Below, one piece after another: positions 1-64,000 of a DNA stretch of 64,000 nt (position 1 is the first letter of the stretch; the number at the start of each line of letters is the position of its first letter). The DNA lies in the IMG/VR virus record IMGVR_UViG_3300005527_000042, positions 62,001-126,000 of that record; one strand, written 5' to 3'. The notes beneath the pieces were generated by a model. It was given only the letters and a program-made list of their open reading frames with translations. It made no database searches and was not told where the DNA came from. The stretch is from a virus. The position numbers were made by a program, and so were the translations under genes.

Positions 1-100
1 AACAACAACATTTGATGGGTTTTTTCAAATTGGAAGTGTAATTTATGAAGTAGTTTCTGGTTCGGTAACTACTCAGTATACAATTGGTGATGGATGTTAA
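1..100 (+). CDS. 3' end of a virion surface protein (partial)
   Basis: An open frame running in from the left edge ends at TAA 98-100 and encodes about 32 residues ending in YTIGDGC. The phrase YEVVSGSVTTQY resembles YEVQSGLNYIVG in the 1392-4313 protein, so this is probably the tail of another member of the same virion-protein group. Its start lies outside the window and the function is inferred only from similarity and position. Confidence 0.6.
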   Translation, partial: TTTFDGFFQIGSVIYEVVSGSVTTQYTIGDGC

Positions 101-130
101 AATAACTTTACTATAAAATAGGATTTTTTA

Positions 131-138
131 TATTTATC
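131..138 (+). promoter_or_regulatory. TATTTAT element, candidate late promoter
   Basis: TATTTATC lies 25 nt before the ATG at 164. The same heptamer recurs shortly before at least 13 other start codons in the window on both strands. A role as a phage late promoter is inference. Confidence 0.35.
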
Positions 139-163
139 AAATATAGAAATCAATAATTAAAAA

Positions 164-1012
164 ATGGGATTAAATGTTCGTTTATACAATATAATCAATG
201 ATGGTACGTACTCAATTAGATACAAGTCCGGTGATAGCCCGTATCCTGAAACGAACAATTCAACATTTACACTTTACGCAACAGGTTTAACTCTTACAGC
301 TGTTACAATTACAAACTTAAGTTTTAATACTCAATATTGGGTTAAAATGACAGACGACACTACAGGTCGTTATATAATTAAAAATATTTACACTCACGAT
401 AGTAAAGCGTTTCCTTGTTATGATACACTATGTTTTAGTGTTGAGGTACAGTGTGACCCACCAATAAGTCCAACTCCAACACCTACAGTTACAAGAACCC
501 CAACCCCAACACCTACAGTTACAAAAACACCAACAGTTACCGCTACACCATCTAAGACACCGAACGCTTCAATTACACCAACCCCTACTCCAACAAAAAC
601 TCCTGGTTTATCACCAACCCCAACAGTTACCAAGACTCCAACTCCTACTCCAACACAAAACACCCCTTCATCATATTGTTTATGGTACAGTATTGAAACG
701 ATAGATGAAAATATACAATATGAAGTTACTTGGACACTAAAAGATAATTTAGGTAGTGTAACAACCGCCACTTCAAATATCCCAATTACTTTTTATAAGG
801 TTAATAGTTCAGGGGTGGTAATTGCGGTATACACATCACCACAATGGCAAATATTCATTGGTTCATCACAGGATAGTGGAAATATTACACTCAATCCAAG
901 TGCTGGTGAATACTTAGTTGCACAAACCGGTTTAAGTGGAACCATAACAGACCCTAACTATTGTGGTATTGCATTTATAGATTGTGATTTAAATCCCGAT
1001 TATTGTAATTAA
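164..1012 (+). CDS. Virion surface protein with Thr-Pro linker
   Basis: This 282-residue protein has three parts. Residues 1-100 are beta-rich and fibronectin-like in texture, with a phrase (YATGLT) shared with neighbouring proteins. Residues about 101-169 form a mucin-like linker built from TPTPTVT-type repeats. Residues 170-282 form a C-terminal Cys-containing domain ending in NPDYCN. No signal peptide or membrane segment is visible. It is the first complete gene in a run of like-oriented structural genes reaching 6501. A tail-fibre, head-decoration or baseplate appendage role is inferred from modular beta domains joined by a low-complexity spacer. The linker DNA is repetitive and may vary between isolates. 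Confidence 0.65.
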
Positions 1013-1037
1013 ACATTGAATTTATATTTATGAAATA

Positions 1038-1388
1038 ATGCCGTCATTAGTAACATACTCAGTAACAATATCAAATTTTTCAGGACAAACACCTTGTAAC
1101 GGGTACTATATCTACACAGGGTTAACACATAATATTGATGATGCAAATTATATCAATGGGGTTGAAGTTTTAATTCCAATATCAACGGGATATACGTTTA
1201 ATATAAGTTTATTGGATAACATACCACAAATTTTTGTATTTGTGGAACACTGTGACGGACACATAAACCCTGTACCATCATCGGTACCAAAATTGCAAGG
1301 TGGTTATCAATTAGCATTAGTTGATTTAAGATGTAGTGATTGTTACTACCCATGTGCATTTAATGTTAATGTTGTTCAAATAACGTAA
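1038..1388 (+). CDS. Small virion-associated protein, linker-less relative of neighbours
   Basis: A 116-residue protein of predicted beta character with five to six cysteines (PCNGYY, EHCDGH, CSDCYYPC). The phrase YTGLT also occurs in the 1392-4313 protein, suggesting a shared small domain. It ends 3 nt before the next ATG, and a TATTTATG element ends 5 nt before its own ATG. It lacks the Thr-Pro linker of its neighbours. The specific role is unknown; position suggests a virion part. Confidence 0.6.
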   Translation: MPSLVTYSVTISNFSGQTPCNGYYIYTGLTHNIDDANYINGVEVLIPISTGYTFNISLLDNIPQIFVFVEHCDGHINPVPSSVPKLQGGYQLALVDLRCSDCYYPCAFNVNVVQIT

Positions 1389-1391
1389 TAA

Positions 1392-4313
1392 ATGGCTTGT
1401 CAATTATATAACGTCACAATAAGTTCATTGGATACCGGTAATGCCACCGGTAACACTAACCCTGTTAATAATGGTAAGGTGTATGTTGCTTATTACAACT
1501 GTAATGGTGTACTTACAACAACAAGTTTTTCAAATGGTAGTTATACTATTTGTACCGACATACAAAATGGATTACCTAGTTTATATTATTTTAAAAACGA
1601 TTCTCCATTAACCGCATCGAATAGTACTGCAAATGATAGTGGTTCACAATGTCAAGAAACCACTTTTTTTGAAAAATGTTGTGAACAAGGAGGCACTATT
1701 TATGAAGTACAAAGTGGATTAAATTATATAGTAGGTAGTGTATACACTGACAATACGGATTGTTATATTGCGGTTGCGTCGGGCCCTTCAACCGCAACAG
1801 TTGACGACACTGGGACGTGGGTTTCACAACCAAGTTGTACAGCTGGTGAGTGTCCATCATGTCCTTCACCAACCCCGACACCAACTCCAACAGAAACACC
1901 CACAGAAACCCCAACTCCAACAGAAACACCCACAGAAACCCCAACCCCAACACCTTCAGAAACACCCACAGAAACCCCAACCCCAACTCCAACACTTACT
2001 AAAACAGTTACACCCACACCAACTAACACTGTAACACCAACACTATCCCCCACCCCAACACCAACACCATCAATATGTACGGATTGTGTGTGTAAACAAA
2101 TCATAAGTGAAGATGGAAATACAATTACATATTCATATACTGATTGTTATGGTTTGCTTCAAACTTCCGGAACCATCGCACCTTTTGCTACGGTTTATCA
2201 ATGTGTATGTTTTGACAATCAAACAATTACATTCAGTGACCCAACTAATATAGTTGTGAATCCTAATGGTGGTTGTGAGGACTACCAAAATTGTGACTCA
2301 CTACCGGTCCCAACACCTACATTAACTAGTACTCCGACAGTCACACCTACAGTCACTCCTGAACCAACAAGTTCACCAGCTTCAACTGTATCTGTCACAC
2401 CAACAGTAACACCAACAGTAACACCAACAAGTTCGCCGGTTTCAACTGTATCTGTCACACCAACAGTAACTCCTACAAATACAGTTACACCTACAGTCAC
2501 AACTTCACCTGGCGGTTCACCTACACCAACCAATACATCAACTCCCACAAATACAGTTACACCTACAGTTACTTCATCACCAGGCGATTCACCTACACCC
2601 ACACCAACTACCTCACCATCAGTAACTCCAACCAATACATCAACCCCTACAAATACAGTTACACCTACAGTTACTTCATCACCAGGAGGTTCGCCCACAC
2701 CAACTACTTCACCATCGGCAACACCCTCTAATACACCAAGTGAAACACCTTCAACAACTCCGTCTTTAACACCGACAGTTACACTTACAGTAACATCAAC
2801 ACCGACTCTAACACCTAGCGTTACACCATCAGTTACATCAACACCTGGTGGTTCGCCAACCCCAACACCCACCAACACCCCAACAAAAACCCCTACACCT
2901 ACTGTTACACCTTCAGGTTGTGTAAACGATTTGGTCACCCCAAAAGGCGTTAAGATTTCATTTAATTCCGGTTCTAATTATACAAATTGTACGGTCTATA
3001 CCGGATTAACTTCAACTAACATAACAGGTATAACTTCATGTACAAGTATGTCCACAGGAGATATTTGTGATATTACAGGTATAGACCCAACATTAATGGA
3101 GATATATGTTAGAATTGATTGTGAAGGTTGTTGTGAACAAGTTTTTAGAGTTAATTTGGATGATTGTTGTGATAGTTCGTCGACACCGATATCATCACCC
3201 ACCCCAACAGTAACACCGACTCAGAGTGCGACTCCTACGAATACACCAACACTTACCCCAACACCAACTGTTAGTAGTACACCATCAACAGGGTATACTT
3301 GTAACGATAGCGTTTATGTCCCCTCGACAGTGAACGGTGTTTCTATAACATCAACATATAGTGGTAGTGTTACCGAAAATACATCTGGATACACGTCATC
3401 CTGTGTTGGTGACACTATTGTAATGACCGACTATCATAACTTTTTAGGAAATTCAGGACCTTTCTCATATAGATACAATTTTAGTTCACCAGTAAATGAT
3501 TTAGTTGTTTTTATAACCGGTATGGGTGGTACTAGTGATGAAGATTTCACATTTACAACAAATACAGGTACCCCCACAATATCTTCACCGTTAAGTTGTT
3601 ATGTAACAATAACAGGTAACACAATTATTGGTGGCTCAACCGCACCACTTTTTGTCAATGGTGGTGGAAAATTCATAATAACAAATTCAACACCATTTAT
3701 CTCGATGACCATATCAGGTAATGGTGGTGCCTCAGGTTCTAGGGTGGGTATTTGCTCCGATTCAATCATACCACTTGTAACACCCACACCCACCAATACT
3801 TTAACACCAACACCGACCGTAACCCCAACGAATACTGTAACACCTACTAATACAGTAACTCCAACAATTACAACATCACCCGGTGGTTCGCCCACATCAA
3901 CACCAACAATAACACCTACTAATACAGTTACACCAACTGAAACTGTAACACCAACACCGACCGTAACCCCAACGAATACTGTAACACCTACTAATACAGT
4001 TACACCAACTGAAACTGTAACACCAACACCGACCGTGACTTCTACCAATACAGTAACACCAACAAATACCCCAACACCAACACTCACCCCAACCAGTTCG
4101 GCTACTCCATGTGACATACTATGGGAATTCGATGGAGGAACGACAGGAACAGGAGGTCATACCACATTTAGTTATACTGACTGTACCGGTACCCTTCAAT
4201 TTATTACTGTTGGGAATGGTACAACTGAGACATACTGTGGTTATTTAACACCAACACCTCAAGTTACGAATGATGGTGACGGTACTTTTACAAGCACTGG
4301 AACATGTAATTAA
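1392..4313 (+). CDS. Large modular virion protein with four mucin-like Thr-Pro linkers
   Basis: This 973-residue protein alternates Cys-containing folded islands with Thr/Pro-rich linkers at residues about 158-227, 304-510, 596-634 and 792-906. A short module recurs in the islands: an aromatic residue, N/D, C, x, G, x, L at residues 35-41, 249-256 and 928-935, each followed by a beta-rich stretch and another Cys. The linkers are TPT, TVTPT and TETPT repeats with occasional SPGGSPT breaks. No catalytic motif is visible. The architecture suits an extended fibre or whisker on the virion, and the Thr/Ser density would suit O-glycosylation; both are inferences. The linker DNA carries long direct repeats, so length variation or assembly collapse is likely. 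Confidence 0.7.
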   Translation: MACQLYNVTISSLDTGNATGNTNPVNNGKVYVAYYNCNGVLTTTSFSNGSYTICTDIQNGLPSLYYFKNDSPLTASNSTANDSGSQCQETTFFEKCCEQGGTIYEVQSGLNYIVGSVYTDNTDCYIAVASGPSTATVDDTGTWVSQPSCTAGECPSCPSPTPTPTPTETPTETPTPTETPTETPTPTPSETPTETPTPTPTLTKTVTPTPTNTVTPTLSPTPTPTPSICTDCVCKQIISEDGNTITYSYTDCYGLLQTSGTIAPFATVYQCVCFDNQTITFSDPTNIVVNPNGGCEDYQNCDSLPVPTPTLTSTPTVTPTVTPEPTSSPASTVSVTPTVTPTVTPTSSPVSTVSVTPTVTPTNTVTPTVTTSPGGSPTPTNTSTPTNTVTPTVTSSPGDSPTPTPTTSPSVTPTNTSTPTNTVTPTVTSSPGGSPTPTTSPSATPSNTPSETPSTTPSLTPTVTLTVTSTPTLTPSVTPSVTSTPGGSPTPTPTNTPTKTPTPTVTPSGCVNDLVTPKGVKISFNSGSNYTNCTVYTGLTSTNITGITSCTSMSTGDICDITGIDPTLMEIYVRIDCEGCCEQVFRVNLDDCCDSSSTPISSPTPTVTPTQSATPTNTPTLTPTPTVSSTPSTGYTCNDSVYVPSTVNGVSITSTYSGSVTENTSGYTSSCVGDTIVMTDYHNFLGNSGPFSYRYNFSSPVNDLVVFITGMGGTSDEDFTFTTNTGTPTISSPLSCYVTITGNTIIGGSTAPLFVNGGGKFIITNSTPFISMTISGNGGASGSRVGICSDSIIPLVTPTPTNTLTPTPTVTPTNTVTPTNTVTPTITTSPGGSPTSTPTITPTNTVTPTETVTPTPTVTPTNTVTPTNTVTPTETVTPTPTVTSTNTVTPTNTPTPTLTPTSSATPCDILWEFDGGTTGTGGHTTFSYTDCTGTLQFITVGNGTTETYCGYLTPTPQVTNDGDGTFTSTGTCN
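3802..4000 (+). repeat. Exact 55-bp direct repeat within a Thr-Pro linker
   Basis: The 55 bases at 3802-3856 recur identically at 3946-4000. A further overlapping phrase around 3925-3964 recurs around 3996-4036. Both copies are in frame within the fourth linker of the large virion protein, so unequal recombination would change linker length without breaking the frame. Confidence 0.85.
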
Positions 4314-4334
4314 AATTGATTATCTCAACTAAAG

Positions 4335-4342
4335 TATTTATA
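4335..4342 (+). promoter_or_regulatory. TATTTATA element, candidate late promoter
   Basis: TATTTATA ends 8 nt before the ATG at 4351, at the same sort of distance as at other structural genes here. A promoter role is inferred only from recurrence. Confidence 0.35.
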
Positions 4343-4350
4343 TTATAACC

Positions 4351-6501
4351 ATGAGTTTTTTAAGTAATAATAATTCAGAATTTTTATCAGTTAGAATCAC
4401 CCAAAAGGGTAGAAATTCTATTGCAAAAGGTAGTTTTAACATCGCATATTTTCAAATTGGGGATTCTGAATTTGATTACACATCACCGTTTGATAATTTT
4501 ACAGGATTAAACTCACAACCATTTCAAATGGTCTTTGCACCCTTTGATAAAGAAGGGGGTGTAAAATATCCCTATAAATTAGATAGTAGTAACACGGGTT
4601 CTACGGTTTATGGTATTCCCGTACAATCTTCAACCACCGATACTTTAAGAAACGTTATGGGTCCTGCCGGTTTTGTAACCGAGTATATTGATTATGATAG
4701 TAGTAATTGTACAGGAACGAGTGTTGAGTGTGAAACTCAACAAATATCATTATCCGCGATGACAGGTGATAATAGTGTGACCGTATTAACAGGTGCTAGT
4801 TTTAATGACTGTGAGTATATTACAATAGTTTATGGTGGATTTTGTGGTAATGACCCAAATCATCCTGTAATCACTGGTGAAACAAACAGTTTAACATATA
4901 AAATTACAGGTGTAACAGGAAATACACTTTATCTTGATAGAGCGACACCTAATTTTTCAGGATGTACAGGTCCCGCTCAAGTGGTATGTAATTCTTGTGA
5001 AAATGAATATCCTGTAAGTGTAACATATAATCCAAACTGTAAACCCGCGGAAATTGACCCAACACAACAATTAAATTCATGGACCATGAATGTCGTTTGG
5101 GGTATGAAACCAATCGGTTTTGACGTTAATGGTGTGGACGAAAACATAACAGGTTTTACATCAAACAAACACGTATCAACTAAACAATTTTTAGGTTATA
5201 CAACATCAAGTGGTCAAACATTTACAACAAGTTCAGGTACCACGGTAACTAACCCCACTTCTTATAAAAATTCATATAATGAAGTGATTGAAGTTACTCC
5301 TGAGGAACAAAGATGTATTGCTGTAATCCATTATTCAGAACTCGGAGATTTAAAAAATGACCCTGAAAGATTCTATAAGTACGACGATTATATAAGCACA
5401 AATAATACGGAATCTCAAGCATTGTTAGAAGACTCAATTGGTAACACGATAACAGATTTAGAATATTTTGAAGTATATATCCCATTTATTCAATACCATA
5501 GAAATACTGGTACAACAATAGGTGCTTTACTTACTATGGACACAACAGATTACTTTGTTAGTTCGAAGAAAAACGCATACCAAAAAATCAAGTACAGATA
5601 TCTATTAGATGAGATTGGAAATAGAGTTGGTAAAATTTTCGTAAACAATAAAGTAGTTGTCATTGACGACCAAGAGTTGGTTGCTGTTATGGATTATAAA
5701 TCTAACAGAAAGTACACACTACCTTCACCAAAAATAAACTTATTACCAAGTGATTTACCAGCCGCACAATCTTTTTATTCTGGTTCAACTGAACAGACTA
5801 TATGGTTAACATACATGTTAAACTACACGGGTGATACCCAAATGAATGGATTACCTTGTAACTACTATACTAAATTCGAAACAACAACAGGTAGTACCTA
5901 TTATACAACTCCCTGTCAGTTATATGTCAAGTTCGCAAATGGTTATTTCACAGATATGGTAACAGGTAGTACTTGTAATTTTAAAAATGGGTTTATAGCT
6001 AATCAGTTCCAATTATTAATTCAAGTTACCAATTATGGTGATTTACCTGAACCAAATCTTTGGAAATTATTGGATATGACTCAATATATACCAAATCATA
6101 CTGTTGGTAACACAATTAACCCTGCGAACTTAGTTGATTATTCATTTCAAGTTACTTTTGACATGTACGATAATGATACTACAATATTTGATTTAGAATC
6201 TTATATTGGTGAGATACCAAATCAACCATCAACAGCACCACAGTTTGGTGATGAACAACCTTTTCCTGGTAGTATTAAATTGGTAAGAGCAACGGATATT
6301 GAGAAAATGAATTTCTTGGTGAACTTACCGGCTAGTCAATTTAATGTTACACAAAATCCAACGTATACTACAGGTCAAGATAAGAGAATTACAGAAGTTG
6401 CTTTATTGAACGAAAATAAAGAAGTGTTGGCAATAGGTAAGACCGCCAATCCTGTAAAAAGAAGCGGAACACAAGTATTCGCAATAAAAATAGATTTCTA
6501 A
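4351..6501 (+). CDS. Tail/baseplate-type structural protein
   Basis: This 716-residue protein begins with a segment (ITQKGRNSIAKG, then YFQIGDSEFDY near residues 17-50) that resembles N-terminal segments of large-phage tail or baseplate proteins. The body is rich in Thr, Gly and Asn with beta-prone stretches. The C-terminus has a compact basic segment (EVLAIGKTANPVKRSGTQVFAIK) typical of proteins that attach to a particle. No enzymatic motif is seen. It closes the structural run and is followed by replication genes. A receptor-proximal tail or neck role is plausible but not proven. Confidence 0.55.
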   Translation: MSFLSNNNSEFLSVRITQKGRNSIAKGSFNIAYFQIGDSEFDYTSPFDNFTGLNSQPFQMVFAPFDKEGGVKYPYKLDSSNTGSTVYGIPVQSSTTDTLRNVMGPAGFVTEYIDYDSSNCTGTSVECETQQISLSAMTGDNSVTVLTGASFNDCEYITIVYGGFCGNDPNHPVITGETNSLTYKITGVTGNTLYLDRATPNFSGCTGPAQVVCNSCENEYPVSVTYNPNCKPAEIDPTQQLNSWTMNVVWGMKPIGFDVNGVDENITGFTSNKHVSTKQFLGYTTSSGQTFTTSSGTTVTNPTSYKNSYNEVIEVTPEEQRCIAVIHYSELGDLKNDPERFYKYDDYISTNNTESQALLEDSIGNTITDLEYFEVYIPFIQYHRNTGTTIGALLTMDTTDYFVSSKKNAYQKIKYRYLLDEIGNRVGKIFVNNKVVVIDDQELVAVMDYKSNRKYTLPSPKINLLPSDLPAAQSFYSGSTEQTIWLTYMLNYTGDTQMNGLPCNYYTKFETTTGSTYYTTPCQLYVKFANGYFTDMVTGSTCNFKNGFIANQFQLLIQVTNYGDLPEPNLWKLLDMTQYIPNHTVGNTINPANLVDYSFQVTFDMYDNDTTIFDLESYIGEIPNQPSTAPQFGDEQPFPGSIKLVRATDIEKMNFLVNLPASQFNVTQNPTYTTGQDKRITEVALLNENKEVLAIGKTANPVKRSGTQVFAIKIDF

Positions 6502-6539
6502 CTCTTTACAATTTAAATGATATCTCATATAATTTTTAT

Positions 6540-7148
6540 ATGAGTATAAAATTTAAGAATGCACCCAAAATTTTGGGATTAGACATTTCAACCAAGACCA
6601 TCGGATGGGCGCTATTTGATGTTAATTCTTCGCGACTTTTAGAATTGACACACTTTTCTCCTAAAATAAAACCTCAACCTGAAGATAAGATTGAGGAACT
6701 TCTAAAGAAGGCACAGGCGTTTAAAAAACATTTAGAAGATTATAAAGATGTGGGGATAACACGAGTTGTTATTGAGGAACCACTATTAAATTCAAATAAC
6801 ATTTACACTGTTGGAACATTATTGAGATACAACACAATGATTCTCAAATCGTGTTATGAGATTTTAGGTATTGTACCTACTTTCATTACCACCTACAATG
6901 CAAGAAAATATGCATTTCCAAGCTTAGTTGGTAAAAACGATAAGGGTAAGAATGTTTTATTTGGTGGTTTACCTAAAGATATAGACAAGAAACACATTAT
7001 ATGGGAAAACGTAAATACCGTTTGTCCTGAGGTAGAGTGGTTGTATGGTAAAAACGGTCAATTGAAAAAAGAAAACTACGATATGAGTGATGCGGCAACA
7101 GCGGTGATTGGATTTGTGAACATGCAAAAATTAGGTATTTCCAATTAA
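6540..7148 (+). CDS. RuvC-fold Holliday junction resolvase-like nuclease
   Basis: This 202-residue protein has the acidic pattern of the RuvC/RNase H fold: an N-terminal LGLDIST strand with Asp15, a central VVIEEPL strand with adjacent glutamates, and a C-terminal MSDAATAVIGF helix with the final Asp. Such enzymes resolve branched DNA during phage recombination and packaging. The length is close to bacterial RuvC (about 170) with a small insertion. It precedes primase and the gp47/gp46-type pair, fitting a recombination-dependent replication module. The start follows a TCATATAATTT promoter-like stretch. Confidence 0.8.
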   Translation: MSIKFKNAPKILGLDISTKTIGWALFDVNSSRLLELTHFSPKIKPQPEDKIEELLKKAQAFKKHLEDYKDVGITRVVIEEPLLNSNNIYTVGTLLRYNTMILKSCYEILGIVPTFITTYNARKYAFPSLVGKNDKGKNVLFGGLPKDIDKKHIIWENVNTVCPEVEWLYGKNGQLKKENYDMSDAATAVIGFVNMQKLGISN

Positions 7149-7210
7149 AATTTGTTTTTATGAAAATGATTGTGTATACTTTGAAAAGAATTTGATTCAA
7201 TAACTAATAA

Positions 7211-7237
7211 TGTCAAGATAGCATTAGTATTTTGACA
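7211..7237 (+). other. Perfect 10-bp stem hairpin, unknown function
   Basis: TGTCAAGATA (7211-7220) pairs with TATTTTGACA (7228-7237), allowing one G-U pair, around a 7-nt loop. It lies immediately before a second hairpin that is a clear terminator. It could stabilise the upstream mRNA 3' end, be a protein-binding site or be part of a small RNA; the sequence does not decide. Confidence 0.5.
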
Positions 7238-7238
7238 T

Positions 7239-7277
7239 AAGGTGGGAGGTTTTGGTGTATAACCCCCACCTTTTTTT
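7239..7277 (+). terminator. Rho-independent terminator after the RuvC-like gene
   Basis: The 5' arm 7239-7251 pairs with the 3' arm 7261-7272 (CCCACCTT with AAGGTGGG, plus GGTT with AACC around a bulged A), followed by seven Ts. It separates the resolvase transcript from the primase operon, whose promoter starts 7 nt downstream. Confidence 0.85.
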
Positions 7278-7283
7278 ATGCGG

Positions 7284-7315
7284 TTTGGTTTTACAATTTT
7301 TATTTTGTATATTTT
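7284..7315 (+). promoter_or_regulatory. Bacteroidetes-type promoter for the primase operon
   Basis: TTTG (7284-7287), a 20-nt spacer and TATATTTT (7308-7315) match the Bacteroidetes -33/-7 pattern. Four other sites in the window have the same spacing. Only 4 nt separate the -7 box from the ATG at 7320, so the message may be leaderless. Confidence 0.7.
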
Positions 7316-7319
7316 ATCT

Positions 7320-8258
7320 ATGCCATCAGTTGCCATTGAATACAAACCTGTTATTGACATCCTTGAAGATATTCTTGGTGACTGTAGAATGCACAACGAA
7401 TACAAAGGACAGTTGGCGTTTGATTGTCCAGTATGTTCCCACGAAATCAAAGGATTAGACCACGGTGATGGTAAAGGTAACTTGGAAATCAATTACAAAA
7501 TGTTGGTTTATAAGTGTTGGTCATGTTCTGAATTATACAATACCCATGGCTCGGTTTACAAACTCATAAAAAAATATGGAAACGAAAAACATCTAAAAAG
7601 ATATGAGTTATTAAAACCTGATGAGGTAGAACTTGTGGTAAAACAATTCAAACAAGTTGAATTACCCAAAGAATTTATTGCACTTAACAATCCAAGTGAC
7701 GGTGTTAAATTGACTCACCACTATAGACAAGCCATGGCGTATCTAAAAAAGAGAAACGTTACTGACAAAATAATAAGAAAACACAATATAGGGTTTGCAT
7801 TCTCAGGACCATATGAGAATAGAATAATAATTCCATCTTATAATGAATGGAGACAAATCAATTACTTTGTTGCACGTTCATTTTTGTCAAAAACTAAATT
7901 AAAATATAAAAATCCTGACGTACAAAAAGAGACAATTATTTTTAATGAAAGTTTGATAGATTGGTCAAAAAAAATTTATTTAGTCGAGGGTGCGTTTGAC
8001 TCTATTTTTTTAGATAATGCCGTCCCAATGTTAGGTAAGTACATAAGTGATTTACTCTTTAATAAAATATATGACCTTAGATGTGAAGTGACAATATTGT
8101 TAGATGGTGATGCGTGGGACGACGCAGAAAAATTATATCACAAATTAAATTGTGGTAAACTATTGGGTAAGATAAACATCGTGAAACTACCTAAAGACAA
8201 AGACATTGCAGATTTACAAGGAAACTTAACCGAATACAAAGAATTTAAATTAGATTAA
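7320..8258 (+). CDS. DNA primase (zinc finger plus TOPRIM)
   Basis: This 312-residue protein has an N-terminal zinc-binding module with CPVC and CWSC pairs, a central linker, and a C-terminal TOPRIM domain with the conserved Glu in LVEGAFDS and the acidic LLDGDAWDDA motif. These are the parts of a DnaG/gp61-type primase that makes RNA primers for lagging-strand synthesis. It is shorter than bacterial DnaG and lacks a helicase-binding domain, as in T4-like phages. The ATG at 7320 is chosen over 7278 because a promoter lies between them. A nuclease gene follows after 1 nt. Confidence 0.85.
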   Translation: MPSVAIEYKPVIDILEDILGDCRMHNEYKGQLAFDCPVCSHEIKGLDHGDGKGNLEINYKMLVYKCWSCSELYNTHGSVYKLIKKYGNEKHLKRYELLKPDEVELVVKQFKQVELPKEFIALNNPSDGVKLTHHYRQAMAYLKKRNVTDKIIRKHNIGFAFSGPYENRIIIPSYNEWRQINYFVARSFLSKTKLKYKNPDVQKETIIFNESLIDWSKKIYLVEGAFDSIFLDNAVPMLGKYISDLLFNKIYDLRCEVTILLDGDAWDDAEKLYHKLNCGKLLGKINIVKLPKDKDIADLQGNLTEYKEFKLD

Positions 8259-8259
8259 A

Positions 8260-9114
8260 ATGAATTTAACAGAAATAGCACAGGAAATCAGAGAGTGTGT
8301 TGAAATTAGAAAAAAGGAGTTAGAACTTACTTTTTATGAAGATGAACACATTTATTTTATGAGAGATTTAGATGGAAAACATAGAAATAATTTTCCATCC
8401 GTATCAAAAGTCATTAAAAAATTTTACATCCCATTTGATGCAGAATCTAAAGCTTACCAAATGACAGATGGTGACGAGGAAGAAACTCGTTTATTGTTAG
8501 AAAAATGGAAGAAAGCGGGTGATTACTCTACAAATTTAGGTAGTAGGGTTCATTACATGTTAGAAACTGATTTAGTTGGTAGATATGGTAATTATAAAGA
8601 TGTGAGACAACCAATTTTTGAATGTGACAATCAACAAATCATGAAGAGTGACAGTATGATATCAGCGGGTAAAGATTTTTTAACCTTGATGGAAGAAAGA
8701 GGTGCGGTACTCTTAGATACTGAAATGGTGTTGGGTGACCCTGAACTAGGATATGTTGGTCAACCTGATAAATGCTGGCTGATGATGAACAAACAAAAAG
8801 ACGGATTTGGAATTGTTGTTACGGATTGGAAAACAAACCAAGAAAAGAATTTTCAAATACAACCCTATACTTCAAAAATGTTACACCCTTTTGAAAACTA
8901 TTATGATACCGCTCTAAGTCACTATTATGTTCAACTACCATTGTATGGTAAACTATTATTAAAAATGTTGGAAGGTAGTAAGTTTTCAGATATCAAATTA
9001 TTAGGTTGTGTCATTACACATCTTAAAGATAATGGGACGTTTACGGAATACAAAGTCCCATCGGACATGACCAATTCGATTTTACAAATGGATATAAAAA
9101 AATACTTAAAATGA
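8260..9114 (+). CDS. RecB-like PD-(D/E)XK nuclease
   Basis: This 284-residue protein carries the ordered motifs of RecB-type nucleases: GSRVHYMLE (the GxxxH-type helix), a Glu in a strand before LGYVGQPDKCW (catalytic Asp), VVTDWKTN (D-x-K) and a downstream YYVQLPLYG helix. No four-Cys cluster is visible, so an iron-sulfur Cas4-type enzyme is unlikely. It sits between primase and the gp47-like nuclease, overlapping the latter by 4 nt, which suggests DNA end processing in recombination or replication. Confidence 0.75.
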   Translation: MNLTEIAQEIRECVEIRKKELELTFYEDEHIYFMRDLDGKHRNNFPSVSKVIKKFYIPFDAESKAYQMTDGDEEETRLLLEKWKKAGDYSTNLGSRVHYMLETDLVGRYGNYKDVRQPIFECDNQQIMKSDSMISAGKDFLTLMEERGAVLLDTEMVLGDPELGYVGQPDKCWLMMNKQKDGFGIVVTDWKTNQEKNFQIQPYTSKMLHPFENYYDTALSHYYVQLPLYGKLLLKMLEGSKFSDIKLLGCVITHLKDNGTFTEYKVPSDMTNSILQMDIKKYLK

Positions 9115-9917
9115 TAAGAAAAATTATACACATATCTGATTTACACATCAGGACCTTTCAATTACATGACATGTATAAGAAACAATTCAAGATGGTAATT
9201 GACGATGCGATGAGAAGAGTGGAAGATTGTAATTACGATGAGATAAGAGTGGTCATTACTGGTGACATTGCTCATCAAAAAATTAATATCTCAAACGAAC
9301 AAATGATGCTCACATCTTGGTTCCTAACACAGTTACACGAAAACATCGGACCTGTTATAATAATACCAGGAAACCATGATTTTTTAGAAAATAATGTGAG
9401 TAGATTGGATAGTATTACCCCAATTGTTGAAATGTTGAATAATGAAAATGTCAAATATTTCAAAAACAGTGGGGTATATGAGGATGAGAACATTAATTGG
9501 GTGGTTTACTCTTTATATCAACACAATCAAAAACCCGATTTTGAAAAAGAGGATAATAAATTTTATGTTGGTTTATTTCATGGACCAATACAAGGTTTGT
9601 CCACTGATTTAGGGTTCGAGTTTGAAAATGCCTACTCACCATTAAACTTTGTTGGTTTGGATTTATTACTTTGTGGTGATATCCATAAAAGACAAATGTT
9701 TGACTTACCCAACGGAGGTAAAGCTATCATGATTGGTTCTCTGATTCAACAAAATTTTGGTGAGACAGTTAATTATCACGGATACGGTGTTTATGACGTG
9801 GTAAACGATGAATACCATACTTATGATATAGAGAATGAACAACCTTTTCTACATTTCTCCATATCTGACATATTAGATATTGACAATGAATCAGAAAAAC
9901 TACTTAATATTAGATAA
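9111..9917 (+). CDS. SbcD/Mre11-type recombination nuclease (T4 gp47-like)
   Basis: This 268-residue calcineurin-fold enzyme has all phosphoesterase motifs in order: ISDLHIR, VITGDIAH, IIPGNHDF, GLFHGP and LLCGDIHKRQ. With the SbcC-like ATPase encoded at 11305-13671 it would form the gp46/gp47 complex that resects DNA ends for recombination-dependent replication. It lacks the long C-terminal extension of bacterial SbcD, like T4 gp47. Three small genes now separate it from its partner. Confidence 0.9.
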   Translation: MIRKIIHISDLHIRTFQLHDMYKKQFKMVIDDAMRRVEDCNYDEIRVVITGDIAHQKINISNEQMMLTSWFLTQLHENIGPVIIIPGNHDFLENNVSRLDSITPIVEMLNNENVKYFKNSGVYEDENINWVVYSLYQHNQKPDFEKEDNKFYVGLFHGPIQGLSTDLGFEFENAYSPLNFVGLDLLLCGDIHKRQMFDLPNGGKAIMIGSLIQQNFGETVNYHGYGVYDVVNDEYHTYDIENEQPFLHFSISDILDIDNESEKLLNIR

Positions 9918-10401
9918 TGAATTCATAAAGTATTGTGAATTAAACAAAATTGAGAATCCTCAAGAATTTGCGGAACAAGTTTTTAAAAAAGGTTTCAATA
10001 TTGTAAAGTACGGTGAAGTACCATTTGGATTTTCATCTGGTGAAAAGATAGTAGAGAAGGAAGTAATCAAAGAAATTATTAAAGAGATTCCCGTAGATAG
10101 GATAATTGAAAAACCAATTGAAATTATTCGAGAAGTTATTAAAGAGGTACCTGTTGAAGTTATTAAAGAGGTACCGGTGGAGATAAAAGGGGATACTCAG
10201 ATTGTAGTAAGAGAGGTTATAAAAGAAGTCCCAATTGAAAAGATTATTGAGGTAAAAAATGACGAAGAATTAAACACTTTAAAAGTTGAAAATGAGAAAT
10301 TAAAGTCTGAATTGGAAAGTCTAACAAAATCATTAGAGGGTCTCGGCAGAAAGGGTAAATTTATGAAGGACAGTAACCTCTCATCTTTATATGGTGAATA
10401 A
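9886..10401 (+). CDS. Repeat-rich coiled-coil protein
   Basis: This 171-residue protein has a globular N-terminus (residues 1-50), then a run of EVIKEVPVE-type repeats (about residues 55-125), then a coiled-coil segment and a short basic tail. The ATG at 9886 is preferred over an upstream TTG, and the gene overlaps the gp47-like gene by 32 nt. The repeats alternate charged and Val/Pro residues and probably form an extended rod. No family was recognised; a scaffold or adaptor beside the recombination genes is only a guess. Confidence 0.6.
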   Translation: MNQKNYLILDNEFIKYCELNKIENPQEFAEQVFKKGFNIVKYGEVPFGFSSGEKIVEKEVIKEIIKEIPVDRIIEKPIEIIREVIKEVPVEVIKEVPVEIKGDTQIVVREVIKEVPIEKIIEVKNDEELNTLKVENEKLKSELESLTKSLEGLGRKGKFMKDSNLSSLYGE

Positions 10402-10424
10402 TTTTTTTATTGATTTTTTTTTCA

Positions 10425-10432
10425 TATATTTT
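10425..10432 (+). promoter_or_regulatory. TATATTTT -7-like box
   Basis: TTTCATATATTTTATAAA matches the shared core of the upstream motif family seen before small operons here, but no TTTG lies at the -33 position. It would drive the gene at 10450. Confidence 0.4.
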
Positions 10433-10449
10433 ATAAAATACATTCAAAC

Positions 10450-10794
10450 ATGACAAACATTTTTATTTGGATTATGGCAGCATATGGAATGAGCACTATA
10501 ATCGTTTACGGTTCTATTTTTGACTCTGTAAGAGATTCCATACATAATTGGGCCAAAAATGAATACGCTCCTTTACAAGGAGTTGGAAATTTTATTTCAG
10601 GATTGATTAGTTGTATGTTATGTACATCAACATGGGTTGGATTCTTCTTTTCAATCTGTCTCGGGGGAATGACAACTCATTTTGGTATTCATTGGTTACC
10701 ATCTATTTTCTTTGACGGTATGTTTACCGCGGGAAGTGTATGGGCTATAAATGGAATAGTTGAATTCTTTGAAGAAAGTAGATTCAATAAATAA
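10450..10794 (+). CDS. Small integral membrane protein with CxxC
   Basis: This 114-residue protein has hydrophobic segments at about residues 3-22, 45-70 and 80-102. A conserved-looking CMLCTSTWVGFFF motif lies at the second one, similar to small phage and bacterial membrane proteins of unknown function. The gene has its own -7-like box. Role unknown. Confidence 0.6.
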   Translation: MTNIFIWIMAAYGMSTIIVYGSIFDSVRDSIHNWAKNEYAPLQGVGNFISGLISCMLCTSTWVGFFFSICLGGMTTHFGIHWLPSIFFDGMFTAGSVWAINGIVEFFEESRFNK

Positions 10795-10822
10795 ACCCTG
10801 ACGGGATGTTCAAAAATTTTAA

Positions 10823-11329
10823 ATGGGTTACATAAAAAGAAGTTTTGATGACACTGAAGTAAGAAATTTTGCTAAAATTTTCATTAAAGAAGTTTTTAAC
10901 ATTTTGTTCGAGTCACATCCTAATTCAAAAGCAATTGATTTAATTTGTGTTGACGATAATTCATTTGGTGTGGAGTTGGAAAGAGGGGGTTGGATTGGTG
11001 ATTTTTGGGAGAATGAATATTCCTTGATTAGTGGTTATGATTTTAGGACTGTTAATATTCCAATACGGAAGGTAAAGTATTGGTACGATAAAGTAGGTGA
11101 TACTATAACCCCAAACAAAAATAAGCATTGGTTTATTAGAACAAACAGAGATTTTACTCAAGTTATATTAATAAAACCAACCACAATTAAGAATAAAGAC
11201 AAAATACTTTTCACAGAATTCAAACCAAACAATAGTGAAGAGATAGAAAAATGGATGTCATTTAAAAAAGAACACGTTCAAACCTATAACTTAAAGAAGA
11301 ACAAATGGACACTACAAAGAAAGAAGTAA
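10823..11329 (+). CDS. Conserved hypothetical protein
   Basis: A 168-residue soluble protein, mixed alpha/beta, with aromatic motifs (GGWIGDFWENEY) and a basic C-terminus ending NKWTLQRKK. It overlaps the SbcC-like gene by 25 nt, implying co-translation with the recombination ATPase. No recognised domain. Confidence 0.6.
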   Translation: MGYIKRSFDDTEVRNFAKIFIKEVFNILFESHPNSKAIDLICVDDNSFGVELERGGWIGDFWENEYSLISGYDFRTVNIPIRKVKYWYDKVGDTITPNKNKHWFIRTNRDFTQVILIKPTTIKNKDKILFTEFKPNNSEEIEKWMSFKKEHVQTYNLKKNKWTLQRKK

Positions 11330-13671
11330 CCAATCTTAAAAATCCCTACATTAAAGTTACATGGCAGGATACACATGAGAACTTCACCTCTGAAAAACTC
11401 AATAGAGTTAAATCATATTTTCAAAAGAAATACAACACAAAGTACGTTCAAATTATAACTAAAGTTATATCCAATGATGACCAAACAAAATTAGCGTCAT
11501 TAGACATAACAGAAAATATTTCTGATTTTCAGTACCAAAAAACTTTGATGAAAGATTTCGTTGAGGAGAATGAAATCAATATATCATTAGAAAGACTTAA
11601 TAATCTTGACAATAAAGTAAATGAAGAATTCATCCGTAAAAACGGTGATAGAATCAAATACACTAAATGGTATATCAAAAAGGTTGAATTTTCAAATTTC
11701 CTGTCCTATGGGGGAAACAATGAGATTGATTTTACCATATTACCCGGCATCACAGTTGTAGAATCTACACCCAAAAATTTTGGTGGTAAGTCAACTGCAA
11801 CAGTTGATTTAATGATGTTTTTATTTTTTAATAAAACCACAAAAACTAAAACCAATTCAGAAATTTTCAATAGGTTCAGTAACAATGACGAAGTAAAAGT
11901 TAAGGGATACATAACCATAGACAATGAGGACTACATTATTGAGAGAATAAGCTCACGTAAGAAAACAAAAAGTGGTGATTATACCGTCACAAATAAATTG
12001 GATTTTTATAAAAAAAATCAAGATGGTACGATTGAAAATTTAACAGGTGAACAACGTAGAGAAACTGAAGATTTTATAACAAAGGCAATCGGCACAGAGG
12101 AAGATTTTCTATCAACAATATTAACAACTGGAAATAATTTAGAAGAACTCATTGAATCAAAACCTACTGCAAGAGGTTTAATACTTACAAAGTTTTTAGG
12201 TTTAGAAATTCTTAAAGAAAAAGAAGAAATCTGTAAAACAATTCAAAGTGAATGGAGTAAAAAATTGATTTCCAATAATCATAATATGAATGATTTGGAA
12301 ACAGAGATTACTTCTTTTCAAGAAGGTATCGATGAAAACAAATCAGAAATATCTAGATTAGAAATTGAAACAACAAAAACTCAGTCAACCTTAAAAAATG
12401 CGGAAAATAAAAGAGATGATTTGTTGTCAAAAAGAAACACAGATATTGACCAAGATTTAATTCGTACCAATACAAGTCAAATAAAGGTTGATATTAGTAA
12501 TTTGGAAAAACAAAAACAAGTTTCAATTACTAACGCCGATTCTGTTAATGTAAAAGAACCTTCACAGTTTTATCTTGAGGAAAATCATTTGTTACTAAAA
12601 GATGAAATGAATGGAATAGTTGTGGAAGGTAGAGTAAATGCTGACTCCATTAAACGAAACGAAGAACTAATAAAACAATTAGAGGAAGGACAAATATGTC
12701 CGACCTGTAAAAGAGCATTAGCTGAGGTTGACCACACTGATGAAATAAATAAATTAAAAGAATTGGTCGAATCAATTAGGAAAATTCAAACAGATAATCG
12801 TAAGAAGTATGATGAATTAACTGAAAAGGAAAAGGTCTTTATTGATTTGAAAAAAGAGTACGATGGGTACGAAAAAAACAAAATTAAAAAGACAAGGTAT
12901 GAGTTGGAGGTCGAGCAGAAAAAAATAGAAATTGAAAAGTTACAAACAAAACTTGATAACTATGACCGCAACAAACAAAAGTTAGAAGAGAATCAAAGAA
13001 TAGATGCTGAAATTGTGGGTTTAAAGTCTCAAATTGAAACCCTCAATGCAAATCTAAGAAGTTATGGCACTACTATTGAAAGATTAAAAAATCAGAATCA
13101 AACTTTAACTGAAAAAATTGAAACTAATAAGGATTTAATTAGAAAGATAAAAGTTGAAAATGAAACTCAATCTATCTTCAAGGTTTACCTAACCGTTTTC
13201 GGTAAGAATGGAATCTCAAAGGTTATTTTAAAAAATATGGTCCCACTAATTAACCAAGAGTTGTACAGACTTTTAGTTGATAGTTGTCACTTTATTTTAG
13301 AATTGAACATCAACGAGAGAAACGAGGTTGAATTTATAATGATTGATACTGAAACTAGAGTAGTAAAACCACTCGTTAGTGGTTCGGGTTATGAAAGAAC
13401 TATTTCATCACTTGCCCTTCGAAGCGTATTAACCAAGATATCGTCATTACCCAAACCAAATATTGTTGTAATGGATGAAGTATTTGGTAAAATTGCGGAT
13501 GAGAATTTGGAAATGGTGGGAGAGTTCTTCAAAAAAATTAAAGATTATTTTGAACACATATTTGTTATTTCCCATAACCCATTAATTAGAAACTGGTCGG
13601 ACAATTTGGTTATGGTCAAAAAAGATAACAACATTAGTTCAATTGATTTTATCACACCAAAAATTTCTTAA
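11305..13671 (+). CDS. SbcC/Rad50-type recombination ATPase (T4 gp46-like)
   Basis: This 788-residue SMC-like ATPase has a divergent P-loop (NFGGKSTATV) near residues 155-165, two long coiled-coil arms and a zinc hook CPTC at residues 465-468. The C-terminal lobe has an SGSGYERT signature and the Walker B segment IVVMDEVFGK. It is the partner of the gp47-like nuclease at 9111-9917. An N-terminal extension of about 125 residues precedes the ATPase head, longer than in T4 gp46, and may bind another factor. Confidence 0.9.
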   Translation: MDTTKKEVTNLKNPYIKVTWQDTHENFTSEKLNRVKSYFQKKYNTKYVQIITKVISNDDQTKLASLDITENISDFQYQKTLMKDFVEENEINISLERLNNLDNKVNEEFIRKNGDRIKYTKWYIKKVEFSNFLSYGGNNEIDFTILPGITVVESTPKNFGGKSTATVDLMMFLFFNKTTKTKTNSEIFNRFSNNDEVKVKGYITIDNEDYIIERISSRKKTKSGDYTVTNKLDFYKKNQDGTIENLTGEQRRETEDFITKAIGTEEDFLSTILTTGNNLEELIESKPTARGLILTKFLGLEILKEKEEICKTIQSEWSKKLISNNHNMNDLETEITSFQEGIDENKSEISRLEIETTKTQSTLKNAENKRDDLLSKRNTDIDQDLIRTNTSQIKVDISNLEKQKQVSITNADSVNVKEPSQFYLEENHLLLKDEMNGIVVEGRVNADSIKRNEELIKQLEEGQICPTCKRALAEVDHTDEINKLKELVESIRKIQTDNRKKYDELTEKEKVFIDLKKEYDGYEKNKIKKTRYELEVEQKKIEIEKLQTKLDNYDRNKQKLEENQRIDAEIVGLKSQIETLNANLRSYGTTIERLKNQNQTLTEKIETNKDLIRKIKVENETQSIFKVYLTVFGKNGISKVILKNMVPLINQELYRLLVDSCHFILELNINERNEVEFIMIDTETRVVKPLVSGSGYERTISSLALRSVLTKISSLPKPNIVVMDEVFGKIADENLEMVGEFFKKIKDYFEHIFVISHNPLIRNWSDNLVMVKKDNNISSIDFITPKIS

Positions 13672-13710
13672 TATCACTTTTTTTTCTTAGATTTAAAAAA
13701 AATAATTCAC

Positions 13711-14385
13711 ATGAACAGTAAACTATATAAAGACTTCGGACTATTCGCTAAGGACAAAGGGATTAGCGGTTTAAATTTACATCACTACAACAAACAAGTT
13801 GAAGACAGTTTAACTCCATACATATTGGAAGAGAGACAAATGAACGTAACCGTGATGGATGTATTCTCACGATTGATGATGGAAAGAATCATATGGGTTG
13901 CGGGTGTTGTAAACGATAACATGTCGACAGTGGTTCAAGCTCAACTTATGTTTTTAGACAGTATCGATAATACTGATATCACAATGCACATTGATAGTCC
14001 TGGTGGTTCTGTAAAAAGTGGATTATCAATGGTGGATGTAATGGATTATATCAACTCGGATATTCGTACAATCAACACTGGAATGGCAGCATCTATGGGT
14101 TCGGTTTTACTTGGTGCGGGTACAAAAGGTAAGAGATGTTCACTAAGATTCAGTAGAACAATGTTACATCAGTCTTCAGGAGGTTTTGAAGGTAATATTC
14201 AGGATGCTAAGATTAATATGAAAGAATGGGAAAAATTAAATAAAATTCTATTTGACCTATTGGGTGAATATTGTAACAAACCATCCGAAGTTGTCATGGA
14301 GGATGCGTCGAGAGATTTGTGGTTATCATCAGAAGATGCGTTGAGTTATGGCATTATCGATGAGATAATTAGAAAGAAAAAATAA
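13711..14385 (+). CDS. clpP: ClpP-like serine protease
   Basis: This 224-residue S14-family protein has the catalytic triad in the expected order: Ser128 in GMAASMGS, His153 in TMLHQ and Asp202 in ASRDLWLS. It also has the oxyanion-region motif IDSPGGSV. ClpP forms a 14-mer chamber that degrades proteins passed to it by a ClpX/A-type unfoldase; none is visible here. In phages such proteins either join host Clp ATPases or act in head maturation. The flanking genes are recombination and membrane genes rather than capsid genes, which mildly favours the first role. Confidence 0.9.
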   Translation: MNSKLYKDFGLFAKDKGISGLNLHHYNKQVEDSLTPYILEERQMNVTVMDVFSRLMMERIIWVAGVVNDNMSTVVQAQLMFLDSIDNTDITMHIDSPGGSVKSGLSMVDVMDYINSDIRTINTGMAASMGSVLLGAGTKGKRCSLRFSRTMLHQSSGGFEGNIQDAKINMKEWEKLNKILFDLLGEYCNKPSEVVMEDASRDLWLSSEDALSYGIIDEIIRKKK

Positions 14386-14395
14386 TTATTATTAA

Positions 14396-14403
14396 TATTT
14401 ATA
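14396..14403 (+). promoter_or_regulatory. TATTTATA element, candidate late promoter
   Basis: TATTTATA ends 4 nt before the ATG at 14408, fitting the recurrent upstream element of structural and late-type genes in this window. Confidence 0.35.
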
Positions 14404-14407
14404 TCAT

Positions 14408-14800
14408 ATGGACGAAAGACTTTTAAACGCAAAAGAAAATACAAATAAAATTGCAGGTTTTCTTGCAAAGAACTATAAAACCGTTTTAATGGTTGTGTTC
14501 GGGTTGTTCGTTCTGTATTGGATGATTTTCATTTTAACACCTCGAGTGGGTATGTCACCTGAAGATAAGGCGAAGATTGATTCTTTGAATGTTGTAATTA
14601 ATAACATGTATAAAGAACAAGAAATGTTAGACGATAAAATCGACAACATCAATAAAGAAATTGGAGAAGTTGATAATAGTATCGATAAAATTAAAAATCA
14701 AAAAACAATAGTAAAGGAAGTATATCATGAAAAAATTAATCGTGTTTCTAATTTTACTGAGCCAGAGCTTGATAGCTTTTTCTCAGACAGATACAAATAA
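14408..14800 (+). CDS. Membrane-anchored coiled-coil protein, possible inner spanin
   Basis: This 130-residue protein has a short cytoplasmic N-terminus, one transmembrane helix (about residues 27-48) and a C-terminal coiled coil rich in Lys, Glu, Asp and Asn. That is the layout of phage inner-membrane spanins, which disrupt the outer membrane at lysis. The downstream gene starts inside its last 74 nt, like Rz/Rz1 overlaps. It equally fits other bitopic phage proteins, so the spanin call is tentative. Confidence 0.45.
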   Translation: MDERLLNAKENTNKIAGFLAKNYKTVLMVVFGLFVLYWMIFILTPRVGMSPEDKAKIDSLNVVINNMYKEQEMLDDKIDNINKEIGEVDNSIDKIKNQKTIVKEVYHEKINRVSNFTEPELDSFFSDRYK

Positions 14801-15155
14801 TAAAAATCGAACCCCCGAACCAGTAAAATGTTTACCGGTTTCTACATTTAAGTCAATTGCTAAAGACTTATTAAGAGGTGATTCTGCGATTGCTGAATTG
14901 AAATTATCAAATGAACAAATCACAAAATTAGAGGAAAAGGTTTCACTGAAAGATAGTGTAATTGTTACCATGCAGAAGAAAGAGGAAAATTATTTAACAA
15001 TAATTAAATCTCAAGACGAAAAATATCAAATTTTAGAAAATCACACAAAAAATTTAGAATTACAGTTGAAGAAAGAAAAGGTGAAAAATAAGTTCAAAAC
15101 CATCGTTGGGGGTGGACTTATTGCAATTTTATCCGTATTTTTAATCGTACAGTAA
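14727..15155 (+). CDS. Exported coiled-coil protein with C-terminal membrane helix, possible spanin partner
   Basis: This 142-residue protein has a clear signal peptide (residues 1-19, ending before SQTDTN), a coiled coil at about residues 55-118 and a C-terminal hydrophobic helix (GGGLIAILSVFLIV). No lipobox Cys follows the signal, so it is not a classical outer-membrane spanin lipoprotein. It overlaps the preceding gene by 74 nt in another frame. The pair would span the periplasm; a lysis role is an inference. Confidence 0.5.
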   Translation: MKKLIVFLILLSQSLIAFSQTDTNNKNRTPEPVKCLPVSTFKSIAKDLLRGDSAIAELKLSNEQITKLEEKVSLKDSVIVTMQKKEENYLTIIKSQDEKYQILENHTKNLELQLKKEKVKNKFKTIVGGGLIAILSVFLIVQ

Positions 15156-15164
15156 TTTATTTGA

Positions 15165-15626
15165 ATGAAGACATATCTTTTATTTTTATTCGCGAATTTC
15201 GAAGACCACGAAGACATTGAATTTTTTTGTTTGGAAGTTCTTGGAGTTAGTCCAAAAATTGCCAAGGTTAGGTTTGTTATTGAAGATACGTCTAAAAGTA
15301 TAATAGTTATATTTGAATCCGAATCAAATAGAAAAGAGCTCTCTGAAGAACTTCACAATATTATTTCTATGGAGGATGTGAAATTTTACTTCCTCTTCGA
15401 AAGAGAAAGTATATATAGTGCCAATTTACCTATACAGATGAAGGACTTTATGTTTAAGCCAAGTGAAGAATATAGTTCATTAAGGTTAGAATATAATAAA
15501 AAAGAAAACACCGAGAACCCTAACGAAACAATGGACCTTGATAATATTTTAGAGAAAATTGAACAGGAGGGGATAGACAGTTTGACTCCTGACGAAAAAA
15601 AATTCTTGGATGGCTTCCAAAATTGA
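15165..15626 (+). CDS. Hypothetical protein
   Basis: This 153-residue protein has an N-terminal alpha/beta region and a separate C-terminal helix pair (ILEKIEQEGIDSLTPDEKKFLD). That ending resembles a tail found on many Bacteroidetes proteins and supports host taxonomy. Function unknown. It starts 10 nt after the preceding gene. Confidence 0.55.
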   Translation: MKTYLLFLFANFEDHEDIEFFCLEVLGVSPKIAKVRFVIEDTSKSIIVIFESESNRKELSEELHNIISMEDVKFYFLFERESIYSANLPIQMKDFMFKPSEEYSSLRLEYNKKENTENPNETMDLDNILEKIEQEGIDSLTPDEKKFLDGFQN

Positions 15627-15670
15627 TTTTTTTTACATATTTTTACCCATGAACCACAAACCGAACATTC

Positions 15671-16483
15671 ATGGCCAAAACATTACTAATCAACACTGAA
15701 GAAATTCAGAACTACATCAAAGACATCCGAAAGATTAAGGTAATTACTCACCAAAGACAGGATGAAGTCTTCGAACTCTTAAAAAATAAAGACCTACCTA
15801 AGAAGGAAAGAGTCGATTTGTTAAACGAACTCGTAGTGGGTAATCTACGTTTTGTAATCACCGTCGCTAAATCATATCAAAACAATGGTATGGATTTAAT
15901 TGATTTAATATCCGAAGGTAATATCGGTCTCATACGAGCCGCCGAAAGATTTGACCCTAACAGTGGTTACAAATTTATTTCATATGCTGTTTGGTGGATT
16001 AAACAATCTATTATGGCTTCTCTAAACGAGAATTCAAGGATGATAAGACTGCCGTCAAACATTATTCAGGAAAATCAAAAAAGAAAGAAAAATGAACAGT
16101 TAAATGTTGATGACCCTTTCTTTATCAATTATGAAGATAATGGGGCAGAAATAGTACTACCTCATTGTGTAAACTTGAATGATGAAATAAATGAAGAGGG
16201 AGACCAATTAATCGATACCATCATTAATGTCAACGCTGATAACCCTGAAGACATTTTAAATACGTCTGAAGAAATTAAAAAAAGAGTTTCTCAAATGCTT
16301 TCAATCCTTGACGATAGAGAAAAGGTCATTATTGAAAAGTCTTATGGGTTGAACGGTATTGAAATGAATTTAGAAGACTTGGGTGATGAATTCGGATGCA
16401 CTAAAGAACGTATTAGACAACTACGTGATAAAGCACTAAAGAAACTTCGTAACGACAGTTATGGATTATTAAACTATTTATAA
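15671..16483 (+). CDS. Phage sigma-70 family RNA polymerase sigma factor
   Basis: This 270-residue protein has region 2 (about residues 50-130: GNLRFVITVAKSY, ISEGNIGLIRAAERFD, FISYAVWWIKQSI), a shortened region 3 and region 4 (ILDDREKVIIEKSYGL, then the helix-turn-helix GDEFGCTKERIRQLRDKALKKLR). It lacks region 1.1, as in alternative or phage sigma factors. It probably redirects the host polymerase to phage genes, and the TATTTAT elements here are candidate targets. A CATATTTTTACC promoter-like box precedes the start. Confidence 0.9.
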   Translation: MAKTLLINTEEIQNYIKDIRKIKVITHQRQDEVFELLKNKDLPKKERVDLLNELVVGNLRFVITVAKSYQNNGMDLIDLISEGNIGLIRAAERFDPNSGYKFISYAVWWIKQSIMASLNENSRMIRLPSNIIQENQKRKKNEQLNVDDPFFINYEDNGAEIVLPHCVNLNDEINEEGDQLIDTIINVNADNPEDILNTSEEIKKRVSQMLSILDDREKVIIEKSYGLNGIEMNLEDLGDEFGCTKERIRQLRDKALKKLRNDSYGLLNYL

Positions 16484-16492
16484 ATAAAAAAC

Positions 16493-16780
16493 ATGAAAAA
16501 TTTTATTCAAAAAAATTTCACAATAATCGTTTTGGTTGTTGCACTTTTAGGATTTTTTAAAAGTTGTGGCGACGGAAGAGAACTCTCTAAAATGAGAAAG
16601 GAAATTGAGTCAATTAAAGATTCTACCTACACCAAAGAAGAATTGGATGTTAGGTTAAGAATTGAAGGATTGAAATCAGAAAAAAGAATGATTCAAGCAA
16701 CTGATAGAAAAATTTTAGATGTAAACCGTCAAACTGAAATTGATAATGAAATAAGCAAGTTGGAAAATAGTGTTAAATGA
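16493..16780 (+). CDS. Small membrane-anchored coiled-coil protein, possible lipoprotein
   Basis: This 95-residue protein starts with a hydrophobic segment ending FFKSCGDG, where Cys25 could serve as a lipobox cysteine, followed by a charged coiled coil. Its stop overlaps the ATG of the next membrane protein (ATGA), so the two are probably translated together. Function unknown. Confidence 0.55.
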   Translation: MKNFIQKNFTIIVLVVALLGFFKSCGDGRELSKMRKEIESIKDSTYTKEELDVRLRIEGLKSEKRMIQATDRKILDVNRQTEIDNEISKLENSVK

Positions 16781-17886
16781 AAAATTGGATTAATAAAAAT
16801 TATAAAACATTAATAGTATCTGCGTTTTTAATACCAATTATAACTGTTGCGTTGGTTTCAATATCACACGTAACTAAATGGTACGGAATTTCAAACCCAA
16901 TTAGTTGGGCTATCTATTTATCAATAGGTATCGAAATTGCCGCATTATCTGCGTTGGCTGCAATATCAGCTGATATGGGTAGAAAAGTATATTTCCCATT
17001 TGGTATTGTAACCCTCATTCAATTTATTGGTAATATTTATTTCGCCTATTCATATATTGATATTACGAGTCAAGCATTTATTTCTTGGGTTGAGTTAGTT
17101 TCACCACTTTTAGAATATATTGGTGTTGACCCTACAGACATGATTGGTCACAAAAGATTTTTAGCGTTTTTCGCTGGAGGTATGTTACCAATCATTTCAC
17201 TTTCTTTTCTACATATGTTAGTTAAGTTTACTCAGAGTGAGAAAAATACTGTAGAGGTTGAACAACCAGTGGTAAAAGACGCTCCTGAACCCGTTGGTGA
17301 AGAAACACCGGTGGTAGATGCTAAAGACATTGTTGGTGAAGTCTCTCGAGTTAGAATCTCTCAAGAAGATTTAGATATTTTAGAAAAATTACTTAACAAA
17401 ACCCCCCAACCAAAAGATGTTGAAACTCCTGAGGAAGAAGAGGATAATGACTCATCAGATGTTTTTTTAATTGAGGACCATTTAATTAAAGAAGAACCGG
17501 TGGTTGTTAAAGAAACAACTATTACTCCTGAACCAATTGTTGAAGAACAACCTGTAATAGTTGAAGAACCAATTGTCACACCTGAACCAACTATTGCACC
17601 TGAACCAATTGTTGAAGAACAACCGATAGTAATTGAAGAAACAACTATTACTCCTGAACCAATTGTTGAAGAACAACCTGTAATAGTTGAAGAACAACCG
17701 ATAGTAATTGAAGAACCAATTGTTGAAGAACAACCTGTAATAGTTGAAGAACAACCGATAGTAATTGAAGAACCAATTGTTACACCTGAACCGATTGTTG
17801 AGGAAATAATTGAAACACCTGAACCGATTGTTGAGGAACCAATACAAGATGAACAACTTCCCATTGAGGAAGAAAAAAAAAATTAG
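16777..17886 (+). CDS. Multi-pass membrane protein with EPIVEEQPVIVE repeats
   Basis: This 369-residue protein has about four transmembrane segments in residues 10-150. A cytoplasmic or periplasmic tail follows (residues 160-369) dominated by repeats of EPIVEEQPVIVEE type, acidic and Pro/Val-rich. Transmembrane content places it in the inner membrane; the tail is probably an extended rod or docking arm. The frame closes at TAG 17884-17886 directly after ten As. The -1 frame remains open for 50 more codons, so a longer product is possible. No known family was recognised. Confidence 0.6.
   Translation: MKNWINKNYKTLIVSAFLIPIITVALVSISHVTKWYGISNPISWAIYLSIGIEIAALSALAAISADMGRKVYFPFGIVTLIQFIGNIYFAYSYIDITSQAFISWVELVSPLLEYIGVDPTDMIGHKRFLAFFAGGMLPIISLSFLHMLVKFTQSEKNTVEVEQPVVKDAPEPVGEETPVVDAKDIVGEVSRVRISQEDLDILEKLLNKTPQPKDVETPEEEEDNDSSDVFLIEDHLIKEEPVVVKETTITPEPIVEEQPVIVEEPIVTPEPTIAPEPIVEEQPIVIEETTITPEPIVEEQPVIVEEQPIVIEEPIVEEQPVIVEEQPIVIEEPIVTPEPIVEEIIETPEPIVEEPIQDEQLPIEEEKKN
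17520..17830 (+). repeat. In-frame tandem repeats coding EPIVEEQPVIVE
   Basis: Units such as CCAATTGTTGAAGAACAACC and ATAGTTGAAGAAC recur many times with little silent variation, all within the tail of the 16777-17886 protein. They are protein-coding repeats; near-identity at the DNA level implies recent duplication. Confidence 0.8.
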
Positions 17887-18035
17887 AAGAGTCCCCACAA
17901 CAGGAGGAATCGTTGGAAAACTTTGGTTTGGACAATGGGGAAATAAATAATACAGAAGACAACGACATTTCTTCTGTTATCAGTAAAAGGTTAACTAGAA
18001 ATGTTGGAAATACACAACGTAGAAGGTTTAGATGA
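17883..18035 (+). CDS. -1 frame extension of the repeat membrane protein
   Basis: After a run of ten As (17873-17882), the -1 frame reads 50 codons to TGA at 18033-18035. The sequence is acidic (LEESPQQEESLENFGLDNGE) and then basic (RLTRN, TQRRRFR), matching the style of the upstream tail. No start codon begins it. It fills the otherwise empty 114 nt before the next ATG. It could arise by ribosomal -1 slippage, by transcriptional slippage on the A10 tract, or reflect an assembly indel that split one gene. Confidence 0.5.
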   Translation, partial: LEESPQQEESLENFGLDNGEINNTEDNDISSVISKRLTRNVGNTQRRRFR

Positions 18036-18606
18036 TAAAACTTTAAATGTTGTTCGTCGCAGAACGAAAAAAACCCAAATATTACTGTACGACACTAATA
18101 GACGTGCGGACGATTTCATTAATAAATTAAAGTACAGGAAGTGTGGTAAATACGACGAAATACCACACTTTATTGTCACTAAATTAGGTACAATCTACCA
18201 ACTTTTCGATACCAACTATTATTCAAATACATTTGACGAACCTTATATTGACAAACAATTTATTAAAATTGCGGTTGAAAATTTAGGATGGTTAAGTAAA
18301 AATACCGTAACAGGTTTCATGCATAATTGGATTGGAGACCCTTACAGATGTGAACCTTTCGTTAGAAATTGGAGAAACCATTATTTTTGGGATAGGTATA
18401 ATGATGACCAAGTATTATCAATTTCATCATTGTGTGAACATATATGTGAATCCCACGGTATACCAAAAAATATAGTACCTTCTCAGGGATATCTTGAAAG
18501 CGCTATTAAATTTAATGGTGTAGTGTGTAAATCTAATTTCTCAAATATTTATACAGATATAAACCCATCATTTAATTTTAGACTAATTTTTAAAAATGAA
18601 CAATAG
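18001..18606 (+). CDS. Amidase_2-fold protein with missing zinc ligands
   Basis: This 201-residue protein retains the core of phage N-acetylmuramoyl-L-alanine amidases: PHFIVTKLGTIYQL, an IKIAVENLG helix, a VPSQGYLES region and the closing YTDINPSFNF segment. In active enzymes a His lies in the first strand (HHSA/T) and another in HTDPGP. Here those positions read LLYDTN and YTDINP, so the zinc site appears lost. It may bind peptidoglycan without cutting it, or have a structural job on the particle. It overlaps the next gene by 11 nt. Confidence 0.6.
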   Translation: MLEIHNVEGLDDKTLNVVRRRTKKTQILLYDTNRRADDFINKLKYRKCGKYDEIPHFIVTKLGTIYQLFDTNYYSNTFDEPYIDKQFIKIAVENLGWLSKNTVTGFMHNWIGDPYRCEPFVRNWRNHYFWDRYNDDQVLSISSLCEHICESHGIPKNIVPSQGYLESAIKFNGVVCKSNFSNIYTDINPSFNFRLIFKNEQ

Positions 18607-19141
18607 AAAAACATCGGGGTACGACGAGATAAAAGGTATGTTAAAGACGTTAAGGTCTCTTAATGAAACCGTGTACACCAACAAGAATTTGATTAAGGAA
18701 GAGGATGAAACTCAACAACCTAATACCAATACACAAAATACCGATAACGAGTTAAACAAAAAACAGTACGATAACGTGGAGGTTGTTAATGATGTGGATG
18801 TTAAATTATTGTCTTCTGACCAAGAGGATATAAAACTTAAACCTGAAGAAAAAACCGCCTTATCACAAATAATTGATTCATTTAGACAACAAGTTTCACA
18901 AATTGCAAGTTTAGAACCTGGAATTACCATAACCGAGACTGAAATCAGACTTGATGGTGAAATTACAGACTTAGAAATTAATTTTGTTATGATTTCGGGT
19001 GAAGGTAGTGGGTTATACATAAATGGCGACATGTTATTATTAGACGACGAAACAATGGACATGTTAGAAAAATTGAGAAAATTTGAACCAACTTTCACAT
19101 CGGCTATGGAGCCATTAATTAGAGATAGAATGAACGCATAA
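18596..19141 (+). CDS. Acidic structural-type protein
   Basis: This 181-residue acidic protein has an N-terminal segment (YDEIKGMLKTLRSLNET) resembling end peptides of other presumed virion proteins here, a disordered Asn/Gln/Asp linker, and a beta-rich C-terminal domain. It is part of a chain of overlapping genes (18001-21209) interpreted as a head or tail assembly cluster. Function not recognised. Confidence 0.55.
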   Translation: MNNRKTSGYDEIKGMLKTLRSLNETVYTNKNLIKEEDETQQPNTNTQNTDNELNKKQYDNVEVVNDVDVKLLSSDQEDIKLKPEEKTALSQIIDSFRQQVSQIASLEPGITITETEIRLDGEITDLEINFVMISGEGSGLYINGDMLLLDDETMDMLEKLRKFEPTFTSAMEPLIRDRMNA

Positions 19142-19380
19142 TGGCACTTACAAACACCGATGTTAAAGAAATTGAAAAGATTGCAAGAAAAGAAATGAAA
19201 GATTTTCTTGAGACCACTCAAGCACATACCATTGTAATGAAAATAATACAAAAAGAGATAGGTGCTAGGTCAGTTGATGAAAGAATCGTTGACCTATCAT
19301 CTAAAGTTGTTGTGGAACTTTTCAAAACACTATGGCAACGTAAGTCTTTTTGGGAACAACCCTTAAAAAGTGTTAGATAA
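19141..19380 (+). CDS. Small helical protein
   Basis: A 79-residue helical protein with a heptad-like charged pattern; Lys/Glu-rich helices are followed by a short aromatic tail (LWQRKSFWEQ). Start and stop overlap both neighbours by one base (TAATG), implying translational coupling within the assembly cluster. Role unknown. Confidence 0.6.
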   Translation: MALTNTDVKEIEKIARKEMKDFLETTQAHTIVMKIIQKEIGARSVDERIVDLSSKVVVELFKTLWQRKSFWEQPLKSVR

Positions 19381-19883
19381 TGTCATATAATTTCGAGAAA
19401 ATATTGAGAGGGAAAAAATCTTCCCCAAAAGATACAAATGAAACTTCTGCAGATTCCTCAGGTTCATTTGAGGGAGCTCTGAGCGGTCCATTAGTTAAAA
19501 GGAAAATAAAAAAGATTCATAATTTTGAAGAAGAATTAAGTGAAGTTACAGACTCTTCTTCTTCAGGACAATATGACACTTCTTATAGTGCTGGTAGGTC
19601 GAACCCATTAAAAATCAATGGTCCCAATAGTATCATGAACAGTCGAGCGGTAAAAGATAAAAATTTCCCAAAATGGGGAGGTCCTGGTGGTGTTTATGTA
19701 AAGGTAAAAGAAAGATGTAAAAAATATCCTTACTGTAATCAGGGTGATATCAAAAGTTTAGATTTTTTTGAAGACCAAGAATTGAAAGAATCCGTTTATA
19801 ATGTATCAAAAAAATTAGGATTACCGTATTCTCAGGTCGAGAAAATTGTAATAAATGAAATAAATAAGATATTTATTAAGTAA
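19380..19883 (+). CDS. Putative structural protein with disordered N-terminus
   Basis: This 167-residue protein has a Ser/Asp-rich disordered first half (residues 10-75) and a compact C-terminal domain with WGGPGGVYVKVKERCKKYPYCNQGD and a helical end. The domain holds two Cys and many basics. It directly abuts the next gene. It probably belongs to the virion assembly cluster; no family was recognised. Confidence 0.55.
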   Translation: MSYNFEKILRGKKSSPKDTNETSADSSGSFEGALSGPLVKRKIKKIHNFEEELSEVTDSSSSGQYDTSYSAGRSNPLKINGPNSIMNSRAVKDKNFPKWGGPGGVYVKVKERCKKYPYCNQGDIKSLDFFEDQELKESVYNVSKKLGLPYSQVEKIVINEINKIFIK

Positions 19884-21209
19884 ATGAAAAAGAATATATC
19901 AAATATCATTTCGGAGTCATTATTTGACGAAGTAAAAAGAACCATATTAAAAGAAAATAAAAAATCTCAAGATATGTTTCAAATTACTTGCGAGGGAGAA
20001 CCCGTTGAAACATTTGAATCCGAAGAAATTGCAATGCAACATTTGGATATTTATAAAAAGAAACATCCTAAAAAGGAGTTCATAATCGAAAAAGTAAAAT
20101 ATAATTCACCAACTGAAATGATTGATAAATTAGACCAGATGGGAGAAGAATTAGAAGAAAATAAAGAAACCACAAAAATGAAAAAAATTAAAGTATCGAG
20201 CATGGCAGAAGCCATTTTATCCGCTAAAGAAAAAGGTCTAAAAGAAATTAAATTTAACGGAAAAGTACATAATGTTGAAGAATCATGGAAACAACTTGAA
20301 GAAGAGGAAGGTGTTTGTGATGAGTGTGGACAAGGTTATATGGAAGAAGAAACAAATGTGGAGGAATCAAGCGCGTTTGTTTTGGCTGCTGATAAAGCGA
20401 GAGATGCTGGTAAAAAAGAATTCGAATTCCCTAAAGGAAGTGGTAAAATGCATAAAGTAACAATCACTAAAGATATTGATACAAATGAAGGTGAAATGGG
20501 TACGTGTAGTGAGTGTGGTTCACCCATGAATGAGGAAGGAATGTGTTCAGAGTGTGGTACTGGTATGTATGAATCTAAGAAATCGGTTCTTAGACTTACT
20601 GAAAGTGAAATGGTTTCTTTGATTAAAAAAATGGTAATTGATTCAAAAAAAAATCTAAGTGAGGCGGTACCCGGTATTGCGGTAACTAAGAAAGCTCAGA
20701 GTGGTTCTAAAAAAGAAAATGACGACGCAATTAAAGATGTTCAGAAAAAACTGAAAAAAGCATCAACATTTGATGGTAATGATAATCCTGAGTTTCCAAA
20801 ACAAGTTGGTAAAGGTGAAAAAATGGCGGTAAACCCAACTGAGAAACAAGAAGAGTATATTGATGATAATATGAAGGGTGGTACCCTTTTAGATTTAAAT
20901 TATGATTTTGAACCATCAGAATCATTCAAAAAAAGATTAAAAATGGCATTAGAAGGTGACTCAAAAATGGGTAACTCACAAAATGCTGCTAACGTTATAA
21001 AAACAAAAACAGGAGAGAGATTAAGTAAATCGGCTGAAAGAAAAAAAGAAAAAGAGAAAGACGCACCTGAAGCATTCCATGGAGCAAGAGGAGTTCAACC
21101 TTTAAAAGTAAAGAGTGTGAATGAATCTAAAACTACAATGACTTCAATTGTGAATGAGGAAATCTCGAGAATGAAAAAAATCATCGGATACAACGAAAGT
21201 ACTCAGTAA
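19884..21209 (+). CDS. Putative head-internal or scaffold protein with zinc-ribbon pairs
   Basis: This 441-residue, Lys/Glu-rich protein has an N-terminal peptide (IISESLFDEVKRTILKEN) and a C-terminal peptide (NEEISRMKKIIGYNES). Both resemble termini of the proteins at 54243, 55895 and 59652. The middle has CxxC pairs: CDECG around residue 150, then CSECGSPM and CSECGTGM before a TESEMVSLIKKMV helix. The composition resembles phage scaffold or internal head proteins, and the shared peptides could be packaging or protease-cleavage signals, as with T4 capsid-targeting sequences. The inference is moderate. Confidence 0.5.
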   Translation: MKKNISNIISESLFDEVKRTILKENKKSQDMFQITCEGEPVETFESEEIAMQHLDIYKKKHPKKEFIIEKVKYNSPTEMIDKLDQMGEELEENKETTKMKKIKVSSMAEAILSAKEKGLKEIKFNGKVHNVEESWKQLEEEEGVCDECGQGYMEEETNVEESSAFVLAADKARDAGKKEFEFPKGSGKMHKVTITKDIDTNEGEMGTCSECGSPMNEEGMCSECGTGMYESKKSVLRLTESEMVSLIKKMVIDSKKNLSEAVPGIAVTKKAQSGSKKENDDAIKDVQKKLKKASTFDGNDNPEFPKQVGKGEKMAVNPTEKQEEYIDDNMKGGTLLDLNYDFEPSESFKKRLKMALEGDSKMGNSQNAANVIKTKTGERLSKSAERKKEKEKDAPEAFHGARGVQPLKVKSVNESKTTMTSIVNEEISRMKKIIGYNESTQ

Positions 21210-21237
21210 TCTTCTTTTTTTTGTTTTCTTTTATCCT

Positions 21238-21245
21238 TATATTTT
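21238..21245 (+). promoter_or_regulatory. TATATTTT -7-like box
   Basis: CCTTATATTTTAACAG lies 5 nt before the ATG at 21251, after a T-rich tract that also contains TTTG but at short spacing (14 nt). It belongs to the same upstream motif family as other small operons here. Confidence 0.4.
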
Positions 21246-21250
21246 AACAG

Positions 21251-21715
21251 ATGAGGATTATGGAAAATAGAGAAGAGTATATTGAGTCAGATATTTCTGA
21301 AAAATACAAACATCAAATAGACATTTGGTATAGAACCTACAACATTAATAGGGATAAAATAATATTATTTTATGATTTCCTATCTTCTTTATATGATTTA
21401 GTAGACGAAACCTTTTTAGGTTCTGATGTACTTTATGACGAAATAGACCAACGAAACCATTTTAATTGGTGTTGGAATAAAATAATCACCAATTTTGATA
21501 AAGAAAAAATATTCTTCAAGGAGAAAGGAACCCACTATGAATATATGTGGAATTTTTTCTATGAGGCGTACTATTTTGTTAAATTGGAAGAAAAAGAAAA
21601 TAGAATATCTGAATACTTTTACAAGTTATTTGATTTTAGATATCAAAAGTCAAGGTCCGAGTTGGACATTCTCACAGAAATTTATAAATTATTCGAACAA
21701 AACTTGAAAAAGTAG
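21251..21715 (+). CDS. Hypothetical protein
   Basis: A 154-residue, aromatic- and acid-rich helical protein (many Tyr, Phe and Asp), possibly starting at the second ATG (21260). No motif was recognised. It opens a run of small genes after the structural cluster and has its own promoter-like box. Confidence 0.55.
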   Translation: MRIMENREEYIESDISEKYKHQIDIWYRTYNINRDKIILFYDFLSSLYDLVDETFLGSDVLYDEIDQRNHFNWCWNKIITNFDKEKIFFKEKGTHYEYMWNFFYEAYYFVKLEEKENRISEYFYKLFDFRYQKSRSELDILTEIYKLFEQNLKK

Positions 21716-21719
21716 TTTA

Positions 21720-21750
21720 TTTTCCGTATACTATATATAAAAACGGAAAA
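21720..21750 (+). promoter_or_regulatory. Inverted repeat around the H1-like gene promoter, candidate operator
   Basis: TTTTCCGT (21720-21727) and ACGGAAAA (21743-21750) are exact inverted copies flanking a TACTATATATAA core directly before the ATG at 21751. The geometry suits a dimeric repressor or activator overlapping a promoter. No regulator is assigned. Confidence 0.5.
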
Positions 21751-21933
21751 ATGGACACACTTAAACAAATCAAAGACTTGGTGGAAAAAATGTCTGTTGA
21801 TACCACCAAGGTATTCGAAAAGGGTAATAGAAGTGCATCTATTCGAGCTAGAAAATATGCTCAAGAAATAAAAGAGTTAATTCCTCTTTATAGAAAAGAA
21901 CTATTACAAGAAATAAAAAAACATGATGATTAA
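21751..21933 (+). CDS. Histone H1-like (Hc1-type) DNA-binding protein
   Basis: This 60-residue protein matches the core of Bacteroidetes histone H1-like proteins: an N-terminal helix, then EKGNRSASIRARKYAQEIKEL, equivalent to the KGNKAAGxRARKxSLEIEKL signature, and a final basic helix. It lacks the long Lys/Ala tail of bacterial versions. It probably binds DNA to compact or protect phage genomes or to modulate transcription. It has its own inverted-repeat promoter region and overlaps the next gene by 11 nt. Confidence 0.75.
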   Translation: MDTLKQIKDLVEKMSVDTTKVFEKGNRSASIRARKYAQEIKELIPLYRKELLQEIKKHDD

Positions 21934-22105
21934 TTATATCTTTATTTTTTTGATGGTATTGAGTACCATTTACGTACTAAGGTTCTGTGTTGAATTTTTG
22001 ATAAAATTCTTCTCAGAACAACCCTCAATATTAAAGTTGACCAAAATAGAATCTGTTTTGTTTTATCTTGCGGTTTCTTACATAATAACATTTTTAATAA
22101 TATAA
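21923..22105 (+). CDS. Small membrane protein with two helices
   Basis: A 60-residue hydrophobic protein with transmembrane segments at residues about 3-25 and 40-59 and a short loop between. It overlaps the H1-like gene by 11 nt. Function unknown. Confidence 0.5.
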   Translation: MMINYIFIFLMVLSTIYVLRFCVEFLIKFFSEQPSILKLTKIESVLFYLAVSYIITFLII

Positions 22106-22109
22106 TTTA

Positions 22110-22565
22110 GTGTTTGACAATATAAGACATTTAAGACCATATTTTTTCTCTTTGAGAGAAATAGACAATAACGTAAGTTTAGACATTAAACTTCCTGTTA
22201 CTTGGAAAATCGAATCAATAATTTCTCAATACAAATCTATCAAATATAAGATACAAGATAAAAATGAGAAATTTACTTTGGTTTCATTAATCAGTAATGC
22301 AACCGCTGATGGTTATGATGTTGTTTTTTCTTGTGCAAAAGAAATAATAACCATGAATAAAGAAATGGAAGAGAAACAAAGACTCTTACAACAAAAGATT
22401 AAAGAGTTAGAAGTTTTGTTTCAACACCAGACACTTGATAAGTTAAAAGAAATATCATTTATTGAGGATGCAAGACAAGAGAATACAACAGGGATTAAAT
22501 TGGTTGAATCGGGAAGTGGAGAGGGACTCCAAGGAGATACAATCCCACAAGAATCAAATGATTGA
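22110..22565 (+). CDS. Hypothetical coiled-coil protein
   Basis: A 151-residue protein beginning with a GTG codon: an N-terminal beta-rich domain, a coiled coil (about residues 88-120) and an acidic Gly/Ser tail. It overlaps the next small frame by 8 nt. No family was recognised. Confidence 0.5.
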   Translation: MFDNIRHLRPYFFSLREIDNNVSLDIKLPVTWKIESIISQYKSIKYKIQDKNEKFTLVSLISNATADGYDVVFSCAKEIITMNKEMEEKQRLLQQKIKELEVLFQHQTLDKLKEISFIEDARQENTTGIKLVESGSGEGLQGDTIPQESND

Positions 22566-22674
22566 GGAAATCAAAAAATTGGATAAAACCAAAATGTTTG
22601 AGACCCCTAAAAAAGAAAAACTTTCTTTTTTTAAAAGACTTTCTATAATTTTTGGATATGGAAAAAAAAGGTGA
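22558..22674 (+). CDS. Very small basic protein
   Basis: A 38-residue Lys-rich peptide (ending FGYGKKR) in a frame overlapping both neighbours. The overlapping arrangement and intact start suggest it is real, but the length makes it uncertain. Confidence 0.35.
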   Translation: MIEEIKKLDKTKMFETPKKEKLSFFKRLSIIFGYGKKR

Positions 22675-22891
22675 CTTGATAAATCAATTGGCAATAATAT
22701 CAGATTTAATTGAAAAAATTAATTTGGATACTAAATCGTGCACATTGGTTATTGAGTTAGAAAACGAAAAGTTTCTACAAACTTTTGATTATATCTCAAA
22801 AAAACAAAATAGTCGAATGGTTAAACCCGACAAAACTTTTACAATTAAAATTGGTCAGGTGGATATCATCTTTAATAAGAGTAGTGTCTAA
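22658..22891 (+). CDS. Hypothetical small protein
   Basis: A 77-residue protein starting at the ATG at 22658 (a TTG lies 6 nt upstream). Helical N-terminus and beta-rich C-terminus. Its 3' end overlaps the convergent minus-strand gene by 20 nt. Function unknown. Confidence 0.5.
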   Translation: MEKKGDLINQLAIISDLIEKINLDTKSCTLVIELENEKFLQTFDYISKKQNSRMVKPDKTFTIKIGQVDIIFNKSSV

Positions 22892-23510
22892 ATAATTCTG
22901 ATTTTTTAAATCCTTTGGATTCAAGTAGTTGATATAACAATTTTCTTTGTGCGGTTGACACGTCTTTTATGAATATGAAATTACCTTTCTTCTTTTTTAG
23001 AACGTCCTCTCTTATCAATTCAAACAACCTTTTAGCGTCACGGATGTTCTTATTTCCAAACAACAGTATATTATCATCGTTTTGAACAAATAGTTTATTA
23101 TTCAATGTGAATATTTGACCTATTTCATTTATAGATGTTATTTGTTCTAACAATTCATGATATCTAATTCTTTCCTTCTTTTGAAAATCGTATATTAGTT
23201 CTTCTTTCCAATAAGGAATTATCTCTTTGATTCTGAATTTATCATCTTCGTACTTAGCCTCAATCAATCTCCCCAAACTATCCTTGACAAATGTTTTAGT
23301 CGCCCACCTATTGTTAGGAAAAATTAACGCAAGTTCATAAACTACTTCGTTGTTTCTTTTTCTGTTTTGTGTTTTTACAAATCTTGGTTTTTTCTCTGTC
23401 TTATATTCATGCCAATACTCGTACACAGTTGTCCTTTTTTGACACCTGTATAGAATTTTAACTCTTTTCTTGTTACAAAAGAGAACTACAAAGTATTTTC
23501 CATTTTTCAT
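22872..23510 (-). CDS. Conserved phage-type hypothetical protein
   Basis: A 212-residue basic protein with an N-terminal beta-rich region (YFVVLFCNKKRVKILYRC), alternating Lys/Glu segments and a C-terminal helical part (STAQRKLLYQLLESKGF). It overlaps the upstream minus-strand gene by 4 nt. I recognise the style from large phages but no function. Confidence 0.55.
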   Translation of the reverse strand: MKNGKYFVVLFCNKKRVKILYRCQKRTTVYEYWHEYKTEKKPRFVKTQNRKRNNEVVYELALIFPNNRWATKTFVKDSLGRLIEAKYEDDKFRIKEIIPYWKEELIYDFQKKERIRYHELLEQITSINEIGQIFTLNNKLFVQNDDNILLFGNKNIRDAKRLFELIREDVLKKKKGNFIFIKDVSTAQRKLLYQLLESKGFKKSELFRHYSY

Positions 23511-23671
23511 AGAAAGTTTTTAACAAAGGAGTAGATTCCGTAAACCGCGAAAACACTCCAAATAATAAAAGCACCATACATCACCTTTTCTGTCTTTTGT
23601 GCTAATCTTTCCAATGACTCCTTTGTTGGAGGAGCCATTTCTTTCTTCTGTTTACAATTAGAACATCCCAT
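23507..23671 (-). CDS. Small Cys-containing membrane protein (MGCSNC type)
   Basis: This 54-residue protein starts MGCSNCKQKKE and ends with a transmembrane helix (YGAFIIWSVFAVYGIYSF). The ATG at 23671 is preferred to a longer frame because a TATTTATT element ends 16 nt upstream on the minus strand. A similar CxC start occurs in the protein at 39273-39458. Role unknown. Confidence 0.55.
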   Translation of the reverse strand: MGCSNCKQKKEMAPPTKESLERLAQKTEKVMYGAFIIWSVFAVYGIYSFVKNFL

Positions 23672-23687
23672 AATACAAAAAATAAGT

Positions 23688-23705
23688 AATAAATAAGTAT
23701 TTATC
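23688..23705. promoter_or_regulatory. Divergent TATTTAT elements
   Basis: A minus-strand TATTTATT (23688-23695) serves the gene starting at 23671, and a plus-strand TATTTATC (23698-23705) serves the gene at 23709. The back-to-back pair between divergent genes supports a transcriptional rather than coding role for the element. Confidence 0.4.
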
Positions 23706-23708
23706 AAT

Positions 23709-23876
23709 ATGAAATTGATTGAATTGTTGGAAGACATGGTGGTTGAAAAATGGTCAATGAAATATAAAAAGACCATAGATTGTAGCAATCCAAAAGGTTT
23801 TTCTCAAAAAGCCCACTGCGCCGCGAGAAGAAAAAGACAGAAAGGTGGAAAGACCAAATCTCAGCCGGTAAAATAA
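23709..23876 (+). CDS. Small phage protein with the CSNPKGFSQKAHC motif
   Basis: This 55-residue basic protein contains YKKTIDCSNPKGFSQKAHC followed by an Arg/Lys tail. I recall a near-identical motif at the C-termini of many large-phage proteins, where it looks like a small metal- or DNA-binding module; here it stands almost alone. The Cys, His and Cys residues could bind zinc. Function unknown. Confidence 0.65.
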   Translation: MKLIELLEDMVVEKWSMKYKKTIDCSNPKGFSQKAHCAARRKRQKGGKTKSQPVK

Positions 23877-23913
23877 AAGTGCGCACTGATTTCCATTTTT
23901 GAAAAAAGTTTCT

Positions 23914-23921
23914 TATATTTT
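23914..23921 (+). promoter_or_regulatory. TATATTTT -7-like box before the Dam-type gene
   Basis: TTCTTATATTTTTATAG, with TTTC rather than TTTG 20 nt upstream, lies 40 nt before the ATG at 23962. It is a near match to the five perfect promoters in the window. Confidence 0.45.
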
Positions 23922-23961
23922 TATAGTTAGAGGACTAATAACGCAAAATATAAAATTATAA

Positions 23962-24852
23962 ATGATATCTTACATTGGAGGAAAAGCTAGAATAGGTAAG
24001 TGGATTGTTCCGTTCATACCTAATGATATTGAAACCTACGTGGAGGGGTTTTCGGGTATGTTTTGGGTCTTTTTTAATATGGACCTAAAGAAATACCCCA
24101 ATCTCAAAACAGTCGTTTACAATGACTTTAATCGATTGAACGCAAACCTTTTTAAATGTGCTAAACATTACGATAGGTTATGGGATGAACTCGCGAAATA
24201 CCCATGTCAACAATTAGGTGTGGAAAACACCCCACCTGAATATGAACAAATGTTCCGTACATACCAAAAAGAAGTATTCAACGAAGAATTAGTCATTGGG
24301 GATGAGCCCAATTTTGATGTTGCCGCAAAATACGTTTACGTATTAACTCAAGTTTTCTCAGGTTCCAAACCCGAAACTTCTAGTTATACTGATTACAAGG
24401 GTAAGTACAGATGTAAGGTGTTAATCTTTATGGACAAACTCAAACATCCTGAATATAGAGCACATTTAGATAGAATCACGTTTGTCGAAAACATGGATTT
24501 CCAAAAAGTTGTTGAAAAGTATGATTCGCCAAAAACATATTTTTACATGGACCCCCCTTATTGGAAAACAGAAAATTATTATTCAAATCATGATTTTGAT
24601 AGTAATGACCATGAAAGGTTGGCAAACACATTAAAGGGTATACAAGGTAAATTTAGTTTATCTTATTATGAGTTTAAACAACTTCATGATTGGTTCCCCG
24701 AAAATGGTGTTGGTATTGGTAAAAATGGACAACTTTTGATGTTTCAACCAACTGGTTACAAATGGGCTAAAGAAACTTTCAAAAAGGCGGCTGCCGCTAA
24801 AAAAGACGGAACACAAAACGAAGGTATTGAATTACTGATTATGAATTATTAA
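23962..24852 (+). CDS. D12-class adenine-N6 DNA methyltransferase (Dam-like)
   Basis: This 296-residue protein has the D12 motifs: an N-terminal SAM-binding YIGGKARIGKWIVPFI (residues 4-19), the FSGMFWVF region, NDFNRLNANLF and the catalytic DPPY at residues 197-200. It would methylate adenine in a short site, protecting phage DNA from restriction or marking it. No restriction endonuclease is adjacent. It starts the operon leading to the AAA ATPase and redox genes. The target site cannot be predicted. Confidence 0.85.
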   Translation: MISYIGGKARIGKWIVPFIPNDIETYVEGFSGMFWVFFNMDLKKYPNLKTVVYNDFNRLNANLFKCAKHYDRLWDELAKYPCQQLGVENTPPEYEQMFRTYQKEVFNEELVIGDEPNFDVAAKYVYVLTQVFSGSKPETSSYTDYKGKYRCKVLIFMDKLKHPEYRAHLDRITFVENMDFQKVVEKYDSPKTYFYMDPPYWKTENYYSNHDFDSNDHERLANTLKGIQGKFSLSYYEFKQLHDWFPENGVGIGKNGQLLMFQPTGYKWAKETFKKAAAAKKDGTQNEGIELLIMNY

Positions 24853-24854
24853 AA

Positions 24855-25145
24855 ATGGATTTTTCTCCTGAAAGTTTGATATATTTGCAAACAATTAAAA
24901 ATTACTTTGAAAGTAATGAGGAAGCGAGAAAATATTTTTTATCAAACTTGAACGAAGATGAGTTTTATAATAGTATTTTAAAAGTCGCTGAAAATAATTT
25001 TAGAAAAACAGGTGAACCTCAATTAACACAGGAACAACTTGAATTTCTAAGAGTATCTTTGATGATTTTTAAAAAAGTAGAAGATAGTGAATTTAATGGA
25101 ATTTACTTTTATGAATCAACGGATTTAAAATTTTATTACAAATAG
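24855..25145 (+). CDS. Hypothetical protein
   Basis: A 96-residue acidic, largely helical protein, 2 nt after the Dam-type gene and 1 nt before the AAA ATPase gene. No motif was recognised; the position suggests co-expression with both. Confidence 0.5.
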   Translation: MDFSPESLIYLQTIKNYFESNEEARKYFLSNLNEDEFYNSILKVAENNFRKTGEPQLTQEQLEFLRVSLMIFKKVEDSEFNGIYFYESTDLKFYYK

Positions 25146-25146
25146 A

Positions 25147-26214
25147 ATGAGAAAAACACCAGACCAATATTTTATTTATGAAACATCGTATGGTACCGAC
25201 GTACCAACGAATCAATTGTATCTTCACACCTTTGATGAAATACCATCTGTTTATAAGACGGAGAAGGTGTATACATCAGATGTAATGGATTATTTCATAT
25301 CAGATGGATATAGACCTATATGTGAATTAAATTCAACCTCTAAAAGAAGAGTACATAAACCAAATACAGAAATTTTTCTTCTTAATGATAATAATAAAAC
25401 TGCAATATTATTAAAATCAAAATATGAAAAAGAAGAATTATTATTTGAGTTAGAATTTTATTACACATTATCTCATGGTATATTTGATACAAATTTTGAT
25501 TTGAAAAAAATATCAGGATTTGAGTTTGAATTAAAAAAGAGTGGTATTAGTTTAGTAAAATCTGAACATGGTCATATGGACACCGAGGAATATGAATTAA
25601 ATGTACCTGATGTTGACATAAAATTAAATTACGGTGATAAGTTTGTAAAACTACACGATACTATTGTCACTCGACTGAACAAGAAAAATGATAAAGGTAT
25701 TGTGTTATTTCATGGAGACCCCGGCACGGGCAAAACTTCGTATATAAAGTACCTTACAAGATTGATTGTCGATAAAGAGATACTATTTATTCCACCATCT
25801 ATGGCCGAATCTCTTTCAGAACCCTCAATTATTCCATTCTTGATGGAACATAAAAACTCTATTCTGATTATTGAAGATGCCGAGAAAGTAATTTCAGATA
25901 GAGAATTAAACGGTTCTTCTGTTGGTGTTTCTAATATATTAAACATAACAGATGGTATTCTTGGGGATTGTTTGAATATTCAAATCGTTGCTACCTTCAA
26001 TATGAAAAAAGAAAAAATTGACCAAGCCCTACTGAGAAAGGGTAGATTAATTTGTGAACATAAATTTGAACCTCTAAGTGTTGAAGAATCTAACAAATTA
26101 TTAAAACACTTAGGTAAGAAAAAAACAGTTGATAAACCAACTACACTTGCGGATATTTATAATATCGATGAAGACGTGGTTCGAGTTGAAAATAAAAAAC
26201 AAATAGGATTTTAA
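25147..26214 (+). CDS. BCS1-like AAA ATPase
   Basis: This 355-residue protein has an N-terminal domain of about 165 residues followed by an AAA module: Walker A GDPGTGKTS (Lys196), a Walker B-like ILIIEDAE (Glu243, Asp244), sensor 1 IVATFN and an arginine-finger region LLRKGRL. Spacing and the FNMKKEKIDQALLRKGR segment resemble BCS1/FtsH-type AAA proteins. It probably remodels or unfolds a protein substrate. It sits between a methylase and thioredoxin; no partner is obvious. Confidence 0.8.
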   Translation: MRKTPDQYFIYETSYGTDVPTNQLYLHTFDEIPSVYKTEKVYTSDVMDYFISDGYRPICELNSTSKRRVHKPNTEIFLLNDNNKTAILLKSKYEKEELLFELEFYYTLSHGIFDTNFDLKKISGFEFELKKSGISLVKSEHGHMDTEEYELNVPDVDIKLNYGDKFVKLHDTIVTRLNKKNDKGIVLFHGDPGTGKTSYIKYLTRLIVDKEILFIPPSMAESLSEPSIIPFLMEHKNSILIIEDAEKVISDRELNGSSVGVSNILNITDGILGDCLNIQIVATFNMKKEKIDQALLRKGRLICEHKFEPLSVEESNKLLKHLGKKKTVDKPTTLADIYNIDEDVVRVENKKQIGF

Positions 26215-26226
26215 AATTAAAGAAAA

Positions 26227-26532
26227 ATGGAATTAGTAACAGTTGAAAAACTAAATGAAATGAAACAAAACGGTGAGAAAGTTCTTGCCGACTTTTACGC
26301 TGAATGGTGTGGACCATGTAAAATGTTATTACCAAAATTAGATTTACTACAACACGAATACCCTGATGTTAAATTCGTCAAGGTTAATGTTGATTCTGAA
26401 ATGTCAGGTTCTCAAGAATATGGGGTACGTTCAGTACCAACGGTAATGATATTTAATGGTAATAACGAAGTATCAAGAACATCAGGTGTTAGACCCGATT
26501 CTTTTTACAAAGAAATATTAAACACTTTATAA
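26227..26532 (+). CDS. Thioredoxin
   Basis: This 101-residue protein has the active site WCGPCK (Cys28, Cys31) and the cis-Pro segment RSVPTVMIF, with normal thioredoxin length. It reduces disulfides, for example in ribonucleotide reductase, during phage nucleotide synthesis. The glutaredoxin-like gene follows after 1 nt. Confidence 0.9.
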   Translation: MELVTVEKLNEMKQNGEKVLADFYAEWCGPCKMLLPKLDLLQHEYPDVKFVKVNVDSEMSGSQEYGVRSVPTVMIFNGNNEVSRTSGVRPDSFYKEILNTL

Positions 26533-26533
26533 T

Positions 26534-26827
26534 ATGGCGAATGAATTACTTCTATTTACACTTGAGGGTTGTGGAGGTTGTAAAAGATTAAAAGAGAGAC
26601 TCCAAAAAGAATCATTACCTTACCGAGAAGTTGAAGTTGGTAAGAATAAAGAGATTTGGAATAAAGTAATTGAACAAACGGGTAATGAATATTTACCCGC
26701 CTTTTACATTAAAAAAGACGACACTGGTAAAGGACCCTTTTTTTGTCCCGAAAAAGATTTTAATGGGGACGACGAGGCGTTAGCAATTATATTAAAATAC
26801 ATTGAAAAAAAAGAAGGGGGTCAATAA
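26534..26827 (+). CDS. Glutaredoxin-like protein
   Basis: This 97-residue thioredoxin-fold protein has CGGC at Cys13-Cys16 after a short strand, and a cis-Pro at YLPAFYI. Glutaredoxins typically have CPYC; the CGGC variant also fits small thioredoxin-like proteins. Together with the adjacent thioredoxin it forms a dithiol reductant pair. The last codons overlap a bidirectional terminator. Confidence 0.75.
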   Translation: MANELLLFTLEGCGGCKRLKERLQKESLPYREVEVGKNKEIWNKVIEQTGNEYLPAFYIKKDDTGKGPFFCPEKDFNGDDEALAIILKYIEKKEGGQ

Positions 26828-26834
26828 CCCCCTT
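26814..26834. terminator. Bidirectional terminator between convergent operons
   Basis: AAGGGGGT (26814-26821) pairs with ACCCCCTT (26827-26834) around a 5-nt loop. T-runs lie on the plus strand downstream, and an A-run upstream becomes Ts on the minus strand. It ends both the glutaredoxin transcript and the glycan cluster. Confidence 0.85.
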
Positions 26835-26836
26835 TT

Positions 26837-27898
26837 TTATTTAACTAAACTATTAATCCATTTATAGGTTTTTTCCATTCCATAGAACAGAGGTTCACTA
26901 ACAACCCAACCTATTTTTTCGTGGTATAATTTATTGTCTGAATTTCTTCCCCTCACACCAACAGGACATTTATATCCATACTTCTGTTTAAATTCTTCCC
27001 CACCAATATTTCTGATATAAATTTCTTTACCTGAAATATCTATAGCCATTTGAGCCAAATCATTAATTGTTACTTTCTCTTCAGAACCAATGTTTACAGG
27101 ACCCAAAAAAGAGTCTTGTCTCATTAGTCTTAAAACCGCTTCAACACATTCATCCACATATAAGAATGAACGAGTCTGTTGACCATCACCCCAAACTTCA
27201 ATTTCTCCACCGTCTAACATTTCGGCAACTTTTCTACACATAGCTGCTGGTGCTTTTTCTTTACCACCTTTCCACGTACCATATGGACCAAATATGTTAT
27301 GAAATCTAGCAATTCGAACATCCAAACCGTGATTTCTGTGAAAAGCCAAGTACAACCTTTCCGAAAAAAGTTTTTCCCAACCATATTCTGAATCAGGATT
27401 CGCGGGATATGCTGATGATTCTTCACAATTTGGGTTGTTAGGGTCTAATTGATTGTGTTCAGGATACATACATGCCGATGATGAATAAAAAATCTTCTTA
27501 ACTTTTGTCTTCACTGATTCATTTACAACATTTAAATTTATCATTGCAGAATTGTGCATAACATTCGCGTCATTTTCACCAGTGAAGATGTAACCAGCAC
27601 CACCCATATCGGCAGCTAATTGATAAACCTCATCAAATGGGACCTCAGTTGAATATGGTTGTTTGTAATAATTAAACGGTAATATCGTACCATTTAATTC
27701 TTCTAATCTCATTACTGATGATACGTTTTTTGGGTCCGTAAGGTCATATATTAAGAATTCGTCACAAAAGTCTTTCTCATCAAAATATTCGTGTCTTTTT
27801 ATATCAACTACTCTTACGTAGTTTCCTTCATTTTTTAATCTTTTTGCTAGGTGACCACCAATAAATCCGCCACCACCCAATACTAATACTCGTTTCAT
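26837..27898 (-). CDS. GDP-mannose 3,5-epimerase-like SDR enzyme
   Basis: This 353-residue SDR protein has the N-terminal GGGGFIGGHLAKRL nucleotide-binding loop and the catalytic Tyr-Lys pair in YGWEK. Several stretches read almost like plant GDP-mannose 3,5-epimerase: LAADMGGAGYIF, ACMYPE, RFHNIFGPYGTWKGG, EKAPAAMCRK, WGDGQQTRSFLYVDE and VRGRNSDN. That enzyme makes GDP-L-galactose (and L-gulose) from GDP-mannose. It is the last gene of the minus-strand cluster and overlaps the upstream methyltransferase by 4 nt. A related epimerase specificity cannot be excluded. Confidence 0.8.
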   Translation of the reverse strand: MKRVLVLGGGGFIGGHLAKRLKNEGNYVRVVDIKRHEYFDEKDFCDEFLIYDLTDPKNVSSVMRLEELNGTILPFNYYKQPYSTEVPFDEVYQLAADMGGAGYIFTGENDANVMHNSAMINLNVVNESVKTKVKKIFYSSSACMYPEHNQLDPNNPNCEESSAYPANPDSEYGWEKLFSERLYLAFHRNHGLDVRIARFHNIFGPYGTWKGGKEKAPAAMCRKVAEMLDGGEIEVWGDGQQTRSFLYVDECVEAVLRLMRQDSFLGPVNIGSEEKVTINDLAQMAIDISGKEIYIRNIGGEEFKQKYGYKCPVGVRGRNSDNKLYHEKIGWVVSEPLFYGMEKTYKWINSLVK

Positions 27899-28512
27899 TT
27901 TATTTTTTTAAAAAATCCCTCACCAAAATTATTACCCCACCAAAATTGTTCAACACAGGTAAACCCATGATGTGTCATCCAATTGTTTATTTCATCAAAG
28001 TGTGGACAACCTTTATATAATTCGGCTCTGTTTATTTCTACAATAACGTAGTCAATGTTGATTAATGTATTCACGGAACCTTTGAGAACCTCTAATTCAA
28101 AACCTTGAACATCGATATTCATCATGTTGTATTTTGAAAAATCGTAATTTAAATCATCCAATCTATCCATTTCAACTTCTTCTACAGAATCAAAAACGAT
28201 ATGAGGAAATTGAACAGAATGTAATTTCGGTTCTAATATTGAGGATGACATACCTTTATTAAAGGATTCTACAAACATAGAAACTTTTCTCTTTTCATTA
28301 CCTAACGCCAGTTTAACTAAAATTGCGTCATCATCTATTTTTTCTTTTAAGGTCTCAAAATTAGACGATAGAGGTTCAAAGTATATTCTGTTTGAAATAC
28401 CCAATTCCTTATAAACTTCATCTTCTTGACCAAAATGTGCACCAACGTGAATCACACCATGGATATTAACATTATGATTAATCATAAATGTCTTTAGCTC
28501 TATATTATTCAT
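27895..28512 (-). CDS. FkbM-family methyltransferase
   Basis: This 205-residue SAM methyltransferase has HVGAHFGQE (motif I), IYFEPLSSNF (acidic loop), VKLALGNE and MNIDVQGFELEVLKGS, the FkbM hallmark. Such enzymes O-methylate sugars or other small molecules. It lies in the glycan cluster with 4-nt overlaps on both sides, suggesting methylation of a sugar in the phage-directed glycan. Confidence 0.85.
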   Translation of the reverse strand: MNNIELKTFMINHNVNIHGVIHVGAHFGQEDEVYKELGISNRIYFEPLSSNFETLKEKIDDDAILVKLALGNEKRKVSMFVESFNKGMSSSILEPKLHSVQFPHIVFDSVEEVEMDRLDDLNYDFSKYNMMNIDVQGFELEVLKGSVNTLINIDYVIVEINRAELYKGCPHFDEINNWMTHHGFTCVEQFWWGNNFGEGFFKKIK

Positions 28513-29276
28513 TCTCTATCCTCTTTATATTTGTCTTTATTATACAATAAATCCCTGTGTTTTTCAAGTATTTTTGCTGCGTTTACGTAAACTAAATTAT
28601 TATGTAATGATTGATTTTTTTGTCTAGTGGTCCCCCATCCAGGTTCGGAAATATAATCTATCGTATATAAACCTGACACTTTTCCGAGTTCTTTGAATGC
28701 TCTCATGGACATATCCATATCATCATAATTTTGGGGTGAAAAATATTCGTCTAAAAAATTTAATTTGACCACGTCATTATAGTTGTACATTAGTGGACCT
28801 CTGTTACCATATTCTCTAGCATAAAAAATATCTCTTGATGAGTTATCTTTATGTGCAATATCGATGTAATTTATTTGTTTTGTTTGTTCATTATAGATGT
28901 TATTGTGAGCAACAAAAGATGTTACAGCGAACACATCACTATATTTTATGAACGGTTCCAACATCCTCTTATCAAAATCTTTTTCTGTGACAACCATATC
29001 ATCTTGGATTAAGACCACATAATCATTTATAACAGACTTTAGACCAATATTATTTGCTTTGGTTTCAAAAACATTGTCGGCATACAGGTAATCAATTTTT
29101 TTATTACTAACTCTCTTTAAATTGTCACGAACAATACCTTCACTATTATCTGTACAACCATCAAAAACTATTACAATCTGGTCATTCAGTTCTGATAAAT
29201 TATTTACCAAGTTACTCACCACTTGGTTCATTAAGAATTCCTTGTTGTGAATTGTCAATACTACTGATGTTTTCAT
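28509..29276 (-). CDS. GT2-family glycosyltransferase
   Basis: This 255-residue GT-A enzyme has the N-terminal SVVLTIHNKEFLMNQ strand-loop, IVFDGCTDNSE nucleotide-binding segment and VLIQDDMV (DxD-type). The C-terminal region has NYDDMDMSMRAFKELGK. The ATG at 29276 overlaps the upstream stop (ATGA), so a longer reading upstream is rejected. It transfers an activated sugar; donor and acceptor are unknown. Confidence 0.8.
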   Translation of the reverse strand: MKTSVVLTIHNKEFLMNQVVSNLVNNLSELNDQIVIVFDGCTDNSEGIVRDNLKRVSNKKIDYLYADNVFETKANNIGLKSVINDYVVLIQDDMVVTEKDFDKRMLEPFIKYSDVFAVTSFVAHNNIYNEQTKQINYIDIAHKDNSSRDIFYAREYGNRGPLMYNYNDVVKLNFLDEYFSPQNYDDMDMSMRAFKELGKVSGLYTIDYISEPGWGTTRQKNQSLHNNLVYVNAAKILEKHRDLLYNKDKYKEDRE

Positions 29277-30034
29277 TTTAAAAGATATTTTGATAATTCT
29301 ATACAATCACCTTTTCTATCAAACAGGTGGTCAACATAATTATACGTTTCAATCACGTTATAATTTTCTTTGTGAAAAATCCAATTATTTGCCGTTTGCT
29401 CACAACAATGATAAATCTTCGAGTCTGTATCAGTCACATCTGAAATGTCTACCGATATCATATCTTCCATAATTTTTTTTGCTTGGTGAATATTGTAATC
29501 CGCGGGCAACCCAAAAATACCTAAATTATAAATTTTAAAATCTAAATCATTTGTAACCTGTTTACATATTTTTATTTCACCCCATCTCGGGTCACCATTC
29601 CTAACGATTCTTTCATACTTCCAAACCATAATAGAATTATCATCAATTTGTGGTAATTCCGAATGAAAAAATAAATCATTATCGATTTTTACAGTGTACT
29701 CAGTTTCTGATTTTGCATAATTAATAAAATCATTTAAAACTGTAAAACTATAATTAAGACTTTCATTGTATTTGGTAAGTTGTTCCGTGTAATCAATATA
29801 AATAATTCTGTCTTGGTCAATGTTATACTTGTTCATTTTTTCTTTCATACCCTCAACATCATCAGTATAAAGATGTAAAATACTTTTTCTATTCTTATCA
29901 ATAAATGAAGCATAAGATGCTGATGAATAATCAGATATAAACTCTTTATTTTTGTAGACATCAAACGCCCATTTCCGACCGATTTGGGACATTTTATTTA
30001 AGTCATAATTATAATTTAATGCAATAAATTTCAT
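29273..30034 (-). CDS. Likely glycosyltransferase of unassigned family
   Basis: A 253-residue protein with an alternating alpha/beta N-terminus and a KIDNDLFF segment resembling a metal-binding DxD in GT-A enzymes. It is embedded in the glycan operon with 4-nt overlaps. Sequence evidence for the family is weak; the call rests mainly on context. Confidence 0.45.
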   Translation of the reverse strand: MKFIALNYNYDLNKMSQIGRKWAFDVYKNKEFISDYSSASYASFIDKNRKSILHLYTDDVEGMKEKMNKYNIDQDRIIYIDYTEQLTKYNESLNYSFTVLNDFINYAKSETEYTVKIDNDLFFHSELPQIDDNSIMVWKYERIVRNGDPRWGEIKICKQVTNDLDFKIYNLGIFGLPADYNIHQAKKIMEDMISVDISDVTDTDSKIYHCCEQTANNWIFHKENYNVIETYNYVDHLFDRKGDCIELSKYLLK

Positions 30035-30705
30035 GGTATATATACGTTGTATTTTATTCTATAATCGAGACAATAATCAAATTTTAAATTATGTTTCACA
30101 ACCAAGTTAGTTAATATACTTTGGTCATTTCTATGGAATTGCCAATTTGGAAAATTCTCACCAATTTGATTTGGTTCATTGTCAACTATCTGTTTAATAC
30201 TACAATACTTAAAATAATCGTGAACAAATTCCATCATTTGTTTGGTTTTTTTAATGATGATAAATCCTGCTTCCATCTGTGGTGTTTCATGAAACTTTTC
30301 TTCATCACAATCCATCAAGATAAAACAGTCTCTTTTTGTACATATTTTTTGAGGCCAACGATTTCCATTCCAATTTGTAAAATAATAATCATTATCTTTC
30401 AAATAATTTGCAATCGTATTATAATCAACATCAACTAAATCACCGGCATCGGTATAAATTAATGCATCCCCATCTTCTAATTCATTCAAAATATCTAAAA
30501 TAATTTTTGGTTTCCACAACCAAAATCCATCACCCGTTTCACAATCTAATATTTCTTTATGGTTTTCATAAAAAATACCTTTCTTAACATCTTCAGATTT
30601 AAATCCTCGGATATCATTGAAACCACGTGAATTATAATATCCGATTAATTTTTGAACGGTGTTACTAAATTTATTGTTGGTGTAAAAAGATAGAACAATT
30701 TTCAT
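30031..30705 (-). CDS. Putative polysaccharide glycosyltransferase
   Basis: This 224-residue protein has the segments GFWLWKPKIILDILN and LIYTDAGD, typical of a group of capsule-type glycosyltransferases where TDAG supplies the metal-binding acid. The C-terminal half has FHRNDQSILTNLV, another mark of that group. It overlaps the downstream gene by 4 nt. Donor and acceptor unknown. Confidence 0.65.
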   Translation of the reverse strand: MKIVLSFYTNNKFSNTVQKLIGYYNSRGFNDIRGFKSEDVKKGIFYENHKEILDCETGDGFWLWKPKIILDILNELEDGDALIYTDAGDLVDVDYNTIANYLKDNDYYFTNWNGNRWPQKICTKRDCFILMDCDEEKFHETPQMEAGFIIIKKTKQMMEFVHDYFKYCSIKQIVDNEPNQIGENFPNWQFHRNDQSILTNLVVKHNLKFDYCLDYRIKYNVYIP

Positions 30706-30707
30706 TA

Positions 30708-31409
30708 TTAATGTATCCCCCGAACATTTACGTTTATTTCATATTCATTTATTAATGGAGAGAGTTCATTAGGGTATTCAGATAAATTCCATTTACCTCT
30801 AACTAAAGCCGTTGCTATATATGGATAAACAGAACTATCAAAATGATTCAACCCCCTTTTGTTTTCACCATCGTAATGATATAAACCTTTGATGTTGTTT
30901 TCTATCATAAAATTTCTATATGTTTCATTCTCTAACCACATATTATTTTTGGTACCTTTCATGATTTTAATGTAATCATCTTTTTTCCAAATAGTTGGTT
31001 GCATAGAAAATATATCTTTATTGTCGGATTCTATTTCATATAAGGTCTCATAAATTTTTTTATCTTTAACAGACCCCGATTTTAACAATCTAATGAACGA
31101 ATATTCTTGGTTATCATGTAAAAAATCGAGGTAATTAAAAATTTTATCATGACTGACATTGTTATAAAGAATAAAGTCTTCTTGTAAGTATATAAAATAG
31201 TCATATGGTATTGAAGATAAACACTTTAACCATGATTCATAATAAGGTTCTTGATTTTCATATAAAAAACAAATTTGCTCGGGTATCATTACATCTGTAA
31301 TAAAATACATCGGTAAGTTTGTGTACTTTTTTTGTTCTAACAAGAACATATCCAAAATATCTGAACATTTTGAATTTGTATAAGTAACGTAACAAATTTT
31401 ATTATCCAT
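30708..31409 (-). CDS. Putative glycosyltransferase
   Basis: This 233-residue protein shows an N-terminal CYVTYTNSKCSDIL strand-loop and a central YFIYLQEDFILYN segment (acidic pair in the usual catalytic place). The later TALVRGKWNLSEYP segment suits acceptor binding. It resembles capsule-cluster transferases of poorly defined family. It overlaps the upstream methyltransferase gene by 8 nt. Confidence 0.55.
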   Translation of the reverse strand: MDNKICYVTYTNSKCSDILDMFLLEQKKYTNLPMYFITDVMIPEQICFLYENQEPYYESWLKCLSSIPYDYFIYLQEDFILYNNVSHDKIFNYLDFLHDNQEYSFIRLLKSGSVKDKKIYETLYEIESDNKDIFSMQPTIWKKDDYIKIMKGTKNNMWLENETYRNFMIENNIKGLYHYDGENKRGLNHFDSSVYPYIATALVRGKWNLSEYPNELSPLINEYEINVNVRGIH

Positions 31410-32136
31410 AAGGTGTTAAATTTTTGTTGATATAAACCACATCCATTTCTGTGTTTGAAGATTCTGGCGACTCGTCTATTGGTATAAACCTATTTAGTTT
31501 TTCATCTAGTTCAGATTTACTTGTAGAACCACGATATAATTCCTGTAACCCTACTTCGGTGGTTATTATTTTTACATCATTTAAATATTCTTTTAGAGAG
31601 TCTAATACGATATTTTCTGCACCTTGAACATCCATCCAAATCAAATCAACACTTTTAATATCATTTTCTTTTAACCAATCACTAAGAACAATACAGTCAA
31701 CCTCAGTTTCCTTTTGGGCCCACTGAGATGAACGCCAGTGGTTTGTTGTCTGTAATAAAGAACTGGCACCCACATTTCCATTATAAACTTCGTAAAATTT
31801 AGTTTTACCGTTGTAATTGTTTATTGCGTATTGGTAAACTTTTATGTTATTAATTTTCTCAACGTTCTTAACTGTAAATTCGTAGTTTTCTTTTACTGGT
31901 TCAAACGCATATATTTTAGCATGTGGAAACCATCTATTTAACTCTAAACTTTGGCAACCATCTCTTGACCCAATATCTAATATTGTGTTGACATCATTAA
32001 AGTCAATTTTATCTTTTATAACATTAATCATTTTTGTTGTCCATAATGGACATCTACCATTCAAATCGGTAAAGGCACCCCTATTTAATTCATCTTGAGT
32101 AAATGCGTCGTCAATAAATTTTGAATTATCTATCAT
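31402..32136 (-). CDS. FkbM-family methyltransferase (second copy)
   Basis: This 244-residue methyltransferase has ILDIGSRDGCQS (SAM motif I), IYAFEPVKENYEF, KVYQYAINN and the FkbM segment LIWMDVQGAENIVLDSL. It differs enough from the protein at 27895-28512 to suggest a distinct substrate rather than a recent duplicate. It probably methylates a sugar residue or lipid-linked intermediate in the same pathway. Confidence 0.85.
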   Translation of the reverse strand: MIDNSKFIDDAFTQDELNRGAFTDLNGRCPLWTTKMINVIKDKIDFNDVNTILDIGSRDGCQSLELNRWFPHAKIYAFEPVKENYEFTVKNVEKINNIKVYQYAINNYNGKTKFYEVYNGNVGASSLLQTTNHWRSSQWAQKETEVDCIVLSDWLKENDIKSVDLIWMDVQGAENIVLDSLKEYLNDVKIITTEVGLQELYRGSTSKSELDEKLNRFIPIDESPESSNTEMDVVYINKNLTPYG

Positions 32137-32147
32137 TTTTATAATTT

Positions 32148-32738
32148 TTAAATCACCACCATACTATAACATGGTGCGTCTTTATATGTGGACAAATTAA
32201 TATTTCGTTTTAACCAAAAAATTTCATTATCATTACTTAATTCGCCACCCATAAAGTTTATATTTTTATAGTTAAGTGATATTATATTTTCCGTGATTAT
32301 TTTTTCCGAATACTCATCGTGTATGGTAGATACATTCCAAATATCAAACACCGTATCTATTTCACCCTCCACAAAATAATCAACAAAATATTTTCCTTCA
32401 TTATGCCAAGTCAAAAAATTTACACACTCTTTTTTAAATGTGGAAACTAATCTATTTGCATTAGATGGTAGTAAATCACTTCTCCATTTAAGGACTCTGT
32501 TGTAACCTATTTCTTTGGCTTTCATTATTCCATTCAAAGTTGATATTTTTTGTAGTGCTATATTTTGTACACCCCTATCGTGTGGAATACTGTTGAATAA
32601 GACAACATCATTAGTATCGTATTTTGATTCTTCACCTTGCCATGTTGACCAAATCAAATCATAACCAGTCCAAGCGTTTTTTAATTCTTTAACGTAGTCT
32701 GAAGGTCCTTGTACTATGACACAAAAATCATTATTCAT
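32148..32738 (-). CDS. WavE-like polysaccharide synthesis protein
   Basis: This 196-residue protein has the pattern of WavE-type LPS core synthesis proteins: CVIVQGPSDYVKEL at the start, LIWSTWQGEE, then RVLKWRSDLLPSN and FWLKRNINLS. These are presumed glycosyltransferases. It is shorter than typical family members, so it may be a minimal form. It sits between an FkbM methyltransferase and a GT-D-type gene. Confidence 0.6.
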   Translation of the reverse strand: MNNDFCVIVQGPSDYVKELKNAWTGYDLIWSTWQGEESKYDTNDVVLFNSIPHDRGVQNIALQKISTLNGIMKAKEIGYNRVLKWRSDLLPSNANRLVSTFKKECVNFLTWHNEGKYFVDYFVEGEIDTVFDIWNVSTIHDEYSEKIITENIISLNYKNINFMGGELSNDNEIFWLKRNINLSTYKDAPCYSMVVI

Positions 32739-32744
32739 ACTGAA

Positions 32745-33464
32745 TTAAAATTTTGATATGTGATTATGATATTGTGACCCTTCATACATGTATGGTCTAG
32801 TTATTTTATTATGTATGAATACATCTAATGCGGAACCAAAATCAATATAAGTGTTATTACTATTATTTGTAAACATATGTTTTATGATAACAGCAGATGT
32901 TGGTCCACAACATACGATAAATAAAGTATCTTTATATTTTGAAGAAACATTGTATATTTTTTCTAAAAACGAATCTCTATGTTCTTCCCAATAGTTTACA
33001 CAATCATTAGGGAACGGTACAAATTCTGATACACTAAATGGTATGTTTTTTAAATCACAATTTTCATTACAAATTAAAACAACATCTCGATTTATATTTC
33101 TTATTCTTGATATATTTTCTTTGTAATTTGCGTTAATCCATAGGTTAGCAAATGTAATGTTTGATTTATTTTGTATTCTATCATATAAAAAATTATAGTC
33201 TCTAATACTATCAGTTTTGGAGGATATTGCAAAATAAAAATTTGGGTCGTTCAACCCTATACATTCATTTAAATCCACACCTAATTTGGTTTGTCCCCCA
33301 CTCGAAAACCATTTATCGTTTTGATACGCTTGTGTATTCTTTTCTATCGGTGAATTATTCATTAACATCACTTCACCATCGGCATATCTAACAAAAGAAA
33401 AGTTAGTTCGACTATCTATCTTTTCCCAAAACGAATTAAAATCTTCAATATACTTTTCAATCAT
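32745..33464 (-). CDS. GT-D-type glycosyltransferase
   Basis: This 239-residue protein has the motif FSFVRYADGEVMLM, corresponding to the RxGDGE-type motif of GT-D-fold transferases such as those in bacterial glycoprotein clusters. The C-terminal half has FIVCCGPTSAVIIKHM, a Rossmann-like nucleotide-binding element, and IDFGSALDVF. GT-D enzymes are known for adding sugars to glycoproteins, which is notable beside Thr-rich virion proteins. It overlaps the downstream-numbered GT2 gene by 8 nt. Confidence 0.7.
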   Translation of the reverse strand: MIEKYIEDFNSFWEKIDSRTNFSFVRYADGEVMLMNNSPIEKNTQAYQNDKWFSSGGQTKLGVDLNECIGLNDPNFYFAISSKTDSIRDYNFLYDRIQNKSNITFANLWINANYKENISRIRNINRDVVLICNENCDLKNIPFSVSEFVPFPNDCVNYWEEHRDSFLEKIYNVSSKYKDTLFIVCCGPTSAVIIKHMFTNNSNNTYIDFGSALDVFIHNKITRPYMYEGSQYHNHISKF

Positions 33465-34185
33465 TTAATATTGTCTTAAATCCTTTATTTACATACCCAC
33501 GGTAAACTTCACCCATTAAATTCATATTTGAATGATTTACGGAAATTGCGTTGGAATCAGTTCCATGTTCCCATGCATATTCTGGTATACTACCCCACAT
33601 TTCTCTATTTTCTTTAGGATGGGGAGGAACGTAAGTTCCGATATTTGCGTATTTCTGTAATGTATATGAAAAGTGCATATCCTCACCAACTAATTTACTC
33701 TGATTGATTTCAGGTAATTCTCTCCAAAATATCGATAACCATTCTCTTTTAAAGAACCACGAGTGACCAACAATGTCGACCTTTTCAATTTCTTCGTTAG
33801 GTTGGTCCCAACCGACTCTTGTTGCTGGCCAATAAGAGTTTTTTGTGTGAAATTTTACACCGATAGTTCCTAATAAACCTTCTTGAATTTTCATGGTGTT
33901 TAGACAGTTTTCTAACCATAGTTTACCCGGTATTGTGTCATCATCAAAAACACAAATATATTCTGTGTTGGCATTTAAAGCAAATGCAAATCTTGCCCAC
34001 ACACCTAAATTACTATTACAAGATGCGTGAATTAAATCTTTGGTTAGTCCCTCATCAAATTGAGAACCAGAATTTTGCCAAAATAAAATTGATTCGGGTT
34101 GGACACTTTGATTTCTAATTGATTCCAATTGTTTTTGGAGAACATGTGGTCTTTTATACCCATTTAATATTACCGTTATACTCAT
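33457..34185 (-). CDS. GT2-family glycosyltransferase
   Basis: This 242-residue GT-A enzyme has VILNGYKRPHVLQKQLESIRNQ at the N-terminus (GT2 hallmark), the metal site VFDDDT and a C-terminal KLVGEDMHFSYTLQKY region (ED catalytic base position). It overlaps the epimerase gene upstream by 4 nt. Specific sugar unknown. Confidence 0.85.
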   Translation of the reverse strand: MSITVILNGYKRPHVLQKQLESIRNQSVQPESILFWQNSGSQFDEGLTKDLIHASCNSNLGVWARFAFALNANTEYICVFDDDTIPGKLWLENCLNTMKIQEGLLGTIGVKFHTKNSYWPATRVGWDQPNEEIEKVDIVGHSWFFKREWLSIFWRELPEINQSKLVGEDMHFSYTLQKYANIGTYVPPHPKENREMWGSIPEYAWEHGTDSNAISVNHSNMNLMGEVYRGYVNKGFKTILND

Positions 34186-35174
34186 ACAATTTTTCTAAAT
34201 ATTTCAATGATTCTTTCACAAGAATTACCATCACCAAAAGGACAATCATATTCTGTTTGGAAATCGTTAATAATATCGTAAAAAATACCTTCTAAGTCAA
34301 TGGGTTTTTTACATATAAAAGACGTTTTACCCAAGGACTCAGGTCTCTCAGTTTTTTCTCTACATACAATAACTTTCTTATTTAGGAACGACGCCTCTTC
34401 TTGAACACCCCCACTATCTGAAATTAGTAATTTACAGGATTTGAATTCCTCAATAAATTTATCATGGGTTAATGGTTCAATAACATCAACATGTGTCAAT
34501 ATATGTTTGTGTTTTATGACGTTTGGGTTTGGGTGTATTGGAAGAATGAATTTTAATTCAGGATTATTCTTTGCTAATCGATTGATAACATCAAACCACT
34601 CCGACATCATCTCATGATTCTCTCTTCTATGTAAAGTGATTAAGACTTTATTTTCGTATGTAATATTTTCTTTATTAAGATTATCTAATACGGTATTGCC
34701 AACTACAAAATTTTTACCCTGAACTTTTTCATTTTCTAAGTTCATCTTGTTACTTTCTGTTGGGCAAAGATTATAGTTTGAAATTCTACTAATTAACTGC
34801 CGATACATTTCTTCGGGGTAAGGGTGATTGTAGTCATATGTCCGTAATCCCGCTTCTAAATGAATCACTTCTTTTTTATGGTGTAATCCTATTAGGGATA
34901 ATGAAAGAGCGGTTGCGGTGTCCCCTTGGATAAGTATATGTGTAACCCCTTCCAAAAATTCTTTTTTAAAATTTAAAAATACGGATGACATAATACTATC
35001 CAATCTATTTTCACACGTATCATCAATGGATAATTTATAATCAAAATCACCCAATACAATATCTTTGTGTTGGGTAACATATAAAATTTTATGGGGAATA
35101 CTTTCCCCACACATTTCTATTAATTTTTTTATTTTAATATACTCAGGTCTTGTGCCGTAACAAAATAATATCAT
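34182..35174 (-). CDS. wecB: UDP-GlcNAc 2-epimerase (WecB/NeuC type)
   Basis: This 330-residue enzyme has GTRPEYIKIKKLI at the start, the LIQGDT segment, HLEAGLRT, PEEMYRQLIS, ITLHRRENH, ILPIHPNPNV and ISDSGGVQEEA, all hallmarks of the non-hydrolysing UDP-GlcNAc 2-epimerase. It makes UDP-ManNAc from UDP-GlcNAc. Length is slightly below bacterial WecB (about 375). No UDP-ManNAc dehydrogenase is visible, so ManNAc itself, or a host enzyme, would be used next. Confidence 0.9.
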   Translation of the reverse strand: MILFCYGTRPEYIKIKKLIEMCGESIPHKILYVTQHKDIVLGDFDYKLSIDDTCENRLDSIMSSVFLNFKKEFLEGVTHILIQGDTATALSLSLIGLHHKKEVIHLEAGLRTYDYNHPYPEEMYRQLISRISNYNLCPTESNKMNLENEKVQGKNFVVGNTVLDNLNKENITYENKVLITLHRRENHEMMSEWFDVINRLAKNNPELKFILPIHPNPNVIKHKHILTHVDVIEPLTHDKFIEEFKSCKLLISDSGGVQEEASFLNKKVIVCREKTERPESLGKTSFICKKPIDLEGIFYDIINDFQTEYDCPFGDGNSCERIIEIFRKIV

Positions 35175-35992
35175 ATATAAGTTGAAATGATTTCTAAATT
35201 TTTTAAAGTGTTAGTTTCTAAGAAATCAATTAATTCATCACCTGATAACCTATTAAACCATTCTTCTAAACTTGCACCATAATTTTGTGTCGTTATTACT
35301 TCCAAACCTAAACATTTTGCCTCAACAACCAGTCTACAAAAAGTTTCTCTTGCTATCGGGAAAAACACAATACCTTTACATTTGGCCATATTACTTAAAA
35401 ATTCAACTCTGTCTTTAGATTCTTTAAGAATATGGACCGGTAATTTATTTTCAGAACAATACTTCAGACTACCTTGGGTGTTCTTTATCCAATTATTTGT
35501 ATAGTAAACAGAATATTTGTCGTTTTTAACATTGTTGGATTTATTTAAATTCCTCAATAATTCTAAGTCCTCATTTGACCATATCGAACTATTCAGATTT
35601 ATAAAATTAGCAACAACATCGTTTTTAAGATAAACGTTCATGTGGTCGGTTGTTTGAACAAATACCGCTTTTGCATTCCGGTAAAGAGAATAGTTGGTTC
35701 TTTCCTCAATCGGAATTATGTTGTCGGTATATCTCCATGGGTGTCTACTTGCACATATTTTATAATCGTTTTCAATAATGACGTAGTTCAAATTTTGTAT
35801 TTGATTAACCAAGTTTGGGTTCATCAAAGAAATATTTGATATAATATACAGGGCGTTGTAATCAAATGACTTGACTTGGTTTGAATATTCAAACTCAAGA
35901 TTAAATCTATCAATTAAAACTTGATTCACCCATTCAGAACCACCGTGAGGTACTTCTTTAATGGTAAAATCCGATATAAGTATTTTCCTCAT
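35171..35992 (-). CDS. GT4-like glycosyltransferase (GT-B fold)
   Basis: This 273-residue protein starts with ISDFTIKEVPHGGSEWVNQ, the Gly-rich acceptor-side loop of GT-B transferases, and has IVFFPIARETFCRLVVEAKCLGLEVI near residues 210-235, equivalent to the E-x7-E donor motif. It is shorter than typical GT4 enzymes (about 350-400), so it may be a reduced form. The frame is intact. Confidence 0.7.
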   Translation of the reverse strand: MRKILISDFTIKEVPHGGSEWVNQVLIDRFNLEFEYSNQVKSFDYNALYIISNISLMNPNLVNQIQNLNYVIIENDYKICASRHPWRYTDNIIPIEERTNYSLYRNAKAVFVQTTDHMNVYLKNDVVANFINLNSSIWSNEDLELLRNLNKSNNVKNDKYSVYYTNNWIKNTQGSLKYCSENKLPVHILKESKDRVEFLSNMAKCKGIVFFPIARETFCRLVVEAKCLGLEVITTQNYGASLEEWFNRLSGDELIDFLETNTLKNLEIISTYI

Positions 35993-36711
35993 ATAACTTG
36001 ATAATTTTCTTTTAACATGCTGTCCATGTAATTGAATGGTAAATTAAAATAATGTTCACCGAATTTATGTTGTTTATTGAACGATGACAATCTCTTTGCT
36101 CTTGAAATGTAAATGTTCTTCACGTAGTCTTTACCCAAGAATTTATAGTGAAGAAGTTTTATTTCCCGCTCATCCGAAAATTTACCATCAACAGAATTAA
36201 AACTGTGACCACCAATGCCGTATTTTATATCTAAATCAGGATGAAAAATTATATTTTTACACATTGGTTCATACGTTTGTGAACCTGTTTTAATTTTTGT
36301 TGTAATGAATTCACCGTCGTATATTGGAAATTCAGTACTAACCATGTCGTGACCGTCTATTCTTGGGACGGTTATACCCATTTCTTTGTACTCTTGAAGT
36401 TTATCCATAAGATTTTCATGGTATATAAACTCATCACAGTCACAAACTATAACCCAATCAACACCCTGACCTCTACTTCTTTTTTTATACTCTTCGGATT
36501 TAATGTTTACGTAATTAATTTCATTTATTTCATTACCACTATCCCATTTAATAACCTCAACTTTTGGGTACCTCTTATAAATCTCATCAGAGGAGTCCGT
36601 TGACATATTATCGTATATGAATATTTTTTCACAGATTGTACTATAGTAATCCAATGTGAATGGTAATATTTTTTCTTCATTCCATGACAGTATATGTGCG
36701 TGTATCTTCAT
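35989..36711 (-). CDS. GT2-like glycosyltransferase (Glyco_tranf_2_4 type)
   Basis: This 240-residue protein has HILSWNEEKILPFTLDYY at the N-terminus, IFIYDNMSTDSSDEI and WVIVCDCDEFIY (the DxD), followed by HSFNSVDGKFSD and a Lys-rich helix. These are marks of the glycan transferase group with an SxNE start. It is in the middle of the minus-strand chain with 4-nt overlaps. Substrate unknown. Confidence 0.8.
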   Translation of the reverse strand: MKIHAHILSWNEEKILPFTLDYYSTICEKIFIYDNMSTDSSDEIYKRYPKVEVIKWDSGNEINEINYVNIKSEEYKKRSRGQGVDWVIVCDCDEFIYHENLMDKLQEYKEMGITVPRIDGHDMVSTEFPIYDGEFITTKIKTGSQTYEPMCKNIIFHPDLDIKYGIGGHSFNSVDGKFSDEREIKLLHYKFLGKDYVKNIYISRAKRLSSFNKQHKFGEHYFNLPFNYMDSMLKENYQVI

Positions 36712-36712
36712 T

Positions 36713-37492
36713 TTAAAATATGTTTTTCCAAAGTGTTAATATCTCTTCGTTACTTAATTTAGAAACTTCATTCATAGTCTCTTCATTACCATAAAACTCT
36801 GTACCGGTTAAATAACATTCATCTTTAACCAAACAAGCAACCTCACCCTTTGATGAGTGATATACCTTACCAATCATATCGTACATTTCTTGTTTATTGG
36901 TGGTGTGACCGTAATGAATTACTCTTGGATTCATTAAAGGTTTTACCAATTTGTCAAAATAGTTTTGGTCACCGATGTGACCGAACAAATAGATTTTTTC
37001 ACACCTGTCTTTTAATGCTCTTTGTATTGACACATGGGTCTGTTTTCTGTCTTCAATTGTACCAATAATTCCTGCAATATTTCTTACCAGCTCTTTATTT
37101 GAAATAATTAAATTTTCTTTGATGTTTGGTATTATTACATAATCACCCCTGTAATCCGAGTGATATTTTCGATGCTCTTCATGTAAAAACACGCACAGGT
37201 CCCAATACTGTTTAATTTTACCAACAGGGAACCACCATTTTTCATGACAAGACAAAATAACTTTTTTAACAGGTGGTCTTTCCTGTAGTTGTAAAAAATG
37301 GGTAATTACAATATCATCAGATTCATACTTTAAATCTTTTTCAATGTTCCCTGATTTACATTTGTCTAAATGGTAATTCTGATTACCGTAAAATGTGCAA
37401 TCAATACCATTTTCATTTAAGAAATTTGTTAAGTTTATAAAAAAAGTGGTAGAACCACCTTTTTCTGTAAATCCCGATACAATTTTTATCAT
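36713..37492 (-). CDS. GT4-like glycosyltransferase (GT-B fold)
   Basis: This 259-residue protein starts with IVSGFTEKGGSTTFFINLTNFL (Gly-rich loop) and has AGIIGTIEDRKQTHVSI and IYLFGHIGDQNYF, typical nucleotide-sugar-site segments of GT-B enzymes, then VYHSSKGEVACLVKDECYLTGTEFYG. It lacks the full C-terminal lobe, like its neighbour at 35171. Function otherwise unknown. Confidence 0.65.
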   Translation of the reverse strand: MIKIVSGFTEKGGSTTFFINLTNFLNENGIDCTFYGNQNYHLDKCKSGNIEKDLKYESDDIVITHFLQLQERPPVKKVILSCHEKWWFPVGKIKQYWDLCVFLHEEHRKYHSDYRGDYVIIPNIKENLIISNKELVRNIAGIIGTIEDRKQTHVSIQRALKDRCEKIYLFGHIGDQNYFDKLVKPLMNPRVIHYGHTTNKQEMYDMIGKVYHSSKGEVACLVKDECYLTGTEFYGNEETMNEVSKLSNEEILTLWKNIF

Positions 37493-38946
37493 CTTAATTG
37501 TTTGATATTTTTTCTAATTTCAGGTGAGTTTATGTACTGACCTAAGACTTGTTTTAATTCAACATCAACCTTTTCAAATTTTGATGCCATATCAATCATT
37601 ACCACACTGTTTGTGTCAATGAATGTTTTACGTTTTTTAAGTAAAGTTTTCAACGCAAAATCTAAGTTATAAATTGATGTTTCTAAATTAATATCAAACC
37701 AATCAATCATTTTTAAATTTGTAGATGTAGTGGCAAAAAAGTCACTAATACTACCAAAATTGTTTGGAAAGTGTCCGTGTAAAATATTGAAAAAAGATGA
37801 TTTGTTTTTAAAAATTAAATTGAACTGTTCGTTGTTTTGAACTATATCCAATCCATTTGAAAAAATTGTTCGGTCGTTTTCTAATACTGTAGGAAAGACG
37901 CACCCAAAAGTATTTTTTTCACTCTTAAATATTGAATACATACTTGAGAAAACGTCGTTCAATACGGTAACAGTATCATTACTGAAAAATAACAAATCTG
38001 TTTTTGATTCCATAAACGATTCATCCCATTTCAGTACTGATAAGTTTTTATTTAATGTATCAAAAAAACCCTCGTAAATTTTAATATTTTCAGATTCAAA
38101 TTCTCTAATATTGTCTATATTGGTATCCGTCGAGATGAGTGAAATCTGTAAACTATCAAACACTGGTAATTTTTTTATGTTTTCAAAAAACTGAATTAAA
38201 TTTTCATTATCGTTTGATGTTTGAACTATTAAATTAAATTTATCTTTAAACTGTTTTGGTTTGGTTATGTCATAATCAATTTTTGGTGTTATATTAATTG
38301 GTAGGTTCTCTTTAAATTTTTCAATGTAAAATTCCCTATTCTTTTCCCAAGAATCATTGGTCATTCCGATTGATTTGTGAGTGATTCTTATGTTGTATAT
38401 AACACCGATGTTTACCTCACTTAAGTGATTGCTAGTACAGAATACCATATCATAAAAATGAAAACCCGGTACTGACTCATCAAAAGTGTGTTTTATTCTG
38501 TTTTTGTGGATTCCAATGAATAAACCATCCACTAAACAAACTTCGTGAATTGAATTTGGGATTCCATTTGCATATCTCGATTCCCATTTTTTACCCTCAT
38601 TTTCATGATTAACAATACCAACCATTTTGGTATTATCTGTCCACCACCTACCACTCTCATGAATATTGGTTGTACCGGCAACACCGAGAATCCCGTAGTC
38701 AGATTCTTCAAAATGTTTGACTAATTTTCTACCCCACGAAGTCGTATTAAAGTAAATGTCATCATGACAAAGTACGACAATATCATGAATCGACTCTTGA
38801 ATAATTTCATTGTAAGTTTGTGAAAGACTTTTTTCACCATTGTTTACTTTTTCAATAACTTGAACTTTGGGGTGTCCACAAGTTTTTTTTAAATATTCTT
38901 GAAATTTTGGGTTGGACTCTCTTGTACTGTAACCTATTGTAATCAT
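37489..38946 (-). CDS. Two-domain glycosyltransferase, first gene of the glycan operon
   Basis: This 485-residue protein begins with a GT-A domain containing QTYNEIIQES, IVVLCHDDIYF (DD metal motif), ILGVAGTTNIHESGRWW, LVDGLFIGIHKNR, GFHFYDMVFC and THKSIGMTNDSW. These match a glycosyltransferase group common in Bacteroidetes surface-glycan loci. The C-terminal half (residues about 240-485) looks like a second, divergent GT-A domain (LLFFSNDTVTVL). It leads the cluster; a TATATTAT box lies 25-35 nt upstream on the minus strand. Confidence 0.8.
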   Translation of the reverse strand: MITIGYSTRESNPKFQEYLKKTCGHPKVQVIEKVNNGEKSLSQTYNEIIQESIHDIVVLCHDDIYFNTTSWGRKLVKHFEESDYGILGVAGTTNIHESGRWWTDNTKMVGIVNHENEGKKWESRYANGIPNSIHEVCLVDGLFIGIHKNRIKHTFDESVPGFHFYDMVFCTSNHLSEVNIGVIYNIRITHKSIGMTNDSWEKNREFYIEKFKENLPINITPKIDYDITKPKQFKDKFNLIVQTSNDNENLIQFFENIKKLPVFDSLQISLISTDTNIDNIREFESENIKIYEGFFDTLNKNLSVLKWDESFMESKTDLLFFSNDTVTVLNDVFSSMYSIFKSEKNTFGCVFPTVLENDRTIFSNGLDIVQNNEQFNLIFKNKSSFFNILHGHFPNNFGSISDFFATTSTNLKMIDWFDINLETSIYNLDFALKTLLKKRKTFIDTNSVVMIDMASKFEKVDVELKQVLGQYINSPEIRKNIKQLR

Positions 38947-38970
38947 TTTTTTGTTTTAAAATATTGATGA

Positions 38971-38980
38971 TAATATAAGA
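38971..38980 (-). promoter_or_regulatory. Promoter-like box for the glycan operon
   Basis: On the minus strand the sequence reads TTTCTTATATTATC, with TTTT 20 nt upstream of the TATATTAT. It is an imperfect match to the TTTG-N20-TATATTTK promoters but in the right place to drive the whole cluster. Confidence 0.4.
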
Positions 38981-38995
38981 AATAAAATTCACAAC

Positions 38996-39196
38996 TTAAA
39001 ATTTGGAACCGTTTGGTGCAAGACCGTTGTGATTATCAATTTGTTTTCTAAAATCTTCTCTAGTGTTATATAGGTCAAGAGCTCGGTTTACTAATTTTTG
39101 TAGATTGATTGAACCATCTACACTTTTTATCTTAAATCTTTTATAAACATCATCTATGATGTTAACGCTGGTTAGTTTTGTTTGTTGTTTAGGCAT
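38996..39196 (-). CDS. Ribbon-helix-helix-type DNA-binding protein candidate
   Basis: This 66-residue protein starts MPKQQTKLTSVNIIDDVYKRF, followed by LVNRALDLY, similar to the beta strand plus two helices of RHH repressors. The start at 39196 is preferred over a longer frame because the extra N-terminus is hydrophobic and unrelated. It lies directly upstream of the glycan operon, so it could regulate that operon. Confidence 0.55.
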   Translation of the reverse strand: MPKQQTKLTSVNIIDDVYKRFKIKSVDGSINLQKLVNRALDLYNTREDFRKQIDNHNGLAPNGSKF

Positions 39197-39239
39197 AATA
39201 TAAGTATATAAATTTATATATATTATAAAAGACAAAAAA

Positions 39240-39268
39240 TATCGGACAATTTATTAGACTGTCCGATA
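39240..39268 (-). terminator. Terminator of the small minus-strand gene
   Basis: TATCGGACA (39240-39248) and TGTCCGATA (39260-39268) form a 9-bp stem with an 11-nt loop. On the minus strand the stem is followed by a T-rich run (TATTTTTTG). Confidence 0.7.
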
Positions 39269-39272
39269 CAAT

Positions 39273-39458
39273 TTATTGTCCTTCTGTGTTTTCTTCGTTA
39301 GTTTGATTGTTAATCTCCTCAACCTTTTTTATGATTTGGTCAAGTTGTTGTTCCATAATTGTAATCTCCTGTGGAGGTGTTGAACCACCTTCGGTTAGTT
39401 GAATGTTTACCGTTTGATTACTAACAGGTTGGTTTCTTTTTTTACATCCGCATCCCAT
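39273..39458 (-). CDS. Small Cys-containing protein (MGCGCKK type)
   Basis: A 61-residue protein starting MGCGCKKRNQ, then a Thr/Gln-rich segment and an acidic helical tail. A TATTTATA element ends 15 nt upstream on the minus strand. The CxC plus Lys start resembles the protein at 23507-23671 and may bind metal. Function unknown. Confidence 0.6.
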   Translation of the reverse strand: MGCGCKKRNQPVSNQTVNIQLTEGGSTPPQEITIMEQQLDQIIKKVEEINNQTNEENTEGQ

Positions 39459-39473
39459 GATTTTAAGTTTTTT

Positions 39474-39481
39474 TATAAATA
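39474..39481 (-). promoter_or_regulatory. TATTTATA element (minus strand)
   Basis: The minus strand reads TATTTATA 15 nt before the ATG at 39458, the same distance class as on the plus strand. Confidence 0.35.
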
Positions 39482-39545
39482 TTTTGGTTTATTGTTTTTT
39501 ATTCGTTATCTTTTGTAATAATAATAAATAGAAAACAATTTGTCA

Positions 39546-40394
39546 ATGGAAATGAATAAAATTTATCAGGGTGACTGCTTAGAACTGTTTAAGGAGTTAA
39601 ATGACGGTACTGTAGACCTCTTTGTTACGAGTCCACCGTACAATGTCGGTATTAGTTATGATGTGCACAAAGACGATGCTCCGATGGATGAGTATTTTGA
39701 GTGGTGTAAGAAATGGTTATCCGAAGTTTACCGTACATTAAAAGATGATGGTAGAATTGCCTTGAATATACCATATGAAATAAACGTTAGAGAAAGAGGT
39801 GGGAGAATTTTCTTAGTATCTGAATATTGGCAGATGATGAAAGAGATTGGTTTTGGATTCTTTGGTGTTGTGGACTTAGAGGAGGATTCTCCACACCGTT
39901 CTAAAACAACCGCTTGGGGTTCTTGGATGTCACCATCATCACCATACATATACAATCCAAAAGAATGTGTAATTCTTGCATATAAGAAAGATTACAAAAA
40001 GAAAGAAAAAGGTATATCTCAATGGTCTTATAATCAGATTGAGGTCGAAAACGAGGAAGGTAATTTTAAAAACAAAAGGGTTTATTCAGATAAAGACAAA
40101 AACGAATTCATGGAATTAGTCTTTGGTCAATGGAAATACTTCAACGACACAAAATCTTTAACTAAAGCCACATTCTCCATGGACATCCCAATGAAAGCAA
40201 TAAAAATACTTTCCTATCAAAATGACCTGATTGTTGATTGTTTTTCAGGAAGTGGAACCACCGCTTTGTCAGCTAAGAAGCTGAATAGAAATTATATTGG
40301 TTTTGAGTTATCAGAATCTTACACAAAGATATCTCAACAGAGATTGATTGATTATGATAACCAAAAGAAACAACTGGTAATGTTTGAAGAATAA
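39546..40394 (+). CDS. Site-specific DNA methyltransferase (beta class)
   Basis: This 282-residue enzyme has the catalytic motif TSPPYN near the N-terminus, then a long variable region, and the SAM-binding VDCFSGSGTTALSA followed by RNYIGFELSESY near the C-terminus. That order (motif IV before I) defines the beta class of N4-cytosine or N6-adenine methyltransferases; SPPYN suggests either. The ATG at 39546 is used, with an in-frame TTG at 39540 and ATG at 39552 as alternatives. No restriction partner is adjacent, so genome protection is likely. Confidence 0.85.
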   Translation: MEMNKIYQGDCLELFKELNDGTVDLFVTSPPYNVGISYDVHKDDAPMDEYFEWCKKWLSEVYRTLKDDGRIALNIPYEINVRERGGRIFLVSEYWQMMKEIGFGFFGVVDLEEDSPHRSKTTAWGSWMSPSSPYIYNPKECVILAYKKDYKKKEKGISQWSYNQIEVENEEGNFKNKRVYSDKDKNEFMELVFGQWKYFNDTKSLTKATFSMDIPMKAIKILSYQNDLIVDCFSGSGTTALSAKKLNRNYIGFELSESYTKISQQRLIDYDNQKKQLVMFEE

Positions 40395-40396
40395 AA

Positions 40397-40765
40397 TTAA
40401 CGGACAGGATTCATAGGTGTTCCCAAATACATATTAACTCGGTCACCTTCTTTAAATTTATCAGTAACACCGGCGGGAAACTCAATAACATGGTCACCTA
40501 TGCCGGTGTATCTTTTTGGGTTCAATTCATTTTGACCAGCGGGTTCACAATTTCTATGTATTTTACTGATTCTATTTTTCAATACAAAAACAATATCCAA
40601 AGGTATTAAACAGTTTTTCATCCAAAAAGAATGGTGACCAACACCACCCATATTAAAAACCATACAACCATTTAAATTATCTCTACCCATCATACCTTGA
40701 CTAATTTCTTCAGGTTCGGATAGGTATTCCGCAGGGAACTTTGTATTATTAATAATCACTGACAT
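40397..40765 (-). CDS. DUF192-family protein
   Basis: This 122-residue protein matches DUF192: QGMMGRDNLNGCMVFNM, SFWMKNCLIPLDIVFV and the C-terminal VIEFPAGVTDKF segment. The family is widespread in bacteria and phages and of unknown function. The start at 40765 is preferred because a TATTTATA element lies directly upstream on the minus strand. It converges on the methyltransferase gene with 2 nt between stops. Confidence 0.75.
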   Translation of the reverse strand: MSVIINNTKFPAEYLSEPEEISQGMMGRDNLNGCMVFNMGGVGHHSFWMKNCLIPLDIVFVLKNRISKIHRNCEPAGQNELNPKRYTGIGDHVIEFPAGVTDKFKEGDRVNMYLGTPMNPVR

Positions 40766-40778
40766 ATTTTTATAAATA

Positions 40779-40810
40779 TTTGACTTTATCATATTTGTTT
40801 ACTATATTTT
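40779..40810 (+). promoter_or_regulatory. Bacteroidetes-type promoter for the metabolic operon
   Basis: TTTG (40779-40782), 20 nt, TATATTTT (40803-40810), then the ATG at 40817. It is one of five perfect matches to the pattern and heads the run of genes including glutamine synthetase. Confidence 0.65.
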
Positions 40811-40816
40811 AATATC

Positions 40817-41062
40817 ATGAAAGGACTATTCAACGACCAATTAAATTTTGACAATAATGATGAATTGGAAATGGTTTTAGATAATTTAAACCCACAGATG
40901 GCAATTCAAATTATTGAAATGGGTTTACAACATGGTCATTATTCCGGTGTTTTTAACATGAGGGAAACACACACGTTATATAAAACAATTCAATACTTAA
41001 AAACATATGAATATAAGGACAATAATTTACGTACTGATGATTCTGACGGGAATCATAATTGA
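40817..41062 (+). CDS. Hypothetical protein
   Basis: An 81-residue helical acidic protein with a MAIQIIEMGLQHGHYSG segment. It opens the operon at 40817 and overlaps the next small frame by 26 nt. No known family. Confidence 0.55.
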   Translation: MKGLFNDQLNFDNNDELEMVLDNLNPQMAIQIIEMGLQHGHYSGVFNMRETHTLYKTIQYLKTYEYKDNNLRTDDSDGNHN

Positions 41063-41183
41063 AAAATACGGAATGAACACCAGTAATCCCGAGATTGAAA
41101 AATATTTTGGATTTGGTATAATTTCTCTTGGTTCATTCAATATAGTTTTAGATTATTTAAAAAAGAAAAAAAATGTCAAATAA
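41037..41183 (+). CDS. Tiny membrane protein
   Basis: A 48-residue frame from ATG 41037 (alternative ATG 41073) contains one probable transmembrane helix (FGFGIISLGSFNIVLDYL) and a Lys-rich end. It overlaps both neighbours and fills the gap between them. Plausible but unverified. Confidence 0.4.
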   Translation: MILTGIIIEKYGMNTSNPEIEKYFGFGIISLGSFNIVLDYLKKKKNVK

Positions 41184-41382
41184 AGAAAAGAAATACATCA
41201 CGGATTTTTTTGTAATAAGAAAGAAATACCATTGGTTTCTTTTACCAACTCCCATATTTTACTACCGTAAAGACACGTTTTTTGAAACCGGTGCAACCTC
41301 ACCAAGCTGGGGTTTGGCTTTGAGATTCTTAATTTTTATGGTCGGTATTCAGATACAGAAAAACATATATTATAAAAAATGA
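41173..41382 (+). CDS. Small membrane-associated protein
   Basis: A 69-residue basic protein with one hydrophobic segment (LALRFLIFMVGIQI) and aromatic-rich flanks. Its end overlaps the glutamine synthetase start (ATGA), suggesting coupling. Role unknown. Confidence 0.5.
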   Translation: MSNKEKKYITDFFVIRKKYHWFLLPTPIFYYRKDTFFETGATSPSWGLALRFLIFMVGIQIQKNIYYKK

Positions 41383-42503
41383 AAACAAAAGTAGAATACG
41401 TATGGCTTGATGGGTATTCCCCTGAGCCAAATCTCAGAAGTAAAATAAAAATTGTGGACCTACCGGCACCATTTGAATTGAAACACATCCCCAATTGGGG
41501 GTTTGACGGAAGCTCAACTAAACAAGCGGAAGGTAACTTTTCAGATTGTTATCTTAAGCCAGTAAAATTATATCATACAAATAGTTCACTTGATACAGTA
41601 TATGTATTATGTGAGGTTTTAGATGGTAATAATGAAATTCATCCATCAAATCATAGAGCAAAAGTAGGTGAGGAAGATGTAAATTTTTGGGTTGGATTTG
41701 AACAGGAATATTTTATTCGTTCTTCACATAATAATCCAATTCTTGGATTTGAAAGAAATGGTATCATTGACGGTCAAGGAATTTATTATTGTGGTGTAGG
41801 TGGACATATTGTTGGTCGAAATATTTCTGATGAACATTTGAACATGTGTTTAAAATATGACATCAATGTGGAGGGAACCAATTCAGAGGTTGCATTAGGT
41901 CAATGGGAATACCAAATTTTTGCAACAGGTAAAATTGCCGCTTCTGATGATTTATGGATGAGTAGATATTTTTTACATAAAATTGCTGAGAAATATGGTC
42001 GTTCTATTGAGTTACATCCCAAACCGATGACCCACGGAGAATGGAACGGTTCAGGTTTACATACAAATTTCTCAAATCAAAAAATGAGAGAAGAGGGTGG
42101 TGAACAATACTTCAATGCAATTTTTAGGTCTTTTGAATCAAGAACACAAGAACATATTGACTCTTATGGTTCTGATAACCATTTGAGATTAACAGGTCAT
42201 TTTGAGACACAATCTATTGATAAATTTAGTTGGGGTGTCTCAGACAGAGGTGCATCTATCCGTGTACCAAAATCCGTTGGTGAGACATGGAAGGGTTATC
42301 TTGAAGACAGGAGACCAGCATCACACGCGGACCCATATAAAATCGTTAAAGTGATTAGTGATAGTTTATCATTAGCCGAAGAATTAAATAATGTTCATCA
42401 CATGATGAATGTTGAAATAGACACCGAAAAAATTGTAAATAAATACGGTACACTTTCAGGGGAGGAACTCTTGGAAAGTTATCGAAAAGATGAAGAAGAA
42501 TAA
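41379..42503 (+). CDS. glnA: Glutamine synthetase, class II type
   Basis: This 374-residue enzyme has NWGFDGSSTKQAEG in the N-terminal beta-grasp, the catalytic Glu segment FWVGFEQEYF, EVALGQWEYQIF, EWNGSGLHTNFS (ATP/ammonia region), SDRGASIRVP and EDRRPASHADPYK. These are class II (eukaryote-like) features; Bacteroidetes usually rely on class III, so this is not an obvious host copy. It makes glutamine from glutamate and ammonia, which could feed purine and pyrimidine synthesis in infection. It starts by overlapping the upstream small gene and is followed by a thioesterase operon. Confidence 0.85.
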   Translation: MKTKVEYVWLDGYSPEPNLRSKIKIVDLPAPFELKHIPNWGFDGSSTKQAEGNFSDCYLKPVKLYHTNSSLDTVYVLCEVLDGNNEIHPSNHRAKVGEEDVNFWVGFEQEYFIRSSHNNPILGFERNGIIDGQGIYYCGVGGHIVGRNISDEHLNMCLKYDINVEGTNSEVALGQWEYQIFATGKIAASDDLWMSRYFLHKIAEKYGRSIELHPKPMTHGEWNGSGLHTNFSNQKMREEGGEQYFNAIFRSFESRTQEHIDSYGSDNHLRLTGHFETQSIDKFSWGVSDRGASIRVPKSVGETWKGYLEDRRPASHADPYKIVKVISDSLSLAEELNNVHHMMNVEIDTEKIVNKYGTLSGEELLESYRKDEEE

Positions 42504-42509
42504 AATACC

Positions 42510-42674
42510 ATGGGAAAAAAAGACAAAGAACATAGAAAAAAAGTTCAAGCTCGTAATCAAAGATTAAAGAGAGAAGAGTCCACATTGATGAATTTATTTA
42601 AGAAAATGCAAGAGACTAAAAATTCTGAATCAATAAATCAAGAATCGGAATCAAATAAAAATCAAGAAATATAA
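42510..42674 (+). CDS. Small charged protein
   Basis: A 54-residue Lys/Glu/Asn-rich protein (MGKKDKEHRKKVQARNQR...), intact ATG and TAA, 6 nt after the synthetase stop. Composition suggests a disordered nucleic-acid-binding peptide, but the function is unknown. Confidence 0.5.
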   Translation: MGKKDKEHRKKVQARNQRLKREESTLMNLFKKMQETKNSESINQESESNKNQEI

Positions 42675-42681
42675 ATTAATT

Positions 42682-42852
42682 ATGGTAAGTCAACAAATTT
42701 TAGATACGTTCATTTATGAAACATTAAACGGACAATTTGGTGTGTCCGACCCAACAGAATTTGACCAAACTATTGGGGTTTTTGCAACTAAAATAGAAGC
42801 GGAAAACGCATTAAAAGAATACATTATTAGAGAACAAATAACTTTTGAGTAA
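42682..42852 (+). CDS. Small hypothetical protein
   Basis: A 56-residue acidic protein (YETLNGQFGVSDPTEF, then a helix) whose TAA overlaps the next ATG (TAATG). Translational coupling supports its reality. No known family. Confidence 0.55.
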   Translation: MVSQQILDTFIYETLNGQFGVSDPTEFDQTIGVFATKIEAENALKEYIIREQITFE

Positions 42853-43280
42853 TGGAATTTTTGAATTCACACCCCATAAAAAAGTCGGATTTAGGATTCC
42901 ACGGAAATTTATTCGGTGGAAAACTTTTAGCGTGGATTGACGCGGCGGCTGCGGGATACTCCATGCAATTGTGTGATTCACCAAGATTAGTTACCGTATC
43001 AATTGATAAATGTTTTTTTGAAAAACCAGCCAAAGAGGGTCAGTTGATTAAAATTTACGGGTCACCAAGTAAATTAGGGAATACTTCAGTTACCTTGTAT
43101 ATGGAAGCAAGAGCACATAATGTTTACACAGGTAACCAAATTGTCATCTTGAAAACAAACATAAGGTTTGTTAGGATTGATGAAGAAGGTAATCCGGTAC
43201 CAATTGGTGAAAAAGGTAGGAGTAGAATTCAAAAATTAATTGACATAAGAGATTCTGAACAAAACGATGTCAACCCTTAA
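42852..43280 (+). CDS. Acyl-CoA thioesterase (hotdog fold, YciA-type)
   Basis: This 142-residue single-hotdog protein has the signature GNLFGGKLLAWIDAAAAG, the RLVTVSIDKCFFEKP strand and VTLYMEARAHNVYTG, typical of YciA/BACH-type acyl-CoA hydrolases. It cleaves acyl-CoAs to free acids and CoA and probably forms a hexamer. In a phage this may adjust host fatty-acid pools or membrane composition. It shares the operon with glutamine synthetase and thymidylate synthase. Confidence 0.8.
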   Translation: MEFLNSHPIKKSDLGFHGNLFGGKLLAWIDAAAAGYSMQLCDSPRLVTVSIDKCFFEKPAKEGQLIKIYGSPSKLGNTSVTLYMEARAHNVYTGNQIVILKTNIRFVRIDEEGNPVPIGEKGRSRIQKLIDIRDSEQNDVNP

Positions 43281-43440
43281 AAGACAATATAAAATTTACA
43301 TTAAACAAAATCCCAACTCAAATCTTTCTTATGAGGAATGGGAAAAAAATTTTTTGGAAAATTTGAAATTGGGTATGGAATTAGGTGACGATTTTTCAGA
43401 TTGGGACGTAACTTTAATGGACGGTTTGGAGGATGAATAA
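43267..43440 (+). CDS. Small acidic protein
   Basis: A 57-residue protein with an N-terminal basic helix and an acidic tail ending GLEDE. It overlaps the thioesterase end by 14 nt and the next start by 8 nt. Unknown function. Confidence 0.45.
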   Translation: MSTLKRQYKIYIKQNPNSNLSYEEWEKNFLENLKLGMELGDDFSDWDVTLMDGLEDE

Positions 43441-43837
43441 AAAGAAACCTGATATTGTTGTTTGGGATGAAACAAATGGGTACGACGCTAATAGAAAGCA
43501 TTATCCTACCAGTATCGGTTCGCCAAAATTTGAATTACCTAATGTGGGTCTCGTAAAAAAAGAGTCCTCAAAAAAAATGATTGATGTCTTTAATCGTCAA
43601 AGAGAAGAAATCATTCAATCAATAGAAAAACTTCAAAGAGAGTATGTGGATTCAATAATGGTTTGGGAATCAAAAATTTCTTTTGACCCAATTGTTGGTG
43701 AAACATATTACTTATATAATTTTAATGGTGTAAATACATTATCATTATTATCACCAAAAGATTGGAATCGGGGTGACGATTTTATTGGTGCTTTTACATT
43801 AAATTCAGATAGAAAATGGGTTAGAAATGAAAGGTAA
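43433..43837 (+). CDS. Hypothetical protein
   Basis: A 134-residue protein with a basic N-terminus, a central helix (MIDVFNRQREEIIQSIEKLQ) and a beta-rich end with WNRGDDFIGAF. Overlaps both neighbours. No motif recognised. Confidence 0.5.
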   Translation: MNKKKPDIVVWDETNGYDANRKHYPTSIGSPKFELPNVGLVKKESSKKMIDVFNRQREEIIQSIEKLQREYVDSIMVWESKISFDPIVGETYYLYNFNGVNTLSLLSPKDWNRGDDFIGAFTLNSDRKWVRNER

Positions 43838-44441
43838 ATTAATATATCAAAAAAAATCTGACGAACTTATTAACAGTGTCGAAGGATGGTTTATTGTTTC
43901 TGAAGATTCATCAAAGAATTTTGAAGCATCAAAAGAAACTTTAGAAAAAATAAAAAGCGGAAAATATGATGTAAAAGACGGTGATGAAGTCGAGTATGTT
44001 TTAAAAACAAATTGTCAAGTAATGTACGATGATATTTTTCATAGTACAATTGCTGACATCATAATAACGCAAAAAATGGTTAGTCGGGTTTTTCTGATTG
44101 ATATTGATGGGACAATTTGTGACGACATTAAAAATGAAGATTCACATCTTTATCCGACAGCTAACCATTACCCAAACGCGTTGGGTATCATCAACAAATG
44201 GTACGATGAGGGAAATGTAATTACATTTTTTACCGCTCGTGAAAGTAAAGACCGTGAAGTAACCGAAACATGGTTAAAAGAAAAAGGTTTTAAATATCAC
44301 GGATTGGTTATGGACAAACCAAGAATCAAAGATGACCAAGAATATGTGTGGATTGATAATAGAAAAGTCAGAGCGATTACGTATCTTGGAACGTGGTCTG
44401 AATTAAAAGAAGTAGACGCAAAAATTCAAACATTTGAGTAA
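43827..44441 (+). CDS. HAD-fold phosphatase with N-terminal extension
   Basis: Residues about 1-88 of this 204-residue protein form a separate acidic domain. Residues about 90-200 are a HAD phosphatase: RVFLIDIDGTICDD (catalytic DxD), ITFFTARESKDREVT (second motif), a Lys in VMDKPRIKDDQ and EYVWIDNRK (acidic motif). It may be a nucleotidase or sugar phosphatase. It starts inside the preceding gene and abuts thymidylate synthase by 1 nt, which favours nucleotide metabolism. Confidence 0.7.
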   Translation: MKGKLIYQKKSDELINSVEGWFIVSEDSSKNFEASKETLEKIKSGKYDVKDGDEVEYVLKTNCQVMYDDIFHSTIADIIITQKMVSRVFLIDIDGTICDDIKNEDSHLYPTANHYPNALGIINKWYDEGNVITFFTARESKDREVTETWLKEKGFKYHGLVMDKPRIKDDQEYVWIDNRKVRAITYLGTWSELKEVDAKIQTFE

Positions 44442-45766
44442 TGAACAAATTAGATAAACAATACACAGACTTACTCCAAACTATTATAGATTATGGGGTA
44501 GAAAAGAAAGACCGTACAGGTACAGGAACCAAATCTATTTTTGGTTATACAATCCGTCATAAAATGTCCGATGGGTTTCCATTACTTACAACCAAGAAAA
44601 TGGCGTGGAAGACGATGGTAACCGAATTGTTATGGTTCCTTCGTGGTGATACAAACATCAAGTTCCTTGTTGATAACAATTGTCATATTTGGGATGGTGA
44701 TGCGTATAAGAACTATCTAATTGAAGATGCCAAAATCTTACCTAATATGTCAAAAGAAAAAATGTTAGAGTTAGGATTTCGATTAACAAAAGAAGAATTC
44801 ATCAACAAAATAAAAACCGATGATGAGTTTGCTAAGAAGTGGGGTGACCTCGGACCTGTGTATGGTAAGCAATGGAGAAGATGGGGTAGAAAGAATGTGA
44901 CTAATTACGACTTAAAGGATGTAAAAGGTTCTGACCAACACAGAGTACTAAAAGCAATTGAAATCGGTGAAGATGTTACCAAGTATGGTGTCAAAATAGA
45001 ATACCAAAACAATTCAATAGACCAAATCACAAACCTAATCAACGACCTTAAAACAAATCCAGACTCAAGACGATTAATGGTCAATGCTTGGAATGTTGGA
45101 GAGCTGGACCAAATGGTTCTTCCACCTTGTCATTATGGATTTCAAGTTTATACGAGAGAGTTGAGTTTAGATGAAAGGATTAATTATTATAACTCAACAA
45201 AAGACCCTTTAAATCAAAGTAGTGATTATCACGATGTTCACATGGATAGTTTAAGAGTTCCTAAACGAGCAATCTCTTTAATGTGGAATCAACGCTCAGT
45301 AGACACATTCTTAGGTCTACCATTCAATATTGCTTCTTACGGTTTGTTACTTGAGATTATTGCTAAAGAAGTAAATATGGTACCTGATGAGTTGATTGGT
45401 AATTTAGGTGATACTCATTTGTATAGTAACCATGTTGAACAAGCAAGAGAACAAATCGGTAGAAAGTATACACATGAAGAGAGAGAAGGTATGTTAAAAG
45501 AGGCGATGGGTCCTAATGGTTATAAAAGTGCGTTGAAAGACTTAGCACCATTTGGTGGAGGTATGTCTGAATATTATGAGATATATAAAATACCACGATA
45601 CACAAGAGAACCTTATAAATTACCCAAACTAAAACATATGAAGACCGATGAATTTTATAAATCATTATCTGAAGACTCATCTTTAATAACTCATTTGGAA
45701 AATAAGGATTTTCAAATCGAAAATTATCAATCACACCCATCGATTAAAGCACCCTTAAGTAATTAA
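44441..45766 (+). CDS. thyA: Thymidylate synthase (ThyA)
   Basis: This 441-residue enzyme has the folate-type motifs RTGTGTKSIFGY, FPLLTTKKMAW, LGPVYGKQWRRWG, the active-site VLPPCHYGFQVY with the nucleophile Cys, RSVDTFLGLPFNIASY and GDTHLYSNH, and the standard end IENYQSHPSIKAP. It converts dUMP to dTMP with methylene-tetrahydrofolate. Length exceeds bacterial ThyA (about 264), with inserts after the DNNCHIWDGDAY region and near residues 330-400, which look phage-specific. Confidence 0.9.
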   Translation: MNKLDKQYTDLLQTIIDYGVEKKDRTGTGTKSIFGYTIRHKMSDGFPLLTTKKMAWKTMVTELLWFLRGDTNIKFLVDNNCHIWDGDAYKNYLIEDAKILPNMSKEKMLELGFRLTKEEFINKIKTDDEFAKKWGDLGPVYGKQWRRWGRKNVTNYDLKDVKGSDQHRVLKAIEIGEDVTKYGVKIEYQNNSIDQITNLINDLKTNPDSRRLMVNAWNVGELDQMVLPPCHYGFQVYTRELSLDERINYYNSTKDPLNQSSDYHDVHMDSLRVPKRAISLMWNQRSVDTFLGLPFNIASYGLLLEIIAKEVNMVPDELIGNLGDTHLYSNHVEQAREQIGRKYTHEEREGMLKEAMGPNGYKSALKDLAPFGGGMSEYYEIYKIPRYTREPYKLPKLKHMKTDEFYKSLSEDSSLITHLENKDFQIENYQSHPSIKAPLSN

Positions 45767-45769
45767 ACT

Positions 45770-45925
45770 ATGAAAATAAGTATTGACAAAGTTGTATATC
45801 AATCTTATATTTTACCATATGTTAAAATAACATATAACAGTTGGTTAAATGGTGATTATGAATTAATAATTGGTTGGTTTAGTTATCAATTGGTTATTGG
45901 TTATACACCAAAACATAACAGATAA
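45770..45925 (+). CDS. Small protein after thyA
   Basis: A 51-residue aromatic-rich peptide starting 3 nt after the thyA stop, with complete start and stop. It is too short for a family call; may be a late peptide or noise. Confidence 0.4.
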   Translation: MKISIDKVVYQSYILPYVKITYNSWLNGDYELIIGWFSYQLVIGYTPKHNR

Positions 45926-45938
45926 TTGAAAAATATAG

Positions 45939-46187
45939 ATGATTAAATTTTTAAAACTGCTATTGATGAAACTTAGGCGTTTAAATTCCCCAACAATAGT
46001 TGAACCAGTAAAATGGTCAGTAGAGGATTTTAATAAAGCCAAAAAATGGGCCCAATCAAGATTACACCCTTCTTATAATGATAGAACAATATGGGACGTG
46101 GTTTATAGTGTAAGATATGATACTGCCGAAGTTCTTCACGAAATAAATAAGTTCATAGTTATAGAAAATAAAAATAAAAACAAATAA
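45939..46187 (+). CDS. Hypothetical protein
   Basis: An 82-residue protein with a hydrophobic N-terminus (MIKFLKLLLMKLRR), a central SVEDFNKAKKWAQSRL helix and a Lys/Asn tail. It may be a small membrane-tethered protein. It lies 4 nt before the lipoprotein gene. Confidence 0.45.
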   Translation: MIKFLKLLLMKLRRLNSPTIVEPVKWSVEDFNKAKKWAQSRLHPSYNDRTIWDVVYSVRYDTAEVLHEINKFIVIENKNKNK

Positions 46188-46191
46188 AAAA

Positions 46192-47568
46192 ATGAAAATT
46201 ACAAAAACACTATTATTAATTTTAGGATTGTTTACAATCGTATACTCATGTTCTGACACGAGTAAAACAATTAAACCACAAGAGTTCCCAACGGACTTAG
46301 GTATTTCGGGATTCAATTTTCCTGAAGACTCTACGAAAATTTACGGATGGTTAGAGAATCAAGATACAACCAGTATTGTAAATCACGCGTGGGGTATTTG
46401 GGCTGGACTTACTCAACCAACAAAACAAAAATACAATGGTCAAACATTGTTGGTTTTTGAAACTTGGATGGGTGTTCAAGAACTATCTGCAATGTCTGCA
46501 CAGGGTCAAGTTTCAAGTTCAATGGAAAAATCAAACAGAACTGAACTTAACATCCCGAAACAATTTGTACATGGTAAACTTTTCGCGGGACAAAAGATTG
46601 ACACAAACTTCACTGTGTTGGAAACAGTTTCTTATGACCCATCTGCGGCACATTTTGCAACATCAAACAAATTATTTAATCAATCGTCATTGAACAAATA
46701 TTTGGTAAAAGATGGAATTGGTGCGGTACCTGAATTTCCTAATACTTCAATCACCACCAAACCAACATATTATGCTGGTGTACCAAGTAAAAACGGTTTG
46801 ATTAGAGTACCTGTTTGGGTATCACCAAATCCGGCCAAAGCGTATAGATATAATGAATGGCAACAATGGGTTTACGCCGATGTTAATAATAAACAGGAAC
46901 CGAATAAAAAGTTAGTACCTGTAACAACATCAAATCCCACAGAGGAACAAATTAAAGATGCGACCTGTAACGTAAATGATTTTATTAATTATAAAATTGA
47001 TAGAGTAGGTGCGGACTATCTCAATAGTCACCAAGACGTTGGAACTACACCAAGTAGACAATTTATCGAAGGTGACTATGTGTTGTTGGTAGCCATGCAC
47101 GTAACAACAAAAGAATTTAAAAATTGGACATGGCAAACTTATTTTTGGTGCCCTGACCCGTCTAACCCTCCTTCACCAAGTTCTAAATTTGAAGCAGGTC
47201 TTAGACCTAAAGAACTTAAAGGCGCCGCTTCACACTACGCAGTTAGTACAGCATACGCAATGGTTTGGCCGAATCAACCTGTGAGTGGCGGTTCTGACAA
47301 CAACGCTAGACCGATACTTGCTTTCAATCCTTATTTAGAGGGTGGATTTGGTCCAAAAGTTTTCAGTTTACAAAACAAATTCAGACCTGATTTTGTGTAT
47401 GGAATGCAAACAAACTGTATGTCATGTCACGCATTGTCGACTATGACGGGTAAGAATGGATACACCACAAATCAATACATTGATATGATGGACACATCGT
47501 TATTTAAGAATGATGTTAAATTAGATTTCACATGGTCAATTCAAGGTAACTTGAATTCTGATAAGTAA
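46192..47568 (+). CDS. Lipoprotein with a c-type heme motif
   Basis: This 458-residue protein has a lipoprotein signal with lipobox VYSC (Cys20) and one heme-binding motif CMSCH at residues 409-413 near the end. In between are aromatic-rich segments such as TWQTYFWCPDP and KGAASHYAVSTAY, resembling a family of bacterial cytochrome c-type lipoproteins. No surface-export signal follows the lipobox, so it is probably periplasm-facing. It may donate or accept electrons during infection, or serve in superinfection control. Heme attachment needs host Ccm machinery. The gene is unusual for a phage. Confidence 0.75.
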   Translation: MKITKTLLLILGLFTIVYSCSDTSKTIKPQEFPTDLGISGFNFPEDSTKIYGWLENQDTTSIVNHAWGIWAGLTQPTKQKYNGQTLLVFETWMGVQELSAMSAQGQVSSSMEKSNRTELNIPKQFVHGKLFAGQKIDTNFTVLETVSYDPSAAHFATSNKLFNQSSLNKYLVKDGIGAVPEFPNTSITTKPTYYAGVPSKNGLIRVPVWVSPNPAKAYRYNEWQQWVYADVNNKQEPNKKLVPVTTSNPTEEQIKDATCNVNDFINYKIDRVGADYLNSHQDVGTTPSRQFIEGDYVLLVAMHVTTKEFKNWTWQTYFWCPDPSNPPSPSSKFEAGLRPKELKGAASHYAVSTAYAMVWPNQPVSGGSDNNARPILAFNPYLEGGFGPKVFSLQNKFRPDFVYGMQTNCMSCHALSTMTGKNGYTTNQYIDMMDTSLFKNDVKLDFTWSIQGNLNSDK

Positions 47569-47587
47569 TAACATAAAATAACAACAA

Positions 47588-47899
47588 GTGAAGCTCCGTA
47601 AAATCGTAAAAGAATATAAAAATGCTACAACTTATGAGATATGGGAAGGAATTAGAGACAATTTTACTTTCGGTTTCATCGGAGCGACACTTGTTGTTTT
47701 TATTGCAACAAGAACCGACTTTGCTGTTCTTATCGGTTATATTGTCTACTATTATTACATGGGTCGGATAGTTAATCGACCAAAGTACGTTACAGATTTA
47801 GGTAAGTTGATAGTTTTCCCAATCCCTTCGGCATTGGGTGCGTTCACAGGGTATAAGTTATCTTATACTTTAATTGGGTTATTGGGGAGTATTTTTTAA
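47588..47899 (+). CDS. Small membrane protein
   Basis: A 103-residue protein starting with GTG (47588). It has hydrophobic segments at about residues 25-55 and 70-103. Follows the cytochrome-like gene by 19 nt and its stop overlaps the convergent small gene. Function unknown. Confidence 0.5.
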   Translation: MKLRKIVKEYKNATTYEIWEGIRDNFTFGFIGATLVVFIATRTDFAVLIGYIVYYYYMGRIVNRPKYVTDLGKLIVFPIPSALGAFTGYKLSYTLIGLLGSIF

Positions 47900-48048
47900 T
47901 TAGTTCTCCTACCCTGTCCACGGTAGTTTTTCTCACTTTTATCGTGTTTATTAAAAGATTTTTTAGCTTTACCTAATCTTCTTTTACCAAAATTCACCTT
48001 TATAGATGCGTTTGATGATTTACCTTTTGAACTTTTTCCTGCTGCCAT
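47896..48048 (-). CDS. Small basic protein
   Basis: A 50-residue minus-strand protein, very Lys/Arg/Ser-rich (MAAGKSSKGKSSNAS..., ending GQGRRTN). A TATTTATT element lies 17 nt upstream on the minus strand. It looks like a nucleic-acid-binding peptide; no family could be assigned. Confidence 0.5.
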   Translation of the reverse strand: MAAGKSSKGKSSNASIKVNFGKRRLGKAKKSFNKHDKSEKNYRGQGRRTN

Positions 48049-48094
48049 GTTAATAATTTTATAAAAATAAATATGGATATCATTAAAAAAGTGG

Positions 48095-48102
48095 TATATT
48101 TG
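48095..48102 (+). promoter_or_regulatory. TATATTTG -7-like box
   Basis: TATATTTG lies 15 nt before the ATG at 48118. The -33 position has only TATG (19-nt spacing), so the box is partial. Confidence 0.45.
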
Positions 48103-48117
48103 TAAAAAATATCAAAA

Positions 48118-49953
48118 ATGCAACTCATCAAACAAAGATTTTCTTATTTCAGAATAGATTTAGTTAGGGATAATTGTATGTTGTCTGAAGATAGACCAAT
48201 ACCAATTGTTGTATCTGATGGTAAAGAACTGGATGATGATTTTTTATTTACTGAACAGGTTAAGACACTTGAGCCCGTTGTAAATAGGGATACCAAATTT
48301 GAAACCATAAAATTGGAACCAAGACCATCAAAGGGTGCGAGGACAAAATATTTTTATGGTGAAAAAGAAAAAGAATACGTTTCTTTCATAAAATTGACAA
48401 AAGAACCTTGTTACACAACAAGTGAAAAACATTTAAAAAGACATTATGGGAATCCTTTCTCATCAATACAAATTGTAACATTTGAAAGAACAATAGAACT
48501 TAGAGAAGGTAAACTTTACATAAGGTGTTACAAGAATACCAGATATCGTGATTTTAATTGGAAATATTTCCGTAAATCTTCCAAGGTAATGACGTTAACA
48601 ATTGATTTACAGAAGGGAGATTTTACGATTGGGGATATGAATTTTGGAAAGATAAAATCCAAAAGATTTAGAAAAAATTCATTTACTACGTTAGAAATCT
48701 TGTTGGGTTCAAACAGTCTTTTCAATTTAAAAAAAGAGTTTAGTAACAATCTTAAAATCGCTAAGGAATTTGATGACACATTTAATGAACACGAATTTGT
48801 AAATGTTATTAAAAATCACATTCCAAACTTACCTACTAACGTTGGAAACTTATTTGATAAACATTTTTTTATAACTAGTTTTATTGAATTCTTTGCGGAA
48901 AAGAAAAAAATAAAAACACCAAACGACTTTGTACCACTTATTAAAATACATTACCCAACTGAAAAATACCTTAAAAAGAATCAGAGAAAATTAATGCAAT
49001 CTATTTTGGATAGTTACGGAATAAATTCAAAATTTACCTTGAAACTTTTCCATGAAAATCCAAAATTAAATTTACAAGAGTTTTCATGTATGTGTGATTT
49101 ACTTGGAAAGGATTATCCAAAATACCTCGGTTCTTTGAAAAGTGAATGTTTTAATCTTTTTATGGTAGATAATGGTAATGCACATTCTATGGTACCGCTT
49201 GAATTGAGAGGTGCTAAAAATCACCACCGACACCTGTTTATTGATAATGTTGATAGGGAAAATATCATTAAAATTTTAAATTCCCTGATTCCCAAACCGG
49301 CAGGAGACCATTCAGTATCGTCGGTTACTCGAGGTATATACACTTTGATAAAAGACCACTTCGATATGATTGAAAAGATTCGTGAATTTGACCCTAACAT
49401 AAAAATGAGGGCAACAAATTACACGGACTTTCATACAGAGCACATTGAACTATCCAAGACATGTTCATTAATCAAAAAGGGTTGGTCAATCGAATATCAA
49501 TATGACAACAGAATGGTGAGATTAGTGGAGGAACAAATAAAGACTCGATTTGAGAACGACAATCATATTTTTTCTCCTGTGATATTAAAGAGAGAAGAAG
49601 AATATTCGGAAGAGGGTACATTTATGCACCACTGTGTTGCCAGTTACGCAAACAAAGAATCATCAATGATAATTTCATTGAGGACCAACGGTGGTTCAGA
49701 TAGAGTAACATGTGAGTTTAACAAAAAAACAGGTGACTGTATTCAGGAGAGACATTTTTGTAATAAGTTACCACCTGAGTATTTTGGTGAATCATTAGAA
49801 ATATTAAAACAAAGAGTTAGAAAATTTGCGTCACAAAGATTATTGAACCACATTGATATTAAAAAGGTGAAAGTTAAAATAAATGGGAAGGAAGTCAACC
49901 AAAGAGAACCTGATTTATTTGAACAACTGATGAATGGTGACATAGAGTTTTAA
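48118..49953 (+). CDS. PcfJ-like protein
   Basis: This 611-residue protein ends in a PcfJ-type domain: LKREEEYSEEGTFMHHCVASY (Cys506), DRVTCEFNKKTGDC and a basic tail. The N-terminal region is long and contains a segment (YPTEKYLKKN...SILDSYGINSKF) also seen in the protein at 49992. PcfJ proteins are widespread in plasmids and phages with unknown function. The pair here probably arose by duplication. Confidence 0.65.
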   Translation: MQLIKQRFSYFRIDLVRDNCMLSEDRPIPIVVSDGKELDDDFLFTEQVKTLEPVVNRDTKFETIKLEPRPSKGARTKYFYGEKEKEYVSFIKLTKEPCYTTSEKHLKRHYGNPFSSIQIVTFERTIELREGKLYIRCYKNTRYRDFNWKYFRKSSKVMTLTIDLQKGDFTIGDMNFGKIKSKRFRKNSFTTLEILLGSNSLFNLKKEFSNNLKIAKEFDDTFNEHEFVNVIKNHIPNLPTNVGNLFDKHFFITSFIEFFAEKKKIKTPNDFVPLIKIHYPTEKYLKKNQRKLMQSILDSYGINSKFTLKLFHENPKLNLQEFSCMCDLLGKDYPKYLGSLKSECFNLFMVDNGNAHSMVPLELRGAKNHHRHLFIDNVDRENIIKILNSLIPKPAGDHSVSSVTRGIYTLIKDHFDMIEKIREFDPNIKMRATNYTDFHTEHIELSKTCSLIKKGWSIEYQYDNRMVRLVEEQIKTRFENDNHIFSPVILKREEEYSEEGTFMHHCVASYANKESSMIISLRTNGGSDRVTCEFNKKTGDCIQERHFCNKLPPEYFGESLEILKQRVRKFASQRLLNHIDIKKVKVKINGKEVNQREPDLFEQLMNGDIEF

Positions 49954-49974
49954 TACTACATAATTAAATTTAGT

Positions 49975-49995
49975 CCATGTATATTTTATACATGG
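49975..49995 (+). promoter_or_regulatory. Perfect palindrome at a start codon, candidate operator
   Basis: CCATGTATA and TATACATGG are exact inverted copies separated by TTT. A TATATTTT -7-like box (49980-49987) sits in the centre, and the downstream start ATG (49992) lies inside the right arm. This is the layout of an operator overlapping promoter and start. Confidence 0.6.
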
Positions 49996-51380
49996 ATTTG
50001 TTACTTAGACATTATCAAAACAAAAAATCCAAAACGAACAATTCGGTTTCGATTTGTGAATTACAGTTGTATCAATATGATAGTTTGATACACTATATCG
50101 CGGATTTTTCTTTCGATTATTTACGATACGGAATAAAAAACATCCTTACCATCCATCACGGGTTCACGGTTAATTTAAAAAACGGGGACATAAATACTTA
50201 CTACCAATTATCAAACTATTCAGTGAGTGAAGGTGATAAAGGTAGAAGTAAAAATAATAGAAAGAAGAATAATTTTGATTCAATACTTGCACTAATAGAA
50301 AACGGCATGTACAAGGGTGAAAAGAGAAAAGATTATTGGGGTAAAAGGTATAATAAATCAATTCAGGACATTATTAATATTTTAATATCCAAAATACAAT
50401 CTGAGTCAAATTTTAATATTGAAAAGAATTATCAAGAGAAATGCTATATTAATCCACTATATGATTTGTTAGTTGATTTTCATTTATCAAAGAAAAATAT
50501 AAAATACCATGATACTGTTTACACCACAATTCAACAAGAGTATCCACAGAAAAAATGGTTAAAATTAAATGATAATAAATTTTTACCTTCTATTTTAGAT
50601 TCGTATGGAATTAAATCAAAGTACTTGATTGCTGAATTAAATAAACCACAAAACTTTGATGTGAATATTAAAAGTCTAAGCTTTCTATGTAAACTTTTTG
50701 GTGATGGTTACGTTGATTATTTAAGACAAACTAAGTGGCACGACATTGTAAAACGTAATTCTAATTTCAGAAAATTCCACACTTTGAAAAATGATAAAGA
50801 AAAATCCATGATGGTCAAGGTTATTAATGATTGGGAAACCACAAACCTATATAAAGATAATTTTGTTGAGTTGGTGAACAAATTAATGAATCTTCGAGAA
50901 TTCATAGAATCCAAAAATATCCCCTGTAAATTTAATGCGAGCGATTCCGACTCTGTAGAATTACTTTTAAATAAATTTGAAAACATAAAAAATCATTTTA
51001 AAAGGGGTTACAAAACAAGATATTCATTTAATGAGGAGTTCATAAATGAAATAGAATCTGACATTATAATTGACAATAAAGTTTTTCAAACCAAAATACT
51101 CAAAACCGAAGAGGATTTTTTCACTGAAGGATTTATGATGAAAAATTGTATGTCTAAACAATTCAGCAAAGGTGTGGTCTATATCTATCTTTCCATGAAA
51201 TGTAATCGAACAAAGATTAATTTAGAATATAAAAAAGGTAGTTTGATAATGTCTTTTGGTAAGGCCAATAGTCCTGTTGAGTCTTATTTCAATCCCGCAA
51301 TAAATGAAATATCAAAAAAAATGATGAAATATTCCAATATGACATGGACTAAAGAAAAATATGAATATATTTCAAAATAA
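49992..51380 (+). CDS. PcfJ-like protein, second paralog
   Basis: This 462-residue protein shares with the preceding gene the segment YPQKKWLKLN...SILDSYGIKSKY and the domain LKTEEDFFTEGFMMKNCMSK (Cys386), RTKINLEYKKGS and a basic end. Start 49992 is chosen inside the palindrome; an ATG at 49977 lies in the left arm. The conserved Cys and flanking EG-M pattern match the paralog; the His pair is replaced. Function unknown. Confidence 0.6.
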   Translation: MDLLLRHYQNKKSKTNNSVSICELQLYQYDSLIHYIADFSFDYLRYGIKNILTIHHGFTVNLKNGDINTYYQLSNYSVSEGDKGRSKNNRKKNNFDSILALIENGMYKGEKRKDYWGKRYNKSIQDIINILISKIQSESNFNIEKNYQEKCYINPLYDLLVDFHLSKKNIKYHDTVYTTIQQEYPQKKWLKLNDNKFLPSILDSYGIKSKYLIAELNKPQNFDVNIKSLSFLCKLFGDGYVDYLRQTKWHDIVKRNSNFRKFHTLKNDKEKSMMVKVINDWETTNLYKDNFVELVNKLMNLREFIESKNIPCKFNASDSDSVELLLNKFENIKNHFKRGYKTRYSFNEEFINEIESDIIIDNKVFQTKILKTEEDFFTEGFMMKNCMSKQFSKGVVYIYLSMKCNRTKINLEYKKGSLIMSFGKANSPVESYFNPAINEISKKMMKYSNMTWTKEKYEYISK

Positions 51381-51392
51381 TTTTAGGATTTT

Positions 51393-51424
51393 TTTGGAAA
51401 TCAAATTTTTCTTTTCTATATTTG
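51393..51424 (+). promoter_or_regulatory. Bacteroidetes-type promoter
   Basis: TTTG (51393-51396), 20 nt, TATATTTG (51417-51424) is a perfect match. It would drive the small genes from 51445. Confidence 0.75.
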
Positions 51425-51444
51425 GTTGGTAAAACCCCTTAATC

Positions 51445-51609
51445 ATGGAACCAAAAGAATCAAAATCTAATTCTCACTTCAATATAAGTTTGGCCAAGTC
51501 AGGTTTGAGAATCGTGGCTTGTTATTTCTTATTTTTTACCAATTTAGAAACTGCGGCAATTTTATTTTTTGTGGCGGAGATACTCGGTATCGCGGAAGAA
51601 ATCTTTTAA
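51445..51609 (+). CDS. Small membrane protein
   Basis: A 54-residue frame with two hydrophobic stretches (LRIVACYFLFF and TAAILFFVAEILGI) preceded by a polar Ser/Asn-rich start. It sits 20 nt after a perfect promoter and has a complete stop. It is likely a real membrane peptide of unknown function. Confidence 0.5.
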   Translation: MEPKESKSNSHFNISLAKSGLRIVACYFLFFTNLETAAILFFVAEILGIAEEIF

Positions 51610-51621
51610 ATTGTATTAACC

Positions 51622-51894
51622 ATGAAATTCATTCAAGATATCAAATTTTATTTGGTACTCACCATGTTGTTTGCCATCTCTATGGGTATTCTTCTCCAAA
51701 AATCCATACATAGAGAAAATAAATTAAAAACGGAACTATCAAGAACCAAACAGGAAATGGATAGTTTACAAACCTATCTATTTTTATTTGAAACTGAATA
51801 TAATAGGTTCGCGATGGCGTATGATATGTTCTATGAAAGAAACCCAAAAGCTGCCGAAGAATTTGACCACATATTATCAAATGAGACAGAATAA
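51622..51894 (+). CDS. Membrane-anchored coiled-coil protein
   Basis: A 90-residue protein with an N-terminal transmembrane helix (residues about 8-26) and a Lys/Glu coiled coil. Its 3' end overlaps the next frame. Layout resembles a small spanin or accessory protein, but no lysis genes are adjacent. Confidence 0.5.
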   Translation: MKFIQDIKFYLVLTMLFAISMGILLQKSIHRENKLKTELSRTKQEMDSLQTYLFLFETEYNRFAMAYDMFYERNPKAAEEFDHILSNETE

Positions 51895-52255
51895 GACAAA
51901 ACAAAAAGTCGAACCACAAAAAGAAGAAGAGATGATAGTTGTTGACCCATCAAATGAAAACAATCAGGATATTGGTATTAGTGGTGAATGGATTAATATT
52001 AGAAAATCAACAATAATCACCCTAAATGATTATTTGGTAGTTCAACACGATGAGGGACCAGTTTCTTTACGAGTTGAAATAAAGGCAGACTTTAATACTA
52101 TACCACCTGAATACCATGAAATATTTTTAAATGTTTTATCTTCAAGATATCAAGGAAGAGTAAATTTTGGGGACAATCCGTTCTCAAAATGTAAACCAAT
52201 CCAAAAGAGAAAATGGTATCAATTTTGGAGGTCAAAATATTTTGTCGGACCTTAA
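51881..52255 (+). CDS. Hypothetical protein
   Basis: A 124-residue protein starting at ATG 51881, which overlaps the preceding stop. It has an acidic N-terminus, a beta-rich middle and a basic aromatic C-terminus (RKWYQFWRSKYF). A longer upstream reading is rejected because it would run through the preceding gene. No known family. Confidence 0.5.
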   Translation: MRQNKTKQKVEPQKEEEMIVVDPSNENNQDIGISGEWINIRKSTIITLNDYLVVQHDEGPVSLRVEIKADFNTIPPEYHEIFLNVLSSRYQGRVNFGDNPFSKCKPIQKRKWYQFWRSKYFVGP

Positions 52256-52263
52256 TATTTATT
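52256..52263 (+). promoter_or_regulatory. TATTTATT element
   Basis: TATTTATT ends 3 nt before the ATG at 52267, the shortest gap among the class. Confidence 0.3.
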
Positions 52264-52266
52264 TTC

Positions 52267-52413
52267 ATGAAAAGTCCAAAAGAAATTAATAATCAGGTCA
52301 TTAAAGAAGATAACCCAATTGTAAATGATGAAATAATTCAGGAGAATTATGAATCAGATAATGATTATACTTGGGACGATAATAAACAACATACCGAACA
52401 AAATTTCTACTAA
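52267..52413 (+). CDS. Small acidic protein
   Basis: A 48-residue Asn/Glu/Asp-rich peptide with a TATTTAT element just upstream. Probably disordered. Converges with the minus-strand gene ending at 52410. Confidence 0.45.
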   Translation: MKSPKEINNQVIKEDNPIVNDEIIQENYESDNDYTWDDNKQHTEQNFY

Positions 52414-52877
52414 AACCAAGGAGGTACATCTCTATTTTTCCATGTTGTGAATTTTGATTTTGCACCCCTGTAGTAGTTTCTGTAAGATTCAATCACACAA
52501 TCTGTTTTATACTCTATTGGCATTGCTTTTGGTGGTGTAGTCAAACCTTTGTCACAAATTTTTAATTTATTTGTGACACACCACTCAATAACTTCTTGAG
52601 ATTTATGACGTTTACCATAACGGTAAGTGTACTCTTTACAAAGTTCTAAACCCAATTCACAGAGTATTAGATAGTTTGTCAAGGATTCTCTTACCCATAT
52701 TGAACACGGGTGATTTTTATGTGACAACTTGTACGGTACTTGACCGGTTACTTGTTCGGTCATGTGATGAGCCCCACACAAAAGTTGTGCAGTTTCCAAT
52801 ATCATTTTCACAACGTGTTTGTCGCAATGATATTCGGCACATTTTTTTACATCTTTATCAAGAAAGAATATATTCAC
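52410..52877 (-). CDS. Conserved phage protein with a C-H-DKHVVKM motif
   Basis: This 155-residue protein has an N-terminal motif CAEYHCDKHVVKMILETAQ followed by GAHHMT, HKNHPCSIWVRES and a C-terminal FTTWKNRDVPPWF. I recall a group of conserved large-phage proteins beginning with this pattern, of unknown function. The many Cys/His residues suggest metal binding. Confidence 0.65.
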   Translation of the reverse strand: MNIFFLDKDVKKCAEYHCDKHVVKMILETAQLLCGAHHMTEQVTGQVPYKLSHKNHPCSIWVRESLTNYLILCELGLELCKEYTYRYGKRHKSQEVIEWCVTNKLKICDKGLTTPPKAMPIEYKTDCVIESYRNYYRGAKSKFTTWKNRDVPPWF

Positions 52878-52912
52878 AAGTCAAATATAGTGATAATTTG
52901 AAAAAAAATAGT

Positions 52913-52920
52913 TATATTTA
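52913..52920 (+). promoter_or_regulatory. TATATTTA -7-like box
   Basis: TATATTTA lies 15 nt before the ATG at 52936; no TTTG lies at 20-nt spacing. Confidence 0.35.
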
Positions 52921-52935
52921 CTAAAAAATCTTAAA

Positions 52936-53622
52936 ATGATGCGTATTTCAAATTCATTAATTGAAGGTGAAGTGAGAGAAATAAAACCTTTCATATTTGC
53001 TGTTATCGTTAAAAACCAATATGATAGGTCTAGCTTGTTTTGTAGATACCAAGAATTTTACGAATCTCCATACCCACAGATTAGAGGTAAGTTTTTCACT
53101 TTAGAACAATACATGAAGTTGTACATTGATACAAATAAAAAACCTCATTTTACGTATCCAAGCGATTGGACTGGTTATAATATACCCTCGAAAGTTCTTT
53201 TAGAGGCAAAAAATACGTTTGGTTTACCTCGAACCCAATATGATTATACTATGTATGAAATTATTGAATACTGTGAAAGAGAGTGTAGAATAAAGAATCG
53301 TGGTGAACAACATTCTTGGTATCTTATCGGCGCTGATAAAGTAAAAAGTGGTGTAATGAATCATGAAATAGCTCACGGATTTTATTATACAAACCCACAA
53401 TACAAAGTTGAGGTCGATTATTTAATTGGAGATATTAATCATAGAGATTATGAACATTTGAAAAAAGTTTTAATTAAAGGTGGATATTCTGACGACAAAA
53501 CGATTATTGATGACGAGATTCAAGCATACATGTCAACAGGTAAACATCATGAATGGAAAGATTCTGTCTATGAAAAATATTCGTCAGACTTTATTAAAAT
53601 ATTTAAAAGATTCAATAAATGA
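52936..53622 (+). CDS. HExxH metallopeptidase candidate
   Basis: This 228-residue protein has NHEIAHGFYYTNP with the zinc motif HExxH (His143, Glu144, His147). A plausible third ligand is Glu194 in IDDEIQAY, in the gluzincin layout with about 46 residues between. No signal peptide is visible, so it would work in the cytoplasm. It could cleave a host or phage protein, possibly a head or regulatory protein. The function remains to be shown; it may be inactive. Confidence 0.6.
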   Translation: MMRISNSLIEGEVREIKPFIFAVIVKNQYDRSSLFCRYQEFYESPYPQIRGKFFTLEQYMKLYIDTNKKPHFTYPSDWTGYNIPSKVLLEAKNTFGLPRTQYDYTMYEIIEYCERECRIKNRGEQHSWYLIGADKVKSGVMNHEIAHGFYYTNPQYKVEVDYLIGDINHRDYEHLKKVLIKGGYSDDKTIIDDEIQAYMSTGKHHEWKDSVYEKYSSDFIKIFKRFNK

Positions 53623-54191
53623 AAGTTATATTTTTAGACCACGACGGTGTAATTTGTTTGTCGTCAGAATGGGGTGGTCGATTCAAGAAACAAGAAAAAT
53701 GGGGTGGTCGTAAATTATCTATGACAACATCAGAAATGCCACTAGAATACCGATTTGATAATTTCAATCAAAAAGCGGTTAAGGTATTAAACCAAATCAT
53801 CGAAAAAACAGGTGCGGAAATTGTAACGTCATCTGATTGGAAGAGGTGGGCAAATCTCGAAGAAATGGGTGAATACTACGAATCAAAAGGTATCTCTAAA
53901 AAACCAATCGCTCTCACACCTAATTTAGGTCAGTGTAATTGGTATAATGATAAAGTATGGGTTTGGTCACCGAGATGGGATTTGGAGATGACTCGCGTTA
54001 TCGAGATTAAACAATTTTTACACGACCACCCTGAAGTTACTCATTGGGTTTCTGTTGATGATTTGGATATGGGTAAAAATGGAGAGGACTGGAAAGATTG
54101 GGGTTTAGATAATTTTGTATTAACTCCATCATCTACTTTAGGTATCAAACAATCTGGTATAAAACAAAAGATTATCGATTACCTTACTTAA
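53619..54191 (+). CDS. HAD-like protein (HAD_SAK type)
   Basis: This 190-residue protein starts VIFLDHDGVICLS (catalytic Asp motif) and has IVTSSDWKRW and WVSVDDLDMG, the pattern of the HAD domain found in RNA-repair associated proteins. It may act on nucleotides or RNA ends; the substrate is unknown. It overlaps the upstream gene by 4 nt, so the two are likely co-translated. Confidence 0.65.
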   Translation: MKVIFLDHDGVICLSSEWGGRFKKQEKWGGRKLSMTTSEMPLEYRFDNFNQKAVKVLNQIIEKTGAEIVTSSDWKRWANLEEMGEYYESKGISKKPIALTPNLGQCNWYNDKVWVWSPRWDLEMTRVIEIKQFLHDHPEVTHWVSVDDLDMGKNGEDWKDWGLDNFVLTPSSTLGIKQSGIKQKIIDYLT

Positions 54192-54215
54192 TTACACCGT
54201 TTCTAAACGTAGGGA

Positions 54216-54223
54216 TATTTATT
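54216..54223 (+). promoter_or_regulatory. TATTTATT element
   Basis: TATTTATT ends 19 nt before the ATG at 54243, supporting late-type expression of this virion-associated gene. Confidence 0.35.
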
Positions 54224-54242
54224 TAAGTATAGAATTGTTTTA

Positions 54243-55571
54243 ATGAAAAAACCCACACTACAAGAAGAATTACAACGAATCCATGAAATTACCTACGGTA
54301 AATCAATGGTAAATGAAAATTTTATCGATGATTTATTGGGTAAAATTGGGTTAGGTAAAAAAGACGAAAAAAAAATAGACGACCCCAAAAAGGCGGACTT
54401 AGTTTCACCTGACGTTGCAGAATTTTATAAGACATTAGAAGATACCGCAGCTCAGGGTGGGTTATCAGAACAACCAAGAGGTTCTATGGAATATCAAAAA
54501 GGTGTCGAAACTATGCAAATTGGTTTAATACTCTTGGGTTATGAGTTACCTAAATTTGGTGTTGATGGTTTATTTGGTCCTGAAACCGCAAGTGCTGTTA
54601 GAAAATTCAAATCAGATAATTCTGTAATCAAAGAAAGTGCCGATTCATTAAGAGATAAATTAGATGATTTAGGTTACACCGAAAAAGGTAATGAGTTAAC
54701 CAGTGGTGGTTCTATTAATGACAAACTCACAGATATTGTTAGTCAAATTCTTGACAAGTACAGTCAAAGTAATCCTGATGTTGAGGTTACCATAACCGCA
54801 GGTAACGATAAATTCCACCATAATTTAAATTACGTAAGTCAACACACCAAAGGAAATGCAATTGATTTGGTTTTAAATCCATATAATTCAAAAAACGCTT
54901 CCGATTTTATAAAATTACTCAACTCAACAAAAAGTAGTGATGGTAATTTTTCATACATAGATGAATACACCAATCCAACCAAAGCCGCAACTGGTGGTCA
55001 TTTTCATTTACAATATGGTGGTAAATCATCTTCTAGTAGTGGTACTTCTGAAAATGCCACACCTGAAATGTTAAATAAGTTATTGGAATTATTAAAAGCT
55101 AAAGGTGTTAAATCCGAAGAGTTAAAACAATACCTTGACCAAGCGGCTAAAAATTCACAAATCAATGTTGACGGTTTAACGGACATCAATTTTTATAAAA
55201 AACTACTTGAAAATTTAGGTGCACCCGAAAGTGAGGAAAACTTAAAATTCTTATACGCTTGGAGACAGTCAGAAGGTTCGGGTGGAAAATATAATCCATT
55301 TAATACCACATGGGATTTACCGGGTTCCACTAACGCAAATAGTGTTGGTGTTAAAAATTACAAATCTTTAGAAGACGGTATGAAAGCAACCATCAAAACA
55401 TTGAGAAATGGTCTTTATACTTGTATTGTTGATGGTTTGGTAAATGATATTGGTGCTGCGGAAATTGCTAAGTGTGAATCACTTAAGACTTGGGGTACTG
55501 GTACTTTGGTTGCCAAAGTTGTAGATGGTTACGAAAGAGGTGCCAGTCCAAAAATCAAATCTTTAGCGTAA
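54243..55571 (+). CDS. Virion peptidoglycan-active protein with three modules
   Basis: This 442-residue protein starts with a peptide (EELQRIHEITYGKSMVNEN) shared in type with other structural proteins. It then has a peptidoglycan-binding-like domain (GYELPKFGVDGLFGPETASAVRKFK), a VanY/M15-like region with SQHTKGNAIDLVL and GGHFHLQYG (zinc-type H, D, H), and a C-terminal domain with WRQSEGSGGKYNPFNTTW and KSLEDGMKATIKTL reminiscent of lysozyme-like folds. It probably degrades peptidoglycan, either at entry as a virion enzyme or at lysis. The N-terminal signal favours particle packaging. Confidence 0.7.
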   Translation: MKKPTLQEELQRIHEITYGKSMVNENFIDDLLGKIGLGKKDEKKIDDPKKADLVSPDVAEFYKTLEDTAAQGGLSEQPRGSMEYQKGVETMQIGLILLGYELPKFGVDGLFGPETASAVRKFKSDNSVIKESADSLRDKLDDLGYTEKGNELTSGGSINDKLTDIVSQILDKYSQSNPDVEVTITAGNDKFHHNLNYVSQHTKGNAIDLVLNPYNSKNASDFIKLLNSTKSSDGNFSYIDEYTNPTKAATGGHFHLQYGGKSSSSSGTSENATPEMLNKLLELLKAKGVKSEELKQYLDQAAKNSQINVDGLTDINFYKKLLENLGAPESEENLKFLYAWRQSEGSGGKYNPFNTTWDLPGSTNANSVGVKNYKSLEDGMKATIKTLRNGLYTCIVDGLVNDIGAAEIAKCESLKTWGTGTLVAKVVDGYERGASPKIKSLA

Positions 55572-55626
55572 AAAATTAATTTTACTTTTTCTTTTTCTTT
55601 CATATCTTTTCATAAAACAAAAAGTT

Positions 55627-55851
55627 ATGGCAAAAGATACCTGTGTAATTTGTGGTGTTGAGACACCATATGAATTTGAAACTCATATTGATTTGAGATA
55701 CGGTTACGTTGAGGGATTAGGTCAATTGTGTGAGAAATGTAATCGTTCCGATGAGACTAAAAACTTATGTGTTCCAATTGATTTAATTAGGGATACACCA
55801 AACGATATGGAATTGGGTGAAAAAGTCAGAAGATTGTCCGATAAGTATTAA
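55627..55851 (+). CDS. Small zinc-ribbon protein
   Basis: A 74-residue protein with two CxxC pairs: CVICG and CEKCN, flanking a beta-rich segment. It likely binds one zinc ion and may bind nucleic acid. A CATATCTTTT promoter-like box lies upstream. Confidence 0.6.
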   Translation: MAKDTCVICGVETPYEFETHIDLRYGYVEGLGQLCEKCNRSDETKNLCVPIDLIRDTPNDMELGEKVRRLSDKY

Positions 55852-55869
55852 CAATTCTGTTTTTGGTTG

Positions 55870-55877
55870 TATTTATA
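55870..55877 (+). promoter_or_regulatory. TATTTATA element
   Basis: TATTTATA ends 17 nt before the ATG at 55895. Confidence 0.35.
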
Positions 55878-55894
55878 TGTAAAGAATTATTTCT

Positions 55895-57088
55895 ATGGAT
55901 AAATTAACCGAAAAATATTTAAGACGTATCATTTCTGAATCTTATATCTCTGATGTGGAGGAAATGGCATACAAACAAAAGGGTGTCAGGGATGACAAAG
56001 GTAAACTAGTAAAATATAAACCTTTCTTCAAAGAAGATAATGACACAGATATCCCTGATTATTGGATTGCAAACCCCACCTTACAAGAGGGTGGTGAGAT
56101 ATTAGTGGTACCATTAGATTGTCAGGAACTTGAAGCGTTTAAAAATGCAAACAAAGAATTCTTAGAAAAAATCAAAGAACTCCACAATTTAGAACCACAA
56201 TTAGCCGCTTGTAAGAGAGGAAAGTACCATAGACCTATTGAAAAATATGTTGAGGGTGGATATAAACCCACAGGTGACACATATAAAGAACAAGAAACAA
56301 TTAAGAGAAGACTATTCACAATCATTGCAAATACTTTTGAAGACGAATCGTTTGTTCAAGAACTTAACAAAAGAAGTATTCCTGCTGTGGTTGCTAGAGA
56401 TAGAAAGAATGTCGACCAATATGGTAAATTTACAAATCAATTAATTGAATACTCAACACATAACTATAATGCTTACCCAACAGTAAGGGATTTTTTATTA
56501 TCGGCAGTGGCTCGAGTTCAGGGTAAAGATACTGATGAAATGAAAACATTTTATATGGCTCGTCAGTACAATAAAAATTACAATAACTGGAGAGCAGACA
56601 AAAAAATGTTGAAACAATATGCTGGTAAAACACCAAAATATATGTTAGACGCATATGGTCTTGAGGAAAAAAACATAGACGTTACAGTTAGAATGGATTT
56701 TGAACTTAAAGGAGAATTAATTGGTGAAAATAGTTTTGCGTGGACCGCTAGAGCTCAAACCAAGTTAGGTAAAAAACTTGAAAGCGAAAGTGGATTAAAA
56801 GGTGGGTTTCTCGATGATAAATTAATTCAATCATCTGCAACCGCACAACTTAGACCTGGAACAACATTCAATGATAATTATACGGTAATGAACGATAAAC
56901 AAGTTGTGGATGCGTTAATGGAAGTTATTAATGATTTAAAAACACAGATTTTATCATTAAATCCAAAAGACAATCTTAAAAGCGCAACAGTAAAAAGATA
57001 CCAAGTTGGGGGTCCAAACCAAAATGAACTTAACGAATCAATAAAAAATAAATTGGTGAGTCGAATAGTTCAAAAAGTGGTCAAATAA
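55895..57088 (+). CDS. Putative virion structural protein
   Basis: This 397-residue protein starts with MDKLTEKYLRRIISESYISD, similar to termini of the proteins at 19884 and 59652, and ends with a basic amphipathic helix (ESIKNKLVSRIVQKVVK). The body is mixed alpha/beta and Lys-rich. A strong terminator follows. The shared end peptides suggest a head-internal or assembly role. No family was recognised. Confidence 0.5.
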   Translation: MDKLTEKYLRRIISESYISDVEEMAYKQKGVRDDKGKLVKYKPFFKEDNDTDIPDYWIANPTLQEGGEILVVPLDCQELEAFKNANKEFLEKIKELHNLEPQLAACKRGKYHRPIEKYVEGGYKPTGDTYKEQETIKRRLFTIIANTFEDESFVQELNKRSIPAVVARDRKNVDQYGKFTNQLIEYSTHNYNAYPTVRDFLLSAVARVQGKDTDEMKTFYMARQYNKNYNNWRADKKMLKQYAGKTPKYMLDAYGLEEKNIDVTVRMDFELKGELIGENSFAWTARAQTKLGKKLESESGLKGGFLDDKLIQSSATAQLRPGTTFNDNYTVMNDKQVVDALMEVINDLKTQILSLNPKDNLKSATVKRYQVGGPNQNELNESIKNKLVSRIVQKVVK

Positions 57089-57102
57089 ATTAAAACCAAA
57101 TT

Positions 57103-57130
57103 AAATCCCGAGAAATCGGGATTTTTTTTT
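57103..57130 (+). terminator. Rho-independent terminator
   Basis: AAATCCCGA (57103-57111) pairs with TCGGGATTT (57116-57124) around GAAA, followed by a run of Ts to 57130. It ends the structural transcript. Confidence 0.9.
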
Positions 57131-57137
57131 GCAATAT

Positions 57138-57169
57138 TTTGGTATATCCAAAATTATTTCATATATTTG
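57138..57169 (+). promoter_or_regulatory. Bacteroidetes-type promoter
   Basis: TTTG (57138-57141), 20 nt, TATATTTG (57162-57169) matches perfectly. It starts the next transcript right after the terminator. Confidence 0.75.
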
Positions 57170-57187
57170 GCCCATATTAATTTTAAA

Positions 57188-57694
57188 ATGGGTACAAATT
57201 ATTATCGTATACCGACCGCAGAGGAAATGGAGTCACGTAAATCACGTCTCCAAAGAGATATAGAAAAGATGACAATGTCACCTAGTGATATTGAACGTGG
57301 ATTTCCCTTTATTGACCCATTTAAAGAATCTTGGGAGATAGTTAGCCCTTGGGACATATTCAGAGATGGTACATCAATTCATTTAGGTAAAAGAAGTGGT
57401 GGGTGGAAGTTTTGTTGGAATTTTCATAATAATAAACATTATTCAAATAAAGAAGAACTACTTTCATTTATTCGTTCAGGAAGAATTGTGGATGAATATG
57501 GTGAAGAATGGAATGTTGAAGAGTTTATCACCATGGCTCTTGAGTGGGGTCAACCAGATGGTTGGGTTGTAAATGAAGAATACAGGAGAGACCAAAGGTC
57601 GAAAGGCCACGGAATGTTTTGGATGGACAACGAAAAATATGATGATTTAATAATCGATGGACTTCGTGTGAGTACATCAGTTGATTTTAGTTAA
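57188..57694 (+). CDS. MGTNYY-type phage protein
   Basis: This 168-residue protein begins MGTNYYRIP and has SIHLGKRSGGWKFCWNFH. I recall both from a phage group starting MGTNYY of unknown function; the usual zinc-binding Cys pair after MGTNYY is missing here. The ATG at 57188 fits that start and lies 18 nt after a perfect promoter. Confidence 0.7.
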   Translation: MGTNYYRIPTAEEMESRKSRLQRDIEKMTMSPSDIERGFPFIDPFKESWEIVSPWDIFRDGTSIHLGKRSGGWKFCWNFHNNKHYSNKEELLSFIRSGRIVDEYGEEWNVEEFITMALEWGQPDGWVVNEEYRRDQRSKGHGMFWMDNEKYDDLIIDGLRVSTSVDFS

Positions 57695-57695
57695 T

Positions 57696-58352
57696 ATGTT
57701 AAGAATAGATAACAATAGAAAAGTTTGGATAACGTCTGACACGCATTACTCACATACTAATATATGTAGAGGAATTACTAATTGGAGAATGCCTGACGGT
57801 AGTATTCCCGTTAATCAAACGAGAGACTTCGCAACTCTTGATAAGATGAACGCCGCGATTGTAAACAACATCAATGAGGTTGTTGGACAGGATGATGTTT
57901 TGATTCACTTGGGTGATTGGTCATTCGGTGGGTTTGATAATATAGCGGAATTCAGACATAGAATCGTTTGTCAAGAGATTCACATCCTATTGGGTAACCA
58001 TGACCATCACATTGAAAGAAACCGTGAGAATTGTCAGAGTTTATTTACCAGTGTAAGTCATTACAATAGACTTGAATACCAAGGGCATTCATTCGAGATG
58101 TTACATTATCCTATCAGTTCGTGGAACAATCTGAGAAAGGGTAGAATCCATTTACACGGACACTGTCATTTACCTAACCACTTAAAAGTTAGTGGTGGGA
58201 GAAGAATGGATGTTGGTATGGATGGACACCCTGAGTTCAGACCATATGACTTTGTACATGAGGTTTTAAATCCAATGTTGAAGGTTCCGATTGGTTCTGA
58301 ATTGGGGGATATAGACCATCACAATGACGACATGAAAAATGTTGTAGGTTAA
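57696..58352 (+). CDS. Calcineurin-like metallophosphoesterase
   Basis: This 218-residue protein has VWITSDTHYSHTN, LIHLGDWSFGG, ILLGNHDHH, and LHGHCH in order, the binuclear metal site of calcineurin-fold enzymes. Likely substrates are cyclic or linear nucleotides or RNA ends, but this is not determined. The ATG at 57696 lies 1 nt after the preceding stop. A similar but distinct gp47-type enzyme is at 9111. Confidence 0.8.
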   Translation: MLRIDNNRKVWITSDTHYSHTNICRGITNWRMPDGSIPVNQTRDFATLDKMNAAIVNNINEVVGQDDVLIHLGDWSFGGFDNIAEFRHRIVCQEIHILLGNHDHHIERNRENCQSLFTSVSHYNRLEYQGHSFEMLHYPISSWNNLRKGRIHLHGHCHLPNHLKVSGGRRMDVGMDGHPEFRPYDFVHEVLNPMLKVPIGSELGDIDHHNDDMKNVVG

Positions 58353-58390
58353 ATTTTTTACTTTAAAAAATATTTCATATAATTTAATTA

Positions 58391-58735
58391 ATGAACATGT
58401 TAAACAAAATCTTCACCAATATTATAAAATCCAAAACAACGATTACCTTTTTGGTATTTTTCTTCATTGGAATTTCTTATCAATTTTTAATCTTTCCTGG
58501 ATTAACCGTTGCAAATACGATAATCAACATAATCTCAGCGATTTTTTCGGTGGGTACGGCAATGTTTGCGGTTTTTTATATTAGGTTTATGTACTTTAAT
58601 GATGAACCTTTTGAACTCTTCACACCGGACCCAAATAAAACACCTGAGACGGAATTGGATTATAATCCAAAGAAAGTTACCAAAAAAGAAAGAAAATCTA
58701 AAACAACAATTAAAATTAAAAAACAAACTAAATAA
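58391..58735 (+). CDS. Small membrane protein with basic tail
   Basis: This 114-residue protein has two or three transmembrane helices (residues about 18-70) and a Lys-rich tail (KKVTKKERKSKTTIKIKKQTK). It lies 3 nt before the SPFH gene, so the two may act together in the inner membrane. An alternative start is at 58397. Confidence 0.5.
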   Translation: MNMLNKIFTNIIKSKTTITFLVFFFIGISYQFLIFPGLTVANTIINIISAIFSVGTAMFAVFYIRFMYFNDEPFELFTPDPNKTPETELDYNPKKVTKKERKSKTTIKIKKQTK

Positions 58736-58738
58736 ATT

Positions 58739-59590
58739 ATGGAACCATTTTTGAAACGATTAATTTTCGGAATTTTAGGATTCATTATCCTAACCTTATT
58801 GTTTTTCTCTTGTGAGAGAATTGACGCCGGTCACGTCGGTGTAAAAGTAAATCTATATGGTGATGGAAAGGGTGTTGATGATGTCACCGAATGTACAGGT
58901 ATGGTATTCTACAACCCCTTCACAACAAAGATTTATGAATTCCCAACCTATATTCAACACAAAGAGTATAAGAAAACTGAGGAATCTGATAATTCATTTG
59001 TTGTAAACTCAAAAGACGGTTCTGAGTTTCAAGTATCCCCAATTATGAACTATTCGGTTCAAAGAGAAAAAGTACCCACAATATTTTCAAAGTATCGTAG
59101 GTCATTACCTGAAATTGAGGAGGGATTTTTAAAGACCGCAGTATATGACGCGTTTCGTTTAGCAACAAATAAGTACACTGCTGATGAACTAATCTCGAAT
59201 AGGGCGGTGTTTGAAGTTGAGGTTCGTAAACTATTGGAAAGTCAACTTTTAAAAGAAGGGTTTGTGATAAACCAATTCACCTCAAATTTGATTTACCCTG
59301 AGACATTTAAGAAGTCCATTGAAGCCAAGAACAATGCGGTCCAAGCAGCGTTAAGGGCGGAAAATGAGGTAAAAACTGCGGAAGCTCAAGCCAAGATTAA
59401 AATTGCAACCGCCAATGGTAATGCTCAAGCAATGTTGACCGCGGCTAAAGCGGAATCCGAAGCCAATCGGATGAAACAACAAACAATTACACCTTTACTC
59501 CTACAACTTGAATGGATTAATAAATGGAATGGGAAGTTACCCGAAACCATGTTAGGTGACAAAAATAATACGATGATAGGTATTAAATAA
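58739..59590 (+). CDS. SPFH/prohibitin-like membrane protein
   Basis: This 283-residue protein has an N-terminal signal-anchor helix (residues about 8-24), an SPFH domain with VGVKVNLYGDGKG and the segment FPTYIQHKEY, and a C-terminal helix-rich region (EAKNNAVQAALRAENEVKTAEAQ). Prohibitins assemble into large inner-membrane rings and often modulate FtsH proteases. A phage copy might adjust host membrane proteolysis or block superinfection; that is inference. A terminator follows. Confidence 0.8.
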   Translation: MEPFLKRLIFGILGFIILTLLFFSCERIDAGHVGVKVNLYGDGKGVDDVTECTGMVFYNPFTTKIYEFPTYIQHKEYKKTEESDNSFVVNSKDGSEFQVSPIMNYSVQREKVPTIFSKYRRSLPEIEEGFLKTAVYDAFRLATNKYTADELISNRAVFEVEVRKLLESQLLKEGFVINQFTSNLIYPETFKKSIEAKNNAVQAALRAENEVKTAEAQAKIKIATANGNAQAMLTAAKAESEANRMKQQTITPLLLQLEWINKWNGKLPETMLGDKNNTMIGIK

Positions 59591-59594
59591 AAAG

Positions 59595-59618
59595 AACCCC
59601 TCGAAAGAGGGGTTTTTT
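59595..59618 (+). terminator. Rho-independent terminator after the SPFH gene
   Basis: AACCCCTC (59595-59602) pairs with GAGGGGTT (59607-59614) around GAAA, followed by Ts. Confidence 0.9.
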
Positions 59619-59630
59619 GTTTACATACGA

Positions 59631-59638
59631 TATTTATA
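59631..59638 (+). promoter_or_regulatory. TATTTATA element
   Basis: TATTTATA lies between a terminator and the ATG at 59652, ending 13 nt before it. The gene must have its own promoter here, so this site is one of the best arguments for promoter function. Confidence 0.5.
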
Positions 59639-59651
59639 GATAAAAGAAAAA

Positions 59652-59885
59652 ATGAAAAAAGTAGTTAAATTATCAATCAAAGATTTAGAAAATATTGTAA
59701 AAAGAACAATCAACGAAGCTGAGTTTGATGATTTCGATACTCAAGCACAGCCCGAGGAATTACCAGGTGCTCAGGAGTACGAAGATGAACAAGAATTAAA
59801 AAGAACTGTGGCTATTGGTAAAGGTGACGATGGAAAAATATACGTAACTGATGTTGAAACCGGTGAAATAATTGCAACCAAGTAA
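59652..59885 (+). CDS. Small acidic protein with shared end peptide
   Basis: A 77-residue protein starting MKKVVKLSIKDLENIVKRTINEAE, an amphipathic peptide like the ends of the proteins at 19884 and 55895. The rest is acidic (DDFDTQAQPEELPGAQEYEDE). It may be a minor virion protein delivered by that peptide. Unknown function. Confidence 0.5.
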   Translation: MKKVVKLSIKDLENIVKRTINEAEFDDFDTQAQPEELPGAQEYEDEQELKRTVAIGKGDDGKIYVTDVETGEIIATK

Positions 59886-59886
59886 A

Positions 59887-60387
59887 TTATTGGTCCTTAA
59901 CTTTTTTCTTCAAGTTCCTTATCATCCCAATTAATTTCTCATCCCTTTTATTATTAATAATAGTGGTGGTGTTAGATGATTCAGGAAGCATCGCCATCAC
60001 TCTTACGGAACTATCATCATTAATATTATAGGTTTTACGAGACATTGAGTTTACTACTCTTGTCTCGTTTTTCATTTTATTGGTATAGTTTTCAATATCA
60101 CTTATAATAGTTAATATCTCATTTTCCCTTTTAACCATTTCATTGGTACACTCTCTTTGATTTTCTATTACTTGGTTGTTTAACTCATCAATTCTATTGT
60201 TTAGTTGTACAATCTGATTGTTTTGGGATTCTATCCTTAATTTCAGTTCTTCGTCATTATATGTTAAAGACTCAGTGATTTTGGGTCCAACCGAGATAAT
60301 TATAATTGAAAATAACAAAATTGACAGAGCAACAATTCTTTGTCTCTGTGTGAATTTTGATAATATTTCAGATATATACTTAAACAT
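59887..60387 (-). CDS. Membrane-anchored coiled-coil protein
   Basis: This 166-residue minus-strand protein has a short N-terminus, one transmembrane helix (residues about 19-36) and a long coiled coil (IESQNNQIVQLNNRIDELNN). The layout matches the candidate inner spanin at 14408, so it is an alternative lysis candidate. A TATTTATT element lies just upstream on the minus strand. Confidence 0.55.
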   Translation of the reverse strand: MFKYISEILSKFTQRQRIVALSILLFSIIIISVGPKITESLTYNDEELKLRIESQNNQIVQLNNRIDELNNQVIENQRECTNEMVKRENEILTIISDIENYTNKMKNETRVVNSMSRKTYNINDDSSVRVMAMLPESSNTTTIINNKRDEKLIGMIRNLKKKVKDQ

Positions 60388-60392
60388 ATAAT

Positions 60393-60400
60393 AATAAATA
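60393..60400 (-). promoter_or_regulatory. TATTTATT element (minus strand)
   Basis: On the minus strand TATTTATT ends 5 nt before the ATG at 60387. Confidence 0.35.
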
Positions 60401-60413
60401 TTTCATAATTAAA

Positions 60414-60752
60414 ATGGCAAACAAAAAAGGATTAAATACTCGAGTAATTACTGTTTTTCATCCAGACACTGACGAGGAATTTGAATTATTCGTAACCTAT
60501 GAATACATAAATAAAGATGATTCAGATGAAGATGATAATTTATTTATGGATAACAATGAGGTTGATATTAAATCATATGAACCAAACAACGAAGTTGATG
60601 AATTACCAACTTGGTTAACAGAAGATATGGTCTACGAGGCCTTGTACGCTGAATTGGAGATAGATGAATTCGAGGGGGAAGAACTCACAGAAGAAGAGGA
60701 AGACACCTACTACAATGATTTTGTTGAGGATTCTGACAATGATGATTATTAA
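60414..60752 (+). CDS. Acidic hypothetical protein
   Basis: A 112-residue protein with a beta-rich N-terminal half and a very acidic C-terminal half (EEEDTYYNDFVEDSDNDDY). It may be a nucleic-acid mimic or a chaperone-like peptide; no family was recognised. Confidence 0.5.
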   Translation: MANKKGLNTRVITVFHPDTDEEFELFVTYEYINKDDSDEDDNLFMDNNEVDIKSYEPNNEVDELPTWLTEDMVYEALYAELEIDEFEGEELTEEEEDTYYNDFVEDSDNDDY

Positions 60753-60791
60753 AATTACTCTTTAAAATTTTTTATTTTAAAAATTTATTCT

Positions 60792-60799
60792 TATACTTG
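60792..60799 (+). promoter_or_regulatory. TATACTTG promoter-like box
   Basis: TATACTTG with TTTT 20 nt upstream lies 17 nt before the ATG at 60817; near match to the promoter pattern. Confidence 0.4.
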
Positions 60800-60816
60800 T
60801 CATAGAAGTATTTCAA

Positions 60817-61296
60817 ATGACAAAGTATACTATTTTTTGTGATTTAGATGGGGTCTTAATAGATTTCAACCAAGGTTATAAAGACCTTACTGGTATTGAT
60901 TTGAACAAAGACGAACATCGTAACGACTCACAATTTTGGGCACCAATAGAAAAGGCGGGATATGATTTTTGGGTCAATTTGAAATGGATTGAACCTGACG
61001 GTCACATTTTGTGGGAACACATTTCCAAGTATAATCCAACCCTTTTATCTGCACCATCAAGACAAGTTGAATCCCGTATTGGGAAAATGGAATGGGTAAA
61101 CAGGGAGTTACCCGGTGTTGCTTTAATATTAAGAAGTGCTAAACATAAAAAAGATTTCGCGGCTCCATACACAATATTAATCGACGATAGGAAAGATACT
61201 ATAGACGGTTGGAATGAAAACGGTGGTGAAGGTATTCTTCATACTTCCGCGGAAGAAACAATCAAAATATTAAAAGAAAAATATAATTTACACTAA
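60817..61296 (+). CDS. HAD-family 5'(3')-deoxyribonucleotidase-like protein
   Basis: This 159-residue protein has IFCDLDGVLIDFNQG (catalytic Asp9 and Asp11), LSAPSRQVESRIGK (second motif region) and YTILIDDRKDTID (acidic motif), the pattern of small HAD nucleotidases acting on deoxyribonucleoside monophosphates. It may tune dNTP pools together with thymidylate synthase. It overlaps the next gene by 1 nt. Confidence 0.75.
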   Translation: MTKYTIFCDLDGVLIDFNQGYKDLTGIDLNKDEHRNDSQFWAPIEKAGYDFWVNLKWIEPDGHILWEHISKYNPTLLSAPSRQVESRIGKMEWVNRELPGVALILRSAKHKKDFAAPYTILIDDRKDTIDGWNENGGEGILHTSAEETIKILKEKYNLH

Positions 61297-61487
61297 TGGC
61301 AGAAAATAGTTCGTCATCAGGAGGAGTGGGATTCTTCGGTCTGATGTTTTTAATTTTTATGACACTTAAACTTACTGGTGTTATTGATTGGTCGTGGTGG
61401 TGGGTGACCGCACCACTATGGGGTGGGTTTGCCCTCATCTTTATTGTCATCATGATTGTTGTAGTTGTAAAAGCACTTGACCGATGA
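61296..61487 (+). CDS. Small membrane protein
   Basis: A 63-residue protein with two transmembrane segments (VGFFGLMFLIFMTL and LIFIVIMIVVVV) and a Trp-rich loop. Overlaps both neighbours by 1-4 nt. Function unknown. Confidence 0.5.
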   Translation: MAENSSSSGGVGFFGLMFLIFMTLKLTGVIDWSWWWVTAPLWGGFALIFIVIMIVVVVKALDR

Positions 61488-62152
61488 TATATGTATCAAT
61501 AGACATTGAGACTTCAGGTCTCGAACCGTTAAACAATAGTGTGTTGTCTTTTGGTGCTATCATAGAAGACACCACTAATAAATTACCATACGAGAAATTA
61601 CCAAAGTTTAACGCCATCGTACTTCAAAACCAAATTACCGGTTCACCGAGAGCGATTTCCATGAACAAAGAAATCATATCATTAATTGGTGAATATAAAG
61701 AAGGTAACGAAGAGGATAGGGCAAACTTGGAACATCATAGTGATTATGTATTTTTGGAAGAAAATGAACTGGCACAAAAATTCTATGACTTTTTATTCTT
61801 AAATGGTATCTACCCAAATTCATCATTTCTAAATAATCATGTTAGAAATGTCAATGGAACAATGATACCGGCTTTTAACAATCACACACCATCACTTACA
61901 ATTAATGTTGCCGGTAAAAATTTTGGAACCTTTGATAAATTGTTCTTGGAAGAATTACCGTGGTGGAAAAAACTCATAAAAATCAGACAAAGAATTATTG
62001 ACCCTTCCGTTTTGTATTGTATATGGGATGAGGATAACGCAATTCCAAGTCTTAAAAAATGTAAAGAACGTGCTGGAATTGACGGAGAAGTCGCTCACAC
62101 CGCTCTTGAGGACGCTTGGGACGTGGTTCAAATGTTACGTAAATTTTATTAA
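61484..62152 (+). CDS. DEDDh-type 3'-5' exonuclease
   Basis: This 222-residue protein has the exonuclease I motif SIDIETSGLEP (Asp7, Glu9), a central LNNHVRNVNG segment, and the exonuclease III motif VAHTALEDAWDVV with the catalytic His and Asp. It resembles oligoribonuclease and DNA polymerase epsilon-type enzymes. It could degrade short RNA or single-stranded DNA in phage nucleotide recycling. It overlaps the preceding gene by 4 nt. Confidence 0.8.
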   Translation: MIYVSIDIETSGLEPLNNSVLSFGAIIEDTTNKLPYEKLPKFNAIVLQNQITGSPRAISMNKEIISLIGEYKEGNEEDRANLEHHSDYVFLEENELAQKFYDFLFLNGIYPNSSFLNNHVRNVNGTMIPAFNNHTPSLTINVAGKNFGTFDKLFLEELPWWKKLIKIRQRIIDPSVLYCIWDEDNAIPSLKKCKERAGIDGEVAHTALEDAWDVVQMLRKFY

Positions 62153-62171
62153 TAAACTAAATTAAAACAAT

Positions 62172-63212
62172 ATGTCACGAATCAAAGAACTAAAACAAAA
62201 TCCTGACAACAACATAAATATGGTTGATGTCTTTCAAATCTTTTGCCCTGAGGGTAAATCTAAGTACATCGAATTTTTAATTCGACTTTCAAAAAACACG
62301 AAACATTTAGACATGTACGTCAATGAAGTTCGTGAGAATCTAAAAAGAGAATTTGGAATTACAGATGACCACTTTAAAGGAATGACCCCATTTCAAATTT
62401 TTAGCTCTTACAGATTTTTGGAACAGAGTTTTAATTTTTCAGATTTAAAAACATTCCAAAAATTTTGTGATTACAATGAAAGAGGATTGATTCAAGATAA
62501 TGACTTATCTAAATTTAAATCTTTTGACGATGTAATGACGGCGACTAGTCTCGCTGAGATTAAAGCTTTCGAGAAAGATTTGGAAAAACAAATTCACACA
62601 TTGTTCACTTCAGATGAGTGGATTGTTTTAAGACCTTTAACGTTTTACGCCTCAAAGAAATATGGGTCATCAACAAAATGGTGTACGTCGTCTGAGAATA
62701 ACCCGGATTATTTCCTAAGATACTCCAAAAGAGGTATCCTTATTTATGTGATTAATAAATTAACAGGATTAAAAGTTGGTTGCTTTAAATCACTCGACTC
62801 AGACCCTGAATTTTCTTTTTGGAATCAAATTGATTCTCGTATCGATTCATTAGAAAGTGGTTTACCTGATTTTATATTGGGTGTCATTAAAAATGAAGTT
62901 AGTGAAAACCCAGTAACCAACAACTCTTTGTTGACTGAAGAAGATAGAATCAAAGAGGATGTGTTACTGAAAGAGTTTACCAAAATGGAGGTACTACCAG
63001 AACCAACGGATATGGAATCCCCAATGGGTGAAGCTGATATGGATATGAGAAATGTGGATATAAGAGAAGAGAGAGAATGGGTAGTTGAACGTGATGTTGA
63101 AGCGGTTGTGGAAGAAAGGGCGTACGAGACAAGTGGAATGATGTCGGAAGGACCGAGAGAAATCTTACGAGGAACCTATGACAATGAAAATGCCACCTTG
63201 AGGAGAATTTAA
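62172..63212 (+). CDS. Phage protein with a YGSSTKWCT motif
   Basis: This 346-residue protein has a long helical N-terminus and the segment YGSSTKWCTSSEN, then LIYVINKLTGLKVGCFK, a pattern I recall in several large-phage proteins of unknown function. The C-terminal 80 residues are acidic and Met/Glu-rich with repetitive REEREWVVERD. A terminator follows. Confidence 0.6.
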   Translation: MSRIKELKQNPDNNINMVDVFQIFCPEGKSKYIEFLIRLSKNTKHLDMYVNEVRENLKREFGITDDHFKGMTPFQIFSSYRFLEQSFNFSDLKTFQKFCDYNERGLIQDNDLSKFKSFDDVMTATSLAEIKAFEKDLEKQIHTLFTSDEWIVLRPLTFYASKKYGSSTKWCTSSENNPDYFLRYSKRGILIYVINKLTGLKVGCFKSLDSDPEFSFWNQIDSRIDSLESGLPDFILGVIKNEVSENPVTNNSLLTEEDRIKEDVLLKEFTKMEVLPEPTDMESPMGEADMDMRNVDIREEREWVVERDVEAVVEERAYETSGMMSEGPREILRGTYDNENATLRRI

Positions 63213-63234
63213 TTACAATCAAATCTAAATTTGT

Positions 63235-63261
63235 AAGGAGGGATTTCGGTCCCTCTTTTTT
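63235..63261 (+). terminator. Rho-independent terminator
   Basis: GAGGGA (63238-63243) pairs with TCCCTC (63250-63255), extendable by three weaker pairs, with a TTCG-type loop and a T-run. Confidence 0.85.
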
Positions 63262-63272
63262 TTGAAAAAAAA

Positions 63273-63304
63273 TTTGGATATCTCAAATACTAGTAATATA
63301 TTTG
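63273..63304 (+). promoter_or_regulatory. Bacteroidetes-type promoter
   Basis: TTTG (63273-63276), 20 nt, TATATTTG (63297-63304) matches perfectly; it sits between a terminator and the ATG at 63322. Confidence 0.75.
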
Positions 63305-63321
63305 TATGTAAATCATAAAAA

Positions 63322-63789
63322 ATGAAAAAATTCTTAATGATATTTTGTATGCTGTTGATGAACAACACATGGGCACAAGGGTTAAGAGTACCCCAAAGAA
63401 TATTCAATTATGGATTATCTTATGGTCCTAGAGGTAATTCATCATATTATTCCGCGGGTTACGAATTCTCCAAAGAAAAAACAAATGCCTTTATTGGAAT
63501 TGGTTATGGTAAATTGATGGCCGAATTAAATTTATTTAACCCCAATACTTTAACAATCAATGGTAGACCTGAAGAAATTTATGTTGTTTTAAATTACGTT
63601 TACACAAATAAAGATTATAAATGGTTAATTTTAACAGGTGGGGCGGGTTTATCTGTTGATGGTGGTAATCAAATTATATTGAAGACCGCTGCAAATTTGA
63701 AATTATCATATCCCTTGTACTTAACTTTAAGTTTTTATCAAACCGATAAACCTCAGTTTATGATTGGGGGTAGGTTGTTTATTTTTTGA
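63322..63789 (+). CDS. Small secreted outer-membrane beta-barrel candidate
   Basis: This 155-residue protein has a signal peptide (residues 1-18, cleaved near TWAQG). The following stretch has alternating polar and hydrophobic strands with aromatic ends (YGLSYGPRG, AFIGIGYGKLM, LYLTLSFYQTDK) and ends in a Phe-containing strand (GGRLFIF), as in outer-membrane barrels. Eight strands could fit. A phage-encoded barrel might alter receptors or block superinfection. Function is inferred. Confidence 0.6.
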   Translation: MKKFLMIFCMLLMNNTWAQGLRVPQRIFNYGLSYGPRGNSSYYSAGYEFSKEKTNAFIGIGYGKLMAELNLFNPNTLTINGRPEEIYVVLNYVYTNKDYKWLILTGGAGLSVDGGNQIILKTAANLKLSYPLYLTLSFYQTDKPQFMIGGRLFIF

Positions 63790-63791
63790 TT

Positions 63792-64000
63792 ATGAAAATA
63801 GCACTCATAGCACACGACGGTAAGAAGGCGGACATGGTTGCCTTTGTAATGAAACGATTAGATTTTTTTAATCGAACCGATGTTGATATTGTTGCAACGG
63901 GTACGACAGGTAAAAGAATAATGTTTGCTGGTGTTACAAAGGTTGAACAAGTCAATTCAGGACCAATGGGTGGAGACGCGGAAATTGCTGCAATGGTCTC
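63792..64000 (+). CDS. mgsA: Methylglyoxal synthase (partial, cut by window edge)
   Basis: The first 69 codons show the family motifs IALIAHDGKKADMV, IVATGTTGKRI and NSGPMGGDAEI, matching the active-site region of MgsA (catalytic Asp in GPMGGD). The enzyme converts dihydroxyacetone phosphate to methylglyoxal and phosphate, releasing phosphate when phosphorylated intermediates pile up. In a phage it may rebalance phosphate or stress host metabolism. The gene starts 2 nt after the barrel gene and continues beyond the window. Confidence 0.85.
   Translation, partial: MKIALIAHDGKKADMVAFVMKRLDFFNRTDVDIVATGTTGKRIMFAGVTKVEQVNSGPMGGDAEIAAMV

Follow-up and report, generated by a model that had tools for sequence, protein, structure and literature searches.

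Which surface does a phage decorate when it carries a chain of fifteen genes with the look of a glycan biosynthesis cluster, its own virion or that of its host? We addressed this question for a cluster within the window analysed here, a stretch of 64,000 nt that comprises positions 62,001 to 126,000 of the record IMGVR_UViG_3300005527_000042 and to which all coordinates refer. The original prediction, made from the letters of the window, had offered both targets. Our analysis suggests that the phage glycosylates mucin-like, threonine-rich proteins of its own, a habit that would be unusual for a bacterial virus.

The fifteen-gene chain and its place in the phage genome

As predicted, 15 open reading frames follow one another on the minus strand and span exactly 26837-38946, all with intact frames. 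With the third gene in the list below started at ATG 29276 instead of TTG 29306, eight of the 14 junctions overlap by 4 nt and two by 8 nt, and the other four are gaps of 1-11 nt, in agreement with the tight packing described earlier. The genes of the chain, and a small gene upstream of it, are as follows.

26837..27898, minus strand: GDP-mannose 3,5-epimerase-like (GME), last gene of the chain; 297.7 bits to 2c59, Pfam Epimerase 140 bits
27895..28512, minus strand: FkbM-type methyltransferase; PF05050 61.6 bits (cut-off 22.7)
28509..29276, minus strand: GT2 glycosyltransferase; PF00535 47.9 bits (cut-off 23.3); the ATG start gives a 4-nt overlap
29273..30034, minus strand: putative glycosyltransferase by our own reading of the motif KIDNDLFF only; no Pfam, PHROG or NCBIfam match
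30031..30705, minus strand: putative glycosyltransferase by our own reading of the motif YTDAGD only; no relevant Pfam, PHROG or NCBIfam match; dN/dS 0.081
30708..31409, minus strand: possible glycosyltransferase, weak; TIGR04440 (glycosyltransferase domain) 13.8 bits (cut-off 70)
31402..32136, minus strand: FkbM-type methyltransferase; PF05050 71.8 bits (cut-off 22.7)
32148..32738, minus strand: no Pfam, PHROG or NCBIfam match; 59% homolog in L028
32745..33464, minus strand: GT-D-like, below cut-off; PF22882 21.9 bits (cut-off 27), NF040628 21.6 bits (cut-off 75)
33457..34185, minus strand: GT2 glycosyltransferase; PF00535 29.2 bits (cut-off 23.3)
34182..35174, minus strand: UDP-GlcNAc 2-epimerase (WecB-type); PF02350 204 bits (cut-off 30.6), 6vlb 152.6 bits
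35171..35992, minus strand: possible GT4-type transferase, weak; PF00534 (GT1) 17.8 bits (cut-off 26.4)
35989..36711, minus strand: GT2-type glycosyltransferase; PF13704 56.8 bits (cut-off 27.5)
36713..37492, minus strand: no Pfam, PHROG or NCBIfam match
37489..38946, minus strand: GT2-type glycosyltransferase with a second part without assignment, first gene of the chain; PF13712 86.4 bits
38996..39196, minus strand: 66-aa protein that precedes this chain as well as the L079 and L052 clusters (phmmer E 6e-23 and 7e-12)

Profile and structure-sequence matches place the two expected sugar-nucleotide epimerases in the GME (26837) and WecB (34182) families. The five best distinct sequences of solved structures for 26837 are all GME (286-298 bits), and the next best reaches 79.8 bits; 34182 scores 209.9 bits with TIGR00236, slightly under the cut-off of 210.15. 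Both FkbM methyltransferases were likewise recovered. The count of eleven established or likely transferases stood in part: four exceed a curated cut-off (28509, 33457, 35989 and 37489), two stay under it (32745 and 35171), and no Pfam match names a transferase for 29273, 30031, 30708, 32148 or 36713. No convincing relative of 32745 was found in the PDB, and the AlphaFold models of 36713 and 29273 are very low-confidence folds (mean pLDDT 36.6 and 41.2). For the label "WavE-like" we found no support in any family search (Pfam, PHROG, NCBIfam). By a crude hydropathy scan, the 15 proteins have no membrane segments, in keeping with the claim that no polymerase or flippase is present, and none of the chain genes encodes a dehydrogenase. 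A dehydrogenase is present inside the cluster of relative L030.

Where relatives exist, the chain genes are under purifying selection, with dN/dS of 0.035-0.081 in nine comparisons covering eight genes. These include two genes of unknown family; 29273 gave 0.078 against L027. Neighbouring genes gave 0.017-0.094 for comparison. The dS values of the chain genes are partly saturated, since they range from 0.5 to 2.6.

The genome proved, as supposed, to be that of a phage, a jumbo T4-like myovirus of 288 kb in its longest copy. The chain occupies a slot with the following borders.

26534..26827, plus strand: glutaredoxin, left border of the slot; PF00462 35.0 bits (cut-off 22.9)
40397..40792, minus strand: DUF192 gene; PF02643 66.3 bits; right slot border in L071, L079 and L105

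In most relatives, the glutaredoxin gene is kept beside the slot. Plus-strand genes, the majority of them long and fibre-like, fill the slot at 59 of 70 related loci; a sugar-gene cluster of variable content fills it in the clade of the window and once elsewhere. Nine of the fifteen genes have counterparts at the same place in L028 (42-89% identity), so that absence from related phages, named in advance as evidence against the original prediction, was not what we found. A GME gene marks the last-gene end of the chain in five of eight clade members and has the same place in L027, L028, L030 and L051. Homologs of 37489 lie near the first-gene end in L051 and L052, at the contig end in L029, and at the opposite end of a mini-cluster in L079. 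We regard the cluster as an exchangeable glycan island, specific to this clade, in the genome of a jumbo T4-like phage.

Nine of the slot proteins of relatives were scanned: two contain a LamG (lectin-like) domain, and seven have no Pfam match over the cut-off. We read these proteins as probable fibres. Profiles of the slot's two common N-terminal families (MAQII and MALQ) gave no match among the 349 proteins of the 288-kb record, and a tblastn search with 204 downstream plus-strand proteins of relatives gave no fibre-like homolog in that record.

PF11397 transferases and Thr/Pro-rich tracts

A second glycan locus of the phage encodes two PF11397 "GlcNAc" transferases (244.4 and 164.3 bits, cut-off 21) and a homolog of 30708 (L050:6544-7455 of the 288-kb record). 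PF11397, which we take to correspond to CAZy GT60, was found in none of 14 control genomes and in all seven examined records above 250 kb (this virus and six relatives). In 13 sequences, D96 and H98 are invariant and form DxH in place of DxD. DxH is the motif of GT27 and GT60, families tied to polypeptide Ser/Thr O-glycosylation (PMC7185993). By analogy, the PF11397 proteins are predicted to be polypeptide GlcNAc-transferases.

Candidate acceptors are encoded in the tail-gene region. One open reading frame of 5,472 aa contains 2,471 Thr (45%), 1,095 Pro (20%) and 100 Ser; it directly follows a gene for a 1,414-aa protein, near the baseplate genes, and ends ~2.5 kb before the window. Its length is identical in three assembled records, the longest exact repeat within the gene is 116 nt, and the frame is broken in the copy of record G006. 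Orthologs of 2,940 and 2,737 aa occur in both clade relatives whose records include the adjoining 1,414-aa gene. At least 20 TPT were present at this place in 19 of 20 further records. Two smaller Thr/Pro-rich proteins of the tail-gene region lie in the window.

164..1012, plus strand: 282-aa Thr/Pro-rich protein (T 19%, P 10%)
1392..4313, plus strand: 973-aa Thr/Pro-rich protein (T 27%, P 13%), proposed acceptor

Tracts with the pattern TPTxTPT accompany PF11397 in large phages. Kinship ignored, they were found in 3/3 named phages with PF11397 and 0/11 without, and in 13/13 large IMG/VR records with PF11397 and 0/9 without (16/16 and 0/20 when pooled). In the family panel, many fragments carry tracts but no PF11397: tracts are present in 18 of 22 records without PF11397, all below 220 kb. 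Some of these tract-bearing records may be genuine exceptions, G021 (176 kb) and G025 (199 kb) among them. In G014, PF11397 goes with only three pattern matches, against one in the reversed control. G016, also with PF11397, has no TPT at the usual place, and its tract protein sits in the fibre slot.

Possible functions of the cluster

On balance we lean, with modest confidence, towards a cluster that builds and varies the outer part of O-glycans carried by the mucin-like, Thr/Pro-rich tail-region proteins of the phage itself. The evidence for this virion target is indirect; we favour it because of the Thr/Pro tracts, the PF11397 genes in all seven examined records above 250 kb, and the all-or-none co-occurrence in two panels. 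The glycoproteins reported for XacN1 and the lack of membrane segments in the 15 proteins point the same way. In the cytosol, PF11397 enzymes of the second locus would add the first sugar, by analogy GlcNAc, to TPTx-tract threonines. Soluble glycosyltransferases encoded in the two loci would then extend the glycan sugar by sugar, with no need for a lipid carrier, polymerase or flippase. The two epimerases may provide GDP-L-galactose-type and UDP-ManNAc-type donors, and the FkbM enzymes may methylate the glycan chain. Like bacterial O-antigen loci, the island would change its glycan through gene exchange, and the phage would probably gain a masked virion or a means of attachment through carbohydrates. 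Several points count against a virion target: the 15 genes are linked to a protein acceptor only indirectly, the PF11397 genes and the tract gene being located in other parts of the genome; the GME is 57-58% identical to its ten best phage matches, mostly from cyanophages, including S-SSM7, where both PF11397 and tracts are absent; and seven of the eleven transferases are unproven. The tract-bearing family records without PF11397, the deviating G014 and G016, and the broken frame in G006 also speak against it.

The main rival, the second target of the original prediction, is that the cluster alters host LPS or capsule during infection to keep out grazers or superinfecting phages, a role proposed for the P-SSM2 LPS genes. 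The substrates of its soluble transferases would be lipid-linked precursors of the host, which would supply the missing flippase and ligase. We consider it unlikely, but it deserves serious attention. The epimerase, GT2 and FkbM make-up resembles such clusters, and the GME is 57-58% identical to those of S-SSM7 and other cyanophages. The size, first thought large for a phage, also has a precedent in P-SSM2, with a 15-gene cluster (PMC7824862) or 24 LPS genes (PMC2984593); host LPS as the product is not demonstrated for P-SSM2 in the cited passages of PMC2984593 and PMC3037559. This phage, however, has PF11397 and tracts, neither of which occurs in P-SSM2 or S-SSM7, and its island sits where most relatives have long fibre-like genes. 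Moreover, the crude hydropathy scan of the 288-kb record (349 called proteins) gave none with at least five predicted membrane segments, so that the many-segment flippase and polymerase of a Wzy-type O-antigen or capsule locus were seen neither in the 15 genes nor in that record.

An improbable variant holds that the virion sugars attach rather than mask, binding host or mucus glycans or lectins, and that the island substitutes for the fibre-like genes of the slot. XacN1 is reported to be without tail fibres (PMC5852040), and the profile and tblastn searches for slot proteins in this phage agree with such a substitution. However, the fibre identity of those proteins is a reading, with LamG in two of nine, the genome may hold other receptor-binding proteins, and the record may be incomplete.

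Glucosylation of phage DNA by phage glycosyltransferases has been reported (PMC12619734), but decoration of phage DNA bases is very unlikely here. The window has a thymidylate synthase family gene at 44441, and dCMP hydroxymethylases belong to that family. Base glycosylation, however, would call for less than a set of 15 genes with two epimerases, two FkbM enzymes and four or more transferases, and the gene content differs between close relatives. Non-functional cargo that fills the head, raised as "stuffer DNA" for cyanophage LPS clusters by the authors of PMC3037559, is hardly credible here, as it is contradicted by the selection signal and at odds with the intact frames.

The virion target can be extended, tentatively and with more doubt than conviction, to a large set of jumbo phages. 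These might make "phage mucins", giant Thr/Pro virion proteins with dense O-glycans added in the host cytosol, with PF11397 as their own initiating enzyme, of the type that serves protist mucins, and with glycan islands that vary between strains and behave as serotype loci do. In the clade of the window, the island would replace fibre-like genes, and host contact or masking would therefore rest on sugars, not on fibre proteins. If the virion target is right, phages own a mucin-type O-glycosylation with acceptor, initiating enzyme and exchangeable extension genes, and PF11397 with TPTx tracts is a genomic marker of where to look. It would also explain the many glycosyltransferases in some jumbo phages and tie a diversifying sugar island to a fibre-like slot, perhaps to host contact. 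XacN1 would offer a cultured test system.

Comparison with known systems

The LPS-type clusters of the cyanophages P-SSM2 and S-SSM7, the latter also reported to be large (PMC3037559), are likewise transferase/epimerase clusters in T4-like myoviruses, and the S-SSM7 GME is 57% identical to 26837. They differ in lacking PF11397 and the TPTxTPT tract, and in being reported near hli03 or phoH and tRNAs (PMC3037559), whereas the chain described here sits in a fibre-like slot of a window without tRNA genes.

XacN1 (Xanthomonas) and RAS14 and CM1 (Stenotrophomonas) share a PF11397 enzyme, 45-48% identical over 97-98%, and TPT tracts with 51, 22 and 22 pattern matches, respectively; in the stretches examined, they have no protein above ~20% Thr. 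In the cultured XacN1, the enzyme is ORF334 (47.8% identity). Proteomics of XacN1 reported "at least two glycoproteins", which the cited passages do not equate with the tract proteins; two glycosyltransferases are reported there (PMC5852040), against a 15-gene island here.

The mycobacteriophages Che8 and Rita also combine phage-encoded glycosyltransferases with glycans on virion proteins (second-hand, PMC11256854), a combination proposed here from genes. There, capsid and tail-tube subunits are glycosylated (PMC12619734); here, Thr/Pro tracts are the proposed acceptors, and the genes lie in two loci. Moraphages, likened by description, are mainly freshwater jumbo phages of up to 307 kb with T4-like virion genes, four core glycosyltransferase groups and "genomic islands" (PMC12619734); the word "threonine" is absent from the text of that paper. 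Among the best matches listed in 50,697 phage records, the MCP of this phage is 32-43% identical over 54-70% of the protein.

Bacterial Ser-rich repeat adhesins are reported to be modified by a glycosyltransferase series acting on a repeat protein. The acceptor is Ser-rich there and Thr/Pro-rich here, and the match of 32745 to GT-D (DUF1792) stays under the cut-off.

The initiating enzyme of Trypanosoma cruzi mucin O-glycosylation (pp-alpha-GlcNAcT) presumably shares its family with the PF11397 proteins. It is a Golgi enzyme of a protist and accepted KPPTTTTTTTTKPP (PMC3769586); a Thr-rich acceptor is what the two systems would have in common.

The sugar-gene cluster and its genome

The window comes from a 155.7-kb IMG/VR virus record (bases 62001-126000), and the same virus is present in twelve further IMG/VR contigs, the longest of which (G001) comprises 288 kb. 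Matches to tail sheath, baseplate wedge, portal, major head protein (MCP) and terminase characterize the virus as a T4-like myovirus. The 20,990 bases around the cluster were base-identical in all 12 contigs (L003-L014), as would be the case for a single, highly clonal virus or for contigs assembled from samples that are linked. Weak signs point to a Bacteroidota-type host. Some predicted signal peptides end in FSQ, an ending typical of Bacteroidota, and Flavobacterium phages are among the best MCP matches listed in named phages (41% identity over 57% of the protein), as are a Microcystis phage and others. A Prochlorococcus single-cell contig (L152, QCKH01000009.1) points elsewhere; it encodes an MCP 60% identical to that of this phage and may stem from a cell under infection, from a virion sorted along with the cell or from contaminating DNA. 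Two MAG bins contain MCPs with 62-73% identity. A Bacteroidota promoter pattern showed no enrichment, with 6 matches in the window vs 7.2 expected. The window also encodes a 441-aa thymidylate-synthase-family protein (44441-45766), which a 335-position PHROG model matches in two stretches. As the matched length furthermore varies across relatives, an insertion in this protein is suggested.

26837-38946, minus strand: cluster of fifteen sugar genes
26534-26827: glutaredoxin gene beside the cluster

The fifteen-gene minus-strand chain of the original prediction was recovered as 15 ORFs running from 38946 down to 26837. The proposed overlaps of 4-8 nt apply to most junctions, eight being of 4 nt and two of 8 nt, and the other four are gaps of 1-11 nt (counted with ATG 29276 as the start of the third gene). 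Family models verified the two epimerases and the two FkbM methyltransferases. Four of the eleven claimed transferases were supported in the same way; two remained below the cut-off, and five had no Pfam match naming a transferase. The product of gene 26837 (genes are named by their lower window coordinate) specifically resembles GDP-mannose 3,5-epimerase (GME); among solved structures, GMEs made up the top five distinct sequences (286-298 bits), and the next match reached 80 bits. According to family models and a solved-structure match, the second epimerase is of the WecB type. In line with the predicted lack of a polymerase and a flippase, none of the 15 cluster proteins has a predicted membrane segment, and a simple hydropathy scan of the proteins called in the 288-kb copy detected none with five or more membrane segments.

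Solved-structure searches with the products of 32745, 35171 and 37489 gave no useful match, and profile-profile comparison of 15 transferase groups of the phage family gave no probability above 32%. Structure predictions reached pLDDT values of only 36.6 for 36713 (single sequence) and 41.2 for 29273 (3 sequences). The cluster genes are under selection, with dN/dS values of 0.035-0.081 (dS partly saturated) in nine comparisons with the related contigs L027 or L028, covering eight genes including two unassigned ones. Upstream of the cluster, a 66-aa protein is encoded (38996-39196, minus strand) whose homologs occur upstream of the clusters of L079 and L052; we can only guess that it is possibly a small regulator.

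An exchangeable slot beside the glutaredoxin gene

Via the AAA gene at 25147, we collected 70 related loci, excluding copies of this virus; some loci are near-copies of one another, and the second list behind them consisted of the best 80 of 212. The glutaredoxin gene is followed by plus-strand genes in 59 loci, counting L037 although it is non-syntenic, and by a minus-strand sugar-gene cluster in eight loci labelled by hand; three loci were too short. The plus-strand genes are mostly long and have two recurrent N-termini. LamG lectin-like domains were found in two of nine products scanned, and the other seven had no Pfam match over the cut-off. We read these genes as tail fibres. Profiles of both common N-termini had zero matches among the 349 proteins called in G001, where tblastn of 204 downstream plus-strand proteins likewise revealed no fibre-like homolog. 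A tree built from 59 distinct AAA protein rows unites the window and seven cluster-bearing loci in one clade, which is sister to three plus-strand loci. The remaining cluster-bearing locus, L079, branches separately, and the tree requires two changes. At the same slot, this distant relative from outside the clade carries a mini-cluster (L079:11676-15020) with a 37489 homolog at the glutaredoxin end.

The gene content of the slot varies among the cluster-bearing loci. In L028, the genes neighbouring the cluster are 70-97% identical to those of the window; of its 12 cluster ORFs, nine have counterparts among the cluster proteins of the window (42-89%) and three have no such counterpart. The L027 contig covers five cluster ORFs before it ends, and all of them are shared. 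Applying blastp at E 1e-4, the shared proportions were 1/8 in L029, 1/6 in L030, 0/15 in L031, 4/11 in L051 and 1/11 in L052. Judged by their domain matches, the clusters unlike that of the window are still sugar-gene clusters. Matches in L029 (seven proteins scanned) include GT2, O-methyltransferase, hexapeptide transferase, WbqC and DegT aminotransferase, and those in L030 (three scanned) include UDP-glucose/GDP-mannose dehydrogenase and a methyltransferase. The L031 cluster (L031:7788-16471), with zero genes in common with the window's, looks like a fuller sugar pathway; matches among ten proteins scanned include GT11, galactosyltransferase, sugar nucleotidyltransferase, PfkB kinase, HAD phosphatase and a transketolase-type domain. 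The GME gene lies at the glutaredoxin end in five of eight clade members, and L051 and L052 carry a 37489 homolog near the opposite end; in L029, such a homolog is found where the contig stops. Bacterial surface-polysaccharide loci have recurrent ends and a variable middle, and the island of this clade is alike in both respects. Four of seven related cluster-bearing contigs (L027, L028, L029 and L030) end inside the cluster or at most ~200 bases beyond, as if local strain variation had broken the assembly there.

PF11397 proteins and Thr/Pro tracts

G001 265375-281748: second glycan locus, beginning with two proteins of PF11397, the 'Glycosyltransferase (GlcNAc)' family
G001 107949-124367: Thr/Pro tract ORF just upstream of the window; 5,472 codons, 2,471 Thr, 1,095 Pro

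The two PF11397 proteins scored 244 and 164 bits vs a cut-off of 21. The rest of the locus encodes methyltransferases, a nucleotidyltransferase and a RuBisCO-like large-chain protein (G001 272967-274196, L114:14967-16196; PF00016, 110.7 bits), among others. PF11397 was detected in nine of 31 family-panel records, including each of the seven larger than 250 kb, which belong to this virus and to six of its relatives. It was absent from 14 genomes of bacteria and archaea used as controls. The enzyme is widespread in uncultured viruses, with at least 587 stretches encoding relatives among their contigs. A D-x-H motif is invariant in thirteen phage PF11397 sequences, and phmmer retrieved no solved relative. 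We take PF11397 to be CAZy family GT60. GT27 and GT60 are reported to have DxH in place of DxD and polypeptide Ser/Thr O-glycosylation as a common trait (PMC7185993), and the T. cruzi enzyme is reported to transfer alpha-GlcNAc to Thr of mucins, with KPPTTTTTTTTKPP as acceptor (PMC3769586).

The candidate acceptor is encoded by the tract ORF, which follows the gene of a 1,414-aa protein located close to baseplate genes. An assembly artefact is disfavoured by the equal length of the ORF in G000, G001 and G002; in G006, the frame is broken. G003 matches across the tract part compared (first 3,418 codons), and in G004 a contig end interrupts the ORF. The longest exact repeat within it is 116 nt. 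Orthologs comprise 2,940 aa in the record of L027 and 2,737 aa in that of L029. The 1,414-aa protein is present in 24 of 31 records. Between it and a 716-aa protein (window 4351), 19 of 20 further records contain at least 20 TPT, and G016 contains none; for G036 and G009, in which the end marker could not be located, the count covers the whole piece. Among 23 records ranked by TPT count, the three of the cluster-bearing clade came first, second and fifth, which is only suggestive because they are close kin.

We counted TPTxTPT as a DNA pattern over whole records, with the reversed pattern as control (0-2 hits per record). All three named phages with PF11397, which were found via this enzyme, contained the pattern (51, 22 and 22 hits), vs none of eleven hand-picked phages without PF11397, including P-SSM2 and S-SSM7. 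For large IMG/VR records, 11 of >170 kb were chosen through PF11397 and 11 of >180 kb through thymidylate synthase, excluding copies of this virus; two of the latter turned out to be PF11397-positive. Here, the pattern occurred in 13/13 positive (4-79 hits) and 0/9 negative records, and thus in 16/16 vs 0/20 when both panels were pooled. Merging near-copies by eye left 14 vs 16, for which the probability of chance sorting is ~7e-9, a value that overstates the case since kinship is ignored. PF11397 and the tracts may simply have been inherited together within one clade. In the family panel, the pattern was present in all nine PF11397 records, although in G014 it reached only 3 hits vs 1 for the control, and in 18 of 22 records without PF11397. 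All 22 are <220 kb and mostly fragments, and some may be real exceptions.

Candidate glycosylation route and known systems

The original prediction had proposed glycosylation of the phage's own virion or of the host surface. The sequence data directly show the genes and their families, the exchange at the slot, the tracts, their co-occurrence with PF11397 and the selection signal. Their simplest account would be that the phage adds O-glycans step by step to its own Thr/Pro tracts in the cytosol, with PF11397 for initiation and soluble transferases from both glycan loci for extension. These enzyme activities and the tracts as acceptor are predicted, the tract proteins would be part of the virion, and we infer the glycan structure and the benefit. 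The weakest step is the tie between the 15 genes of the window and the tract acceptor. As the main rival, the cluster would modify host LPS or capsule, which is supported by the cyanophage-like GME (57-58% identity) and by the precedent of P-SSM2. Of the two, we prefer glycosylation of the phage's own tracts.

Searches of the open literature listed no earlier report of mucin-like or Thr/Pro tract proteins in phages, of slot exchange or of the use of PF11397 to mark phages. Large phage glycan clusters and glycosylated virions are already known. Among 50,697 phage records, matches to this PF11397 enzyme at E 1e-5 were confined to XacN1, RAS14 and CM1. In XacN1, the enzyme is ORF334, and the tract-bearing ORFs include ORF369, 370 and 372, near the tail sheath gene. 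At least two glycoproteins are reported for XacN1, in a text whose examined passages do not name the proteins concerned. Glycosylated virions are also described, second-hand, for Che8 and Rita, and large glycan clusters for P-SSM2 and S-SSM7. The moraphages are reported to have four core glycosyltransferase groups plus variable islands, whose functions were left open by the authors (PMC12619734); by this description, the phage family analyzed here may be these moraphages.
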